From Cladocopium goreaui (taxonomy: Eukaryota; Sar; Dinophyceae; Suessiales; Symbiodiniaceae), in assembly GCA_947184155.2 (NCBI GenBank), contig CAMXCT020005057.1, positions 243,990 through 307,989 of the forward strand: a stretch of 64,000 nucleotides of DNA. The letters run 5' to 3'. Positions within the stretch are counted from its first letter, which is position 1. The number at the start of each line of letters is the position of its first letter. Shown here one piece after another: positions 1 through 64,000 of this stretch. The notes beneath the pieces were generated by a model. That model did not search any database. It was not told where the DNA came from and saw only the letters and a list, made by a program, of their open reading frames with translations. The translations under genes were made by a program, and so were the position numbers.

Positions 1-655
1 GGTCCTCCTTTTACAGTAGTGCAAAAAAAACATCTTCCACGTTAACTAAAGTGACAATTCGGAGGTTTACTTCCATGTTAGTTGCAATGGGGGGGGAACT
101 GCAAATTTGTCTTCTTTGGATCTGAGCCTTTTTTTTTTTGGCTAGTTCTTTTTGCCACGAGTTCCCCGGGAATCCTGGGCATTTGTTGATTAACGTAGAA
201 ATTTTGTTTTTTTCAAGATAAAGCTGGGAATGCCTCCGTTTTTTAACAACCAACGATTGGAACGGATAACTTACATAGAAATTTGCTACTTGAAGTAGGA
301 TGTGGGCAGTGCCATGTTAGCGAGCGCTCGGTCCTCCTTTTACAGTAGTGCAAAAAAAACATCTTCCACGTTAACTAAAGTGACAATTCGGAGGTTTACT
401 TCCATGTTAGTTGCAATGGGGGGGGTAAACTGCAAATTTGTGTTCTTTGGATCTGAGCCTTTTTTTTTTTGACTAGTTCTTTTTGCCACGAGTTCCCCGG
501 GAATCCTGGGCATTTGTTGATTAACGTAGAAATTTTGAATTTTTCAAGATAAAGCTGGGAATGCCTCCATTTTTTAACAACCAAAGATTGGAACGGATAA
601 CTTACATAGAAATTTGCTACTTGAAGTAGGATGTGGGCAGTGCCATGTTAGCGAG
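1..655. repeat. Tandem direct repeat, about 329-bp unit, two copies
   Basis: The block opening GGTCCTCCTTTTACAGTAG at position 1 starts again at 330 and both copies run to GCCATGTTAGCGAGC (ends near 326 and 655). They differ only by a few substitutions and small indels in homopolymer stretches. The window starts inside the array, so more copies may lie upstream. No coding function is visible. Confidence 0.9.
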
Positions 656-1578
656 CACCAATTTGGCACCATTGATTTCGAAAGGTTGCATCCTCAATGG
701 CTCGGACATGACAGGGGTGAGAAGATAGATGCAAAGAAGAAAAAAAATGATGTGGCGGTCAGTCTGGGGGTTTTAGGGATCGCCCTAGAAGGATGTATTC
801 AACATGAGGGGAGAGCATGTTAACATAGAAGTTGCCAACCTGATGCCTGGACCCTCAAGTTACTTCCACGTAAGGGTTTTTAGTCTCAGTTTTCACACTT
901 CCATGATGAATATGTTACTGACATATCTGATGAGCTACTTCCATGTAAGAGATTCACGGTCAGTTTTTCTGCATTTGCTGGCCCGGTAGCCCAGTTTCAC
1001 TTTTTCCCCAGGAATTGGACGTAAAGGACTTCCATGTAAACCGACAGGTTTTTCCATCCTGACTTCCACGGTAAAAGGACCCGGTGTACACTAACTGGTT
1101 TATTATTTTGGAATATTTTGGATGGTATTGAAGACTGGCCATGAATTGACTACTCCCATCCTTCTAAAAATCATCTTAAATATCTTCAAAGTAGCCAGCC
1201 TAGGGAAAACCGTTGGTGGACTCATCTCAAAATCACCAGAAAATGGCCATGTCCTCCCTGGATGTCTGGCATCATTCAGCCTCAATCGTTGATTTCGCGT
1301 ATATAAAAAGCCACAAAAAAAGGTGATGGATTTTCTCCATGCAGAAAGTATTCCTTCGGGATTTCGGTGATGTTTTTTTGGGTCGAAGCCACCGAAGCAT
1401 GATTTTTTTTCACCATTCTGAATGGTGATCATCAAGGTTTCTGGTGACTTCTGGTGATATCCCCCACAAATCAACCCAACTGCCCAACTGCCCAAGTGCC
1501 CCAACTTGTTTTGCAAAAATCCCATCAAATCATAGACAAATCAAAGTGTGAAAATCATTCGCTATGGTTTGATAGTTC
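656..1578. other. Intergenic/intronic, no recognised gene
   Basis: Open frames here on both strands show no domain, repeat or splice-flanked island that I can support. A minus frame at 1103-1528 is open for 141 codons, but its composition gives no family signal. Confidence 0.5.
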
Positions 1579-1705
1579 TACACTATGAGGCCCCCCAGTG
1601 ATGTTTGTTGGTTTATAAGCCCCAGTGACTATAGTTATGAGTACCATAAACCATAGTTATTGGAGTTATAAACCAAGTTAGCTATCTTGGAGGCCTCACA
1701 TTGTA
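1579..1705. mobile_element. Family C inverted-repeat element (C1)
   Basis: About 127 bp. The left end TACACTATGAGGCCCCCC mirrors the right end GGAGGCCTCACATTGTA, and the middle (GCCCCAGTGACTATAGTTAT... ATAACC) is itself partly self-complementary. The same sequence recurs at 15.3, 37.9, 41.2, 46.8 and 49.3 kb. No protein is encoded, so it is MITE-like. Confidence 0.85.
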
Positions 1706-1773
1706 TCCCTTTTTTGTTGGCATATTTTGGCAAGTGATTTGGCCGCGGTTTGAGGTATTCCCGCTATGTGCAG

Positions 1774-1835
1774 GATCAACTCACCTGGTGCCGTGGCCCT
1801 TCGGCTTTGAAAGCGGCGGCTGCGCGAGTTCTGGG
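1774..1835 (+). CDS. Candidate mini-exon, Ala-rich
   Basis: A GC-rich island preceded by TGTGCAG and followed by GGG|GTAAAA, a good donor. It reads DQLTWCRGPSALKAAAARVL in the frame set by the acceptor. The Ala-rich tail resembles the Lys/Ala-rich exons further along the same strand, so it may be an early exon of that gene. No family is recognised. Exon edges are inferred from splice consensus only. Confidence 0.4.
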
Positions 1836-1847
1836 GTAAAATGGAAG

Positions 1848-2099
1848 TACCCGGCCTGGTAAACATACCAAAAGCTATGGAAAATCACTATTTTCAATGG
1901 GTAAATCAACTATTTCTATGGTTAATCACTAACATAACTATGGAAAATCACTATGTTCAATGGGTAAATCAACTATTTCTATTAATCACTAACATAACTA
2001 TGGAAAGATCCACCATTTTATAGCTGGGTAAATCAACTATTTCGACTGTATTTCGACTGGGCCATGGCTTCAATAGCTATGTTTGTTTACCAGAGGGTA
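1848..2099. mobile_element. Family A element with internal duplication (A1)
   Basis: Ends TACCCGGCCTGGTAAAC and GTTTACCAGAGGGTA identify family A. At about 252 bp it is more than twice the usual 104-114 bp, because a segment of about 62 bp (CTATGGAAAATCACTAT ... TCAACTATTTCTAT) is present in tandem copies inside. Confidence 0.85.
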
Positions 2100-2340
2100 T
2101 GTATAATTTGAAATGGGTCTGTGGGTGGTTTCATTTATTTAAATGTTTTGTGTTCTTTACTGTTCCACTGAATCATGTTTTGGTCAATAACACGTCTTAA
2201 TCTGGGGTTCACACTAAATGTGGCGAGCGTCGTGAAGCATAACAGAACCCAGCCACTCTGAAACTGTGACCGATGCATAGCCACCTGCAAAACTTGAATG
2301 GTGAGGATTTACAGTGTTTTCATGGTTTGTTTCCACCATC

Positions 2341-2390
2341 ATATATCATCGTCATCCTCATCCTCATCCTCATCATCATCATCATCATGA
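2341..2390. repeat. ATC/TCC microsatellite
   Basis: Short run of CATCCT and CATCAT triplets. It creates a spurious Ile-rich frame and is not considered coding. Confidence 0.8.
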
Positions 2391-2815
2391 TTGGAATTAT
2401 TTTCATTATCAGGATGTTTGAGTCGCTCGTGTTTTTTTCCCACCAAACTCAACAGTTTTCAACAGTTGGATCTTCTATGAATGGGAATCACTGCTGCTCC
2501 GCAGGTTAGGTAGTTTGATTACACCTTGACGAACCTTGGTGCCAAATTTCTATGTGTTTCAACAAAGCAAGATTGGATAACATTGGCGCCATGTGGCATG
2601 CAATTTATGTAGTGTGGGGGTTTTTCACATGGGAGTTTCTATAAAAAGCCCTGGTTGCTTCTATAAAAGTGGAGTTACGCTAGGCGCTGAACCTTTCCCG
2701 AGGGAAACCTACAGCAACCCTTTTCCCCATCCGTTCCGCTGGGGATCACCCCAGGGGGTGGAGGATTCTGACTGTCATAGCAGGATCTACTGTATATGTA
2801 TGACATAATCAATGG

Positions 2816-2943
2816 CCATTTCAGGATCCTAGATTGGAAGTACCTACCATATATAAGGCCTATGTAAGGCCTATGTAAGGGAATATCCCGAGAAAATATA
2901 GCCTTATATGGTACAGTACATCCATTTTAGGATCCTAAAATTC
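2816..2943. mobile_element. Single inverted-repeat element (family L)
   Basis: Left arm TTTCAGGATCCTAGATTGG and ACCATATATAAGGC are mirrored by GCCTTATATGGTAC and TTTTAGGATCCTAAAA on the right. The size (about 125 bp) and layout match the other MITE-like families, but I see only one copy here. Confidence 0.6.
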
Positions 2944-3100
2944 CCAGACATAATAATACGTATAATTAATGTCAACCCACAACAGATATATTTACAGATA
3001 TACCACGATATAGCATACACCTGGAGTATTTCCAATAGCATCTATAAGCATTTTTCCAATCAACTATCGAAGTACACCGAGCACTCGGGCTGTCACCAAG

Positions 3101-3193
3101 GCATCTTAGATGACCTGCTGAAAGCATTGAACAAGTCGGCGGCCCAAGCGCCCCTGGCGCACTATGACCTCGCCATGGCCGAAACTGGCCTCG
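3101..3193 (+). CDS. Candidate exon, helical Leu/Ala-rich peptide
   Basis: A GC-rich island inside an open frame. It follows CACCAAG and ends before TCG|GTTGAT. The reading includes ILDDLLKALNKSAAQAPLAH and then YDLAMAETGL, an amphipathic-helix-like peptide that stands out from the AT-rich surroundings. A TGA follows one codon into the donor. Family unknown; it could be part of the Ala/Lys-rich gene. Confidence 0.45.
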
Positions 3194-3199
3194 GTTGAT

Positions 3200-3980
3200 G
3201 GCCAGATGATGGGAGTATTTCCTGGCAAAAAATGCTATGATGGTAAGTGGATGTCAATGGTATACCAAAGTGAATATAACTTGGGGGTGTGCCCCATGTC
3301 AGACACTGTTGGGGATTTTGAACACAAACCTTTTTGTTTGATGGTTATTATTGGAAGTGATTCCCCCCTCCAACGGTCATGTTCAAATGATCATTTCACC
3401 AAGAGACTGCCTGGAACAAGGCATGTTTTGGGCCTTGAACTGCATATTATACGTATTGTTAGCTTGCTTTTTTTCCAGAATGAATGAACCATTTGTTTTT
3501 TCATGGAAACCAATCTTGCACATGTTTGTGGCACTTGTTTGGACGGTTAAATACCCGGTAAAGGCTGTTGGTCTTTGAGTTTTTGAAGATACGTTGCTTA
3601 GCTGATGCTTTCTGTCAACGGTTGAGTGTATGTTTAGGATTTATTTTTGAATGGAAAACTGCACTACAACAACCTACTACTATTTATATTTGAATGTGTT
3701 TAATATGTGTCAACTGTATCCGGTCACAACCCCTGAAATACTAGTGAACATCGCCGTGATGTTTGTGATCAACATATTTCAATGATTTTCAATGTCTGTC
3801 CGTAAAAGAGCCGGTTCCTAAAAATATGAAATCCTCGTTCAGTCACCATTTGAATGGAAAAAACTTGGAAAGTTATAACATATCAAACATTATTAAACAA
3901 TCAAACATGGTGAAATCGTTTGTTTCAATGGATAGGTGAAAACACATCATTCCTGGATCAGAATTTGTTCTGAACCGCCC
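3200..3980. other. No gene recognised
   Basis: AT-rich spacer. Two overlapping plus-strand open frames (3164-3487 and 3351-3578) contradict each other and carry no motif. Confidence 0.5.
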
Positions 3981-3982
3981 AG

Positions 3983-4067
3983 GCCTGAACTGCAAGCGGC
4001 CTTGAAGAGCAGGATGGATCGAAAAGGCGTCACTTTTTACGGCCGGCGGATGCTTCCACTGCTAAGA
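3983..4067 (+). CDS. Candidate exon, basic peptide
   Basis: Acceptor CGCCCAG precedes and AAGA|GTAGGG follows. The frame reads PELQAALKSRMDRKGVTFYG and then RRMLPLLR. It is basic and GC-rich relative to its flanks. Family not recognised. Borders are inferred from splice consensus. Confidence 0.4.
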
Positions 4068-4158
4068 GTAGGGATGGTTTTAGCCATCAGCAATGTGGGG
4101 ATATGGTTGAGAAATGATGGTTGATTGATGATTAATTATATAATATTATTTTGTGTTT

Positions 4159-4280
4159 TACCCGGCCTGGTAAACGGGCTAACATAACGAACTGGAAAGA
4201 TCCACCATGCTATCAATGGGTAAATCCACTATTTCGACTGGGCCATTTTCAATAGCAAACTGTTAAATTACCAGAGGGTA
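4159..4280. mobile_element. Family A element (A2)
   Basis: Ends TACCCGGCCTGGTAAAC and AATTACCAGAGGGTA. The interior has the usual GAAAGATCCACCAT ... GGGTAAATCCACTATTTCGAC text. About 122 bp, non-coding. Confidence 0.85.
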
Positions 4281-4374
4281 ACCTCATTGCACTATGATTT
4301 GATTATTGTTGGAATTGAATGGGAATATACTGGAAAACATATAGCAATATACAGAATAGATATGATCATACAAT

Positions 4375-4462
4375 AATATATGTATAAATAATTATAAATA
4401 TATATATATATATAATATTTATATATATATATATATTATTATAATTTTATAATAAAATATAA
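4375..4462. repeat. AT microsatellite
   Basis: Alternating TATA tracts with short interruptions. No gene. Confidence 0.9.
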
Positions 4463-5115
4463 ATTATTGAAAACAGTGTGCCCCAAGAATCAAAGGTTTA
4501 CCATCTACCCATTGCGTAGTTTAGCAATAACCATGGCCAATGATATTCAGCGACTCCCTTGGTACCCCATTCTTGCTTGTCAAAGCCACAGTTCTAGAGT
4601 TGTTACGTCAATGTTTCGAATGTGTGTGTCTTTTCTGTGTAGGTCCAAGGCTACCATAAATCCATGTTTCGGAAAATCTTGAAATGATTGATCAAGACCA
4701 TGAAGAGAAACTAAAGACTTAAAATCCACATGAACAATGTTCCAGATCCTGAAAAATGGATCCGAAAAAAATCATTCCAACAAAATGGTTGGTTGAGAGC
4801 AGATCTCCCGTTTGTTCATAGATTCTGATCATAATAATCTTCAATTTTGAATCCTGAACCCCCCAGTGAACCTACCAGCCAGGTATAGCTGATGTGGCAT
4901 GGGAACTCAGACCAGACATTCATCCTGTCTCTGGTTCTTCGCTAAATCGATTGAAATCCAGAAATCCATATGGAAATCCCATTGAAATCACTACATGATG
5001 CTGGATGCCAAGAATAGTCCCATCTTCCGCCATGTTTCCATTTTCGGGCCCAGACTTGTCCCACAGATGGCCATTTTCCCCATGGCTTTTGGTGCCTTTT
5101 CCCCAACGATTTAAG

Positions 5116-5193
5116 ACGAGATTTCATCGGTGGCGAGGTGAAAATCGTGCAGCAACAGGTGCTGCCTGCGCATGGCCTGGGCACCGAGGAGCC
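5116..5193 (+). CDS. Candidate exon
   Basis: It follows ATTTAAG and ends at GAGCC|GTCTTA. The frame reads RDFIGGEVKIVQQQVLPAHG and then LGTEEPS, after which a TAG at 5198-5200 could be either the true stop or lie in the intron. The composition looks like ordinary folded protein (VKIVQQQV). Family not recognised. Confidence 0.4.
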
Positions 5194-5447
5194 GTCTTAG
5201 AAGCCCCAGAGCTATGCGTGTTAGCAAAAAAAGAGGCCCAATCTGAGATGATCATTCAGAGAAAATGTTCTTAGCCCCAGATCTAAGACGCATTCTCTAT
5301 TAGCAAAACATTATGGAAAATGTGTATTCAAATTATATATCTTAGCCCCATCTCTGAATGTGCCATAATTTTAATACACATGTTCCATAGAAGGTGAGGC
5401 CCCATGAGGCAGATGGTGATTTGACCAACGGTGAAATGGTCACGTAG

Positions 5448-5571
5448 ACTAGTGCGTTAAAGGTAGGGAATGGATGGGTTGCTGGGGGTTGCTGGGGGTT
5501 GCTGGGATTATTATTGATAGTTAGCCAGTGGATCATTCCCGAAAATTCCCTGCGTAAAATGCACCAGTAAG
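5448..5571. mobile_element. Family G inverted-repeat element (G1)
   Basis: Right end GTAAAATGCACCAGTAAG matches G copies at 34.8 and 36.0 kb, and the left end ACTAGTGCGTTAAAGGTAGGGAATG is the diverged mirror. Inside, GGGGTTGCTG is repeated three times in tandem. Confidence 0.65.
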
Positions 5572-5653
5572 TTTAATAAACATTTTCCATAGAAGGTGAG
5601 GCCCCGTGAAGTGGTTGTTGGTTTAGCCCACGAATTGCAAAAAGTTGGCTCCG

Positions 5654-7107
5654 CCGGGGGGGTTTGCCCGGCTTGGAACAAGGCTGACTGTGACTACATG
5701 TGATGAGTATCCGCAGCCGTTTGTTGTTCTTGTAGTCATGGTGTTGATTTTACTGTGTTTTTTTTATATAAAATGTGGTTGTTCACAAGTAGACTTCATA
5801 TCATGTTTTCAGATGCAATTGATCATTGAATGTTTTGACAATGTCCAAACTTGAGTTTTTTTCGCCAAATCTGGCGGAAAAATCAACAATAACCTGTAAT
5901 TTACAGTGTTTCCATTTGACACGATTTGCATACATATATAGACAGACATGAAGTATACATACATATATATATATATCACATACACCAGAAGTAAACAGAA
6001 AGAGTCAGACAGAAAGGAGACACATGGCAAGAAGAAATACATTGAACGCAATCAAGATGAGGAAACGATGGACAATCAAACATGACACTGCGATTGCGTG
6101 ATACGTTTGCACATGACACACCAGCAGCGTACCATGTGTACACATGAACACATCAGCAGCGTACCATGTGCACACATCAACACACCAGCAGCGTACCATG
6201 TGTACACATCAACACACCAGCAGCGTACCATGTGTACACATGAACACCAACGTTGACACACCCCACCCCACCCCACGTACCATGTGTACACATCAACACA
6301 CCAGCAGCGTACCATGTGTACACATGAACACCAACGTTGACACACCCCACCCCACCCCACGTACCATGTGTGCACATCAACACACCAGCAGCGCACCATG
6401 TGTACACATGAACACACCAGCAGCGCACCACGTGTACACATCAAAACAATAGCAGCGTACCATGTGTACACATCAACACACCAGCAGCGTACCATGTGTA
6501 CACATGAACACCAACGTTGACACACCCCACCCCACCCCACGTACCATGTGTACACATCAACACACCAGCAGCGTACCATGTGTACACATGAACACACCAG
6601 CAGCGCACCATGTGTACACATCAACACACCAGCAGCGTACCATGTGTACACATCAACACACCAGCAGCGTACCATGTGTACACATCAACGCACCAGCAGC
6701 GTACCATGTGTACACATGAACACCAACGTTGACACACCCCACCCCACCCCACGTACCATGTGTACACATCAACACACCAGCAGCGTACCATGTGTACACA
6801 TGAACACACCAGCAGGGCACCATGTGTACACATCAACACACCAGCAGCGTACCATGCGTACACATCAACACACCAGCAGCGTACCATGTGTACACATCAA
6901 CGCACCAGCAGCGTACCATGTGTACACATGAACACCAACGTTAACACACCCCACCCCACCCCACCCCACCCCAACCCCCCCCCACGTACCATGTGTACAC
7001 ATCAACACCCAGCAGCGTACCATGTGTACACATGAACACCAACGTTGACACACCCCACCCCACCCCACCCCACCCCACATGTTAAAATTCCGGGCAAACC
7101 CCCCCGG
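5654..7107. repeat. 18-bp perfect inverted repeat framing the minisatellite
   Basis: CCGGGGGGGTTTGCCCGG at 5654-5671 occurs in exact reverse complement at 7090-7107. The enclosed 1.4 kb holds an AT-rich leader and the whole 32-bp minisatellite. The arrangement resembles terminal inverted repeats, but no transposase or target duplication is evident. Confidence 0.7.
6115..7080. repeat. 32-bp minisatellite with palindromic core
   Basis: Units of about 32 bp carry CAGCAGCGTACC followed by the perfect palindrome ATGTGTACACAT and then CAACACAC. Every few units a second type is inserted, AACACCAACGTTGACACAC plus CCCCACCCCACCCCACG. Long frames on both strands (His/Thr-rich or Cys/Val/Trp-rich) are by-products of the repeat and not genes. 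Confidence 0.95.
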
Positions 7108-7533
7108 TAGACCCAAAAAGTTGTATCCCCCAGAGTCGCCAGAGTCTAAAGGCCACTGGAGTCCTCACCTGGAATGATATCAAGCAAAAGTTGGGGTGTC
7201 CATATCACATTGGAATGAAACAGGACACATGTTATTTGATGATTGGGAATGGGATTTTTAACCAACGACAAGCGTTGCGATTTGCTGAGAATTCAATGGG
7301 ATTTACAGTAAAGATTTAACCTCATGAATAGTAGAGTTACATCCTGTCATATCCCCTTTCTCAAGCATAGTGAAGCAAGGCAAACTTGCGTCTCACGAAA
7401 CACAGGAATCGTTTGGTTTTTTGTGGTCCATGGCACAGTGATTTCGTGGGAATTCAATGGATTGATTCTACTGAGATTTCGTGGCTGCGCATTAAACAGC
7501 GCGGGGCATGATGATTGGGGCCATGGAAAATAC
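7108..7533. other. No gene recognised
   Basis: Spacer between the minisatellite and A3. A plus frame at 7324-7557 runs into the mobile element and has no motif. Confidence 0.5.
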
Positions 7534-7641
7534 TACCCTCTGGTTATGTCAAAATAGCTATTGAAAATGACCATAGAAATAGTGGATTTTCCCATTAAAA
7601 ATGGTGATTTTCAATAGCTATTTTGACATAACCAGAGGGTA
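7534..7641. mobile_element. Family A element, TTATGTC subtype (A3)
   Basis: Ends TACCCTCTGGTTATGTCAAA and TTTGACATAACCAGAGGGTA are near-perfect mirrors. 108 bp. The subtype with TTATGTC in place of TAAACTAAC also occurs near 38.2 and 53.8 kb. Confidence 0.9.
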
Positions 7642-7724
7642 CTATCAACCATGGTCATCGATAGATATAGAAGGCATCATGTATCAATCAAGCTATCTAT
7701 AACACCTGTTATTAATTATGTAGG

Positions 7725-7850
7725 CTGGTTGGTGGTTTGGAAGATTTTTTATGACTTTCCAGAAAATGTTGGGAATGGAAAATCATCCCAACTGAGACTT
7801 CGTCCCTCCATGATTCTTCCGAGGGGTAGGGTAGGTCAACCACCAAGCAG
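7725..7850. mobile_element. Family B element (B1)
   Basis: Left end CTGGTTGGTGGTTTGG. The right part is AGGGGTAGG...GTCAACCACCAAGCAG, the mirror with a small change at the tip. TAGG is present on both sides, a possible 4-bp target duplication. Confidence 0.85.
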
Positions 7851-8470
7851 TAGGGGATCATTGCAATGAACATGTTCATGACTGGATGCTCATCCCCTCG
7901 TCTGGTGGTTCATAGATGTTGTTGTGGCAGTTCGAAAATTGTGACAACTCAACTAGTGATTTTCGATGGTTTTTTCGGCGACCGGACCGGAGGTTGTATT
8001 GACCTAGCCAATAAATGTTGCCGGACATTTGTCACTAAGAGACTTGGAGAATCATGCGAAATAATCATGCACATGCATAAGGTGTCTTCAGAAACATCCA
8101 ATGTCAATCTCGCAGGAGATTGATTTGACGAGCCTACAATGGAAGAATCATGGCTGGTTGACGTATGCGCCTGTCACCTCGGTCCTGGCTGTAATTACCT
8201 GTTATTCTGACATCATGCTACTTATCTGTTAAGTATTTTTAGAGGTTTGGTTCATATCAGTTGATATTCATAAGATTATGTTGGTCAAACAACCGATGTA
8301 TGATATTCTGTTTTTGGGATCGCTTGTTTGTTAGTGGAGATGGTGTTCATGATGCTTCAACAATGGTTCGATTGACGGAGCAGCCAGACCGGCCATTTGA
8401 GGCGGGAATTCAGTGGGGCTGAAGTATGATTCACCATCATTCCTGTAATTTCATCTGAAAATTGGTGGTC
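7851..8470. other. No confident gene
   Basis: A plus frame at 7866-8123 (85 codons) includes IVTTQLVIFDGFFGDRTGG and could be an exon, but I see no matching splice sites or family, so it is not called. Confidence 0.4.
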
Positions 8471-8579
8471 CTGGTTGGTGGTTTGGAACATCTTTTATGA
8501 CTTTCCATATATTAGGGAATGTCATCATCCCAACTGACGAACTCATATTTTTCAGAGGGGTAGGTCAACCACCAACCAG
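8471..8579. mobile_element. Family B element (B2)
   Basis: CTGGTTGGTGGTTTGGAACA at the left and TCAACCACCAACCAG at the right, with the usual CATCATCCCAACTGACGA and TTTTTCAGAGGGGTAGG in between. 109 bp. Confidence 0.9.
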
Positions 8580-9130
8580 TGTCGATGACTGCATATCGTT
8601 TGGTCCCTTGTTTTGATATGGGATTCGCGGTGGCACCGACGGCTGTTTTTTTTTTGCTCCATGGAACCACAAGCCTCTGGTTGAACTTCATGCATATTTA
8701 TTGCGAATTATCCAAGTTTGATCAGATCCTCGTTGAATCCCTTTCGTTCCATCCCAAGCTAGACTAATCGACTTCAATTCTGGGATCATTCAACAATGAT
8801 CCTCTTGAAAGATTCATCGGCCAACCATTCCTGGAAGTTTCATGAAGTTTCAACGTTTCGACAGCAATTTGTCCGCAAAAAAAACAGTTAGAGTACAGGG
8901 TTTCACCATTTGTCCATATCCATCCATATAAAAAAAAGGTTATATAGAGGGTTTCACCATGTTTCACCATTTGTCCAATATGAGACAGCCAAAATTTACC
9001 GTAATGGAAAGTAGTATTCGAGAATAATACACTGTTCAAAAAACACATTTATAACATTTGCTATATTCCCAAAACTTGAAAAACGATAATACACTCTTCA
9101 AAAATTGATGACTTGGAACTGTATACTAAA
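8580..9130. other. No gene recognised
   Basis: AT-rich spacer with a short repeated phrase GGGTTTCACCAT (near 8900 and 8950). No supported coding signal. Confidence 0.5.
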
Positions 9131-9234
9131 TACCCTCTGGTAATCTAACATAGCTATTGAAAATCACCGTTTTTGATGGGTAAATCAGCTATAAATGGCC
9201 ATTTTCAATAGTTATGTTAGTTTACCAGAGGGTA
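9131..9234. mobile_element. Family A element (A4)
   Basis: TACCCTCTGGTAATCTAACA to TTTACCAGAGGGTA, 104 bp, with central GATGGGTAAATCAGCTATAA. Compact, near-consensus copy. Confidence 0.9.
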
Positions 9235-9565
9235 TTGACCGTGGCCTATACATATCCATATCCTGGAGATCATAATCTGTCATAATCTGCTGATTCTTGG
9301 CCTTAACATCATGGGAATCACAGGTGAAATGGGTGAAATCCACAATGCTAAGGATGTGGTTCTTTGGTTTCTTGGATCCCGAAAACGAGAGGCACGAATC
9401 AGCATGAATCAACCGGATGGGCGAAAACTATGGGGAAATGGTCTCTGGCACATTCTGGCACTGGGTACTCCCCCCATTTTTGAAGGGTTTCTGCGATTCT
9501 TAAGGTTTGGGATACTCGATGATACTCGATGATACTGTCGGTGTGTTGACGGTTATCCTCATGAG

Positions 9566-9648
9566 CCAAAATCATTGCCAGACTGGCGGCTGAAGCACTG
9601 TCATTGTCGAAAATGAGGAGACTGGGCAAGTTGATAAAACGACGACTG
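9566..9648 (+). CDS. Candidate exon, Lys/Arg/Ala/Leu helix
   Basis: It follows TCATGAG and ends ACTG|GTTTGA. The frame reads AKIIARLAAEALSLSKMRRL and then GKLIKRRL, a strongly basic amphipathic segment like the Lys/Ala exons elsewhere. A TGA just upstream in frame fits an intron there. The opposite strand is also open over this stretch, so strand is not certain. Confidence 0.35.
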
Positions 9649-9711
9649 GTTTGAACGGAGCAAATGGTAGGGGAAACTTTTTTTAAAACGTGTTTGTCAC
9701 TTAAATAATAT

Positions 9712-9751
9712 GTCTCTCTCTCTGTCTCTCTGTCTCTCTCTCTCTCTCTAC
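9712..9751. repeat. CT microsatellite
   Basis: TCTCTCTG/TCTCTC run. It generates an Arg/Glu-rich minus frame that should be ignored. Confidence 0.9.
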
Positions 9752-10136
9752 AGTATACACGTACACCATATACCGTATAGCACATATGTAACATATGTAC
9801 GTATAATATAAGATACATATACGTACGTATATATGGGGGGGTCTGGAATTGAATAGGTAGTGAAAGGGAACCTACAACCTACTGTGACTGTTGGAAGAGA
9901 CGTGGGGAAGCTTCCCCACCTGTCACTTTTATGATTTGCCAGGTGGGAATGTTAAACTTGGAATTATTCAACACCAATCAGGGAGAATATTAGTACGAGG
10001 TAGATGACGTGGCCAAATTGCTGAGTACCATGTGTTTCTGGGAAACTCGTTGTGCCTGGGATGTTTTGAGGCCACAGTTCACCGGGTGTTTACACAGGTT
10101 TGAATATCTTTGACTTGGGGAATTCATCTCCAACTA

Positions 10137-10185
10137 ATGGGTCATCTATACCATAGCTATATGAACATTACAATACCAGAGGGCA
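10137..10185. mobile_element. Degenerate family A right half (A5)
   Basis: CCATAGCTATATGAACATTA followed by ATACCAGAGGGCA matches the right half of family A (CATAGCTATGTTAG...TTTACCAGAGGGTA) with several changes. The left half is not clear. Confidence 0.5.
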
Positions 10186-10238
10186 TTGAACCATCCGTGC
10201 AACTTGTAGAAGATGCAGAAGGGTCAAGAAGAAACCAG
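10180..10238 (+). CDS. Candidate exon beginning at a family A end
   Basis: If ACCAG of the degenerate A5 element is used as acceptor, the next 59 nt read EGIEPSVQLVEDAEGSRRNQ and end at AACCAG|GTGGTT. The peptide is acidic and not repetitive. The direct contact between element tip and open frame is notable but rests on consensus only. Confidence 0.4.
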
Positions 10239-11819
10239 GTGGTTATTGGCACGATGAAGTTCAATTGGGAATGCATTACCAGTCGGTTCAGTCGCTAACA
10301 TCAAGGAAAAATACCTCAGTTTGGTCAAAATCTCAAGAGTTGAGTGATTATATAAATCATGTTAAATCATGTGAAATCTTCACAAATGTCCCAATTTTGT
10401 TCCTGGTCAATTTTATAAATTTTGCATATGCTGGAGTCTGACAGGGATCAGTTACGCGCAGTCTACGCGCAGGATTTCGGGCCTCTTGCCATGGAAGGCT
10501 CAGGCCTCTTCCATGGGAATCACCATTGGAAATGCGGATGGATTTTTCTGAATTTGACCATAGAAACAAGAGATTATAGATGTCCTTTTCCCATTGGTTG
10601 ATTGATTAATAGAGAGGTTTGTTTACCCCTTTAACAACAGGTAAAAGGCCATTATTGCAAGAGATTCTAACATGGTTCTCCCAGAATAGTTGAATACAGA
10701 CATGTGCCCATGGTTGATATATTAGAAGATCATACTGGGGAAATCTTCGATTCTATAGTATTGTAACGAACAAACATGGAGACATGGTCGATATGTTAGA
10801 TACTATATATTATAGAATATTATAGAAAGACTCAAGAATGGTCATATACCCCCGAAAAATGCGTTTATATATATGGACAAACACAATTGTCCATTGGAAT
10901 TTGTAGTTACCCATTTTCAGGCAAAGCTGTTGACAGATTCGTGATTGAATTTTATGAGTCCAGTCTTGGCCAACCCTAGATTAATTGTTCATAGATCCCC
11001 TATAGATAGGCTGTTTGTTTGGGGGATCCCGTCTTTATAGCCATCACTCAATCAGGGCTTCTTGGTGTTTTGTAACCAGAGGTTCCCTGGGAGTCATGTC
11101 CACTTAATTAATCCCATTCTCTGTGGCATTTACTTAAGTATCTACCACCTATAAAGCCCAGCAAAAACATCCCCATTATTTCGCCGCAAACTCCGGTTTT
11201 TTCTCCGTAACTTGAGTTTTGTGCAGAAAACCGTCCTGGCGCCGGGGGACGGCCTAGATTGGTTGATGAAGAATTCTGTGACTTGAGATTTTTCTGGGGC
11301 TCACATGAATATTGGACTAAGGCACCATTGGAAGATTCTCCATGATTCTCCTATTGAAACATTGCCATGTCATTACTTTTGGTCATGGTTGGCTTTGTAA
11401 TGCCCACATGATTTTGCCAATGAAATCCCCATTCAGAACCATGTTTTATAGGGTTAGTATCCCAATTGTCCTAGTTGAATCTGTGTTTTGATGATAATCC
11501 CAGCAATTCTGATGATTCTTGATGGATTTTGTCTGAAAACATATGAAAATAGGGCACCCCATGGCATGGATGGTACCCCCAGAATCCTATGGTTTATAGT
11601 TTGTTTGCATATGTGTTTCATGAATTTCCCAAAAAAGACTTGCCACTTTGGGGATGCAAGACCATTTTTCTGAGATACAAGTCACCATTTTTGGTCGGAC
11701 TATAATTATATATATACTGTAATTATAAAACCAAGTGGCCTACCAGAAATCAACTATCGATCAACTTCCAAAATCCATAACTCGCCACTTTTTCCTGGTG
11801 AAATCAAGTCAAGCACCAG
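10239..11819. other. Mostly empty spacer
   Basis: No gene called. A tiny island at 11227-11256 after GTGCAG (KTVLAPGDGL) may be a micro-exon, but it is too short to support. The rest is AT-rich, with no repeat family that I recognise. Confidence 0.4.
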
Positions 11820-11910
11820 GCGAAGGCCAAAGTCAAGGTTGACGAAGCTGCACCACCCGTGGCGGCGGCCAAGAGCAAGGCGGTGACGGCCAAGGCCGGC
11901 GGATGGCAAT
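11820..11910 (+). CDS. Candidate exon of a Lys/Ala-rich protein
   Basis: It follows AGCACCAG and is phase 0 from the first base. It reads AKAKVKVDEAAPPVAAAKSK and then AVTAKAGG. The donor is uncertain (ATG|GTTCCA is one choice). The composition (AK repeats with Pro) matches exons at 22.3, 24.1, 29.3 and 37.0 kb. Such low-complexity basic sequence occurs in histone-H1-like and cytoskeletal linker proteins, but no function can be assigned. Confidence 0.55.
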
Positions 11911-11960
11911 GGTTCCAAAGCCCTAGTGACTTAGTGATATGGTGGGGATTTCACCTTCAG

Positions 11961-12090
11961 CTGGTTGGTGGTTTAGAGTTTAGAACATTTTTTAGTTTTG
12001 CCATCATATTGGGAATAATTAATCATCCCAACTGACTTTCACTCCATCATATTTTTCAGAGGGGTAGGTCAACTAGAAACCACCAACCAG
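11961..12090. mobile_element. Family B element (B3)
   Basis: CTGGTTGGTGGTTTAGAG to AAACCACCAACCAG, 130 bp, with TTTTTCAGAGGGGTAGGTCAA before the right end. It lies between two Lys/Ala/Pro exons, so presumably in their intron. Confidence 0.9.
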
Positions 12091-12217
12091 ATAATTAATC
12101 ATCATTCACCATCATTAACCACCATTAACCACCATTAAAACACCATGGTCAACCACCAACAAGAAAGGCTTTTTCCGAATGATGATGATCTTCCAGGATT
12201 TGTAGGGAATGAGCCAG

Positions 12218-12298
12218 GCCTCCGCTGCGCGACCTGCGAAGCCGGCGCCGGCTGCTGCGCAGCCTGCACCAACGAAGCCGGCGCTGGGGAGCTCAGGG
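12218..12298 (+). CDS. Candidate exon of an Ala/Pro/Lys-rich protein
   Basis: Acceptor GAGCCAG, donor GGG|GTTTTC. It is exactly 27 codons long and reads ASAARPAKPAPAAAQPAPTK and then PALGSSG. It is the AP/KP counterpart of the exon at 11.8 kb. It probably belongs to the same gene. Confidence 0.55.
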
Positions 12299-12331
12299 GT
12301 TTTCATGCAAAAATGATGGACAATTGTTGAT

Positions 12332-12444
12332 TACCCTCTGGTAAACTAACATAGCTATTGAAAATGGCCATTTACACTGGATTTACCCATTAAAAATGGT
12401 GATTTTCCATGGCTATGTTAGTTATGTTAGTTTACCAGAGGGTA
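12332..12444. mobile_element. Family A element (A6)
   Basis: TACCCTCTGGTAAACTAACA to TTTACCAGAGGGTA. The right arm contains a 9-bp stutter (TATGTTAGTTATGTTAG). 113 bp. Confidence 0.95.
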
Positions 12445-12655
12445 ACCCATAGAATGTTGGAGGAAAATTGATGATTCACTCTGAATTGATTGATGTTTAA
12501 AATCAAAGTGATGCAAAATAAATGATTCAAATGGGAAGATTGATGATGCAGCATGTGATTTGGGGGTATTTCCAGACAAACCCAAATTTTCTCTTGGATG
12601 GTGTTTGGAGCAGGGTATGTGCACCTTCGAAATTATGAAATATCGTAGACATTAT

Positions 12656-12739
12656 GGGGGGTTCCATAAATGGGGGGTACCCCGAAATGGATGGTTTATA
12701 ATGGAACATCCATTTATAAATGGATGATTTGGGGGTACC
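12656..12739. mobile_element. Family F inverted-repeat element (F1)
   Basis: Left GGGGTTCCATAAATGGG and GGTACCCC, right GGGGGTACCCATATTTTAG, with ATGGATGGTTTATAATGGAA between. Family F copies share TTCCATAA and GGGGTACCCC and lie at 41.0, 47.5, 48.3, 49.3 and 51.9 kb. Confidence 0.8.
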
Positions 12740-12841
12740 CATATTTTAGTCAACCACCATATGTAAACAGATTTGCTATTCATGATTTTGTGCACAGAGT
12801 TTAAACCTACTGAAAATTAGATGATTTACCCAAGCCTAAAC

Positions 12842-13013
12842 ATGGATCCTGCAGAATTCTGGCAGGAACAAAACGGACACGAGATCGAAAAAGAATCCAG
12901 AGTATTTTTCGCAACAAGTAGCTGGGAAGAAGAACAGCAGATGGGTACCAGAATGAGAAATTCAAAACTCTTGAAGTCTCACTTCTTGGGCAAACAGATG
13001 TTCTTGGATGATG
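12842..13013 (+). CDS. Candidate exon, acidic then basic peptide
   Basis: A frame open from 12821 to 13150 shows protein-like composition. It reads MDPAEFWQEQNGHEIEKESR, then a stretch rich in Glu/Gln, then RNSKLLKSHFLGKQMFL. A possible donor is GATG|GTTTTC at 13014. No family recognised. It may be an exon or a chance open frame. Confidence 0.3.
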
Positions 13014-13276
13014 GTTTTCGGACTGGAATTTGGCAAAATTATATATGGAGTTCCAAGGTTTCTAATTATATATTATATATATACCTTTACCAGCATGTAA
13101 TCATGTATCCATCCAAGCATTCCCCGAAAATCTTGGTTGCATGCCCTTGAAAGTGTACCATTCGTGTCAGTGGAGAACCATCCTTTGCAGCTCAGAGAAC
13201 TAATTATGCCTATTTCGAAGCTGAAAAAAACAACCTGAAATCGGTTTCCTGTATGAGAAGTTCTCGCAACCAGAGA

Positions 13277-13395
13277 TGAAATCTGAGTAAATTATAACGA
13301 CCTCACTGCGACCTCACTGGAATCATGGTTAGTAAGGGAAATCATCCCCAAATGGCCTTAATTCAGGTTAGTGAAATATAATAATTTACCCAGAT
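13277..13395. mobile_element. Family I inverted-repeat element (I1)
   Basis: Left ATCTGAGTAAATTAT is mirrored by right ATAATTTACCCAGAT (14 of 15 positions). The interior GGAATCATGGTTAGTAAGGG recurs near 50.28 kb. Confidence 0.6.
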
Positions 13396-13531
13396 GAAAT
13401 GATACTAATTCTAGAAAACTCCTGCACCACTTTCCCAATCCAAGAAGCAAGAAGGAACGTATCGCCGTCTGGTTATTGAACGTGGCGAACTGGAACATCA
13501 CCATTTGTTTTAATAGAAAAGTCATTAAAAC

Positions 13532-13663
13532 TACCCTCTGGTAAACGTTTACATAGCGAACTGAAAAGATCCACCATTTTATAGCTGGGTAAATCAACTA
13601 TTTCGACTGACTGGGCCATGGCTTCAATGTCGCTAACTGTTCGGCAGTCATTACCAGAGGGTA
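13532..13663. mobile_element. Family A element (A7)
   Basis: TACCCTCTGGTAAACGTTTA to TTACCAGAGGGTA, 132 bp, followed by a short (TA)n tract. The interior shares ATTTCGACTG and GGCCATGGCTTCAAT with A1. Confidence 0.85.
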
Positions 13664-13689
13664 TATATATATATATATATAAACTAGTA

Positions 13690-13752
13690 TTCCATATTAT
13701 TCCCAACTGACGAACTCATATTTTTCAGAGGGCTAGGTCAACCACCAACCAC
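13690..13752. mobile_element. Right half of a family B element (B4)
   Basis: Only the CCCAACTGACGAACTCAT ... TTTTTCAGAGGGCTAGG ... CCACCAACC half is present. The left half is replaced by the TA tract after A7. Confidence 0.7.
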
Positions 13753-13855
13753 TTATAGACTTATAGATGATATCAAAACTAATTAAAACTAATAAAACTA
13801 TTATAAACTATTATTCCATATTATTCCATATGTTTTCCATTAAAACTAACTATGG

Positions 13856-13949
13856 CCGCCATGGCCGGCGTCCAGTCGTCCAAGGTCACCAGCGCCCGAT
13901 GTGGTGGAAGTGGTGGAGATTCCCGATGAACCGCTGGCCCCAAAGGCCC
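13856..13949 (+). CDS. Candidate exon, Pro/Val/Glu-rich
   Basis: A GC-rich island. One frame reads SRPRSPAPDVVEVVEIPDEP and then LAPKA, which fits the Pro/Ala/Lys-rich gene. The exact acceptor is unclear (GTCCAG or CCAAG inside the island are options), and the 3' limit is set by the T-tract at 13951. Confidence 0.4.
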
Positions 13950-13959
13950 ATTTTTTTTT

Positions 13960-15319
13960 GGGGGAGATTCCACATCCAGCAACCGGCTAAGGTACAAAAA
14001 AACAGGTAGACATGGCCCAGGGTTTTGACTCGCCACATAGTTATCACATGTACATCACATGTTTTTTTTGGTCAAGAAACGGAAACACGTTCTGGTTGTA
14101 TCACAGTTGAGTTTAACATTTTTGGGGTTCAATTCAGCGTGAAACGAACTGTGATACTTTTCAATTTTGATGTTTCGAACACTGAAAAACATCCAGATGG
14201 GTGCCCAGTAAATGATGGGTTATATCATGTATAAGTGAAAAGTTACCGTAGGTATCATCTTATTTCAGGACGGTGACTTGAGCTTACTCACCAGATGATG
14301 GGTTATGATTCTTATTATTATTTAACCATCAATAAATTGGACATTTCGTACCAAACATGAGAATATATGAGAATCAAGGCGTTGGGAAAAGCAGAAAACA
14401 TAGAAGACATGTTTTTCCAACAACAACGAGGAATCAAACACCATCACAAGGCAAGACCTTCCATGGTTTCAAGGATACATGGCATGATGTATGGGGATAG
14501 GTCAAAAACCATGATAATTATATACCGTAGTTATCATTCTTTATTTGGGTTATTGAAGATCTCCTTCACCGTGCTATACCATCTACTTTGGTATGACAAC
14601 CATGGTACCACCTGGAAATGAACTTCACCATGTAGGATTTTATAGGCTTTTTAGGCAATGATTGAGTCAGTTCTGTCCCCATGATATGCTCATTACATCA
14701 GACAAAATCCCATATATAATTCCACTTTGCCTCCGCTAGTCAAATGTGGCTGGGCCTATGAGTGATGGTTTATAGCTGGGGAAATCATCTACAAATCAGG
14801 GATTTTCCATTGCAATGTTTGATTGCCTGAGGGCAAATCCCAGAAAAAAAATGCCAGAAAAATCACCATTATTGTCCATGGTTGGTTTCAATGAACCTCC
14901 ATTAGAGTCATGGAGTCATGTTCTCATTCCATGTTTTGGGGAAGGAAGATGATGCTTGTGGCGCAAACATGTCCACCCTTTCAGCCATGAGATTCTTTGG
15001 GCTCCACTTCTTGACGTAACTTCTGAAGGGTTGAGCCACCAGCGAAAGATTGAAACCATGTCGGTAATATCACATTTACGGGTAATATGTTGTCAAATCC
15101 CTTGACCAATTATCACTATAGCTTTTAGTAAATATCACATATATTTACCCAGCTATTGATATGAATAAACAATGTGGTTGATATCCCCATTTTTTCGCAA
15201 ACTTCACCTGCTCTAGTCACTGTCTACGAGTGGTAAAATGATGTAATCTCCCAATTCGACATTGCCCTTGTTGGTATCATCCAATTTCAAATTTCACTGG
15301 CTGGTTTACAGGGGTTCCC
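13960..15319. other. No confident gene
   Basis: Contains a plus frame (14367-14621) beginning RIKALGKAENIEDMFFQQQR that might be an exon, but without convincing splice sites. The rest is AT-rich spacer with weak relics of inverted-repeat elements around 14.8 kb. Confidence 0.4.
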
Positions 15320-15453
15320 ACAATGTGAGGCCCCCAAGATAGCTAAGTTGGTTTATAACTCCAATAACTATGGTTTATGGTACTTATAACTATAGTATTC
15401 CTGGGGCTTTTGTTAACCAACATTCACATCACTAAGGGTGGCCTCATATTGCA
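15320..15453. mobile_element. Family C element (C2)
   Basis: ACAATGTGAGGCCCCC at the left. The right end is GTGGCCTCATATTGCA, slightly decayed. Its right half (CTTTTGTTAACCAACATTCA) is the subtype also present at 52.8 kb. Confidence 0.85.
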
Positions 15454-15520
15454 TAGTGGGATCCTTAAAAAATCCTGACGGTTTGCCCGGTGTTTTGCCC
15501 ATGTTCTGCCCACGTCTCAG

Positions 15521-15577
15521 GTGAAAAGACGCGCAGGCGGTCGACCGATGATTGCAGCTCGACCGAGTGCTGCAGTG
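15521..15577 (+). CDS. Candidate exon, Arg/Ala-rich
   Basis: CGTCTCAG acceptor and GCAGTG|GTGGGT donor enclose exactly 19 codons, VKRRAGGRPMIAARPSAAV. Basic and Ala-rich, like the other plus-strand mini-exons. Confidence 0.5.
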
Positions 15578-15829
15578 GTGGGTGATTTCATCGGATTTCA
15601 AACGTGGCTGGCTGGGAAATCCTCGAAGTAAATGGAGGTTAGTTCGCTGGGAAAATCATCTATAAATGGTGGATGTTCAAGTGTCACGTCTGGGTACAGG
15701 AGGGTATAATATAAATGCTTTCAGAGGGCTTTAAACCCACACGGAAGGATTTTTCATGGGGACGGACCTGGTGCTGTTTTTTTTTGGGATGTTCGATTTG
15801 CCCAGTTACTCACTGGTTTCATTGGTGAT

Positions 15830-15937
15830 TACCCTCTGGTAAACTAACATAACTATGGAAAATCACCATTTTTAATGGGAAAACTCACTATTTCTATGGC
15901 CATGTTCAATAGCTACGTTAAACATAACCAGAGGGTA
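15830..15937. mobile_element. Family A element (A8)
   Basis: TACCCTCTGGTAAACTAACA to AACATAACCAGAGGGTA, 108 bp. The right tip is of the CATAACC subtype while the left is TAAACTAAC, a mixed copy. Confidence 0.9.
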
Positions 15938-16560
15938 TGGATTATGGCTGATTCCGAAAGGACTCAGCTCAGCAATCCAGGCCCCGACAGCGTTGGATGG
16001 GAATCCCAGAATCCCATGACTACAGTGGGATGACAGAAAAAAATCCCATCATTTGTCACGGTGAACCGTGGACGTGGGACAAATATGATCGCTGGATTCT
16101 GGTGGACTGTTGGTACCAAGGCAGTTTTTTTTAAAGCAGAAAAAATGTTGGCCCAGAGTTTTGACACTGCATTTCTTTATCACAGATATGAATTCATAAG
16201 CGGATTTTGACGGGCCCTGCGACTAGAGAAATGGTTGGTATTGCACTAAGCGGATTTTGATGGGCCCGACTAGAGAAATGGTTGGTATTCCACTAAATGT
16301 GCAAAATGAGTTGTTTGAGGTGGCTTGGATAAACCGTTCAGGCCTTCCCCATGACCCATCAAAGTACACACATTTTTGGAGAATCGACTGGGAAATAGTT
16401 GCCCCTTGCTCAAAGATTTGCTGTCCTTCACAAAGCACTAAATCCATACTGATCCGATGAATTTGTTGGGAAGATGGGCAGAGCCTTCTGACAATCTCAC
16501 CAGGTGAGTGATTTCAAATGTTCCATTTGGGAGGATTTCTGTTGGCATATTCTATCATCA
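15938..16560. other. No gene recognised
   Basis: Includes a partial direct repeat GCGGATTTTGA...GGGCCC...GACTAGAGAAATGG at about 16200 and 16250. Overlapping frames on both strands near 16.3 kb are not supported. Confidence 0.45.
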
Positions 16561-16564
16561 TTCA

Positions 16565-17420
16565 TCATGAATATATATATATATATATACATATATATAA
16601 AATTATAAATATATATATATATATGTCATTATATGTCTATATATACACATATATACACAGATTATATCATATTTATATTATATTATATTATATTATATTC
16701 TATTCTATTATATTATATTATATTATATGTTATTATATGTTATTATATTATATTATATTATATTTTATTTTATTATATTATATGTTATTATATTATATTA
16801 TATTACATTATATTATATTATGTTATATTATATTATATTATATTATATGTTTTTTTAATATTATATTATATTATATTATATTATATGTTATTTTTTAAAT
16901 ATTATATTATATTTTATTATATTATATTATATTATGTATTTTGTATATTGTATATATTCTATTGTATATATATATATTAGATATTCTATATTTTATTTTA
17001 TATATATTATATTTTATATATTCTATATTATATTTCGTATATGTTATATTATATATATATATTATATTATATTACATATTAAATGTTATATATTATATAT
17101 TATATATTGTATGTTATATCTTATTATATAATATATATTTTATAGTTACTATATATTATATTACATATTATATATTATATATTATATATTTTATATTTTA
17201 TATCATATATTCTTTATTATTATATATTATATATTATATATTATATATTATGTGATATTAATATTATATTCTATTCTATTATGTTTCATTTAATGATATC
17301 TATATCTATATGATCTATATAGTAATATATATATATATATATTATGACATCATATATATATATATATATAATATATATTATGACATCATATATATATATA
17401 TATATATATACACATAATTT
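16565..17420. repeat. AT-rich satellite, ATTAT pentanucleotide and TA tracts
   Basis: About 850 bp of (TATTA)n, (TATAT)n and mixed runs. Tyr/Ile-rich frames here are artefacts. Confidence 0.95.
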
Positions 17421-17584
17421 AGTAGTAATTGTCCATTTGTTTCCCCACATCTGTGTGTGGGGTTCTTGTTTTTGATTCTGTATCCCGTCCCGCCTCCGTC
17501 CCGCCGCCGCCTTCGCGCCCTGTCCCACACCACCGTCTTTCACGCAACTTTGTCACAACGCACAACTTTGTCACACACCATCTC

Positions 17585-17800
17585 ACACGCAGGCATGGCA
17601 CTTGGGGACCTTCACCTTCGTTTTGCGTGGCACTTGGCGACATCGACCTTCGTTTCGCGTGGCAGGCGTGGCACTTATGGCACTGGGCTGGCTCTTTGGT
17701 CGTGCGGTGCACCTTCGTTTTGCGTGGCAGGCGTGGCACTTCACGACATCCACCTTCGTTTTGCGTGGCAGGCGTGGCACTTACGGCACTGGGCTGGCTC
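17585..17800. repeat. GC-rich imperfect repeat, TTGCGTGGCAGGCGTGGCAC
   Basis: Units of about 26-30 bp (CCTTCGTTTTGCGTGGCAGG, CGTGGCACTT) occur five or more times. Several frames on both strands stay open over 400 nt because the repeat lacks stops, giving peptides such as SFCVAGVAL and FVLRGRRGT. It is treated as repeat and not as a gene. A single related unit lies at 19.37 kb. Confidence 0.75.
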
Positions 17801-18400
17801 CGGTGGCGCGCTTGGGCACCGCTTGGGTGCCGCTGGTCTAGTTGATAAGACGCATCCCTCATGGGGGTTCAATACCCGGGTGGTGCAACACTAGGCGGAC
17901 AGGCGGGCCACTATACCCCACCCCTGCAGTTAAGGGGATGAGCTAAAGCAGGGTTTTCACTGATGGGCAGTGCATCTATTCGACTGTGTGCATCTGGTTG
18001 TTAGTTTGATGTGTCATATGATGCTCTCCGATCTTGCTGCAGTAGTCGCATAGCTTTGACCAAACGTGGAAAGAAGCACTTGCATCGTTTAATTTTGGTC
18101 GCTATGCATGTGTGTGTGCGCTCCTGGGCCATGCCGAGCGACCTATGGTCGTCTGTCACCCAGTTGACCGGTGGAAGCACTTGCATCATTTAGTTATGCG
18201 TCACTGTACACAATCTTTCACACACATAATAACGTCACACACAACTTTATCGCACACAACTCTTCACATACAACTTTTTTTAACTTCTCGATCCTCCACC
18301 ACCTCCTTTGTCTTTCTTTCCTTCCCCGTCCCGCTACAACTTTTGTTTCTGATTATTGGGAGAAGTTGACTTGTGGGGTTATCCGGTCCTTTAATTTGTT
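17801..18400. other. No gene recognised
   Basis: Spacer with CACACAAC/CTTTATC low-complexity text near 18.2 kb. No domain in any frame. Confidence 0.45.
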
Positions 18401-18793
18401 TTAATGGTGATTCTTCCATAGCCACAAAATACCAGAGGATTCCCGTAGGTTGGTTTCACCCATACATTCCCATACATGGAGCGCAGGAAAGGCCCTGCAT
18501 TTCCCCGCAGGCGTCGAGACTGTCGAATCATGTGGATGCTTGATGAACCGAAAGTTTGGCATTGATGTCATGATGTTTGCATCAGCATCAAGAATCATTT
18601 CCAGGGATGTTTTGTGAGTATCAGCTGGTATCAACTTGCTATGCATATCTACATTACATGATTCTACAAGTGACTTGTCAAGCAGCTGGATCACATTGGG
18701 CAGGACCACCGCTCCCGCTCCCGATTGGCTGGGCACCTCAGACTCATGAAAGTGTGCTATCGTTATATCTCCGGCAATCTTAATATCGAACAT
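18401..18793 (-). CDS. Hypothetical open frame in a duplicated segment
   Basis: 130 codons beginning MFDIKIAGDITIAHFHESEV, protein-like in composition. The segment 18412-18740 is duplicated at 20830-21160. In that second copy, the stretch from DADANIMTSMPNFRF onward is shifted to another frame, so at least one copy is broken or neither is coding. No family recognised. Confidence 0.3.
   Translation of the reverse strand: MFDIKIAGDITIAHFHESEVPSQSGAGAVVLPNVIQLLDKSLVESCNVDMHSKLIPADTHKTSLEMILDADANIMTSMPNFRFIKHPHDSTVSTPAGKCRAFPALHVWECMGETNLRESSGILWLWKNHH
18412..18740. repeat. Direct duplication, copy 1 (about 330 bp)
   Basis: Text from GATTCTTCCATAGCC to CATTGGGCAGGACCACCGC recurs at 20830-21160 with a few substitutions and indels. 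The copies are in the same orientation, 2.4 kb apart, and flank the motif-rich tandem array between them. Confidence 0.9.
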
Positions 18794-19269
18794 GATGGAA
18801 TGGGGTACCTGATTTTTATTGTATTTTCAGGCAAACCCAAAGAAGGGTTCTTGATCAACAAAAACAATTACCATCCCCTCACGAACATTATAACCCTGCC
18901 ATGAGTTGGGACGTGGAAGACTACTTTCCCCAACTAGCTGTCAGTTTGGGGATGGTATGACAATCATCACGGTGTACAGAAAATTGGATCTACTAAGACT
19001 GTGTTGACCAAGTTCATTGGACAACTGGGAAACATTATCAATCAAAATTGTGGTATCAACCAAAGATAATGTGATGTTGTTCAGTCACACAAAAACTATC
19101 TCAAATACAATTTTAGTGGTACACAAAAACGTGATGGCGGGTTTACGGCATATCACGCTGGGCTATAAAGTTGGGTCAACACCTATGGGACGACATTTGG
19201 GGGAGGTTAAGATCCATAAAGCCAACCGTAGTGGAAATACACCTGGCAATTGGGGTTTTGGCTCCTACC
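18794..19269. other. No confident gene
   Basis: A plus frame from 19017 to 19412 is open, but it crosses the GCTTGTGGCAGT motif cluster, so it is not called. Confidence 0.4.
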
Positions 19270-20418
19270 TCGCTTGTGGTGGTAAGATGCGCCAATCGCT
19301 TGTGGCAGTAAAAACCGCTAATTTTTTACTGCCGCAAGTGATTTTTTTAACTGCCGCATGTGATGCTCGGTTTTGCGTGGCAGGCTGGCAGGTGCAGCAT
19401 TTCAAGGCCTAATTGCTTGTGGCGGCACTCACGCGTTTCTGTTTTTAATCGCTTGCGGCGGAAAAAGAAATTATCGCTTGTGGCAGTAAGTGGGTGTCCT
19501 TGATGCCAGGGTATAAAAAACCAATCACTTGTGGCAGTAAGCTGCTGCGACTGCTGCATTCTCCGACGCAGGGCAGGTTCTATGAGGAAGGAAGCGACAT
19601 TGTGCACGTGCAAGCTTTGATGCTTTTCACGCGACTTTGCGGCTGTTGTTGCAAATATGAATTCTGTCGTGCCGTGGGCTGTGCTGCTGCTCTTGCACGT
19701 ACTGTGGCTTAGATTCGGATGATGCATGTGTGGCTGGCAGATCCTGGCCTTTTCTTCCCTAGCCCCACCCCACCCCCCAAGGTTGAAGTGGGATGGCAAG
19801 TTTCAAGAGTGGAGTAGCGGCTGTGTCCCTACAGTGAAGGGAAGCAACGGTTGTGGCTGGTAGATCCTACCCTTTTCTTCCCTAGCCGCACCACACCCCC
19901 CAAGGTTGAAGTGGCATGGTAAGTCTCAGGAAGTGGAGTAGCGGTTGTGTCCCTGTAATGAAGTTAAGCAAGGGTTGTGGCTGGTAGATCCTACCCTTTT
20001 CTTCCCTAGCCCCACCCCACCCCCCAAGGTTGAAGTGGGATGGTAAGTTTCAGGAAGTGGAGTAGCGGTTGTGTCCCCATAATGAAGTTAAGCATCGGTT
20101 GTGGCTGGTAGATCCTACCCTTTTCTTCCCTAGCCCCACCCCACCCCCCAAGGTTGAAGTGGGATGGCAAGTCTCATGAAGTGGAGTAGCGGTTGTGTCC
20201 CTATAATGAAGTTAGGCAACGGTTGTGGCTGGTAGATCCTACCCTTTTCTTCCCTAGCCCCACCCCCACCCCCCCAAGTATTGTTTCACTGCCGCAAGCG
20301 ATTGGTTTTCAAGAATTTTACTGCCGCAGGTGATTTTTTTGAATCAGGTTTCACTGCCGCAGGCCGCAGGTGATTCTTATCTTACTGTCGCAAGTGATTG
20401 AATCTTACTGCCGCAAGT
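19270..20418. repeat. Dispersed 16-18-nt motif bracketing a tandem array
   Basis: The motif AATCGCTTGTGGCAGTAA appears in about six forward copies between 19270 and 19541 (with two reverse copies at 19326 and 19348). Its reverse complement TTACTGCCGCAAGTGATT appears about five times between 20286 and 20420. The 124-bp array lies between the two opposed clusters. Confidence 0.8.
19727..20275. repeat. 124-bp tandem array, about 4.5 copies
   Basis: Units begin TTGTGGCTGGTAGATCCTAC (starts 19851, 19975, 20099, 20223; a diverged first unit at 19727) and contain CCCCACCCCACCCCCCAAGG and AGTGGAGTAGCGGTTGTGTC. The period is a constant 124 bp between the clear copies. Function unknown. Confidence 0.9.
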
Positions 20419-21071
20419 GATGGGTTATCCAATTGGATTTGTTTAAGGTAAGTTATAGAAGCTTTACACTTGAATAATGATGTCTTAACTTCTGACAGCA
20501 GAAAGCCAGTTTGTTTTACCACTAATTTGTTACGATCATCCAGAAGTGCCAGTGGTTTTTGGACTGTTTTTTTTATCATCGGTGAGGTCAGATATTTTTT
20601 GCATGGCACCTTCAGCAAATCCAAGGATTGTGGTGTTTGTTCGAACTGGCTGCCTTTTTGCAAAGCCGGAAGACACGGAAACAAGCCTTGATTGTCAGGC
20701 CCATGGTGTTTGACAGTGGTTGTTTTATGCCTTTGACCCTTGTACCAGCACACCTGGACTTGGACCAGCTCACATGCGGGCATGTATCGAAATTGGGGTA
20801 CCAATGTACCGACATGTACTTTTTGTTTTAATGCTGATTCTTCCATAGCCCCAAAATACCAGAGGTTCCCATAGGATGGTTTTACCCATACTTTCCCATA
20901 CATGGAGCGCAGGAAAGGCCCTGCATTTCCCCACAGGCGTCGAGACTGTCGAATCATGTGGATGCTTGAAAACCGAAAGTTTGGCATTGATGTCATGATG
21001 TTTGCATCAGCATCAAGAATCATTTCCAGGGATGTTTTGTGAGTATCAGCTTGTATCAACTTGCTATGCAT
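20382..21071 (-). CDS. Hypothetical open frame, 229 codons
   Basis: A long minus-strand open frame that starts inside the second copy of the 330-bp duplication (MHSKLIQADTHKTSLEMILD) and runs into unique sequence with LDLLKVPCKKYLTSPMIKKT and LLDDRNKLVVKQTGFLLSEV, which look protein-like. It ends in the motif cluster. The unique half (about 20.45-20.80 kb) could be a genuine coding fragment. Family unknown. Confidence 0.35.
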   Translation of the reverse strand: MHSKLIQADTHKTSLEMILDADANIMTSMPNFRFSSIHMIRQSRRLWGNAGPFLRSMYGKVWVKPSYGNLWYFGAMEESALKQKVHVGTLVPQFRYMPACELVQVQVCWYKGQRHKTTTVKHHGPDNQGLFPCLPALQKGSQFEQTPQSLDLLKVPCKKYLTSPMIKKTVQKPLALLDDRNKLVVKQTGFLLSEVKTSLFKCKASITYLKQIQLDNPSLAAVRFNHLRQ

Positions 21072-21160
21072 CTCTACATCTACATGATTCTACAAGTGAC
21101 TTGTCAAGCAGCTGGATCACATTGGGCAGGACCACCGCCGCCACCCCCATTGGCTGGAGA
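20830..21160. repeat. Direct duplication, copy 2
   Basis: Second copy of the segment at 18412-18740, with small indels that change frame. See copy 1. Confidence 0.9.
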
Positions 21161-22093
21161 CCGTTAGGCTTGGACACGGATGTGTGGCTCATTGGTTCCT
21201 GTGTGAAATGCAAAAAGGCAGCCCCGTGCGAGGCAGGGCGTCCAACCTTTTGAGTTGTTCTTCTTTACCTTTTGAAGCTTTTAATGCATAGTTGCCGGAA
21301 GCCTCCGTTACTTGCTTTTTTGTCTTTGTCTATTCCTCAACTGTGTGGGGCTGGTTTTTAGCTAAAGTGCAGCATGGTGCTCTTCAATTTTGATTAATCA
21401 CCTTCCTATATATATATATATATTTATATTTATACACAGTAATTAATTATATATATATATAATTATATACATAATATAGTAGTAATTGCCATTTTTGCAT
21501 ATATAACCACTTACATATATACATATATACATATATACATATATACATATATACATATATACATATTTACATATATACATATATACATATATACATATAT
21601 ACATATATACATATATACATATATACATATATTCATATATACATATATACATATATACAGATATACATATATACATATATACATATATACATATATACAT
21701 ATATACATATATACATACATATACATATATACATATATATATAGTACGTTGCCATGAGTTCCCAAATTCCGCAAGCCTAAACATGTAGATTTCCATCGCA
21801 CTTAGGAAGCCCATTCTCTGCTGGAAGTGGCAAGGGAGAAGGCCGACTTTTCCGGGTTTGGGGCGCTGATGCATAGGTCCATGAGTCCATGGTTTCAAAC
21901 AGAAATTTTATGTGGAAATACGAAGTTGCATGGGTGAAATACTTCAAACTACAACAACATAGCATCTCAAAATACTGACTGGTACCCTGGTACCACAAGA
22001 TATTGATATTTCTTTGTCACTTCAGGGTTTTTGAACTGGTCCCTTGAGCCCGTTGGCCGAAAAATCGCCATCCACGGTGGCGTTTTTTCAAAG
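21161..22093. other. No gene; includes an ATATACAT microsatellite
   Basis: From 21413 to 21742 the sequence is TA tracts and (ACATATAT)n with period 8. The flanks carry no supported coding signal. Confidence 0.6.
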
Positions 22094-22150
22094 GCCGCTG
22101 CCAAAGCCGCGGCGGACACAGCGGCACAAAGAGAGGCACCCATTGGAACC
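22094..22150 (+). CDS. Candidate exon of a Lys/Ala-rich protein
   Basis: Follows TTTTTTCAAAG, phase 0: AAAKAAADTAAQREAPIG. The donor is not clear, so the 3' end is approximate. The composition links it to the exons at 22.3-24.2 kb. Confidence 0.5.
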
Positions 22151-22324
22151 ATCGGATGTATTTTTGGGTGAATTGCAGGGTGATTTTTGGTGTATCATAA
22201 CACATATCAAAAACTTATAGTTTTTTGACTATGTGACTATCGAGTGAATATGTGTGAACATTTCCAATCATTGTTTTGACCCTTTTTTTTCCCCTTATCC
22301 GCAGTCCAGTAGGAAACCTGCCAG

Positions 22325-22375
22325 GTGGAGGAGAAGAAAGTTGCTGCAAAGGCGGCAGCGAAGGCCAAGAGCAAG
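22325..22375 (+). CDS. Candidate exon of a Lys/Ala-rich protein
   Basis: Follows CCTGCCAG, exactly 17 codons: VEEKKVAAKAAAKAKSK. The following bases are GCTGGG, so the donor would be GC rather than GT, a class known in dinoflagellate introns. A GT donor further on would add ordinary codons. Confidence 0.5.
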
Positions 22376-23371
22376 GCTGGGTTCACATGGGTTCTGCAGA
22401 ACACCTGTGAACAAGTGGATATTAACGGGGTGTATTATGATCAACTATGATTAACTATAGTGGGATATATATATATATATATCATATTATGTATATATAT
22501 ATATATACATAATATAGATATATCCAAACTTGTTGGGATTTATTTATATAGGAAACCTCAAAGATGGAATTTTCCCTTATTACTCTCATAGTACTACAAG
22601 AATCCCCAATAGTATGGGAAGGGAATGTGGGGTCCATCAAACCAAAAAAACAGTAGCTGTTCGTTGCGAGTCTAATCCGATCAAAGGTTTTTTTTTTTTA
22701 ATGAAAATGTGGAAAAACCAACAAATAGGTGTAGACTATCTGGAAGAGGGTGCTTTATCATGGGTCTACCACATGAGTTCCAAAAACAATAGACAAATTT
22801 CGAAAACCTGGAAATTAGACTATGAGGCAAAAATCAGCGAAGGAAACACACGTGATCCAGCGTGATCCTATCTTTGGGATCACTATATAGATAGATGTCT
22901 AATACATGGAGTTCAATCTGACAGCTACAAATAATATCAAAATTTATGGGGATGTTTTTTTACATCCCAATGACGTCCAATTTCCCAATTGAGGATTGTT
23001 GGAGGTGACATGCCACGTGAAGCGAGTTGAAGTGGTCAAACCCTGAAAGCAATGTTGTTTTTGTAGTATAGATACCATCATTTGTTTTTCAGTACTTGAA
23101 AAACACCAAGCATTGTTTTTTCAAAATCATTTTGTCCGCTTCTATAACAAATGCATACCCCAATAATATCAACAGGTGCATTTCAACAAATGGGATCTTA
23201 TGGGATATGATTTTGATGTGACGTATGATATTTTCATTGATATATCACGTGGTTTCAAATATGGTTTGGTTGATTAGTTTAGTTATGTAATTGGTTGATC
23301 ATTTTAATGAAAAAAAACAACGCAACGGGCCGGGCCACGTCTGCTTTCGGCCACGTCTCTGGCTCTGCCAG
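22376..23371. other. No confident gene
   Basis: TA microsatellite at 22461-22520. A plus frame at 22530-22865 has a plausible C-terminal half (SWVYHMSSKNNRQISKTWKL) but no splice support. Confidence 0.4.
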
Positions 23372-23416
23372 GCTGCGGCTGAAGCCAAAAAGGCGGCAGC
23401 TGCAGCAAAGGCGAGC
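23372..23416 (+). CDS. Candidate exon of a Lys/Ala-rich protein
   Basis: Follows GCTCTGCCAG. Fifteen codons, AAAEAKKAAAAAKAS, then CGTTGAG. With GTTGAG as donor the exon would be one base longer. Clearly related in composition to the exons at 22.3 and 24.1 kb. Confidence 0.5.
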
Positions 23417-23538
23417 CGTTGAGTTTTCACACATTTCGACCATAGAAAATCCATAGAAAATCCATAGATAACCCCACATGACAACCCACAAAAACCCTAT
23501 ATCTATCGATATAAACCATTGATGTTCTAGTTATGCAA

Positions 23539-23651
23539 CATGTGGGAGAAAGCAATGCCATAAACTTACCATCCATGACTTTGAATGGTAACCATACCAC
23601 CTATAAAAATGATGATTTGGGGGTGGTTTATGGCATTGTTTTACCCACATG
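23539..23651. mobile_element. Family H inverted-repeat element (H1)
   Basis: ATGTGGG...GCAATGCCATAAAC at the left and GGTTTATGGCATTGTTTTAC plus CCACAT at the right. The middle ACCACCTATAAAAATG and GATTTGGGGG are shared with copies at 36.2, 39.25 and 46.75 kb. Confidence 0.8.
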
Positions 23652-23955
23652 ACACATATTTTGGACCATAGAATGGGGGTTGTTTTAGTTTGATTGGGAT
23701 GGAATCATGATTGTTTAAAGCATCCAGAATCCAAACAAGTAGATGTCTCTGTCGAAGACGTAATTTATCTTAGAATATCATTGTCTTCATCGATATTGAC
23801 CCATGCTACAACCATATTATCCGTTAGTCAATGCATATGTTTCAAACAATGTTGGTATGATGCATATGTGGCTTCTCATAATCATATTGTACAATTGCAA
23901 ATCCACATCATCTATTAGTACATAATATATGGTACATTTATGTTACATTATGTTA

Positions 23956-24047
23956 CTGGTTGGTGGTTTCAAACATTTTTCCATAATGTATGGGATAATC
24001 ATTCCCATTGACTAATATGTTTCAAGATTGTTAAAACCACCAACCAG
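23956..24047. mobile_element. Family B element, short subtype (B5)
   Basis: CTGGTTGGTGGTTTCAAACA to AAAACCACCAACCAG, 92 bp. This subtype has CAAGATTGTTAAAACC in place of CAGAGGGGTAGGTCAACC. Confidence 0.9.
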
Positions 24048-24134
24048 TTTAATATATGCATTTTATGATCAGGTACTAAATGGTTTAATCATTCATTGGT
24101 GATCAAAAAGGTAAATAAATCCCATCCCTTGCAG

Positions 24135-24251
24135 GCGAAGGCCAAGGCGGAGGCTCGTGCCAAGGCGCGCGCTGCCAAGGCGGCGAAGGCCGAGGCCAAG
24201 GCCGCGGCCAAGGCCGCAGCCAAGGCGGCGGCGGCTGCAGCGGAGGCCCCA
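24135..24251 (+). CDS. Candidate exon, AK-repeat protein
   Basis: CCCTTGCAG precedes. 39 whole codons end at CCA|GTGGAG. The peptide is AKAKAEARAKARAAKAAKAE, then AKAAAKAAAKAAAAAAEAP. This is the strongest of the Lys/Ala islands. The periodic K/A pattern predicts a long basic helix. Function cannot be assigned; histone-H1-like tails and repeat linker proteins share this look. Confidence 0.6.
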
Positions 24252-24522
24252 GTGGAGGCGTCCAAAACAACTTCCAGAGCAGGGGGTTTGATGATTTTCT
24301 GAGTTGCCATGTTTGCAATTGGGCTTGGGATGCTTGGGTTTGGATTCTACACTTTTGAGCGGTTAGACATATATTAGACATTATGTGGTTAAATTATTAT
24401 GTTATGTTATACGATTCTTGCCAGCATCCACTGTATTATCTCATACATTGTCCCATATATTAGTCGTATTTATTCGTATATTCCCATGGGTGGTATATAT
24501 AAACCATCCCCAAATGGTACAG

Positions 24523-24760
24523 GGTGGTGCCCCAGTTCGTTAGCTAAGTTGGTGCAAATAAGTCCAATTTCATTGTGGTTTGTGTTGGTGATATATCTAT
24601 AGTTTTCATGGGATTATAACCCCCTATTTACCCTCTGGTAATTTAACGTAGCTATTGGAAATGGCCATTGAGAAAAGTTGAAATTTACCTATGAAAAAAA
24701 TGGTGGATCTTTCCAGTTCGCTATGTTAATTTACCAGAGGCTATAACTGGGGGCACCGCC
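24523..24760. mobile_element. Family D element interrupted by A9 (D1)
   Basis: The left part starts GGTGGTGCCCCAGTTCGTTA and runs to ATTATAACCCCCTATT; the right part is TATAACTGGGGGCACC. Between them sits a complete family A element. The intact right half of family D at 53.0 kb reads CCATTTATAACTGGGG, which identifies the empty site. Confidence 0.85.
24629..24743. mobile_element. Family A element nested in family D (A9)
   Basis: TACCCTCTGGTAATTTAACG to AATTTACCAGAGGCTA. Comparison with the empty family D site shows only TA duplicated at the ends, so the element proper is CCCTCTGG...CCAGAGGC. Confidence 0.9.
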
Positions 24761-24809
24761 GCCAGTATGTTTATGGCCTTGGTATCTACTCATGGCACCA
24801 TGGGCACAG

Positions 24810-24875
24810 GCCACAGCGCTTACCGCGGCAACCGCGGCGACTGCCGCGACCATGGCGACTATGGGCCCACCGCCA
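24810..24875 (+). CDS. Candidate exon, Ala/Thr-rich
   Basis: Follows GGGCACAG. 22 whole codons, ATALTAATAATAATMATMGP then PP, to GCCA|GTACGC. Low complexity. It sits just after the nested D/A element. Confidence 0.45.
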
Positions 24876-24947
24876 GTACGCTGTCGAAAATGGGACCCCC
24901 CACTGGTCATGGTTTAGGGTTAACTTATCAGACCTGTGACAACACCA

Positions 24948-25085
24948 TATATATATATATACACATATATATATATATACTATATATATATATGTGTATA
25001 TATTGTTATTTACATATATATATATATACACATAATGTATATATGATGATATGTAATTAGATAGATAGATACATATATATATATA
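24948..25085. repeat. TA microsatellite
   Basis: TATATACACATATATA-type runs. No gene. Confidence 0.95.
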
Positions 25086-25206
25086 ATGATTCGGTCAAGC
25101 TTCACACAGGACTTTGTTGTCCATGCATCAGTTTCCGAGAGACATCAGTTTCGTTGCCAAGGATCGAAACCACTCGAAAAGACGGCTAGCCAGAATGGGT
25201 GTGTAA

Positions 25207-25407
25207 CTGGTTGGTGGTTTGGAACTTTTTTTTCCATATATCCCATAGGATCCATGTATGGTATATATGCTAACATTGGGGGTATATTGATGGTAAATGT
25301 TACCATATATAGCATACATGGATCCTATGGGTATTGGGAAGAAAAAGCCAATACTCCCGACTCCCAACTAATATTTTGCAGAGGGGGTTGAAACCACCAA
25401 CCATGCA
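25207..25407. mobile_element. Family B element interrupted by family E (B6)
   Basis: Left CTGGTTGGTGGTTTGGAAC, right TTGCAGAGGGGGTTGAAACC plus ACCAACCAT. A complete family E element lies inside, splitting the usual TTCCATATATGGGA text. Confidence 0.8.
25241..25340. mobile_element. Family E inverted-repeat element nested in B6 (E1)
   Basis: CCCATAGGATCCATGTATGG mirrored by GCATACATGGATCCTATGGG. TAT flanks both ends, so a 3-bp target duplication is likely. The second copy, at 37.1 kb, is flanked by TTA on both sides. Confidence 0.85.
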
Positions 25408-25980
25408 GATAAGTATTTATCCACAATCAATAATGTGGCATCTCTGCTGGTGAGCAAATCACAAAGGAGTACTAGCTGGGATTATCAGTATGTGCTGATC
25501 ATAGGAGAATATATTTCATCAGCAGTGAAAGTTGAACGGCATTATATGTCATTTTGTTCCTGATCACACCCGCAGTCTGACCGTCTGACCACTTTAATGC
25601 GGTGTTGTTTGATGTGTCTATTGCTTTGTCGATTCTCCATGAACAAAAGGGGTTTATCACATTTTTTGAGTTTGTGCTTAGTTAATCACCAAAATCATTC
25701 AATCTAGTGTTATTAATCGATACCATCAAATCTCATATGCTGTTGTAGCAAGACAGGTTTGGTGTATACATATAGATATATATATGTATATGTACAGCAG
25801 CCCCGAGAAAGATAGAGATGTCACCTCCTACGAAAACAATGATAAAATTACTATATAATCAATATTTGTTGGTGATTGTTACCTCTACTGTATATATATA
25901 TATATATATGCTACCCCCCCCCCCTGATACCTACTTTTTACTGTTAATTCCTTCCTTTCTTCGTAACTACATCTGTGCTG
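25408..25980. other. No gene recognised
   Basis: AT-rich spacer with TA tracts and a C9 run near 25914. No supported coding region. Confidence 0.5.
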
Positions 25981-25991
25981 GCAGCAAGTCA

Positions 25992-26400
25992 TTTGCAAGA
26001 ACCATGTGGGTTACATGCTTGAGGGAGCGTGGGTTCAAAAGGATGAAGCTATGAAGGCTTTGCACAAAGTGCTGCGTTACAAGTTCTCACTTGGGCAAAC
26101 TACAGCAAGTACTTTGCACGAACCACGTGGATCACGTGCTTGAGGGAGGGTGGGTTCAAAAGGATGAAGCTATGAAGGCTTTGCACAAAGTGCTGCGTTA
26201 TAATTTCTCACTCGGGCAAACTACAGCAAGTACTTTGCACGAATCACGGTTACATGCTTGAGGGAGGGTGGGTTCAAAAGGATGAAGCTATGAAGGCTTT
26301 GCACAAAGTGCTGCGTTACAAGTTCTCACTTGGGCAAACTACAGCCAGTATTTTGCACGAACCACGTGGTTCACGTGCTTGACACTTTAGGAAGGGTGGA
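25992..26400 (+). repeat. 121-bp tandem array, about 3.4 copies, with a coding-like unit
   Basis: Units start TTTGCAAGAACC or TTTGCACGAACC at 25992, 26113, 26234 and 26352. Each holds an open frame reading MLEGAWVQKDEAMKALHKVL and then RYKFSLGQTT before a stop. Because 121 is not a multiple of three, the frame does not continue from one unit to the next. Either one exon was amplified together with flanking intron, or this is a non-coding satellite made from a former exon. Confidence 0.85.
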
Positions 26401-26654
26401 TTCAAAAGGATGAAGCTGTTGAGGCATTGCGGCATAACATTATATTGAGGTAAAGAGTGGCACTTGCCTACGGTTCGACGAAGACCCCTGCAACCGCAGT
26501 AGCTCCCACGATATAGCGAAGAGAAGAAGCATCCTTTTTTTGGCCATCGCACGCTCGCACTCGGTAATCTACCCCAGATACCACTGTACAAGTGCGCCTG
26601 TGTACACTGATCTCAAGTCTGAACTTAAGTCTGAACTCAAGCCTCAAAGCCTGC

Positions 26655-27215
26655 CACCGAAGATCCAAGATCCAAGATTTCCAGAAAACTTTTCTTGGAT
26701 GCACTTGCAGAATCTTGGATGCACCCAAGATCCAAGATCCAAGATTCCCAGAAAATTTTTCTTGGATGCAGGCTGGAAATCTTGGATGCACCGAAGATCC
26801 AAGATCCAAGATTCCCAGAAAATTTTTCTTGGATGCAGGCTGGAAATCTTGGATGCACCCAAGATCCAAGATCCAAGATTTCCAGAAAACTTTTCTTGGA
26901 AATCTTGGAAATCTTGGCATAAACCCAAGATCCAAGATCTTGGGTGCATCCAAGATTCTGCAAGTGCATCCAAGAAAAGTTTTCTAGAAATCTTGGATCT
27001 TGGATCTTGGGTGCATCCAAGATTTCCAGCCTGCATCCAAGAAAAAATTTCTGGGAATCTTGGATCTTGGATCTTGGGTGCATCCAAGATTCTGCAAGTG
27101 CATCCAAGAAAAGTTTTCTGGAAATCTTGGATCTTGGATCTTGGGTTTATCCCAAGATTTCCAAGAAAAGCTTTCTGGAAATCTTGGATCTTGGATCTTG
27201 GGTAGCAGGAATCGA
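26655..27215. repeat. Large imperfect palindrome centred at 26937
   Basis: The left arm is built from CCAAGATCCAAGAT, TTCCAGAAAACTTTTCTTGG and ATGCACTTGCAGAATC blocks. The right arm is the same text in reverse complement, with the exact centre CCAAGATCTTGG at 26932-26943. Each arm is about 280 bp. Frames on both strands (KIQDPRF or GSWILGAS repeats) are artefacts of the palindrome. Confidence 0.9.
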
Positions 27216-27535
27216 GACTATGACACTCAAGTCTGAAGTCAAGTCTGAACTCAAGTCTGAACTCATGTCTCAAGAAACTCAATATAAAAAGCTTTCTGGA
27301 AATCTTGGATCTTGGATCTTGGGTAGCAGGAATCGAGACTATGACACTCAAGTCTGAAGTCAAGTCTGAACTCAAGTCTGAACTCATGTCTCAAGAAACT
27401 CAATATAAAAAGCTTTCTGGAAATCTTGGATCTTGGATCTTGGGTAGCAGAAATCGAGACTATGACACTCAAGTCTGAAGTCAAGCCTGAACTCAAGTCT
27501 GAACTCATGTCTCAAGAAACTCAATATAAAAAACC
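27166..27535. repeat. 121-bp tandem array attached to the palindrome
   Basis: Three units begin AAAAGCTTTCTGGAAATCTT at 27166, 27287 and 27408. They contain GAATCGAGACTATGACACTC and a CAAGTCTGAA stutter. The stutter also appears left of the palindrome near 26.61 kb, so the two structures share history. Confidence 0.9.
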
Positions 27536-29337
27536 TATCAAATTCAACATATGAAAATAAGCAAATTATACTGTAATTTACAGTATAAATCAAGGAAAGG
27601 TAGGTACCAGGGGGGGGTACCATATATATATATATATATATATAGATAGATATAATGATCCTGAATTAACTAGAATATGGGATTTTCAAACATACTCCTA
27701 TGTTAGTGTGTTCTAAAGAAAGTGTTGTCATATTCTATCTAGTCTGGGATGACTGTGTATATATATATATGTATAGCTTATATATATATATATAGAGGTA
27801 TGATCCCAAAAAAATGTCAGAACAATCATTTATCACCAATGTCGTAGGATTTTGAGATGTTACCACCAAATTAGCCCAGTTTCTACTTGTAGATATACCA
27901 ATTTAATTACCACCATATGATACAATATGGCGATGTGTATGTATATATATATTTACACAAGTTCATTATATTGTATAGTAACATCTTGGCACTTTAGTGA
28001 ATCTTGAACTATCAGTTTATGAAAGTAGTTATATCAATATTAATGGTGAAATTGACTGCCCTTTATCACTAACTGTATCTAGATATATAGTGCTATTCAA
28101 TAGTCAACATAGATGAATATAGTGAACATCACTACTGATAGTTGAATCTCTACTGGTGATTCAACAATCCACTATAGATTCACACATTTGCTATAGAATT
28201 ACCATAGATGAGTAGATTCAATATCACAAACTGTATCTAGATGGTGATGCTCAATAGTTCTAAGCGATATGATAACTTATAGATGGACTTATCGATAAGA
28301 TCTGTCTTCATATTACTATTACATAACAATACATGAATATATTCAATAGTGGTCCAATCTATATATATATATATATCAATTATCAACATCATATTGCTAA
28401 AGGTCAAATCACCACCTTGGTAATATCTCTATATATGTATATATATATATTGATAAACTTAAACAAAACACCATATCTAATAATATACCTTCTCTATTCT
28501 GGAATTGTCAATATCATGGAATATAGGTGTCATTGATTGAATTTGTTGTGCTCAAATCTATAGGTGTCATATACCTTAGTTATCACATAATTCATATTAT
28601 ATTTATGATACTTCTAGTTTTTATATTCATATACCTGTAGAATAATATAATATATCACATACCTTATTTATTTACAGGTATCATGTACCTTATTTATCCA
28701 TAAATCAACTCTACTTAGAAAAATCACTATAGTTAGAACAGACACCTATAGTCAGAAAAAAAAAACACCTACAGTTAGAAAAATGACCTATACTTTGAAA
28801 AATCACCTTCACTTAGAAAGAACACCAGAAAAATTGCTTATAGTTAGAGAAATCACCTATAAATTGAACAATCACCTACACTTAGAAACAACACCTATTA
28901 TAGTTAGAAAAACTCATCTATACTTTGAACAATCACCTATATACTTAGAAAACAAACACCTATAGTTCAAAATATGCTGCTATATCATGATATATCATGA
29001 TATACTGTATACTAAATATTGGAAATCACTATTAATTACTCATATTACAACGAGTATTAATCAATTAATCACATTATAAATCACTATTATAGGTTAATAA
29101 ATCACTATCAACAGGTTAATATATATAGTATCACTTTATCACTATTACAAGAAACTATATTATATTATATTATCACTATTACCATTATGGATACTATTAC
29201 CTATTAATAAATAAACTCTGGTTAATATAGTGATAATATTACCTATTAATTATGGATACTATTACCAATTACCTATTAATAAATCACTATATCAGATTCA
29301 TATAACTGGTGATTGGACAAACTCGTTCGGCCGACAG
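27536..29337. other. AT-rich gene-free stretch with short tandem repeats
   Basis: TA microsatellites near 27.63, 27.77 and 28.36 kb. From 28695 to 28975 a loose repeat of about 27 bp (TTAGAAAAATCACCTATA) recurs roughly ten times. Around 29.0-29.3 kb TATTAATAAATCACTAT phrases repeat. No coding signal. Confidence 0.75.
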
Positions 29338-29388
29338 GTGCCGGTGAAGGCCAAGGCGCGCGCGGCCAAGCGAAAGGCCGGAGCTTCA
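29338..29388 (+). CDS. Candidate exon of a Lys/Ala-rich protein
   Basis: A GC-rich island in AT-rich DNA. It follows CCGACAG, has 17 whole codons VPVKAKARAAKRKAGAS and donor TCA|GTCGGA. Same KAKARAAK style as the 24.1 kb exon. Confidence 0.55.
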
Positions 29389-29529
29389 GTCGGAATGGCG
29401 GGTTTTTTTTCTGATTTTCTATGGACTTATGGATATATAAATGGTGAGTTTACGGATTTATATATGGATTTTTGTATGGTTTTTCTATGGACTCATGGAT
29501 TTCCAAATCAAAAGGATAATATAACAATA

Positions 29530-29636
29530 TACCCTCTGGTAAATTAATTTGTTGACCCTGAAAATGACCAATTTCTAGTGGAAACTAGTCTTCCAATCCC
29601 TATCTGGCAGGGTCTATGTTAATTTACTGGAGGGTA
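29530..29636. mobile_element. Family A element, TTTACTGG subtype (A10)
   Basis: TACCCTCTGGTAAATTAATT to AATTTACTGGAGGGTA, with CTAGTGGAAACTAGTCTTCC inside. The same subtype occurs at 43.9 kb. Confidence 0.85.
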
Positions 29637-30229
29637 TGGACTTATGGAATTACATTTTATATATAAATGGTGGGTTTATGGATTTATATATGGATTTATG
29701 TATGGATTTATGGTGTAATTGTCTGATGTTGGCTCAGATTGCTTGAGATTTCACGAATTCTGTTGCGCCCTCGGACAACGAGTTTGATGGAAGTTTGATG
29801 GATGAAATTGATGAAATGCTCCGGCCTAAATCCCCATGAATCCACGAATCTCCCACAAGTGGCTGGCCGTTTTAAGCTGTTCCAGCTTTGGCAAATTAGC
29901 ACAAGTGGAAACAGTCAGTTAGCTTAAGTGCCTTGAGTTTTTGTGGCTTTACTCGTCGGTTTATGATATCCCGTTGGCCATGCCGCCCTCAAAACTGTCC
30001 TTGGTTGGTTGACAATATGCCCTTTTTATCTACCATTGAACGTCCACATGTGGTACTTGTACTGGACCTTCATTCCAGTTGCTGGAATCGTCCGTCAAAG
30101 TTTGGACATATCCATTTCATATGCGGGTAAATATGGCAACTAGCCATACAAACGAGTTATAGTTATAAGGTTATCAGATTGATATCGAATGTAATAACAA
30201 TAATAAGCGGTTTAGGCATATCTCAGCAG
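29637..30229. other. No gene recognised
   Basis: TATGGATTTATATATGG phrases repeat on either side of A10. No supported exon. Confidence 0.45.
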
Positions 30230-30307
30230 GATATCTTTGGGTTCATGCGGCCCCGTGAAAGGCAGACACTGAAAGGCTTGAAGCTGAGAACGCCGAGGTC
30301 GAAGTAG
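30230..30307 (+). CDS. Candidate exon, basic C-terminal-like peptide
   Basis: Follows TCTCAGCAG, phase 0: DIFGFMRPRERQTLKGLKLR then TPRSK and TAG at 30305-30307. It may be a terminal exon, or splicing may occur at CGCCGAG|GTCGAA. The other two frames contain stops. Family unknown. Confidence 0.45.
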   Translation, partial: DIFGFMRPRERQTLKGLKLRTPRSK

Positions 30308-30566
30308 AACATTGGGCTGGGCAGCCAATTTGAGCCATTTGTTGAGTATCACTGTTGATTGGTTAAGACCCTATGATATAGGGACAGAAAAGATGATGAA
30401 CAAATGCTTTTTAACCATCAGCGGGGCATAGGTGATAAATGAGGATTGACTGAGGATTATATTGCGGGCGCTGGGGTTGTTTCCATAAACGGACATAAAC
30501 TGAGGATTATATTGGGTTCTAGTATCCACTATTGGCAATTATCTTGCTGTTCAATACCTTTGTTGC

Positions 30567-30809
30567 TTGATGATCGTAGGGGAATATACTACCAGTAATA
30601 CTGTAGCCTGTAACCCCGCAAGGGTCTTGAAAAACACTACTAAGGATTTGTTCTTCTATACTTTTGTGGGTTGCTCTGTTGTAGATCCATCATCATCATT
30701 TTCTGTTTCATTTTCATATTCATCTTCACCATCAATCATCCATGAACTAACTGTGAATCCCGCTCCTAATCAACCAGTACAATGGAATGACAAAGTATAC
30801 GTAGTGTAA
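30567..30809 (+). CDS. Hypothetical open frame, Ser-rich
   Basis: 80 codons with TVACNPARVLKNTTKDLFFY, a Ser stretch, then HELTVNPAPNQPVQWNDKVY and a stop. Protein-like composition distinct from the Lys/Ala exons. Start and splice limits unknown, and no family assigned. Confidence 0.35.
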   Translation: MMIVGEYTTSNTVACNPARVLKNTTKDLFFYTFVGCSVVDPSSSFSVSFSYSSSPSIIHELTVNPAPNQPVQWNDKVYVV

Positions 30810-31529
30810 TCATGTTTAATCATGTGTAATCATGTGTAATCTCTAAGGATTGAAAAACAACAACAACTTGGCAATCCTTCTAGGTTCAATTGCTCCAATG
30901 ATGGTGTCAATGCTGCAAAAAAGGCCAAATCTGGAAAGTGAGGGCAATAATTGAGGCAGTAATTTCATATACGTTCCTTGGTTTTTCTACAATAGCAGTA
31001 CAGCAGACAGTTGTAGGCTTCAATAAGGGTTTTCCTCTTTCATCACATGCCCAGATAGGTTTGTACACCGGTTACTTGAGTTCAGCATTTTGGAGTCAGG
31101 GACCACAAAGCTAATGTCAAGGCAACTGCATTGTGCTTTTGGGTAGATGGTGACTGATGGTGGAGGTGGCAGGGCGGCCAGAAAAAAAGTGCAGCAGGCA
31201 TGAATTTAGCATAAAACTGATACATTATGAAGCACATGTTCGTTTCTGATGGTCAAATTGTTTGAGTTGTTTTGCTGTTTGAATCGTTGTGTATAAATCC
31301 TGAACTCTTTGTTGCTTGAATTAACGCACTTGTTCTCCCAGATCAATGTGAATGTCCCCACCCCTTAGTAGTGTTGGACTACTGTAAACGCTTGGACATT
31401 TCTTCTTTATGGCTATGGGTAACTTCGACCTACCCTTCTGTTCACATCATTTCATAGCTGGTAGTTACGGAGGTTTATCTCCCCCCAACATGGGAAATTC
31501 ATAGGTTTTGAATCCACATCCATATCCCC
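30810..31529. other. No gene recognised
   Basis: Spacer; nothing supported on either strand. Confidence 0.45.
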
Positions 31530-31633
31530 TACACTCTGGTCAACTAACATAACTATGGAAAATCACAATTTTTAATGGGAAAACTCACTATAAATGGCCA
31601 TGTTCAATAGCTATGTTAGTTTACCAGAGGGTA
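31530..31633. mobile_element. Family A element (A11)
   Basis: TACACTCTGGTCAACTAACA to AGTTTACCAGAGGGTA, 104 bp. Confidence 0.9.
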
Positions 31634-32206
31634 TATCCCCATATCAGATGGTAATTTTGGGTTTTCACCCATCCCCTTCTAGTGGAAGTTCCTGACGCCA
31701 TCCACTGACGCCAGGCTTCGGACGGTGCTCCAGCGTGACGCCAAAATGGATGGATGCCACAGCTGGGAGATGGCTTAGTTCAATGGAAAAAAACAAAGCA
31801 TACATGAAACCATATGAAACATTATGAAGCCAGGTGTGGCATGGTGAAAAGTGGAGTATATTTCATAGTATATACATATTAGGGGATGGTCATCGATCCA
31901 TTACTAGAGTTACAAGGGATTCGTTTACCCATGACAAGGATTCCCATTGTGGGATGGAGGACCAAAAAACCATCATATTAATGCATATTAATGCATATTA
32001 ATGCAATGTTTTGAGCCTATAGCACTATATAGCACTATATAGCACTAATATTGTATATTGTTTTGTCTTCAAAAAAAATAAAAATAAAACGAGACGTTTT
32101 CCATATTTTTCTGCAGTCCTTTCCATTTTTCTTTGCCAATCAATCCATGGTTTGGTGGAGTCAACGGAGTCAGCGGAGTCGTGGCCAGCCTTAAAAAGGC
32201 GAGTTA
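31634..32206. other. No gene; small tandem repeats
   Basis: TATTAATGCA repeats three times near 31978 and ATAGCACTAT three times near 32022. A GC-rich island at about 31690-31740 (GACGCCA repeated) could be exonic but is unsupported. Confidence 0.4.
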
Positions 32207-32320
32207 TACCCGGCCTGGTAAACGTTTACGTAACTATGGAAAGATCCACCACGTTTAATGGGTAAATCCACTATTTCTATGGTCATGTTCAATAGCTTTT
32301 TGTATGTTTACCAGAGGGTA
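32207..32320. mobile_element. Family A element (A12)
   Basis: TACCCGGCCTGGTAAACGTT to GTATGTTTACCAGAGGGTA, 114 bp. Confidence 0.9.
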
Positions 32321-33421
32321 AGTTGGTTTATCAACCCATCCAACTTTAGCAAACTGGAAAATTGCCATTATCAATTGGTAAAATCAACATACATCTCTAA
32401 ATGGCCAGTGGGTCATAGCTCTCTACAAGCACAAAATGGTGGATCATAGAAAAAAACCAACATTGCAGATTTTTTGTTCATCTGCAGATCTCGAATCATG
32501 CAGTTGCTTTTCTGAGTGGGTGATGGTCACCCAAACACCATGAAAACCATCTCCTGGCTTACACAAATTCTTGCAGCGATTTGAAGAGTGCTGGTTACTA
32601 TAAAATATGCACTGCAAAAGAGCAGTCATTGAAAAATTGAATGGCATAAGTCTGGTGCAGACTTGGCGTTTGTTGAACAATTAGCTCATCTGTGTGTACA
32701 TGATCTAGATATGTATATATATATATTATAGATATCCCCATATGATGGCTACACTAAGTATACTATATGATCTGTACTTTACAATAATTCAATTTTTGCA
32801 TTAGATCATCTTCGACTGTACTAGCACGCCCAAGAACAGAACTCGCCATCCGAACTCCTTATTGGAGACCGCTCTCGTGAGTTGAATGGTGTTTAATGCA
32901 ATACAGCAACTAAAAAAAAAGGAAATGGATAGAAATGGTGAATTCCTACTAGAATGGCGGCTGACTTTTTCTTGATATTTAAAATTGTGTTTTCTGCATA
33001 GATCCTAAACAGTCTAAACTGTCTAAAATAAACCTCCAGGATTGTGTGTTGGGCGTCTTGGGTAAATGTGCGAATCATGTTTGCAGACCTGCAAGTCTAC
33101 AATCAAAATGTTTTAGTTGAGCCAAACATCACCAGCATTCACCGGCTATTCTTCAGATGCTGCTGTGTAGACAAAAACTGGGGCCTTGCCTGCAAGTCTT
33201 TCGCCACTGTGCAGATCCTGCGCGTGTGGTAGCTGCAGGTTCTGTAGACAAAAGGCAGGTTGTTTCTTGAGATGAGAGCTATCACATAGGTCAATGTTTT
33301 AAAATAGTCTTGGATGACAGATTAACTGGTCAATTGTTAGTGCTGGACACATGTGTGTGCTTTTGTGGTGTACCCAATGTTGGTTTGGTAATTACTGCGG
33401 AGCAACAGTCTGCGGTCGCAG
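32321..33421. other. No confident gene
   Basis: Open frames on both strands around 32.45-33.2 kb lack motifs or paired splice sites. Confidence 0.4.
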
Positions 33422-33505
33422 GGTTGTGAAGACATTTACGAGGGCAATGTCCATCAACCGACATTCGATGTTGGAAATATCGTGGTTGCAACCGGAAGAT
33501 TGCAG
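33422..33505 (+). CDS. Candidate exon, 28 codons
   Basis: Acceptor GGTCGCAG, donor TTGCAG|GTACCT, exactly 28 codons: GCEDIYEGNVHQPTFDVGNI then VVATGRLQ. The composition is that of an ordinary folded protein and unlike the Lys/Ala exons. It starts a cluster of such exons (33.4-34.2 kb). Family not recognised. Confidence 0.55.
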
Positions 33506-33680
33506 GTACCTCACATCCCTAATGATATTTAATGGTTCCGATAGAATCCCATGATTTTAAAGAAATTTAGGAAATCAGAGCTATCATCCATTTGCAGATT
33601 TTGCATATTTTCTTGAAGGGCTGATTGGATCGGCTTTCTTTAGTGATCCATTTTTTTTTCACCGTGGCCACAGTGAGAAG

Positions 33681-33728
33681 CTGTTCTCAAGAAGCCACCA
33701 TGCATTGACGGCGAGAGTTGCAATCGAG
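33681..33728 (+). CDS. Candidate exon, 16 codons
   Basis: Acceptor GTGAGAAG, donor ATCGAG|GTCAGT, whole codons LFSRSHHALTARVAIE. In phase with the preceding candidate. A family B element occupies the following intron. Confidence 0.45.
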
Positions 33729-33763
33729 GTCAGTGGTTCGCAGGACATCATTTTAAACTGTGG

Positions 33764-33924
33764 CTGGTTGGTGGTTTGGAACCATGGAATTTTATGACTT
33801 TCCATAATATTTCTGGGATAATTCTTCCCAATCTGACTAATATTGTTTGATTTGTTCCATAATATATGGGATAATCATCCCAATCTGACTATTTTTTTTC
33901 AAGATGGTTAAAACCACCAACCAG
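33764..33924. mobile_element. Family B element, lengthened (B7)
   Basis: CTGGTTGGTGGTTTGGAACC to AAAACCACCAACCAG, 161 bp. The GGGATAATCNTCCCAATCTGACTA core is present twice. TTTTAAACTGTG occurs at 33751-33762 and again at 33925-33936, framing the element. Confidence 0.9.
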
Positions 33925-33972
33925 TTTTAAACTGTGATCAATGGACTGGTAGTTTCAAAATAAACAACTAAG

Positions 33973-34199
33973 AAGTGGGCAACCCTTGCATTAACCGACG
34001 AAATTTGGAGATGGTGAACAAAGTGTTCACGAACCATAGTTTCTCCGGTGATGATGACTTGGGAAAGGTTTATTATTGGCTGTACCATGATGTACCACAT
34101 TATCCATTTGATGCTTTGTCTGAAAACAAATTGAGAAATTTCCTTCGACTGGAAAGGCTCAAAACCTCATCCTGGCTGTCAAAAAAGACTGATACCCTG
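33973..34199 (+). CDS. Candidate exon, 75 codons
   Basis: A long island open in one frame from 33975. It reads NRRNLEMVNKVFTNHSFSGD, then DDLGKVYYWLYHDVPHYPFD and ALSENKLRNFLRLERLKTSS, ending ACCCTG|GTGAAC. It is the best single protein-like stretch outside the retroelement. With AG at 33971-33972 as acceptor the phase does not match the previous candidate, so an exon may be missing. Family unknown. Confidence 0.55.
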
Positions 34200-34277
34200 G
34201 TGAACATCTACAGTTGGTAGATGTTGGTAGTTGGATTTAGATGAATGTTCAATCCTCCCAAAAGATAATAATTATGA

Positions 34278-34365
34278 TCTTTGGTAATTTAACATAACTA
34301 TGGATAATCACCGTTTTTAAGAGGTAAATCACCGACATAGCTGAGCCATGGCTTCCATAGCAACA
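34278..34365. mobile_element. Truncated family A element (A13)
   Basis: TTTGGTAATTTAACATAACT and the family A interior are present up to GGCTTCCATAGCAA. The right terminal TTACCAGAGGGTA is missing and GC-richer sequence follows. Confidence 0.65.
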
Positions 34366-34729
34366 AATTTGCGGAGAGTGTGGTCCGTAGCTTGTGATCC
34401 TCATATGTTCCGCAACCGCTGACCCAGCGGCAGAATGCTGACATCAGAAATTCCACAGCTGTGACGCAAAGAGGCTGCGAAATCACAGCATCACGTGATG
34501 GATGTTGTTGGATCTAATTGATTATATAACCTGTTTTTGTGGGTGGTTTCAGTATGCACAAAAAATGGGGATGTTTTTTTTCAATGGGGTCAAGTTGCCT
34601 ATGAAATTACCATTTTTTTCTGGGGGAATTTTCCATCATCCAGCTGGACCAGCTATGACTTGGCCATGGAATATCGTGGATCCAATGGGAATGGGATTCT
34701 TCAGAGTTCAAGGAGACGCCTTCATTTTT

Positions 34730-34840
34730 CTTGTGAACGTAGGGAATGAGGGAATGATCCATAATCATCATAATCACTATCAAGAATGATCCCAACAACC
34801 CCCAGCAACACATCCATTCCCTACGTTTAGCACCAGTAAG
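34730..34840. mobile_element. Family G element (G2)
   Basis: CGTAGGGAATGAGGGAATGA at the left and CATTCCCTACGTTTAGCACC plus AGTAAG at the right. Confidence 0.75.
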
Positions 34841-34888
34841 TTTTAGGTTGCTGAAATTGGAGCCCCTTCGCGAACGGGGATGATGTTT

Positions 34889-34998
34889 ACCACAGTGGAT
34901 GGTTGCGAAATCCTGCACCAGTTGCCGGTTGATCCCATGATTCATAGGGTTTCAACTTTTCAACCATCTGGTGCTGCAGGATTTCGAAACCATCCACA
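34889..34998. mobile_element. Single inverted-repeat element (family K)
   Basis: CCACAGTGGATGGTTGCGAA...ATCCTGCACCAG is mirrored by CTGGTGCTGCAGGATTTCGA...AACCATCCACAGTA. About 110 bp; one copy here. Confidence 0.7.
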
Positions 34999-35477
34999 GT
35001 ACTCCCAGTCACGGTTGGTTAATGGGGTCTATGATTGGTTTTACCACGTTATGACCACAAACCAATGATTTCACAGACTGAAACTGAGCAAAGCTGGCAT
35101 TGGATCAGGCTGGGTGCCTGCTAGATCACCTAGACGGAAAAAAAAAACGTTTTTTTTGCGTCCCAAAATGGGAGATGCCAAACATCTGAGATGTCCATTT
35201 TTCAAAAGGTCAGGGATGAAAACTCGAAGTTTTCAGGTCATGAAACACAGAAAACCAAGCTGCGGATTCTTCCTTGCAGCTTAAGGTGTAGCTCAAACAT
35301 CAAGAGTCAGGAGGTGATTACCCTACAATGAGGGAGTGTTAAAGATACTGCAACACTATATTAACAATATTACATATGAAATCATATAAGATAGATATAA
35401 CATACTAATACTATATACTGCAATTTATTGCAATATACAATGTGGTTTGGTGGCTGGTTGAACCCCAATACGAGCAG
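34999..35477. other. No gene recognised
   Basis: Spacer with poly-A/T runs; no supported feature. Confidence 0.45.
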
Positions 35478-35597
35478 AGTATAACCATCCGCCTGGGGTT
35501 GAACTTCATCGCATGTTTTTGACCCGGTGCTTGTATGAATCGACTGTAGGGGCTGTGGTGGAATCCAAGTATCACAGACCTTGGGGAGAAACTTTGA
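35478..35597 (+). CDS. Candidate exon, about 40 codons
   Basis: Follows ACGAGCAG. The open frame reads YNHPPGVELHRMFLTRCLYE and then STVGAVVESKYHRPWGETL, with a possible donor TTTGA|GTTGAT just before an in-frame TGA. The minus strand is also open here (MEFTINSKFLPKVCDTWIPP), so strand is not proven. Confidence 0.4.
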
Positions 35598-35659
35598 GTT
35601 GATGGTAAACTCCAATGCCGGGCCAAATATTACTGTCCAGTGGTAAGGTTTAATTCACC

Positions 35660-35841
35660 ATCTATTCCAAAATGATCATGATGACTCTGATGACCATTCA
35701 ATATACTTGTGTGGTGTCCAATTTGGGTGTACAATCATGGACAATTCTTCTGCGGAACCTGGACGTTCATTCCGAAAGATCGAGCAAACTGCCTGACGTT
35801 TACCTTGCTGATATCGGGATGGGTCAAAAGGATTCAAAAGG
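35660..35841 (+). CDS. Ambiguous candidate exon
   Basis: Ends AAAAG|GTATGA, a strong donor. Two plus frames are open up to it: one with RSSKLPDVYLADIGMGQKDS, another with WTFIPKDRANCLTFTLLISG. I cannot choose between them from sequence alone. Confidence 0.3.
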
Positions 35842-35908
35842 TATGAATGGGTGTCTTGCAAAAAGGATGTTTTATAATGTTTTATACCTTACTTATCGTA
35901 ATTGATAA

Positions 35909-36011
35909 CTTACTGGTGCTAAACGCAGGGAATGAGGGAATGAGCCATAATCACTAGTAATAATCATCCCATTCCCCCATTCCCATCAATTCCTTACTAA
36001 GCACCAGTAAG
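35909..36011. mobile_element. Family G element (G3)
   Basis: CTTACTGGTGCTAAACGCAG to TTACTAAGCACCAGTAAG, 103 bp; the best-conserved G copy, with near-perfect ends. Confidence 0.85.
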
Positions 36012-36051
36012 ATGATAATCATGTATGTTTATTCATCCTTATTCGCTGTTT

Positions 36052-36141
36052 TACGTCGCTGGATGTGTGGATCCGGCAACTTGGCAACTGGCCGCGGTGA
36101 TGGCAGCGACAGCACGAAGCAACAGTAGCCAAGAATCACCA
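36052..36141 (+). CDS. Candidate exon ending at a family H element
   Basis: A GC-rich island reading YVAGCVDPATWQLAAVMAAT then ARSNSSQESP. The first GT after it is CCA|GTAATG, whose TAATG is the first five bases of the H2 element. The 5' limit is uncertain. Confidence 0.45.
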
Positions 36142-36142
36142 G

Positions 36143-36257
36143 TAATGTGGTTAAAACACTGCCGTAAACTAGCCATGACTGGGAATGGTGCAAAAATACC
36201 ACCTATAAAAATGGTGATGACTGGGGGATGGTTTATGGCATTGTTTTAACCACATTA
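36143..36257. mobile_element. Family H element (H2)
   Basis: TAATGTGGTTAAAACACTGC to GTTTTAACCACATTA, with ATGGTGATGACTGGGGGATG inside. G lies immediately outside at both ends, giving G|TAATG at the left and CATTA|G at the right. Confidence 0.85.
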
Positions 36258-36290
36258 GCCATTGTTTTTCCATCATTTGTTTGTAATTAG

Positions 36291-36454
36291 GTGTTCCAAA
36301 TAAAGTTTTCACTCATGGTGGCAAAATTCAGGTTCCCTGTCAAACATGTGCCGATAGTTTCCGATTCACAACAAGTGCGGGTGATCTTTCCAGTAGTGAA
36401 GATCATCCCAGTTCCATCCCCTTTCGAAACAAAAAAAAGTGTGGTTTCAGCTAG
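36291..36454 (+). CDS. Candidate exon, possible terminal exon
   Basis: Follows TTTGTAATTAG. The frame reads VPNKVFTHGGKIQVPCQTCA then DSFRFTTSAGDLSSSEDHPS and stops at TAG 36452-36454. An alternative plus frame (VFQIKFSLMVAKFRFPVKHV) stays open longer. The first has the more hydrophilic, exon-like composition. CQTC could be half of a metal site, but no partner is seen. Confidence 0.35.
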
Positions 36455-36612
36455 AAAAGTCACTCAAAAAAATCATGTCCTAAGGTCCTGAGGGTTTGAT
36501 ATGTGATTTCCCAAGATTTTCCCACATGTTTTTAATGATGGCTAGCCTTTGAGCACTTGTGCCCGGTTGGAAAGCTCCAACCAAGTTACGGCCATGGGTG
36601 TTGGCGCCTCAG

Positions 36613-36643
36613 CGAAAGCCAAGACGCCGCAGGTGCGGTTCCG
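36613..36643 (+). CDS. Candidate micro-exon
   Basis: GCGCCTCAG acceptor and TTCCG|GTGAGC donor, 31 nt, reading KAKTPQVRF. Lys-rich and consistent with the Lys/Ala gene. The donor is a very strong consensus match. Confidence 0.4.
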
Positions 36644-36980
36644 GTGAGCGCCGTCAGCGCCATGGCGATGTTGAAACGTGGCATGCCCCCATTTTCTTCA
36701 CAAAATGGGCATCTTCGATCTTCAGGTCATTGATAAATGGTCTTGATATATTTTTTTGTCCATAATTGTTGGTTTAATGTTTAATGGACTTGAGTCATGC
36801 GTTTCTGCTGTATCGAAATCCCAGTTGCACCATATTTTTATGCATACATGTATGTCAATGTATATGTTAAGTATGTAAGTCGTTAGTTCTTGTCTTATTT
36901 GTCTTGTTGTTTCGCAAGTGTTTCTAGGAAGTGTTGCTACTTCTGTGAACACGCCCGGGGCGTTCTGTCTTCGATGGCAG

Positions 36981-37046
36981 GCATCCGACAGCAAGTCCGC
37001 CGCGGAAGCGCCAGCGGAAGCTGCGACGCCCAAGGCGAAGCTCCCA
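36981..37046 (+). CDS. Candidate exon of the Lys/Ala/Pro protein
   Basis: ATGGCAG acceptor and CTCCCA|GTTTTC donor, 22 whole codons: ASDSKSAAEAPAEAATPKAK then LP. Confidence 0.55.
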
Positions 37047-37087
37047 GTTTTCTAGGGTGTATATACTGTAAACCAAATATAGCAATT

Positions 37088-37178
37088 ACCCATAGGATCC
37101 ATGTATGGTATACTAACATTGGGGGTAAATTGATGGGATCCATGTTACCATATATAGCATACATGGATCCTATGGGTT
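37088..37178. mobile_element. Family E element (E2)
   Basis: ACCCATAGGATCCATGTATG to TACATGGATCCTATGGGTTA; TTA flanks both sides. Confidence 0.85.
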
Positions 37179-37416
37179 ATAGGTATAGTTTAGTAACTTA
37201 CAATGTGATATACCATAATTTGTGCAGGTAATTCTGCTCTAATTCCCTTTGATTCAGCTCTGAACAGAGTTTATTATATAATCAGACGTTGACATGGCTT
37301 TTTGCGGAGCCGCTCTACTCAATAAGCAGAGTTTCCATGTTCTGCTGTCCATCTTTTTGTTAAGAGAAACTGTCTGAGAAAGTCTGACTCACTTTGGTGT
37401 GATGATCCGGGTGCAG

Positions 37417-37460
37417 GAGAAATCCCAAGCGGAGTCTTCGCAGGCGCGGTTCCCCAGAAG
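37417..37460 (+). CDS. Candidate exon
   Basis: GGGTGCAG acceptor and CCAGAAG|GTGAGA donor. It reads EKSQAESSQARFPR, 44 nt. Both splice sites are strong matches. Confidence 0.5.
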
Positions 37461-37853
37461 GTGAGAAAACGAAGCAGCGAACAGTTCACTTTGAACTGAA
37501 GGTCAGTTAATTATTGTCGATGGGGGACATATAACTTGAAACATATATATATATATATGTATATGACTGTATATGGGATTATTTGTATCCATAAAATTTA
37601 TTTTACAACTATATTATTTGTATATTGGGTTCAATCCCATGAAAATTCATAGTTCATTCCCATGAACTTCCATTCAATCACGAATGGATCTAATGGTTAA
37701 ATCCCATTCGATCAAATCATTGATACGTTGTGGTCACCCGTTGATTCCCGCTGGGTACCGATGGTTTTCGGAGCTTTCAAATGGGTGTGTCCGGAAATGG
37801 GACCCCAAAATTGTGATTTTGTACGGGAAGGAAGTTGGGGTATCCTATTTTCA
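37461..37853. other. No gene recognised
   Basis: TA microsatellite at about 37546-37570, otherwise AT-rich spacer. Confidence 0.45.
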
Positions 37854-37984
37854 TACAATGTGAGGCCCCCCAGTGATGTTAGTTGGTTTATAAGCCCCAG
37901 TAACTATAGTTATTTACGTACCATAAACCATAGTTATTGGAGTTATTGGCACCAACTTAGCTATCTTGGGGGCTTCACATTGTA
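37854..37984. mobile_element. Family C element (C3)
   Basis: TACAATGTGAGGCCCCCC to GGGGGCTTCACATTGTA, 131 bp. Confidence 0.9.
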
Positions 37985-38232
37985 CAAACCCAAATATTTT
38001 GAGATGTATACCGTGTCCAGTGAAGCGTTCGACACATGTTGGAGGTGGCAAAGTCTGGCGATTCGTGGTTTCAAATTGTGTTCCTCTTCTGTGTCCGGTT
38101 TTCTCAGTATATATTTGGGATATTTTGGAATGATACGTTCGAATGATTCCCAATGATATGTTTCAGCTGGGGTGTTCTTAACCCCTGGTCTTTCATGGGG
38201 CCGTTGGAAAGCCGCCGCCTCAGATTTCGGCA

Positions 38233-38341
38233 TACCCTCTGGCTATGACATAGCCATGGGAAATGGCCCATAGAAATAGAGGTTTACCGTTTTTTAAAAA
38301 TGGTGATTTTCCATGGCTATGTTAGTCATAACCAGATGGTA
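38233..38341. mobile_element. Family A element, TATGACATA subtype (A14)
   Basis: TACCCTCTGGCTATGACATA to TTAGTCATAACCAGATGGTA, 109 bp. Confidence 0.85.
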
Positions 38342-38393
38342 TCCCAAACATATTCCTGATATTTCGACATATTTCATCATATTTCTACAGGAT

Positions 38394-38840
38394 GGGGCCC
38401 CCAAGAGCTAAGTTGCCTTATAAGTGGCTTAACATGGCTTAACGGCTTAACTATAGTTTATGGATGTTTATGGTAGTTAACTATGATATACCGGTAACTA
38501 AGTTAATGGGGGTTATACCATCTGGTTATTTAACAGTTCGCCATGGAAAGGTCCACCATGTTTAAGAACGGTAAACCATCTATTTCTATGGGCCATCTAT
38601 ACCATGGCTATGTTAGTCATAACCCGATGGCAATTACAGTATATTGCTGATATAATTCCCATTAATCATATGTTTATCAACATATATCAACCATACATGG
38701 AAATGGTATTACAACGTATTATTTACCTACATTTGGGTGATTATTAGGGCAAATGTAGGCAAATATACCAGCACCATGGAGCATATGGGTAAGTTAATGG
38801 AGGTTATAATGGGTTCTAAGCCAACTTATAACTGGTGCTC
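38394..38840. mobile_element. Mosaic of family C/D-like pieces
   Basis: GGGGCCCCCAAGAGCTAAGTT and repeated TTAACTATAGTTTATGG text lead to TAACTAAGTTAATGGGGGTT, where A15 is inserted. TAAGTTAATGGAGGTTATAA and AACTTATAACTGG reappear at 38790-38835. Exact limits are unclear. Confidence 0.5.
38516..38632. mobile_element. Family A element (A15)
   Basis: TACCATCTGGTTATTTAACA to TTAGTCATAACCCGATGGCA, a diverged copy with GTTCGCCATGGAAAGGTCCA inside. Confidence 0.75.
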
Positions 38841-38864
38841 TAACCGCCCGCCCTGTGTCCGAAG

Positions 38865-38909
38865 GTGCCTCCATCCACTGTGCCCGAGCCGGTGGCGCCG
38901 CTGGCGCCG
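38865..38909 (+). CDS. Candidate exon, Pro/Val-rich
   Basis: GTCCGAAG acceptor, 15 whole codons VPPSTVPEPVAPLAP, then GTGGCT as possible donor; alternatively it continues with VAGTE. Fits the Ala/Pro part of the plus-strand gene. Confidence 0.4.
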
Positions 38910-39167
38910 GTGGCTGGGACCGAACGACCATTCGTTGCTTCCATTCTTTGGTGGCAAATGGTTCATTTATCATGATTTGTTCCTTCATGTTTGCTGGTTA
39001 TGCTAGTTTTTGCAGGTTAAATCATGAAACATCATGTTTAACCCATCATTTACGTTGGGTAATCCAATGTTCAGCTCCAGAATTGGCAGGGTTGTTACTG
39101 AAATCACCATCTGTTGTTTAGGACAAACCCCTTTTGTTGCTCCAACCTTGGTACATTTTCCAAACAG

Positions 39168-39207
39168 CTCTGAGGCTGAAGAGGCGAAGGCGGATGACAA
39201 TCTCTGG
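39168..39207 (+). CDS. Candidate exon, acidic
   Basis: CCAAACAG acceptor and CTGG|GTGTAA donor; reads SEAEEAKADDNLW. Short and acidic. Confidence 0.4.
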
Positions 39208-39214
39208 GTGTAAA

Positions 39215-39300
39215 CCTTATGTAAACCATCCCCAATTTTACCATGGTGGTATAAACCAAAAAAAATTGGTGGTTTATGACATTGCTTTAGCAACTATCAA
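39215..39300. mobile_element. Family H element, shortened (H3)
   Basis: TATGTAAACCATCCCC ... ATTGGTGGTTTATGACATTG plus CTTTAGCAAC. Ends are decayed. Confidence 0.6.
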
Positions 39301-39320
39301 TATTTTATAATATATGTAAT

Positions 39321-39375
39321 ACAAAAGGTGGTGCCCCAGTTCGTTAGCTACTTCATGGGGGGGCACCACCTTGTA
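39321..39375. mobile_element. Miniature family D element (D2)
   Basis: ACAAAAGGTGGTGCCCCAGT to GGGGGGGCACCACCTTGTA, only 55 bp, so both ends survive with almost no interior. Confidence 0.8.
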
Positions 39376-40091
39376 GATGATGTACAATAATGTAAGATAA
39401 CCTGTATGATTCATTGATAGTATATATAGGATGGTACCCAATAGATAATCACAACTGTATCAATTTATTCAGGATATCTAGCATGTACTATGGGATGATC
39501 TGTATACAGTATAGATTATATGATATATATATATTATATGGTTATGAATCATGATATGTCACTATGAACCAGTATAGATCATTATGAACCATGTATATGT
39601 ATTATAGACGATGATCTAAATATTCAACGGCATCATCATTAGGTAACCTTTGGAATAACATGATATGCGTTATGATTCACCATGCGAGGTGAGGGTTCAG
39701 CCATATTTGGGCCTTGGGATAACGGACTTTGGGTACTTGTTGCTATTTTTTTGTGATTGTCATCAGCCACAGATGATGATGTACAGAATTATTCAATTAT
39801 TTTTGAAGTATATAAACAGTATATACAATAAATAATCCCATCATCATCAAATAATCCCATTAACAGCTGATAGTTGTATATAGTTCTATGGGCTAAACAG
39901 ATATACGATCATCATCTATTGAATAATATGGGAATGCAATGGTGATAGAATCTGAAAGATATGTTGTTGCACTTGTATAAAAATGGGCATGTCTTGAGAT
40001 AGTGTTGTTCGCGACCGTCATATTTGTGAGTTTGTTTGAAGATGGGGTCCCCAATCAATCTGCTGGGGGATCATGATGTGGCCGCCATAAT
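39376..40091. other. No gene recognised
   Basis: AT-rich text with repeated CATTATGAACC and ATGATCATC-like phrases. Confidence 0.5.
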
Positions 40092-40202
40092 TACCCGGCC
40101 TGGTAAACATACAAAAAGCGAACTGGAAAATGGCCCATTTATAGTTGATTTACCCATTAAACATGGTGGTTTTCCATAGCTATGTTAGTTTACCAGAGGG
40201 TA
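40092..40202. mobile_element. Family A element (A16)
   Basis: TACCCGGCCTGGTAAACATA to AGTTTACCAGAGGGTA, 111 bp. Confidence 0.9.
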
Positions 40203-40444
40203 CAGTACTTGAGTATCTTGTAATGTTGGTATGTGATGGTTGGTTGGCTAGTCGATATAATCATACTCAGACAATGCCATCTGGGTTTGTCACTGGTTCT
40301 GACAAGTTTGATATATCTCATGGGGATACAATATGGTGGTGATAGAACTGGGTACAATTGTTTTTAATGGGGAACAATTGCACATAGAGCCAAGATCTAT
40401 GAACTATGTGTGTCTAGACATGGGGGTTTCCCCCAAACCAGCCA

Positions 40445-40545
40445 ATCTTGGCATCCGGCATCGCCCTGGACGGTATGCCCAATTCGTACTACCCCAAAGG
40501 TGGCTGGGGAAATCTTGGGGAAAATCCGCAACGGGGACTTTCCAG
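40445..40545 (+). CDS. Candidate exon
   Basis: A GC-richer stretch with two open plus frames. One reads ASGIALDGMPNSYYPKGGWG then NLGENPQRG, Gly/Asn-rich and plausible; the other is more basic. No clear splice limits. Confidence 0.3.
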
Positions 40546-40700
40546 CCATGAGTTCGGAGGCTTCCAGCCATGAGTTCTGAGGAACATCCTGTAACTCAAT
40601 GGTTAATAATGATGGTTAATCAATGGTTAATCAATGGTTAATGATGGTTAATAATGGTTTAATGATGGTTAATAATGGTTTAATGATGGTTAATGATATT

Positions 40701-40818
40701 TGGTTGGTGGTGACTGGAACCATGGAATTTTATGACTGTCCATTTCATATATGGAATAATCCTTCCCATTGACAAACTCCATCATTTTTCAAGATGGTTA
40801 AAACGCACCACCAACCAG
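40701..40818. mobile_element. Family B element (B8)
   Basis: TGGTTGGTGGTGACTGGAAC to ACGCACCACCAACCAG; CAAGATGGTTAAAA subtype. Confidence 0.85.
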
Positions 40819-40839
40819 TGATCCAGAAGCCAACATTCC

Positions 40840-40884
40840 GAAGTCCATCATATTTTCAGAGGGGTAGGGTAGGTCAACCACCAA
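40840..40884. mobile_element. Right part of a family B element
   Basis: GTCCATCATATTTTCAGAGG then GGTCAACCACCAAG; the left half is absent. Confidence 0.7.
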
Positions 40885-40985
40885 GAACATCCTGTAACTC
40901 AATGGAGCAAACTCTCTCGTGGAATCCCGTGGAACAAAATCATGCAGGATCGACAGATCGATGGTCCGAAAAAAATCGACTGAGA

Positions 40986-41099
40986 TGGGGGTTTCCATAA
41001 AGTTGGGGTACCCCTTTATCGCTGGATGCTTAAACAAAAATGGAAAATCCGATGTATAAATGGATGATAACTAGGGGTACCCCTATGACTTAGGAAACC
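40986..41099. mobile_element. Family F element (F2)
   Basis: GGTTTCCATAAAGTTGGGGT then ACCCC, mirrored by GGGGTACCCCTATGACTTAG then GAAACC. Best-preserved F copy. Confidence 0.85.
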
Positions 41100-41246
41100 T
41101 TCATATTTCTCGGCTAAAAGTCAGGACAGGTTTTTTCTCGCTGACAGCCTGGTGGAAGCCAGTTGCAAGCTTGTCTCAGCAAGTCGACTTGCCATCCCAC
41201 ACTATCCACGTTGAAGGTCTATTTATGACATTGGGCTGAGACATTC

Positions 41247-41371
41247 TACAATGTGAGGCCCCCAAGATAGCTAAGTTGGTTTATAACTCCAATAATTTTG
41301 GTTTATGGTACTTATAACTATAGTTACTGGGGCTTATAAACCAACTTATAACTGGGTGGCCTCACATTGTA
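41247..41371. mobile_element. Family C element (C4)
   Basis: TACAATGTGAGGCCCCC to GGGTGGCCTCACATTGTA, 125 bp. Confidence 0.9.
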
Positions 41372-41518
41372 CAAATGATTGGGGATATTTGTGTATTTTG
41401 CCATAGATTCATTTGTTACCCAAGTTGTCCCATGATAACTTGGCTATTTCTATAGTTATTTAATGTTAAGTGTGGGTCACATGCTGGCCCAAAAAAAAGG
41501 ATCCAGTGATGAAACCAG

Positions 41519-41708
41519 CCTTCAAGAAAATTATTTGATGCACTGATTGCACGAAGCATCGGACAGAACATGTTACTGGAAATAAAGAACGAATCGGTTC
41601 GGCTAAGGCATTGTGTCAATGACGAAGCACACCGTGAGTTCCAAGCAATATGTGAGTGTTCCAACGTGCTGACTGCGCGATCTCACGTCCAAACTCAACG
41701 GAAGCCTA
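41519..41708 (+). CDS. Candidate exon, 63 codons
   Basis: GAAACCAG acceptor, phase 0. It reads PSRKLFDALIARSIGQNMLL then EIKNESVRLRHCVNDEAHRE and FQAICECSNVLTARSHVQTQ, ending at CCTA|GTTGGC. Good protein-like composition. The opposite strand is open in parts, but this frame is the most convincing. Family unknown. Confidence 0.5.
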
Positions 41709-41984
41709 GTTGGCCCAATTGATCAGTTCCTGCACAAAACCATTCATACAGACTTCTTCCTCCCTAGACAGACAAGACTCGTGTCGTGCGGTCGGTGGTG
41801 ACAACAACCACTTCTCTGAGCGACTAAACACGTCTCCTTCCTCAGAGTTCCTAGAAGTATCCACTGGCAAGGCCGCACGCGAAAACAAGGCATGAAACTC
41901 CTCCGCACCATGGGTCAACTTCATGGAGTGTCCAGCACAGCAGCCGCAAGTAGTGTTTGGGCGAGATAGGGCTCCTGAGAACAT
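41706..41984 (-). CDS. Hypothetical open frame, strand uncertain
   Basis: 92 codons on the minus strand with MKLTHGAEEFHALFSRAALP and RSEKWLLSPPTARHESCLSR. The plus strand is also open across much of it (SERLNTSPSSEFLEVSTGKA). One of the two is likely coding. No family recognised. Confidence 0.3.
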   Translation of the reverse strand: MFSGALSRPNTTCGCCAGHSMKLTHGAEEFHALFSRAALPVDTSRNSEEGDVFSRSEKWLLSPPTARHESCLSREEEVCMNGFVQELINWAN

Positions 41985-42249
41985 AAGGCAAGCGAGGAAC
42001 TTTAGCTGATAAATCTCAGGTCGTGAAACATTTGAGTCGCGCTGTTCTACATGCCTTAAATAAATAAATATATATATATATATATTAAAAGATATATTTG
42101 CATATAGGAGCAGATTTGTAAACCACGACGACGCCCCGGAGAGTGAAATCGCCTTCGCTGCTGTGTATAGTGTCTATTGATGTACTTATATGTGTGTATA
42201 TGCCTTTATATGTATGTAAATCTTTGTAAATAAACATCCTATATAGCAG

Positions 42250-42354
42250 GAGGTTGATGCGCATAAAAAACTCATCAGCATCACCGAAGGCGGCTTCGCC
42301 TGTCCCCACACCATCGTCTCCCAACTTGGAAGGCGTCGCTGAGGCGCGCAAATG
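42250..42354 (+). CDS. Candidate exon, Ser/Ala/Pro-rich
   Basis: TATAGCAG acceptor and AAATG|GTGAAA donor. The open frame ends SASPKAASPVPTPSSPNLEG then VAEARK, matching the low-complexity gene. An alternative frame (EVDAHKKLISITEGGFACPH) is open until a TGA. Confidence 0.45.
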
Positions 42355-43169
42355 GTGAAATGGAGATGGTCCAAGGGTTGTTTGAATTGTCTTTCCAGCA
42401 TTGTTCGCGCTGACTGAAGTGATTACTACAAACTTTTTTATTTTGGAGTAACTTTGGATATGTTTATATATATATTTATATATATACTTTCATGGTGCAA
42501 TGTAGTGAAACCACCTTGGAACTCATTCATGAAGTGTTTTTCTAGTGGTGACTCTCCATTGTTTTCAGGTTAGCAAACTAGCAGGCTCTAGTCTAGTGGA
42601 ATGTATGTGTGGCTCTCTTCTTGGAGAACTGCGAAGGTTCAGCATGGTTTCACATCAAAATGAAAATCAACAAAATTTTGTGGACCGAACATGTGGACTT
42701 TTGATCTGTTAAAGATGAGGACGTGGTTTTCGTGCGTATTGAATTTTCAAAAGTTTTTTTTGGCGAATCATTGCGTTTGATTGAGGAAAAACGAAAACAT
42801 TGTTTTGACCGACCGAAAGTCACCATTTCCAAAAATATGGAAATGGTACAGGTTGCGTTCAAAAGGATCTCTAATCCAATATTGCCACTGAATTTGATAG
42901 CAGGCCTTTGATAACCCAAGCAGGACTTTGGGTGTGGCCATCCATGCTACACAATACGATACACCCCAAGAAACTTCTGAGACTGTGTTCGTTTTTCCTG
43001 AGGGTCCACGCAACATCTCGGTGGCGGTATTGTTCGACCATGACAAGTAAATCTGCCGGTGAACCCCAACATTAATGATTGAACAACACAACTAATCATA
43101 ATCATCGCATCATGTTCCACAATGCACAAAACCGATACCGACAGTCAAGCAAATCTCGTCAATAAGCAC
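42355..43169. other. No confident gene
   Basis: Overlapping minus frames (42650-43091) show no family. A plus frame at 42723-42911 is also open. Unassigned. Confidence 0.4.
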
Positions 43170-43710
43170 GTTCAATGCACCACAGCAACAACATCAACAG
43201 CAGCAGCAAGCAACAGCAGCAGCAGCGACAACAAGAAAGACAACGACAGCCACAGCGACAATTGCATCATTTGCAGCAACAACAACCACTCCAACAACCA
43301 TCACAACCGCAACAGCAACAACAACAACAACAACACCAACAACACCAGCAACAATAACAACAACGTCAATAACCGCAATACCCCAATGACAACAATAACA
43401 ATAAACACCAATAGCAACATTAACAATCACAACTGCCATATCACCTGTTTAAACAATAGACAAGAGACAATAGACAATGAACATTGAACAACAAACCACA
43501 ACAAACCACAAAAGGGCAACAAACCACAACAAACCACAACAAACCACAACAAACAAAACAGAACAAAACACAACAAACCACAACAAACCACAACAAACCA
43601 CATCAAACCACAACAAACCACAACAAACCACAACAAACCACAACAAACCACGACCACAACCCCACCAACCGCAAGAACAACAACCACCCCAACCATAACA
43701 ACCACAACAA
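43170..43710. repeat. CAA/CCACAACAAA low-complexity array
   Basis: CAACAGCAG-type triplets from 43170 to 43380, then a clear 10-bp repeat (ACCACAACAA) from about 43490 to 43660. Gln/Asn/Thr and Val-rich frames on both strands follow from the repeat. Confidence 0.9.
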
Positions 43711-43780
43711 CAACAGGACCTTTCACAAGGTTTCACCTCAAAACATCTCGTTTTATCCGTGTGAATTGTCCGTTCTGCAG

Positions 43781-43843
43781 GCGCCGGCCGTCAGCCTTTC
43801 GGAGCCCGCGTTGCCCGTGGTGGAGGCCGGAGCTCGCAGCGAG
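43781..43843 (+). CDS. Candidate exon, Ala/Pro/Val/Glu
   Basis: TTCTGCAG acceptor and GCGAG|GTCGTT donor, 21 whole codons: APAVSLSEPALPVVEAGARS then E. Confidence 0.55.
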
Positions 43844-43886
43844 GTCGTTGGTTGATATTGGTGGTTGATGGTTAATGACATATTGT

Positions 43887-43992
43887 TTACGCTCTGGTAA
43901 ATTATCATAGACCTTGAAAAGACATTTCTTTTAGTGGACACTAATCGTCCAACCCGTATTTGGCACAGCTTATGTTAATTTACTGGAGGGTA
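43887..43992. mobile_element. Family A element, TTTACTGG subtype (A17)
   Basis: TACGCTCTGGTAAATTATCA to AATTTACTGGAGGGTA; same subtype as A10. Confidence 0.85.
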
Positions 43993-44148
43993 ATAGCTGT
44001 GATTAGTGGTTAATGATGTTTGATAGTGTTTAATAATGTTTAGAATGGTAAATAGTGGTGATTAATGCAAATCAGCGGCCTGGTGTGGGTGTCTAGATTT
44101 TATCATAGTTACTCCTCCTCCTCCTCGTCCTCCTCCTCCTGCCGACAG

Positions 44149-44205
44149 CAAGCACCAGATCACAGTGGGCACTGCCGGACCTCAATCGCGAGCTCCAGAC
44201 TTTAG
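44149..44205 (+). CDS. Candidate exon
   Basis: It follows a (CTC)n polypyrimidine run and GCCGACAG, an unusually strong branch/tract region. It reads STRSQWALPDLNRELQTL. The donor is unclear. Confidence 0.4.
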   Translation, partial: QAPDHSGHCRTSIASSRL

Positions 44206-44224
44206 TGGGCAGTGCCCATGTCAG

Positions 44225-44510
44225 AGAGGATGTCAGAATAAATGCCAGATGGAATGGCGCAACAGAATGTCAGAATAGATGCCAGATAGAATAGAACGTC
44301 AGATAGAATGCCAAATAGAATGCCAAAAAAAATGCCAGAAAGAATGCCAGATAGAATGCCGAGACAATGTCAGAATAGATGCAAGAAAGGATGCCAGAAA
44401 GGATGTTAGAATAGATGCCAGGTAGAATTCCAGAATAGAATATCAGACTAGAATGCGAGATAGAATGCCAGAATAGAATGTCAGAAAGTATATGCCATGA
44501 CAAATTTCCA
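44225..44510. repeat. AGAATGCCAGAT tandem repeat
   Basis: Irregular units of 11-14 bp (AGAATGCCAG, ATAGATGCCAG, AGAATGTC). Gives a hydrophobic minus frame that is not credited. Confidence 0.9.
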
Positions 44511-45500
44511 GATATTTCCAGATGAGATGTCGGAAACAATTGGCAAGACTTTGTCACGGTGGGGATCACTCGAAGTAGAGTCTTTTTTTAAAGTCATGGG
44601 GGCTCCTCAAGTCACCAGGGCGGTTTCAATACTAAGGCACTGTCAAATGACTGGATGATTTCGGGTACCTCCAGGACTTCGGAGACCTCCATGTGAGAAT
44701 TAGGGCGATTTATCCAGATGTATAGGCAGTCATTCCAAATCATGTTTTATTTTCCCAACAAAAAACCAAGGTCCCGGATTTGATGAAAGATGGTGGGCAC
44801 AATCTTATTCCCAATGACCTGACATTTTGGATTGGTGGAGCTGCATCAATGAGACGAAAAATGAAACATATTTTCATTGTTGTTCAAATTTCCAAAAATG
44901 TGATTGAAACAATTTGAAAATGCGGATGCGATTAATCAAACTAATTTATGCTGAACCCGAAAACATGATTTTGAGCAAGATATGGCTCTGATTTGTATTT
45001 TTATTTTCTGATTTTCAAACTACAAATGTTTTTTTAACATTTCCCATTTTTGTTTATTCACCATGTTTGATGGTTAAATCGCCATTTTCATTGTTTGATT
45101 TTTATTAGTTTTTTGGTTCCTTCCCAACGTTCATGATTCAATCTGTTTGATGGTTAAATCATGGGAAATCAACATGATTTACTCTATCTAAAACAAACGA
45201 AGATGACGAAATTGACGAAAAAAAAACGACATCCTCGTTTGTTTTCTGGAAGGGTCCTGATAAATGATGATAAATGTTTCAATATCTATGTTAGTCTCCA
45301 AATGTGGGTTTTACATATGAAACCCAAGAGTTATGTTTGTGGTTTTCTAGTTTTCTATGGCCACCGGTTTTACATTTTGCAACATGTTCTCCAAGATCTA
45401 CGTTAGTGGTTTCGCATCTTGGCAAATTGCACATGTTTGTTGTTCAAATCCCTGAAAGATCCCTTCTTTGTCTTGGTTTTGCACACGAACCGGCCGCAAG
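44511..45500. other. No gene recognised
   Basis: AT-rich spacer. Weak repeated phrase GATGGTTAAATC near 45.07 and 45.15 kb. Confidence 0.45.
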
Positions 45501-45545
45501 GCGACTTCTGCTACACCATCTGCGACGGTAGCTGAGGAGGTGCTG
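45501..45545 (+). CDS. Candidate exon
   Basis: GGCCGCAAG acceptor and GTGCTG|GTAATA donor, 15 whole codons ATSATPSATVAEEVL. Similar in style to the 43.8 kb exon. Confidence 0.5.
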
Positions 45546-45984
45546 GTAATATATGTGTTTTCATATTATATAAATTATAATAAATTCCAAGACGATGTAG
45601 AATGATAACATCTATCACTGTTTTTCGTTTCGGATTTTTACACGAGTTTTCGATTTTTCGGGGTACAAATATTGTCTGTGGTAAGAGACAGACCCTAATC
45701 CTTTCTCGTGTATACCATTACCATCATTTTTTTCGGGATATGAACTGTGAACTGCAAAAAAACATATGTTATTTTAAGGATGTAAGAAAACATTGCAGAT
45801 TACGGGGTATGAAATGTTAAAATGTGATTGTTTTGCGGTTTGATGTGTTACTTTTATCCCTAGTTTGGGATGGTGATCCGATGAAACATTCGAAAATAAA
45901 AACTACAAATCTGTGATAATGGATTGGATAGTCATCCTCTCTCCCTATTACTAAACCCCCCCAAATGGTAAACACTGTCCAGGG
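45546..45984. other. No gene recognised
   Basis: Spacer before the tandem array. Confidence 0.4.
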
Positions 45985-46545
45985 TGTATTTTGTATTAGG
46001 GTGCCCCAGATATTCCAATGAAAACCCAAATAAAGATAAAAACCTCGAATTCAAATTTGATTAGATCCCTTATTAAACTCTATATAAAATATTGCCAAAA
46101 ACTGGATTTCGAAACTTTACCCCAATATTCCAATGAAAACCTTAATAACAAAACTAAAAAAAAACTTGATTTCAAATTTGATTAAATCCCTTTTTAAAAT
46201 CTATATAACGTATTGCCAAAAACTGGATTTCGACTTTTTCCCCTAACATTAATGAAAACCTTAATGACAAAAATAAAAAACTCGATTTCAAATTTGCTTA
46301 AATCCCTTATTTAAATTTATATAAAATATTGCCAAAAACATCCAAAAACTGGATTTCGAAATTTACCCTCAATATTCCAATGAAAACCTTAAAAATACAA
46401 ATAAAAAAGACTTGATTTCAAATTTGATTAAATCCCTTTTTAAAATCTATAGAAAGTATTGCCAAAAACTGGATTTCGAAGATTTCCTTCCCCTAATATT
46501 CCAATGAAAACCTTAATAAAACTGAAAAATAAAAACTTGTGAGAT
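45985..46545. repeat. Tandem array, unit about 115-128 bp, about 4.5 copies
   Basis: Each unit has TATTCCAATGAAAACCTTAA, CTTGATTTCAAATTTGATTA and ATTGCCAAAAACTGGATTTC. Starts of the AATGAAAAC box: 46017, 46132, 46251, 46379, 46503. Unit lengths vary through small indels. Confidence 0.9.
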
Positions 46546-46734
46546 GGGACCCTAATAAAAAAATCTCCAGGTGGCAATTTATGGTTGAACCCATTTTTTC
46601 ACCATCCTGTTCTCCGATTAATTCTCAATTACCACAATTAAGAATCCAATTGTGCCCAACCAAAAGAACAAACAGAAGTGCCACACCAATCCTATTTTTT
46701 TATTTGGGGGAGTTTTAGTAGTAGGAAGTTGGGG

Positions 46735-46962
46735 TTCATGTGGGTAAAACAATGCAATAAATTAACCATCCCCCAGTCATCACCATAAGTATATAGATAT
46801 ATACAATGTGAGGCCCCCTCAGTTATAAGTTGGTTTAGATTCGCCCCAGTAACTATAGTCTATAGTTATAAGTACCATAAACCATAGTTATTGGAGTTAT
46901 GTTCACCAACTTAGCTATCTTGGGGGCCTCACATTGTATAGGTGGTATGGTTACCATTCCCA
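46735..46962. mobile_element. Family H element interrupted by family C (H4)
   Basis: CATGTGGGTAAAACAATGCA to CCCCCAGTCATCACCATA at the left, GGTGGTATGGTTACCATTCC at the right; C5 lies between. H2 gives the uninterrupted order. Confidence 0.8.
46802..46938. mobile_element. Family C element nested in family H (C5)
   Basis: TACAATGTGAGGCCCCCTC to GGGGGCCTCACATTGTA, 137 bp. TA at each junction fits a TA target duplication. Confidence 0.9.
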
Positions 46963-46980
46963 AATGTTTCTTTCGTTCAG

Positions 46981-47041
46981 CGGTGACGTGTCGGCTAGGC
47001 GGCGGCGAAAGTCTTTAAAGTGGACGACCTCACGGCGACAG
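46981..47041 (+). CDS. Candidate exon, Arg-rich
   Basis: TTCGTTCAG acceptor and CGACAG|GTGGAA donor. One frame is open and reads GDVSARRRRKSLKWTTSRRQ. It starts in phase 1, unlike most neighbours. Confidence 0.45.
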
Positions 47042-47091
47042 GTGGAACACAGAAGTTGGGTCCTGTTGGGTCTTAGAATTTTTGAATATTG

Positions 47092-47111
47092 CAATGTGAG
47101 GCCTCACATTG
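47092..47111. repeat. Perfect 20-bp palindrome, family C ends fused
   Basis: CAATGTGAGGCCTCACATTG is exactly the two outer ends of family C joined with no interior. Confidence 0.9.
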
Positions 47112-47226
47112 TGTGATTTTATGTTAATTTGATCATTTACAATGCGATTTTATCATCTTATAAAATCTTATAAATAGTGTCTAGATATTTATTCATGGTG
47201 TTGTTTGTTCTTGAAAATACCCTCAG

Positions 47227-47268
47227 GTCGACGATGTCGCCCCGACCTCACTAGAAATGATGACAAAG
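47227..47268 (+). CDS. Candidate exon, 14 codons
   Basis: ACCCTCAG acceptor and ACAAAG|GTAACG donor; VDDVAPTSLEMMTK. Both sites are strong and the length is whole codons. Confidence 0.5.
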
Positions 47269-47433
47269 GTAACGAGTGACCTTGTCCTGGCCGAACTTTT
47301 TAAGGCTGGTGAAGTTTATAAATAGATCCAGATTTTCCCGTGAAAACCAGAAGAATTTCAGGGCTTATGGATTGCTATCATGCCTAACCCAAATCTTAAA
47401 AGATTAGCTAGGTTGTCCTTTAAACACACCATA

Positions 47434-47532
47434 TGGGAGTATCTTAAAATCGTGGTACCCGTAAACCGTTCATTTTATGTTGTTCCATTATAAACCATCC
47501 ATTTTGGGGCATCCTCTTTTATGGAAAACCCC
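47434..47532. mobile_element. Family F element (F3)
   Basis: GAGTATCTTAAAATCGTGGT then ACCC, right end TTTTATGGAAAACCCCC; interior GTTCCATTATAAACCATCC as in other copies. Confidence 0.65.
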
Positions 47533-47595
47533 CATATGCCAATTAATGAAACATATCCACATTAGATTGAAACCACAGCCTGACCACAGCGTCAG

Positions 47596-47638
47596 GACAA
47601 GCTTTGGTTGAAGCTATCGAGGCGGAAAATCATCCGCG
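47596..47638 (+). CDS. Candidate exon, ankyrin-like helix
   Basis: CAGCGTCAG acceptor and CCGCG|GTTTTT donor. It reads QALVEAIEAENHPR, resembling the second helix of an ankyrin repeat, but too short to be sure. Confidence 0.4.
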
Positions 47639-48032
47639 GTTTTTGTTTGGGTACTGACTAAGATGCCACAATGTGTGGTTTGTGGTTTATGTTGTTGCAA
47701 AAATACTCCGGAAGAAAATAGACTTTCAATATTTTTGAATATTTTTTCAAAATATTCAATAGCTATCAACAACAACATCTACTTGTCATAATAGCTATCA
47801 TATAGCTATCATACTACAGTTGTCACGGCTGTCATGACAATTTTTGGACCATGAGACCGTTCGGAATCTCTCGGTTGATTGGTCTTTACAGCAGGGATTT
47901 CACCATCCAGCTGGTCGGTTTGAGACGACTGATCCAGCAGAATATAGGTAGGTCTTAAAACAAGTGAACATCAATAGCTGGTTGATGTGGGGTTTCATGA
48001 TGGTGAAAATCATGGTTAATGATGGTTAATAG

Positions 48033-48198
48033 CTGGTTGGTGGTTTGGAACACTGCCGGGCAACGTCTCACATAACGTTGCGCGCATCGCAAAGTGTCGC
48101 AAAGTGGTGGTTTGGAACATGAATTTTATTTTCCATATATGGGATAATCCTTCCCATTGACTTTCATATTTTTCAAGATTGTTAAAACCACCAACCAG
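48033..48198. mobile_element. Family B element with inserted GC-rich piece (B9)
   Basis: CTGGTTGGTGGTTTGGAACA is followed by about 55 bp of GC-rich sequence (CTGCCGGGCAACGTCTCACA...), after which GTGGTTTGGAACATG restarts and the element runs to AAAACCACCAACCAG. ATAG flanks both ends. Confidence 0.85.
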
Positions 48199-48205
48199 AT
48201 AGTCA

Positions 48206-48330
48206 TGGGGGGTTCCTAAGTCACAGGGGTACCCCTAGTTATCATCCACTCACAAGTGGGATTTGATGATGTTCTATGACATAAACCATCCAGCGATTTC
48301 TAGGGTATCCCCACTTATTATGGAAACTCC
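48206..48330. mobile_element. Family F element (F4)
   Basis: GGGGGGTTCCTAAGTCACAG then GGGTACCCC to ATTATGGAAACTCC; begins 8 bp after B9. Confidence 0.75.
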
Positions 48331-48593
48331 TTATCTAAAACAATAACGATCGACCATAGATCTACACAACTGGGATGGCCGGCCATCCGAGTATGGGATC
48401 AGGCCATCATGCGGAGGGATAGGAAAATGGGCCAGGGCCAGTCCTATCAGTCCTGAAGATATAAACCAACTCTTTCTTATTTTGATCATGTTGTTTTGAA
48501 CTATTATGGAGGGGTTGGAGATGGTTACATTCCATGTGTTGTTTTTTCCTTGCAATTCTCTTCTTTAAACGTCTTTAAACTGCGCTTCGACCA

Positions 48594-48743
48594 TGGGTTC
48601 GCTGAAGAGACGCCGTTGTCAACGGACCGCCACCGTGCAGGCGGAAGATTGGACGGCGGCTGAAAAGTTGCTGAATGAGAGGCCGACCATGGGTGATCTC
48701 ACGGCCGACCACGGAACCGTACTCGGTTTGGCCGCAGTACAGT
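48594..48743 (+). CDS. Candidate ankyrin-type open frame
   Basis: Starts with ATG and has 49 codons to a TAG. After a possible acceptor GTGCAG at 48640 it reads AEDWTAAEKLLNERPTMGDL then TADHGTVLGLA, which has the spacing of an ankyrin helix-loop (xxAxxLLxx...). A possible donor is ACTCG|GTTTGG. Whether this is one exon or two is open. Confidence 0.4.
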
Positions 48744-48812
48744 AGTTGCTGTATTGACGGTGGATATATGAGTAGTTGCTTGTTTTCCATATGAGTAGCT
48801 ATTAACCATTGA

Positions 48813-48870
48813 AACAACAACAACAACAACAACAACAAGAACAAGAACAATAACAACAACAAAAAACGAT
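48813..48870. repeat. ACA microsatellite
   Basis: (AAC)n with AAG interruptions. Confidence 0.9.
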
Positions 48871-49004
48871 GTCACAAGAAAATATTATATAATTATAAGT
48901 ATGACTCATGTGACTTTGAGCGATCGGAACTCCCTTTTTTTTCGTATGGTATTTCCCCATTCTGTCGTAAGATGATTACATCTCATTTTACTTGAGTATG
49001 TTCA

Positions 49005-49115
49005 CTGGTTGGTGGTTTCAAACATTGCTTTTATGACTTTCCATTCAGTTAGGAATGTCATCATCCCAACTGACGAAGTCCATCATTTTTCAAGATGGTT
49101 AAAACCACCAACCAG
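49005..49115. mobile_element. Family B element (B10)
   Basis: CTGGTTGGTGGTTTCAAACA to AAAACCACCAACCAG, 111 bp; TTCA directly outside both ends. Confidence 0.9.
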
Positions 49116-49167
49116 TTCAAATGTCTGTAACTGTTCTTGCTGATTTGTCTTTCCCCACGCCATGCAG

Positions 49168-49211
49168 GCCTGAAGAATGCGACGTGAACGCGTGGCTTGG
49201 TGGAGACTCAA
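49168..49211 (+). CDS. Candidate exon next to family F
   Basis: GCCATGCAG acceptor. Reads PEECDVNAWLGGDSM and meets F5. DVNAW is ankyrin-like. The donor lies inside or at the edge of F5 and is not obvious. Confidence 0.4.
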
Positions 49212-49315
49212 TGGGGGGAATGGAGCCAACTTGGGGATAGCCCAATCGCTGGATGGTTTATTTCACATGCAAAGTCCATGGGAAAAAATGGATGATTTGG
49301 GAATTGAGGTACCCC
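49212..49315. mobile_element. Family F element (F5)
   Basis: GGGGGGAATGGAGCCAACTT then GGGG at the left, ATTGAGGTACCCC at the right, directly followed by C7. Confidence 0.65.
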
Positions 49316-49444
49316 TACAATGTGAGGCCCCCAGTTATAAGTTGGTTTATAAGCCCCAGTGACTATAATAGTTATAAGTACCATAAACCATAGTTATTGG
49401 AGTTATAAACCAACTTAGCTATCGAACGGGCGCCTCACATTGTA
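49316..49444. mobile_element. Family C element (C7)
   Basis: TACAATGTGAGGCCCCC to GGGCGCCTCACATTGTA, 129 bp. Confidence 0.9.
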
Positions 49445-49651
49445 GTTTAGGAAAGCTCCATTAAATGGCATGGGCTCGATTATATCATAGGATTTTTCGA
49501 GCAACCCCAAAATAGGATACGTAGCTTAAATGAGTATTGGTACCTTATTTTTGAAGCTCACAACGACCCAAAAAATTGCCAAAGATGGTCAGGAATTGTT
49601 CTCTTAAATGGTGTGCATCTTATATTTGTATCTTTGGAGTAGGATTATTTT

Positions 49652-49843
49652 TCATCTCACAACACCGGAGGCGCAGCCAGGAAGCATGGGAGGCCCTCCG
49701 GTGTCATCAAACATGGCCCGGAAATCGGTGGCTCGTTCCCTGGGACAATCATCCATGCGGATGACTATCCTTTTCTGCAATTTTCCCAGTTCGTTGGGAT
49801 GATTTTCCCCATGGATTTTCGCCACCTCCATTTTAGATAGCAA
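49652..49843 (-). CDS. Hypothetical open frame, strand uncertain
   Basis: Minus strand reads MEVAKIHGENHPNELGKLQK then RIVIRMDDCPRERATDFRAM, convincingly protein-like. On the plus strand two frames are also open (PEAQPGSMGGPPVSSNMARK). If minus-strand coding, it opposes the surrounding ankyrin exons. Confidence 0.35.
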   Translation of the reverse strand: MLSKMEVAKIHGENHPNELGKLQKRIVIRMDDCPRERATDFRAMFDDTGGPPMLPGCASGVVR

Positions 49844-50010
49844 ATATATAGTTGTTTTTCAGCCATTCAGAAAAAAACTACTATCATAGATGTTCATATT
49901 GGATGTCAGTTCAGCCACCAAATGTGCATATCTAATTATTAGTTAGATGTTCATGTTCCCATTATTTTCCCTACTTCCATTTTACAAGAATTCAGATAGT
50001 AGTAGATAGT

Positions 50011-50125
50011 CTGGTTGGTGGTTTGGAACATTGTTTGTTTTTCCATTCAGTTGGGAATGTCATTGTCATCATCCCAACTGACGAAGTCCATCATTTTTCA
50101 GAGGGGTAGGTCAACCACCAACCAG
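50011..50125. mobile_element. Family B element (B11)
   Basis: CTGGTTGGTGGTTTGGAACA to GTCAACCACCAACCAG, 115 bp. Confidence 0.9.
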
Positions 50126-50271
50126 CCTAGATGTTCCTAGCATCAGTGTCCCTATGATTCACCCAATATCACCCCAAAATTTCACGACCATTTCAAGGCG
50201 CACCAGCGATTGGCATTACTGTCTTCTCCGCTCGGGGCTCGGCATTTTGAAAAACGACCGGTGGCGCAGTT

Positions 50272-50362
50272 GACCGAACCCTGGAATCATGGTTAATAAG
50301 GGGAATCATCCCCAAAATGGCCGAACTTTTCAGGTTAGTGAATTATTGTAATTTGCCCAGAT
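50272..50362. mobile_element. Family I element, right part (I2)
   Basis: TGGAATCATGGTTAATAAGG then TTCAGGTTAGTGAATTATTG and AATTTGCCCAGAT match I1. Confidence 0.6.
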
Positions 50363-51411
50363 TTCTGAGGAATAATCATGAAATATCATGAATATATTGA
50401 GATGATCAATTGTTGATTTTCATTCATATTTTTTTGGTCATCATTGAGATGATTAATCATTGATGATCATTGATGATGGAATTTGATCACAAAAATGATT
50501 GTAATGTGACAAGTCGACCATGGGATTCACCCAATTTCCCATTAAAATCGACCAGTTGGGATGGAGTCTGAATGCAACCCATTTAAGCGGCGAAAAAAAA
50601 ATGGACGGTCTATGCGCGGTTTACCGCATTGATTTATGGAAAATATGAAGAAAGCTTGGTATCTAGTAGAACATGGTCCATGGTAACATCGCCAGGTTAG
50701 TAACCATTAGTTTCCTTGCCAGTGTAAAATGGTAATTAACATCAGGAATTTGGTAAAATCACCAATGATGTCGGAATCGCTACCTGTTTCATCCTTTTTC
50801 AATCTGGTTCAACGGCAAAAATCGAATATTCTGTCAATGTTTGGAAACTATGGATCTGCTGGTGCCCGGCTGAATACATCCAGCAATGTTCTTTTATGGC
50901 GAATGATGCGGTGCGATGAGCATTGAAATGAGACAGGGCAATCCGGCAGCCGTGCCAGCATTGTTTTTTTCGTTATGTTGATTTGTTTTATGGGAACATG
51001 ACGCTAACCCGATGTCGAAGTGCCTTATCTGCTCATTTAGGTGAGATGACCCGTGAATATGTGTGATATCAGTGTAGATCAGTGTAGCTATGTGTTCCAT
51101 GTGTAAAACATGTTGATATTTACCATAAACGGGTATTGTCACCAAAGCCATCGATAGGGGTTAATATCGATAGGGGAATATCTGATGGTGGGATAACAAG
51201 AATTATTTCATACCCTGCTTTGACCATGACACCTCTAAAATGCAAGAAACATGGGACTATATCTCCTAGTGGAATGCATTTTTTCTTGTTTTTTTCTTTT
51301 CTTTCCAGAAGTGAACATTTTTGTGAATTTATTGAGCCCTACAACAATAGTTTGATGCCAAGGGTTCCCTATTGATGGTCCCAAAGTCCCAGTAACTGGA
51401 AGCCGTATCAG
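50363..51411. other. No gene recognised
   Basis: Spacer with ATTGATGATCATTGATGATG text. Open frames on both strands are unsupported. Confidence 0.45.
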
Positions 51412-51446
51412 TCGCCAAGGGGGAGATGTGCATCGATAAGTTTCGG
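51412..51446 (+). CDS. Candidate micro-exon
   Basis: CCGTATCAG acceptor and TTTCGG|GTGAGA donor; AKGEMCIDKFR. A TAA lies upstream in frame, consistent with an intron. Confidence 0.35.
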
Positions 51447-51529
51447 GTGAGATTTTTTTTGACCTGCCTCTACTGTGTTGACGATGATGGTTGATGTTTG
51501 AGATTTTGAGGCCTCTCTTGTTTTATTCG

Positions 51530-51712
51530 TGGTGTTATTTTTGTGTGTTTTGTTGTTGGTTTTGTGGTTGGTTTCGTTGTTGGTCTGTTGGTTTTGTTCT
51601 TGTTCTTGTTCTTGTTGTTGCTGTTGTTGTTTTTGTTGTTGGTTGTTGGTTGTTATTGCTGGTTGTTGGTTGTTGATTGCTGATTGCTGATTGTTGATTG
51701 TTGTTGTACTGT
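51530..51712. repeat. GTT/GTTTT low-complexity tract
   Basis: TTGTTGTTGGT-type repeats; Gln/Asn-rich minus frame is an artefact. Confidence 0.9.
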
Positions 51713-51746
51713 GCATTGCACACTATGAGATGCACATTCACCACAG

Positions 51747-51826
51747 TCGTGGCATGTGTTGCATCATGCTGCTAGGGTCGCAGCGGCCCAGAGAAGTCTT
51801 GTTTGGGCACATAGGGCGCCAAACGG
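51747..51826 (+). CDS. Candidate ankyrin-like exon
   Basis: TTCACCACAG acceptor, phase 0. Reads SWHVLHHAARVAAAQRSLVW then AHRAPNG. LHHAAR is typical of the first ankyrin helix. It ends at the edge of family F copy F6. Confidence 0.45.
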
Positions 51827-51827
51827 A

Positions 51828-51927
51828 TGTTTCCTGAAATATGGGTACCCCCAAATCATCAATTTTAATAGAATTGTCCATTATAAACCATCCAGCTATT
51901 GGGGTACCAACACTTATGGAAACCACC
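51828..51927. mobile_element. Family F element (F6)
   Basis: GTTTCCTGAAATATGGGTAC then CCCC to TTGGGGTACCAACACTTATG then GAAACC. Confidence 0.75.
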
Positions 51928-52068
51928 CAAATAGACGCATATAGAAACAAAGACTTGACTAAACTTGACTTTTGACTAGTCAGCAGCAGCAAGATGTTCG
52001 CCATGTTACTGCGCCAGCAAGCATCAAAGCAATGTTCCTGCTTGAAATCAGGCAGTCAATATACCACA

Positions 52069-52180
52069 CTTAGATGGGCCGTGGGATTAGCTAACTAGTT
52101 AGTAAGTGGGATATACATTACGTATATCAAAACTATAATCCATGTACTAACTACTTAACTAACTCCATGGCCCATCTAAG
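52069..52180. mobile_element. Single inverted-repeat element (family M)
   Basis: CTTAGATGGGCC and GGATTAGCTAACTAGTTAGT mirrored by GTACTAACTACTTAACTAAC and GGCCCATCTAAG. 112 bp. Confidence 0.75.
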
Positions 52181-52732
52181 CACGGATCAACATGGTGTTT
52201 ATCAACGAGAACGTAAGTACACTAGATGAAGTTCTCGACAGATCTTTCTTGCGATCCTGGGTGAAAGAAACTGCTGCTATTTGCCCAGCTACCTAGCTAC
52301 TACCCACATGCAAATCGATATACCCACCAGACGAAAGTGTTTGATACCTGCGGCAGTATGAGAACCTCCAAAGGATGTATAGACGAACACCTCGATGTAA
52401 CAGCGGTGCCTGCGCCGCTGTGCCACTGTAGATTCTACATGTTGTTCTTAGATGTAAGTTTCCTCCGGGTTATTATGCGATTTTCTTGCGAACTTGTATA
52501 TTTTTTGTTTTCGGGAAGTTCGGCTTTAAGAGTAACCATGGGGTCCAAAAAAGATACCATGTTCAAAACATATTTTATTACATAATCATGTTTTGAAGGT
52601 TGCCCACAATTTTACTTTTGATTAATCAGTTTTGATTGATATTCAAAAACATGTTGATTAATACTAATCTTTGCTGGTAATATAGTTGATTTGATCAAGT
52701 TGTTGATGATTTTTTCGCCATGTTCCAATCAG
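52181..52732. other. No confident gene
   Basis: A plus frame 52337-52585 includes MRTSKGCIDEHLDVTAVPAP and may hide an exon near 52.35 kb; splice limits not found. Confidence 0.4.
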
Positions 52733-52816
52733 GTGCTGCGGCGGAGGAGGGCGCAAGGGAGACGTGCCGGAAGCTCTTGGAGCATAAGGCGGGGGAGCCG
52801 TGGGCACGTTCTAGCG
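52733..52816 (+). CDS. Candidate ankyrin-repeat exon
   Basis: CCAATCAG acceptor and TAGCG|GTAGGT donor. Reads AAAEEGARETCRKLLEHKAG then EPWARSS. ETCRKLLEHKAG matches the second ankyrin helix (xxxxxLLExGA). The exon begins with two bases of a split codon and ends with one, 84 nt in all. Ankyrin repeats mediate protein binding; the partner is unknown. Confidence 0.6.
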
Positions 52817-53028
52817 GTAGGTGAGGGCCCCCAGTGATGTGAATGTTGGTTAACAAAAGCCCCAGGAATACTAGTTCGTTATTTGCGTACCATAAAATAT
52901 TGGAGTTATAAACCATAGTTAGCTAAGTTGGTGTATAAGTCGAATAACTATGGTTTTTGTTGGTGATGTATCTATAGTTAATGGGATTATAAGCCATTTA
53001 TAACTGGGGGGGGCACCACCTTGTAGGT
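52817..53028. mobile_element. Chimeric family C/D element
   Basis: The left GTGAGGGCCCCCAGTGATGT is family C. The right TAGCTAAGTTGGTGTATAAG ... AACTGGGGGGGGCACCACCT is family D. Its first bases form the donor of the preceding exon. Confidence 0.7.
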
Positions 53029-53319
53029 GAAATATGATGATATTGAGCCAGATAGTAAGAGGTGCTAATTAGCTTTCTGGATTAAAACATCCTCGATGAT
53101 TATAGTTGAATCAACTATGGTGAAATTGAATCAGATATGTGAATCATGTTTCAACAGCTATAGGATTGGATCAGTAGATGTCATTTTGCAGGAAGATTTA
53201 TATAATCCAGGAACGATAGCCTGGAAACACATCGGAAACTCCTCCCTCAAGGGATTGCCATGCCCAACTTGAGGAAGACCCGGTTTCAGTTTGACCTTGA
53301 AACTGCTAGTGTACTATAA

Positions 53320-53422
53320 CTGCTTCGTGGTTTGGAACATGAAAAACATATTTTTCCATATATGGGGAATTTCATCATCCCAACTGACTCATATTTTTCA
53401 GAGGGGTAGGTCAACCACCAAG
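53320..53422. mobile_element. Family B element abutting an ankyrin exon (B12)
   Basis: CTGCTTCGTGGTTTGGAACA (decayed left end) to TTTTTCAGAGGGGTAGGTCA then ACCACCAAG. The next base starts the ankyrin exon. Confidence 0.85.
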
Positions 53423-53501
53423 GCCGACGTCAACGCCCGAGATCAGAACAACATGACCCCGCTGATGGGGTGCATCGTTGGAGGCGACCTGGGGTGGCTT
53501 G
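53423..53501 (+). CDS. Ankyrin-repeat exon
   Basis: Phase 0 after CCACCAAG. Reads ADVNARDQNNMTPLMGCIVG then GDLGWL, a clear ankyrin repeat start (xDVNAxDxxxMTPLxxAxxxGxxxxV). The likely donor is CTTG|GTTCGG. The acceptor belongs to the tip of the B12 element. Confidence 0.7.
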
Positions 53502-53752
53502 GTTCGGTAATCTACCACTTAATCTGCTACATAAATGATCTGATTTTGGATATGGGGAGATTGATGTAACAATTCATAAGATATAATTATATATATGATT
53601 ATGATTATATTACAGTATACATTTAAAAACAGTGGATTTGTAAGGCATCTTAGAGTGGCCATCAATTTGTTGGCATGGAAATGAGCTGTTCATAAGACTC
53701 CTTATGAACCAGCGAGAAAGTACCATGGCCCTTTTTAAGTAGACGACTTGAA

Positions 53753-53764
53753 GTAGCCATTTTG
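53753..53764 (+). other. 12-nt match to the dinoflagellate spliced-leader core
   Basis: GTAGCCATTTTG is identical to an internal part of the conserved 22-nt leader, then the match ends. Too short to call an SL gene or relic. Confidence 0.2.
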
Positions 53765-53819
53765 AGGTTGCGGCCAATAGCTTAAGTCTTTGGTACTTTG
53801 GTATGTTGTACCTCTTAGG

Positions 53820-53940
53820 TAAACCATCTGGTTCTGACTAATACTAACAGTTCGCCATGGAAAATCACCATTTTTAAGAACGGTAAACCATCTATAAATG
53901 GGCCATTTTCCATGGCTATGTTAGTCATAACCAGAGGGTA
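53820..53940. mobile_element. Family A element (A18)
   Basis: TAAACCATCTGGTTCTGACT to TTAGTCATAACCAGAGGGTA, with GTTCGCCATGGAAAATCACC inside. TAAACCA is present at both edges. Confidence 0.85.
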
Positions 53941-54016
53941 AACCATACAACATCACAACAACCATGATACCATGGATGTTTTCATGGAAGTGATTCGCCA
54001 GTTCCATTTATGTCAG

Positions 54017-54112
54017 GGCTCCTCCCATGGTGACTCAAAACGACGTCAAGCTGCGTCAGGTGATTACAACGACATCGTGCAGATGTTGTTGGAGGCTCCC
54101 AATTTTCTCCAC
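54017..54112 (+). CDS. Ankyrin-repeat exon, 32 codons
   Basis: TTATGTCAG acceptor and CTCCAC|GTTTTC donor. Reads GSSHGDSKRRQAASGDYNDI then VQMLLEAPNFLH. GDYNDIVQMLLEAP matches the loop and second helix of an ankyrin repeat. Whole-codon length. The retroelement lies in the presumed next intron. Confidence 0.6.
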
Positions 54113-55072
54113 GTTTTCAGTTCGGAACACAAGGGGAATTGATGAATGGCACAGCCATATGGGATTCCCCGTGGAGAATTTAAGCATCAAACATAGGGTA
54201 AATCCAATGGATGGCATGGTATTGGCATGGTATCCATTGGCTTCTGAGATTGACCCGTGGCATGCACCCGTTTTGACGAAGGTTGGAAACCCCAAACGGC
54301 TCAGCTGAAAACAACCCAAATGCACAATCAGTATATACAAATATGACAAATTTCAAAAAGATCAACACCTTTTTAGAGGTCCCATCACAGCATTTTTTCA
54401 AAAAAACTGATTCCCAAAGGCTTGGAAATCGACGGATTATGGATGGTTGTGCCATGTTGGATGCCACCTTTGGGGTTAGTAACGAGCCCATTCATGGATG
54501 GTTCCATTTCAGTGGGTAATTCCACCATTTATCAATCAACAAATGGATACACATGATAATTCCATTTACAAGTGGTTGAACAACAAATGGGATTCAAATT
54601 GGTTGAACATCAAATCATTTGATTGAAGAACAAATCAAATTGTCGGCATATGCGGCATATCCCGATGTTGATTGGTAGATTGATCCAGTCCTGACAGAAA
54701 AAAATGGTTCAACGAGCACACCCATTGCATAGTTGTGATTCTATCCCATCCCCATTTTATATCATTTTATCCCATTAAGTTTCTTGTATATTGATGGCTT
54801 TACCACATTTTGATGTTCCCATTTGTTGTTGCTAATCCCTCATTGATCAGCCAGATCCGGATGGAAATGGATGGAAATATTCCCATGACATCCTGATGAC
54901 ATCCCCATTGCTGGTTGTACACATCGTGTTTGACCATTAACACCTGTATATTCTGTGGTGGAACCATGAACAAGAAAGAACATACTGGACAGGTTTCCTG
55001 ACCATATACATATATATATAATTATATATATATATATACATAATTATATATATAGAATTATATATATATGGG
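54113..55072. other. No gene recognised
   Basis: Spacer. Open frames on both strands at 54.03-54.5 kb have no motif. TA microsatellite at about 55010-55068. Confidence 0.5.
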
Positions 55073-55077
55073 TATAC

Positions 55078-55310
55078 TGCAGCAGGCACACAGTGGCAAC
55101 GTGTCGGGCTCAAACTCAAACACCAAATGCAAAAGAGCGCTCAGCTCTGTTTTCACCGGTTGGACGCAGAGTCCAAAGTCAGCAGCCCATAGGTCGAGGC
55201 TGGGTCTAATCTATTAAAGAAAAGGGGCCCCTCCTGAGCCAAGCATTGCAGACAAGGGCCAGTGGTCGAACATGAAGTCGTAGTGGCGAACCTGACATGG
55301 ATCAGTTGCA
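55078..55310 (-). repeat. 3' LTR of the copia-like element
   Basis: 233 bp, identical by eye to 63313-63545. On the element's strand it starts TGCAACTGATCCATGTCAGG and ends GCTGCA. The pol frame runs 97 nt into it and stops at 55214-55216. No purine-rich primer tract is seen just upstream of it. Confidence 0.95.
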
Positions 55311-58300
55311 CCAGCATAGAAAGAAAGATCAGGTTTGCCACTCAGGTAGTCGTTGATCTGATTGATCGCTGTTTTTCCTTCCTTCTTGTTCTTCTTTGAG
55401 GCAATGAACTGCGGATCGTATTTTACAGCCAACAGCCATGTCTTGAGGAACTTCTGGAGGCCAACTCGACAGTCTGGACGCTTCTTTGTCAAACTGTCAC
55501 CCAGGTCATAGTCACTGGCTACCCAGCGTAGCTTGGAGCCAGCACGCTGAAGGTATTCTCGAAGTTGTAGAGCTTGGAGTGCAGAGCGGGTGTTGCTCAA
55601 ACCAAGAAGAGGACTCTCGTTGTAGAGCACTGCATCGAAACCAGCTTTGCTTTCAGTGCAAAGAAGTCCTTCTACTTGTTGCACCATTTCTTTTGAAAAT
55701 TCCACTTTGTTGGCATCGCGGGGACGAGAAAGTCCAGCACCATGAATTTCGCACCAAAGGGGTCGGGCGCGGAAATTCCAATCTTCACCTTCAAGTACTG
55801 CTTGAACTTCTGCGTCATTGGATCCAAGAGCCTTGCGACGAAGCTTCCAGGTTCGCCAAGCCAAAAGAGACATAGGACAAACTTCTCCTTTCAGAGCTTC
55901 AGGACCACTCATCAAAGTGATGATCCCCCCAGTCGAATCACCTTTGTCTCGATTCGCATGCGCTTGGTCGGCCATTGTTATGAAGCAAACATCGCGCCAG
56001 GTCTTCGCAGTTTTGTGCTTGAAGAACTTGACCTCATAGGATTCACGGCGAATTTCGCCAATCATACGTTGAATTTCCATGGCATAACTCATCTTCCCAA
56101 ACTTGATGACTTCAGTGAGGAGGAGATTACAACGAGCACAAAGTTGAGGCTGAGTTTGTATTGCCAGCCATTGTAGTGCGCCAAGAGCACCTCGGCAAGC
56201 AGCAATCTCATGAGAGGTCATTCGTGCATCTTCTTGTCGTAATCTATCTGCAGGGATGTCAAGGTCCGGGAGGGAGTCCACATAGTACTGCTGGCTGACG
56301 GAGATGACAAGGTCGCCATCGTTGTCGCGCTTCACCTGAATGTCAGTGCCAGCATGACGATATGCAGAGTGTTTGGCTGTTCCCCATCGGTACGCTGCAT
56401 CTATTTTTCTGCAAACCTCATTCCACTTTGCATTGTTAGGGTCACCAGTTCGGTGAAAGTCATCCACATGACCACCCATCATGCCAATGGTGAATGGTTG
56501 TTGGGTTTCAGGGTCTTCATCATACCAAACCCAAAGACATCTTTCACCCAAGGCAGGATATCCGCCAAGTCCAGTGAGGGTCTTGTGCAGGTCAAGCCAT
56601 AGTCCACGGGGAGCAGTAGTGCTGCCGTAGATGTTTCGCATGACTTTCATGATGCCATTGGTGTCAAGTCCAAGTGCTGAGCGAAGTTCAGCTACACCAT
56701 AAGTCCACAAGTTGGCATCTGCAGACGTAGGAGCCGTCTGGAGAAAAGCAGTTGCTAAATCCAAACCTTCAAGTTGCCATGAGTGTTGGCAAGTGGCCTG
56801 GTAGAGCAAATTGCGCGCCAACATAGACTGCACAGGTGAGGACGTTTTGTAGTCCACATTGCCGATCTCAGGATGTTCAAAACCCAGTAGCACAATGCGT
56901 GCTTTCGCCTTCATGAGACCATCTGAAGTATATGTTGAGGAAGGGTTCGTTGAAGCATCTTGTCGCGCTTCATCTTGATCTTCAGGAGGCACAAGTTTCC
57001 AGGTTAACACCCAGCGAGCACGAACAATGCGTCCACCGCCCATTGCTTCTCGCACTTCATCATTTCGGTGGCAGGCTTTCACTGCTTCATTCTTGAGGAA
57101 GCTGTCGATTTCTTTGCCCTTGGCACGAGCAAAAAGTTCACGATGTTGAGGAGACAGCTTGCTGAGAACCACTTCAGAGTCACGCATCTTTTTGACAAGA
57201 TACGCAGTGGGGCTTCTGAGGAAACTCTTGAACTGCCGGTTTGACATAAAGTCCAAGTCAAACTGCATGGAGAGGCAATCCAAGTCATTGTCAACAACCA
57301 GATGGTAAAAGTCCAAAAGTCCATCATCTGGTTGATGTAGTTCCTCCACCCATTTGAGGTCATACTGAGAGGAATGTTGTTCCCTCAGCAGGGTTCTCAT
57401 GTCTTTGTCATCGTTGATCTTTTGCTTCTTAGGGTAAGGTAGAGGTCGAGGAGAGACATCATAGTCGTTGACATCGCGTTCCAGCAACTCTTCCAAGCCA
57501 GGAGAGTCAGATGCCGCAGGTTCCAGTGCTGCAGGTTGAGAAGCACTGCCAGGTTCAGGTAGTAGTTCAACATCATCATCACCTGCTTTGGGCTTCCAGT
57601 CATCTGGAGTCAAGGATTTCTTGCCAACGATCTTGGAGCGCGGTTGAAGTGCAGGATCAGAAAAAGTGACGCCTTTCTGGAAAACCTTCTTGGCCTGTTT
57701 GGCCACAGCCGCAGGCACAGCTGTCGATTCGTCGGGTCGATCAGGTAGATCTGGATGTTCACGTTCATCTTCACCAGGAACCTGATCAGTGATGTCAAGG
57801 TATTCACGTTGAGGTAGGAAATCAGCTAAGGATTTCCACTTGGTGACGTCTTGTTTGTCGCACACTTCAAAGGTGACACGCTCGGTGTCGGTGACAGGTC
57901 TCACCGAATGAGCACTGCAGCGCAACAGCTGCGATCCCACCAACACCCATAGGATGTGTCTTCTCTCATCGCCTTCTTCTTGATGATGAAGCACTTCATG
58001 GAAAACCACACGTCCTGGACCAATCCAGTGAGGCTTGATACTTCGTTGAAAACCACCACGTCGGCCAGGAGCAAGTAGGTGTGCAGGCCATTGTTTGCGC
58101 CAAACCATGACTAAGTCCATAGGTTCGAAGGTGCGCAAAGGCTGCTTCACGCTGGAGTTCTTGAGCTTTGACATCACACGTAGAGCTCTGGTACGACGTG
58201 CAACTTCTTCAGCACCTTGTCGAGCTCGAACCAGGGCCTCATACTCAAAGTGCTTGGTGATGTCCGGCAAGCTGGCAAAGGTTCTGATCTCTTCATCGGT

Positions 58301-59011
58301 TATGGTGTAGTCCTTGCCATAGCACCACTGAAAAGAGGAGTAGCCCTTTGTGTACTCAGTACTGTTGAGAGCCGCACACGCAAGTTGGAGAGAAACATCA
58401 GGAGGTAGAGTTGGTTGTCCAAGCTGAATTGCAGAAGCCGTCATCTTCACATCTTTGATTGCTGACTCAACAAGTCCATGAGCCCATGATTCCTTCTCAG
58501 CCGGCAAGCTGAGTTGGATGCCCACATTGGTGAGGAACTCGTTCACGTCGGTGGCCGTAAAGACAGAGGAGTTGTCAGGCACAACAAGTCGAGGTTTAGG
58601 CTTATCGGCCAACCATTTTTCAGCAATCGCTTTGATGACATCTTCAGAGCTTTCGGACAACATTTGCGTCAGCCCATACGATTTCACCACATACACCGCA
58701 CGGAGCTTGGTGGCAAAGTCAATGAGCAAGATGAACTTGATCTTGATCTTCTGGTCGGGGACATGCCATTCGCTGGAGTCAGCTCCAACGATTTCCCATG
58801 CTTTGCACAAGGGGTGAGTGGTTGCCCTTGGCACTTCACCTGAACTCTTGCTGCCTTGTAGAAGTCGATCACAAGCATCGCATCGAAGGTCGCGAGCCAT
58901 TTCGATCTTCCATTTGGGGAGACCAGCATCACGGAAAAGGTGGATCAAGTTCCTGTTTGATGGATGTCCTGCTGCACGGTGGTAGTGCTGCAGTTTGGCA
59001 TACCATTCTTG
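55214..59011 (-). CDS. Copia pol: integrase, reverse transcriptase, RNase H
   Basis: Open from just after a TGA at 59012-59014 to 55214. It begins with an integrase zinc-finger segment (HYHRAAGHPSNRN ... CDACD). Residues below are counted from the Met at 58948. The integrase core has D57, D125 (VVPDNSS) and E161 (HGLVES), with exactly 35 residues between the last two, the DD35E signature. RT has LEGLDLATAFLQ near residue 728 and the catalytic box HVDD at 827-830, where most copia elements have YVDD. RNase H has MADQAHANRDKGDSTGG near 992 followed by SNDAEVQAV. Total about 1,265 codons. The domains look intact; the upstream stop and frame changes separate them from gag. Confidence 0.95.
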   Translation of the reverse strand, partial: QEWYAKLQHYHRAAGHPSNRNLIHLFRDAGLPKWKIEMARDLRCDACDRLLQGSKSSGEVPRATTHPLCKAWEIVGADSSEWHVPDQKIKIKFILLIDFATKLRAVYVVKSYGLTQMLSESSEDVIKAIAEKWLADKPKPRLVVPDNSSVFTATDVNEFLTNVGIQLSLPAEKESWAHGLVESAIKDVKMTASAIQLGQPTLPPDVSLQLACAALNSTEYTKGYSSFQWCYGKDYTITDEEIRTFASLPDITKHFEYEALVRARQGAEEVARRTRALRVMSKLKNSSVKQPLRTFEPMDLVMVWRKQWPAHLLAPGRRGGFQRSIKPHWIGPGRVVFHEVLHHQEEGDERRHILWVLVGSQLLRCSAHSVRPVTDTERVTFEVCDKQDVTKWKSLADFLPQREYLDITDQVPGEDEREHPDLPDRPDESTAVPAAVAKQAKKVFQKGVTFSDPALQPRSKIVGKKSLTPDDWKPKAGDDDVELLPEPGSASQPAALEPAASDSPGLEELLERDVNDYDVSPRPLPYPKKQKINDDKDMRTLLREQHSSQYDLKWVEELHQPDDGLLDFYHLVVDNDLDCLSMQFDLDFMSNRQFKSFLRSPTAYLVKKMRDSEVVLSKLSPQHRELFARAKGKEIDSFLKNEAVKACHRNDEVREAMGGGRIVRARWVLTWKLVPPEDQDEARQDASTNPSSTYTSDGLMKAKARIVLLGFEHPEIGNVDYKTSSPVQSMLARNLLYQATCQHSWQLEGLDLATAFLQTAPTSADANLWTYGVAELRSALGLDTNGIMKVMRNIYGSTTAPRGLWLDLHKTLTGLGGYPALGERCLWVWYDEDPETQQPFTIGMMGGHVDDFHRTGDPNNAKWNEVCRKIDAAYRWGTAKHSAYRHAGTDIQVKRDNDGDLVISVSQQYYVDSLPDLDIPADRLRQEDARMTSHEIAACRGALGALQWLAIQTQPQLCARCNLLLTEVIKFGKMSYAMEIQRMIGEIRRESYEVKFFKHKTAKTWRDVCFITMADQAHANRDKGDSTGGIITLMSGPEALKGEVCPMSLLAWRTWKLRRKALGSNDAEVQAVLEGEDWNFRARPLWCEIHGAGLSRPRDANKVEFSKEMVQQVEGLLCTESKAGFDAVLYNESPLLGLSNTRSALQALQLREYLQRAGSKLRWVASDYDLGDSLTKKRPDCRVGLQKFLKTWLLAVKYDPQFIASKKNKKEGKTAINQINDYLSGKPDLSFYAGATDPCQVRHYDFMFDHWPLSAMLGSGGAPFL

Positions 59012-60007
59012 TCATTCTTGTTCAGAGACATCATCGCCATGTTGAGGAGCTTCAAGTATAGAAGGTTCATAGCCGTCAGACAAATCGCCATCATCAGGTA
59101 CAGGAGGAAGAACTTCTTCAACAGGTAGAGCTTGAAGACGTTGAGTCCATTTCACATCACACTCTGCATGCTTGGAGTGCACCGCAGCGTCAGGAGAGGT
59201 CAAGGCTTGTACATGGCGTTGAGGAGCAAGTTGATTCTTCCAATGCCGCACAATTGCTTCCACCATCCGCACTGGATAGTATGCAGAGCGAGCTGTTTCA
59301 ATCCCCTGTATGAGAGCATGCTGATGATTTCGAGGGCAAACCTTGCACTTGAAGTTGCGATGGAAGAGCTCATCATTGGTGCGAATCTCCCAGCGCTTGT
59401 GGATGAACGCTGAGTCATCGGAGTTTCGCATCCCATAGTTACATCCATCGATTCTACAGTGCTCCCATGATTAGCCACGTTGCAAAAGTCCATGCTGCAG
59501 CGAGACCATAGGAGGCTGAGACCATCCAGAACATGGAAAAGTCCACTCCCAGTACACATCAATGTCTGGGTCATCATCAACAGCATTGAGGATGAAGTCT
59601 TTGGCATAGTGCATCATTCGACGGTCTCGTCGACGAAGATCTTCGAGGACCGCCTTGCGCTCGTCAGTGTTGTAGTTGACATTGGTCCATTGGCACCAAT
59701 GAGTGCACGGTAGTGAGAGCCAAAGTTTCTTGGGACGCTTGATCTTCCGCAGGCGTTCCATCTCCATCCATGCAGACTTCTTGTAAAGGTCAAAACCTTG
59801 CTTATAGTTGATCCTTCGTGCTGGTAAACCATGGTTGAGAGCCGCTTGAGTCAGCCAACTGTTGTCAGCACATGCAATCTCCCATAGACATTCCCGTCCA
59901 TCCATGGCAATCTGCAAGGCGAGGTGACTCATAGTTACCGTCATCATCGTCACCATCTTCATGACCTTGGAGCCCATCGTAGTGGTCAAAGGCAGGCTCG
60001 AAGAAGT
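59012..60007 (-). CDS. Methyltransferase-like and Cys/His-rich region of the copia polyprotein (broken)
   Basis: One frame carries LWEIACADNSWLTQAALNHG, then GFDLYKK and KKLWLSLPCTHWCQWTNVNY, then DIDVYWEW and PCSGWSQPP, and after a TAA at 59471-59473 continues EHCRIDGCNYG ... FKCKVCPRNH and SAYYPVRMVEAIVRHW. The order glycine-loop-like motif, xPCxxW, acidic-aromatic motif resembles a Rossmann-type DNA (cytosine-5) methyltransferase core, though the canonical PCQ is absent. C5 methyltransferase-carrying retrotransposons have been reported in dinoflagellates. A TGA at 59012 ends the frame before integrase. Confidence 0.75.
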
Positions 60008-61275
60008 CATTGGCTTTCTTCGGTCAGGATGACTTCGTCGGGTGGTGCCATCCCCTTTCTTGCAAGCACCAGGTTGCGCAAGTCGATCTTTTCCTGCTCG
60101 GTCAGGAAGTCCTCCAGGTTGCGACGATCTGGTGAATCCAAAATCGGATCCCAGCTGCTGTCGGAAGGACTTGTCATCGGCGAGCTCTGGTCCATGTAGC
60201 CCATGGTGACAACCATCTTCTTTTCCACATTCTTTGAGGCTGCCTTGGACTTTGGGACCTTCAAGGAGTTCTCGACGTTGGGCTTCTCCAGCAGGTACTG
60301 CACTTTGTTGCTCAGCGTTTCCTCCGCGGTGATCTTGTCCAGCATGGCTTTCACGATCTCTTCCGTCGGAAGTGCACCACGAAGCATCGGCTGGAGCAGC
60401 ATCAAGGCCTTCTGAACCATCGCCGCATTGTTGACCACGGTGTGGCTGGAAGGAGATCCCTTCCTTGGCTGGTACCACAGGCGGAGGGCACAACCTTCGC
60501 AATTGGCCCAAGCGCCATGTGGATTGCCCTGTGGGTCCCCTCCACATGCTTTCCATTGCACGGCCATGTCGCCGGTGAAGCACGTGGATCTCGAGGATCG
60601 TAGGACATTGTTCTCTCTGGGCCCAACGGGCGAGCACATGCTTTGCTCTTTGCGTTGGCTTTCACATTGGTCAGCACCTCCGCTTCCTCCACAGGAGTCA
60701 GGCTTTGAGACGAGGTCGCCATTGCCAGTCGCAGTGGTAGGAGCGGGGGCTTCTACAACTTCTTTGTCGGCAGAGTTGCCCATCTGAGCCATGTTGTGGC
60801 CACATCGAAAAAGTTTTCGCAACAGCTCTTCACGATCATGTTTAAGAGGAGAAGATGTAGAAGAGGAAGAGGAACATGTCTGCTGGGTAGTGTAAAAATC
60901 AAGAGGACGAAACTGCAAAACAGGTTGTGCAAAAAGTGGATCAGCTTCAGCAACAACATTCACTTGTGCATGCCCTTCTGCTCTGGTTTGACCACGTGTG
61001 AGATGGTATAAAATATCGTACATATAGTGTTTCTTCGGATTGACTGGTAGTTGATATACTTCTGGATTATCATCAACGCCATCCATCGCTAAACCAGATC
61101 CAAAGTCAACCAACATTTGACAACCATGTGCACCAAGATGATCCATGCCAATCAAAATGGGGACAAGCTGTGACTTGTCAAAGTTGGGCTGGTAAAACTC
61201 AATTGGATTTGGAAGTGCATACAATGAAAACGTTTTCTTTTGACCAGAACATCCGAACAAATTTCCAGTTTGTAC
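60008..61275 (-). CDS. Copia protease C-terminal half and linker
   Basis: Lies in the -1 frame relative to gag and opens after a TAG near 61274. It starts FGCSGQKKTFSLYALPNPIE and includes SQLVPILIGMDHLGAHGCQM then LVDFGSGLAM, the second half of a copia-type aspartic protease (VPxLIG...LG...xDF). It continues with a Cys/Trp zinc-like segment (WKACGGDPQGNPHGAWANCE then GCALRLWYQ) and a helical, charged linker, and stops at 60007. The next coding text (FFEPAFDHYDGLQGHEDGDD) is in a third frame for about 80 nt. Confidence 0.85.
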
Positions 61276-63068
61276 CTAGCTCTGCCCCACTTCCCATTGC
61301 CGAAGCGAAAGTATGGCCGCTGTGCTGAGAGAATGTTCACGGTTGCCTGTCGATCGTGAGACAAAACAGCTTTCACCAGCTCCTGGGCAGAAACTTCAGG
61401 TGCTGCAGAGGCAGTTGCTCCACAGTCCAACATGCCGTGAGCTTGTGAAGCCAAAGAGCTAGAGTTAGCACCAGTTGATGCCTTTGTCGTTGAGGCCAGT
61501 TCCATGCCGTAGAGCGCATAGGCATTCACAGGGTTCTTGCTAAAGCCCTTGCCATTGCCATCCTTCGAATGGTAAGGACTCTTGCCCTTTGAGCTCCAAA
61601 ACATCTCCTGTTCAGACACGTGGGAAAACTTTGACTTACCTTTCTTGCCTTTGCCTTTGTTTTGGAAGAACGCATCGTTGGGGTCAATCATGTGGTGCAT
61701 GCCCTTGCCCTTCCCAGAAAACTTGCCCTTGGGGTAGTTCCCATGACGTCTATCAGGACAATCCCTAACCAAATGGTTACCACCACAGTTGAAACAACGA
61801 CCATTGTTGACAGTGTTGACATGTCCAAAACCTCGATCACGTTTCAATTGTTGGGTCGTTTTCTGGGCCTCTTGCCAAGTGCGCCTAGCTTCAGCAGCAA
61901 GTTGTTCTGCGACTTGCTCGGCTTGAAGAGCATCTTGAAGTCGCTCTTCCTCATCTGGTGACAAGGTAGTCTGAACGTCCTTGGCAGAGGAGGTTTCGTC
62001 GGGCCATTCATGTTCATGCCATTCATCATGATATTGACCATCATTCCACCAAACATCATCGTTTCCCCAGTTCCACATCTCATCATAGTTAATCTCATAG
62101 CCATCATCCCAACCATCATCATGCCATTCATGCCATAGAGCATTGTTAGAACTTCCATGACGTCCAGCATGTTGTGAATATCGGTGGCCAAGCAACTGTT
62201 CGTCCCAAAGTGCAGACAAGGCTTGACTGATGGCTTCGAAATCTAACTTGTTTTGGGTGGTGGACAAAATGTCCCTAGTTTCCTCTGGAGTAAGGCTTGC
62301 AGCCTTCAACAAACGCCAGCCACGTAGAACACCCATGATGAAAGAATCTGCCAAAGAAACTTCTGAAACATCTTGGGGTATTTTGGGCTTTCCCGGATCA
62401 GATTCAGGCCCTGGCGCAGAAACTTCAGAGGCCGCACCAACTCGATGGCTAGGAGAGGAACCAGGAGCCGCACTTACTGGAGGCTCAGCGCCTTGCTCAG
62501 GAGAGGATGCAGCTGCCGTCGTAGCTGCAGGTTCATGTTGAGGTTCCGCATCACCAGAAGTGACATCCATGCCCCCCATATAGCCATACTCATAGTCATC
62601 ATCCCACCAATCCCATTCTGAAATAGGTGGCAAACCAAAATTTCTTTCAGCAGGGTCAATACCGGTCTGTTCTTCCCATAGCCGTATGAGGGCTTCAGAA
62701 AACTCTTCATATCCCAAAGTTTCACGTACCAAGAAATTCGCCATTGACTCACCAGGCTGTCGCCTAAATCCCAGGTATTGTTGAAGAATTGCAGCTGTAT
62801 TTGGTAGTGTCTTTCGAACCAGTGGGGAACCAGCTAACTTCTTCAAAAGATTCAGGGTACCGTCCGGAGAATCAAACTCTGTTCTTGACCATGACATAGC
62901 TAGAAGACGAGCAGGACCAGATAGTCTTGAAATCAATTTGGAGGCCACATATCTACGTTTTTTGGTGGGGGTCGATGCAACATACCATGCAACTTCTTTG
63001 GTGTACCTACGCCAGTTTTTTGCCTGTCCATCCCATGAAGGAACGCTCTCATCACTGCGAGTCGCCAT
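61152..63068 (-). CDS. Copia gag with zinc knuckle and protease N-terminal half
   Basis: 638 codons from ATG at 63068, about 245 nt after the 5' LTR. The N-terminal part (SWDGQAKNWRRYTKEVAWYV) resembles copia gag (UBN2-like). An acidic Trp/His/Gly-rich stretch follows near residues 320-360. The zinc knuckle CFNCGGNHLVRDC (CX2CX4HX4C) is near residue 424, followed by Gly/Lys-rich text. The protease active site MLDCGATASA (copia usually DSGA) is near 546. After RFGNGKWGRARYKLE the true protease continues in the -1 frame, so the last 35 or so residues of this frame are out of register. Confidence 0.9.
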   Translation of the reverse strand: MATRSDESVPSWDGQAKNWRRYTKEVAWYVASTPTKKRRYVASKLISRLSGPARLLAMSWSRTEFDSPDGTLNLLKKLAGSPLVRKTLPNTAAILQQYLGFRRQPGESMANFLVRETLGYEEFSEALIRLWEEQTGIDPAERNFGLPPISEWDWWDDDYEYGYMGGMDVTSGDAEPQHEPAATTAAASSPEQGAEPPVSAAPGSSPSHRVGAASEVSAPGPESDPGKPKIPQDVSEVSLADSFIMGVLRGWRLLKAASLTPEETRDILSTTQNKLDFEAISQALSALWDEQLLGHRYSQHAGRHGSSNNALWHEWHDDGWDDGYEINYDEMWNWGNDDVWWNDGQYHDEWHEHEWPDETSSAKDVQTTLSPDEEERLQDALQAEQVAEQLAAEARRTWQEAQKTTQQLKRDRGFGHVNTVNNGRCFNCGGNHLVRDCPDRRHGNYPKGKFSGKGKGMHHMIDPNDAFFQNKGKGKKGKSKFSHVSEQEMFWSSKGKSPYHSKDGNGKGFSKNPVNAYALYGMELASTTKASTGANSSSLASQAHGMLDCGATASAAPEVSAQELVKAVLSHDRQATVNILSAQRPYFRFGNGKWGRARYKLEICSDVLVKRKRFHCMHFQIQLSFTSPTLTSHSLSPF

Positions 63069-63297
63069 TGCTGCAAAATGCAGGCTTTGAGGTAAAAGTT
63101 GATCGTCAGGATCAAGTCAGTCTCCACTTCGCCTTCACGAAGTCAAACTCACGGAAAAAGTGCTAAAATAAAAATGAAAGCTCGTGCAAAAAGTCCAGGG
63201 ATGCCGTTCGGCAAAAGGTCCACCGCTGCTAAGACGCCGGCCAAGGTCACAAGGGCTAGGTCGGGTCGCAGCAGGTAGCTAAGGCCCCGGAGCGTAG

Positions 63298-63312
63298 GTG
63301 CTCCGCTGCCAA
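63298..63312 (-). other. Candidate primer-binding site
   Basis: On the element's strand the 5' LTR is followed by T and then TGGCAGCGGAGCACC. TGG is expected because tRNAs end in CCA. The matching tRNA was not identified. Confidence 0.55.
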
Positions 63313-63545
63313 TGCAGCAGGCACACAGTGGCAACGTGTCGGGCTCAAACTCAAACACCAAATGCAAAAGAGCGCTCAGCTCTGTTTTCACCGGTTGGAC
63401 GCAGAGTCCAAAGTCAGCAGCCCATAGGTCGAGGCTGGGTCTAATCTATTAAAGAAAAGGGGCCCCTCCTGAGCCAAGCATTGCAGACAAGGGCCAGTGG
63501 TCGAACATGAAGTCGTAGTGGCGAACCTGACATGGATCAGTTGCA
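63313..63545 (-). repeat. 5' LTR of the copia-like element
   Basis: 233 bp, same sequence as 55078-55310, ends TG/CA. It should hold the promoter for the minus-strand transcript. No clear TATA box is visible, as is common in dinoflagellates. Confidence 0.95.
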
Positions 63546-63550
63546 TATAC

Positions 63551-63860
63551 TCCATTCAAGAGTTCTTTACAGTGTTTTAGAACGATTCATGAGGCTTTAG
63601 GAATACACAATCTTTGCAGTGTTTTATAGAGGTGCACGTTTCATAGAAGTTATGCACTTTTCATAGGAGTTGCGAATGTTTCACAAGCCACCTAATAAAG
63701 TTATTGTTCAACTGCGTTCCAACTTGGAACTCTTAAACCACAAGAAAAGACAAAGTCTTAAAGGAAGTATACCTATATATACATATATATATATATACAC
63801 ATGTTATTTTAAGCTTAACGTTTCCCGGTTGATATCAACTGCCTCCTTGTTGTCGCGAAG
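63551..63860. other. No gene; short TA microsatellite
   Basis: TATATACATATATATA at about 63773-63800. A TTTCATAG-AGTT phrase repeats at 63638-63675. Confidence 0.5.
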
Positions 63861-63921
63861 GCGGGTGCAGATACAGCTGCCAGCACGGATGATGGTGCCT
63901 TGAACAGCGATGGCCAACCAG
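63861..63921 (+). CDS. Candidate exon downstream of the retroelement
   Basis: GTCGCGAAG acceptor and AACCAG|GTCACC donor. Reads AGADTAASTDDGALNSDGQP. AGAD with the following turn is compatible with the end or start of an ankyrin repeat. It suggests the host gene continues past the insertion. Confidence 0.5.
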
Positions 63922-63954
63922 GTCACCACCTCGTGGGGAGGTCATAGGAAAGTG

Positions 63955-64000
63955 TACTCTCCGGTGCTTTTCCACATCGCAAACTGGAAAATCACCATCT
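63955..64000. mobile_element. Family A element cut by the window end (A19)
   Basis: TACTCTCCGGTGC then AAACTGGAAAATCACCATCT, the left half of a diverged family A copy. Confidence 0.6.

Follow-up and report, generated by a model that had tools for sequence, protein, structure and literature searches.

A worn MITE end at a predicted ankyrin splice acceptor in Cladocopium goreaui, and the one-way orientation of its family

In a 64,000-nt stretch of the Cladocopium goreaui genome (C5053:243990-307989; hereafter the window), a worn copy of a repeat family, family B, ends at the base before a predicted ankyrin exon. This arrangement raises the question of whether family B is an introner, its copies making introns, or whether a single copy came to provide a splice site for an intron that already existed. 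The preliminary description of this DNA favoured the introner, with the generic left end of the element giving a donor and the right end an acceptor. The reading preferred here, to which we give a probability of roughly 0.6, is that the copy (B12) inserted into a pre-existing intron and became its 3′ splice region with the tip as acceptor, the family not being an introner in the part examined. Genome searches covered 1,165,616,438 bases in 6,202 contigs.

The gene model and the elements that bear on it are as follows (slashes mark exon boundaries).

52733..52788, plus strand: predicted ankyrin exon 1, (G)AAAEEGARETCRKLLEHK; acceptor CAG/GTGCTG, donor AAG/GCGGGG (GC type)
52789..53422, plus strand: predicted intron of 634 nt, GC-AG, with AAGGC at both boundaries; best of 29 in-frame pairs, and Pfam comparison
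52821..53038, plus strand: second repeat family (GAGGCCCCCAGT type) within the same intron; as many as 16 overlapping matches in the rest of the window and in 20 loci
53320..53422, plus strand: B12, decayed MITE copy that forms the 3′ part of the intron; nhmmer E 2e-30, alignment, BLAST
53384..53401, plus strand: CTGAC, T tract and CAG inside B12, a rival acceptor; the exon would start at 53402, adding RGRSTTK in frame
53423..53483, plus strand: predicted ankyrin exon 2, ADVNARDQNNMTPLMGCIVG(G); donor G/GCGACC after 53483 or G/GAGGCG after 53480
54060..54109, plus strand: predicted ankyrin exon 3, end uncertain, GDYNDIVQMLLEAPNF; acceptor CAG/GTGATT

B12 is a decayed family-B copy of 103 nt. 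It matches the family-B profile over 53304-53421 (the profile having been built from 60 sequences, B12 itself among them), and plain BLAST also matches it to many other B copies. The letters 53393-53422 read ATTTTTCAGAGGGGTAGGTCAACCACCAAG, and from 53423 the codons GCC GAC GTC AAC GCC CGA GAT follow, encoding ADVNARD. The tip followed by an ankyrin exon in phase 0 was thus correctly described from the letters, and it is supported by the protein homology of the predicted joined exons. The frame of ADVNARD is open from 53273 to 53566, straight across the whole of B12, and an open frame alone therefore cannot place the exon start. GC content by codon position is 65/42/81% in 53423-53500 and 30/40/52% in 53273-53422 read in the same frame. 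A single read-through exon comprising B12 and the ankyrin exon (53273-53566) was considered and rejected: its codon-position GC is not exon-like, and the 50 added residues match no family (Pfam was run on 53387-53554 only).

Exon 1 was placed on a GC-rich open frame, on exon scans (which chose a later donor) and on the gapless ankyrin repeat that it forms once joined to 53423. When exons 1, 2 and 3 were joined through an acceptor at 53423, the peptide matched PF00023 (Ank) at 33.2 bits (E 5e-8, cut-off 21.1) without a gap across the junction, with Ank_2 at 32.5 bits and Ank_4 at 27.4 bits. The internal acceptor at 53402 gave 24.9, 27.0 and 16.6 bits for Ank, Ank_2 and Ank_4, respectively, a deficit of 8-11 bits for Ank and Ank_4 and of 5.5 for Ank_2. 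When 29 in-frame donor/acceptor pairs were scored against an ankyrin consensus, the top two (19.8 and 19.4 bits) both used 53423 and the best other acceptor reached 15.4; the better-scoring of the two sets the intron at 52789-53422. Two exon scans, one over 46000-55200 and one over the whole window, also began an exon exactly at 53423, an agreement that is partly circular because the scan parameters were fixed after these exons had been seen. According to a table in PMC9412976, AG/G acceptors make up 96.1% and GC donors 43.6% in C. goreaui; AAG/G at 53423 obeys the AG/G rule and CAG/A at 53402 does not, which counts for the tip acceptor. On these predictions, the ankyrin exon starts where one worn B copy ends.

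Two other readings of the exon start were weighed. The true acceptor might instead be TTTTTCAG at 53401 inside B12, so that seven element codons (RGRSTTK) would now be part of the ankyrin protein. The frame is the same and open, this site has the strongest T tract and the first AG after the branch-point-like CTGAC, and the joined peptide is still recognised as ankyrin at its lower score; nevertheless, the losses for Ank and Ank_4, the broken AG/G rule and a codon-position GC of 14/86/71% (only 7 codons), unlike that of the exon, make this site unlikely. We consider it very unlikely that the ankyrin gene is a decaying copy in which nothing is spliced. Such decay would suit an exon 2 that Pfam does not recognise alone (no match up to E 1; the ankyrin homology of this exon by itself is weak, at E 0.44, and the best in the window), as well as a genome DNA search with 53422-53620 that found only itself, very common words being skipped by that search. 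Against it, the three exons agree in order, phase and strand and together yield the ankyrin match at E 5e-8, and the codon-position bias is intact in exons 1 and 2.

What the tip contributes to the acceptor depends on how B12 lost its end. Family homology stops at 53421, with the letters CCACCAA. The family right end is CCACCAACCAG, also written CCAACCAG, which is not intact in B12: the terminal CCAG is missing or altered. The left tip, CTGCTTCG, carries two changes from the family form CTGGTTGG, and the flanks, ATAA on the left and GCCG on the right, share no 4-bp duplication. The G of AAG would be the family's own only if three bases (CCA) had been lost. The final AG of the intron is thus either B's own after a 3-base loss or an old acceptor fused to a truncated element; a single loss of CCA would make it B's own and the tip itself the acceptor. 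The proposal that the B right end provides the acceptor accordingly holds in so far as the exon, judged by homology, starts at the tip, and falls short in that the last bases of B12 are altered and CCAG is not intact. Direct insertion of B12 at the exon edge was ruled out, there being no matching duplication. A flank seemingly shared by B12 and another B copy (L020:5214-5321; 81% over 139 nt) was also set aside, the part to the left of the element being weak. B tip matches are frequent in the window (30 with up to 2 mismatches, 2.3 expected), and a single coincidence of tip and exon edge is not very improbable given about a dozen B copies and an uncounted number of exons.

MITEs are non-autonomous DNA transposons with terminal inverted repeats, short, with inverted tips and a duplication of fixed length. 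Family B shares with them its short length, inverted tips, fixed-length duplication and many diverged copies, and it is a MITE with 4-bp target duplications, spread through the 1.17-Gb genome. Of the 59 two-tipped copies in the window and 20 ten-kb loci, 22 carry an exact 4-bp duplication, where shuffled pairing predicts 0.92, and none has a duplication of 5 bp or longer. An enlarged set, from which copies were dropped if their orientation was ambiguous or a locus end was too close, and which included 60 loci picked for G on both sides, had exact duplications in 70 of 111 copies; in its unselected part the fraction was 25/56, with T and A favoured at the two middle positions. Genome-wide there are 1,106 two-tipped copies with exact tips and a 40-70 nt interior, and 1,994 copies (177 + 1,817) of the GGAACAT form. 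CTGAC or TTGAC is present in 50 of 60 aligned copies, and in 46 of 60 a T tract runs into CAGA or CAAG near the right end, so that B, read in one direction, contains what resembles a 3′ splice module. B12 itself, lacking intact tips and a duplication, is a decayed copy. The other B copies annotated in the window are the following.

7725..7850, plus strand: B copy; duplication TAGG
8471..8579, plus strand: B copy; no exact duplication
11961..12090, plus strand: B copy between predicted exons 11820-11901 and 12218-12298, at neither splice site
13691..13752, plus strand: right half of a B copy
23956..24047, plus strand: B copy
25207..25404, plus strand: B copy; right tip imperfect
33764..33924, plus strand: B copy
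40700..40818, plus strand: B copy; tips imperfect
48033..48198, plus strand: full B copy; 4-bp duplication ATAG
49005..49115, plus strand: full B copy; 4-bp duplication TTCA
50011..50125, plus strand: full B copy whose 29-nt right part is identical to that of B12; no exact duplication

The predicted exons within 11820-12298 are rich in Ala, Lys and Pro, and an extra right tip ends there at 12163. Longer direct repeats (about 12 and 15 bp), which are not 4-bp duplications, flank the copies at 33764-33924 and at 8449-8566 of locus L011.

As described in the legend of Figure 2B of PMC9860276, Symbiodinium microadriaticum Introners have inverted tips and duplicate 4 bp of target; the 3′ site is part of the element, and the duplication provides the 5′ site. 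Applied to family B, this scheme would need duplications of the form G[TCA]NN, copies in the sense orientation and flanks that are coding. None of 25 exact duplications in an unselected sample starts with G in the splice-competent orientation. Genome-wide, 177 copies have G after the right tip (splice-competent) versus 156 with the mirror arrangement (C before the left tip), which is no clear excess; chance can give such a difference, and there may be room for a small introner class. The 44 copies in the genome with GC at both flanks were oriented 22:22 (counted by eye; a few look like the same insertion copied), and the first 100 matches listed with G at both flanks 54:46 (by eye; four elements are present on both strands). 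Coding-like flanks joined across the element, in either direction, were found in 0 of 111 oriented copies, the number whose flanks were read out of about 2,000 or more; the best score was -3.3 and that of the positive control +23.6, on a rough measure of GC by codon position that had been tuned on the ankyrin exons serving as this control. A frame spanning the element at locus L026 (117 aa, GCCT duplication, splice-competent) was dropped, as it has no Pfam match. The expected enrichment of B tips at splice sites did not appear: among the candidate exons of 278 kb, none starts at a right tip, allowing up to two mismatches. Nor was the left end borne out there as a generic donor, as had been proposed: no candidate exon in the same 278 kb ends at a left tip (one ends 10 bases before a two-mismatch left-tip-like match), and the donor of this intron lies 531 nt before B12 begins. 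Introners could thus make up no more than a small minority of B copies.

For B12 itself, the element accounts for 103 of the 634 nt of the intron, its last part and not the whole, and neither B12 nor its duplication supplies the donor. B12 is not a simple introner, because donor and left tip are 531 nt apart, a second repeat lies between them (52821-53038, making up part of that distance) and ATAA and GCCG form no duplication. Of the introner claim, what is supported is a B12 tip at the ankyrin acceptor in phase 0, by protein homology; that B makes introns is not, given an intron six times the length of the element and no 4-bp duplication at B12. It could still be argued that B is an introner family and that this intron arose when B12 entered the ankyrin exon and duplicated GCCG, the donor coming from the first duplication copy (GCGG) and the acceptor from the right end of the element, and later insertions having parted donor and B12. 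Inverted tips, 4-bp duplications and an element-borne 3′ AG match the S. microadriaticum description (PMC9860276, Figure 2B legend); GCGG and GCCG agree at 3 of 4 bases, and AAGGC at both intron ends can be read as an old duplication; another repeat family did insert into this intron; and the 3′ splice module recurs near the right end of most aligned copies. However, the 531 nt would require a later insertion placed precisely at the joint of duplication and tip, and the absence of coding-like flanks, of candidate exons at right tips and of G-initial duplications, with the near balance of 177 and 156, also speaks against such an origin, which we regard as distinctly unlikely.

The preferred reading remains that B12 was captured by an older intron. 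The intron, running from 52789 with the donor AAG/GCGGGG, would have existed before B12, and B12 would have inserted into it. Later loss of DNA at its right end may then have brought B12 against the exon, so that the B-derived stretch, with its branch-point-like CTGAC and T tract, would now be the 3′ splice region, and AAG/GCC at 53422/53423 the putative acceptor. B12 probably did not create this intron, since its flanks share no duplication and the distance from donor to tip is partly filled by another repeat.

Several neighbouring features were recorded. The next intron (53484-54059) also has similar edges, GGCGAC and GGTGAT, and holds a MITE-like repeat with many copies (53815-53957). On the minus strand, 55214-63116 of the window is a copia-type retroelement with long open frames, with an RVT_2 match at E 5e-5 (below the Pfam cut-off) and weak integrase and zinc-knuckle signals. 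This retroelement and the character of the exons are dinoflagellate-like, probably of Symbiodiniaceae type.

Transposon ends or interiors that provide a splice acceptor are familiar as exonised or exapted splice sites; B12 would differ in lying at a predicted intron edge and not in a new exon. As far as can be compared by description, family B and the Introners of S. microadriaticum share a dinoflagellate host, terminal inverted repeats, 4-bp duplications and an AG end able to serve as a 3′ splice site, and they differ in that B has no clear enrichment of the splice-competent configuration and the tested copies lack coding-like flanks (PMC9860276). The dinoflagellate Introners of Roy et al. 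2023 (Curr Biol), as summarised in a review (PMC11453091), comprise many families in intron-rich dinoflagellates, and that setting is their likeness to B. The introner elements of Amoebophrya, as described in PMC7789003, also have inverted repeats and direct repeats of 3-5 nt, but they are whole introns with the repeats at the boundaries, whereas B12 is one sixth of a GC-AG intron. A literature search by the letters of the B tips returned no transposon or alga paper among the matches listed.

The copies in the window also have a consistent direction: all 12 family-B profile matches (7722-53422) point one way, the same as the ankyrin gene. In the window and 20 further loci (L005-L024), 62 B copies formed 134 same-locus pairs of the same orientation and 0 of opposite orientation. 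In contrast, control repeat families found de novo in the same DNA and scored in the same way are randomly oriented (33:27, 11:14, 8:8, 1:2, 2:1, 3:7, 31:35 and 10:11; sum 99:105, with copies of ambiguous strand dropped, 45 of them in the first family, and a tandem array of 16:0 left out). The range of the effect was measured on 241 B copies on 122 contigs among the matches listed, two of the searches contributing multi-copy contigs only. Among the matches listed, same and opposite pairs numbered 15:0 below 10 kb, 55:1 at 10-50 kb, 42:3 at 50-100 kb, 57:0 at 100-200 kb, 22:3 at 200-400 kb, 13:9 at 400-800 kb and 6:5 beyond, or 70:1 below 50 kb and 19:14 beyond 400 kb when pooled. Neighbouring copies, again among the matches listed, agree in 114 of 119 cases. 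The typed orientation was confirmed by profile matches in 79 of 80 loci (L025-L104), the remaining one having no match. Local duplication was rejected as the likely cause, as copies are no more alike within a locus (identity 0.715) than between loci (0.723). The family is thus orientation-locked, its copies nearly all pointing one way within domains of about 100 kb. In the literature searched, no report of an orientation-locked MITE in dinoflagellates was found by title or abstract opening. The five switches among the matches listed, one each on C25, C136, C142, C147 and C224, are candidate domain boundaries; that on C142 falls within 44 kb (111325 plus to 155475 minus).

B would be oriented along the direction in which the DNA is transcribed, or replicated. 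Once B had been masked, 16 of 18 informative loci had most of their predicted exons on the strand of B (p 0.001; L010 and L016 disagree; 21 loci were tested with a crude exon predictor and 3 had no predicted exons), and the base composition of the strands goes with B orientation (A/T skew, p 0.002; G/C skew, p 0.04). Pfam searches of 10 of the 31 predicted exon strings, from 7 loci, gave no match. Kinase and ion-channel genes located by Pfam were compared with B on shared contigs by eye, and 9 agreed (C101, C115, C1247, C518, C91, C668, C258, C1868, C2057) and 6 disagreed (C239, C954, C86, C1535, C1669, C2302), or 4:3 within 150 kb. Most of these markers lie a long way from any B copy, C1 was excluded as a probable bacterial contig, and the 9:6 result does not support a link with gene direction. 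Many of the matches, though, are long single-frame genes and may have been retroposed. One kinase gene has at least nine copies with nearly the same score and the same 446-aa frame (C1298, C4657, C1535, C1247, C518, C779, C2657, C2890, C557) and may have spread by retroposition or as cargo of an element. Contig C1 is at least 7.28 Mb long and has many long kinase frames without introns; it may be a bacterial genome that was assembled along with the rest.

Genes of S. microadriaticum are described in PMC8110479 as lying in alternating unidirectional blocks, whose scale could fit the orientation domains of B. There is nonetheless close to an even chance that the one-way orientation reflects the direction of replication forks, or selection against one orientation in transcribed DNA, and not insertion guided by transcription. 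The nearly random pairing beyond 400 kb and the limited agreement with Pfam-located genes point that way. On the other side stand the predicted exon strands, although selection would fit these too, the within-locus identity, which argues against local copying, and the other repeat families in the same DNA, which have no orientation preference. As a tentative view, held at somewhat less than even odds, B would be a strand-locked MITE with symmetrical tips that enters or survives in one orientation relative to transcription (or replication) across whole domains, carrying a 3′ splice module in the sense direction that would be used at the exon beside B12.

The splice-site coincidence, a single case of a mobile-element end at an exon edge, bears on how introns arise. 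The orientation lock is the stronger finding and bears on how dinoflagellates keep one-way gene blocks: nearly symmetrical tips should give an element no sense of direction, yet 134 of 134 local pairs agree. If B follows transcription, either an open strand under transcription guides its insertion or selection acts against one orientation almost everywhere, and selection so near to universal would say that nearly all the DNA of a block is transcribed. Were the tentative view of a strand-locked family true, B orientation alone would map the domain structure of a dinoflagellate genome.
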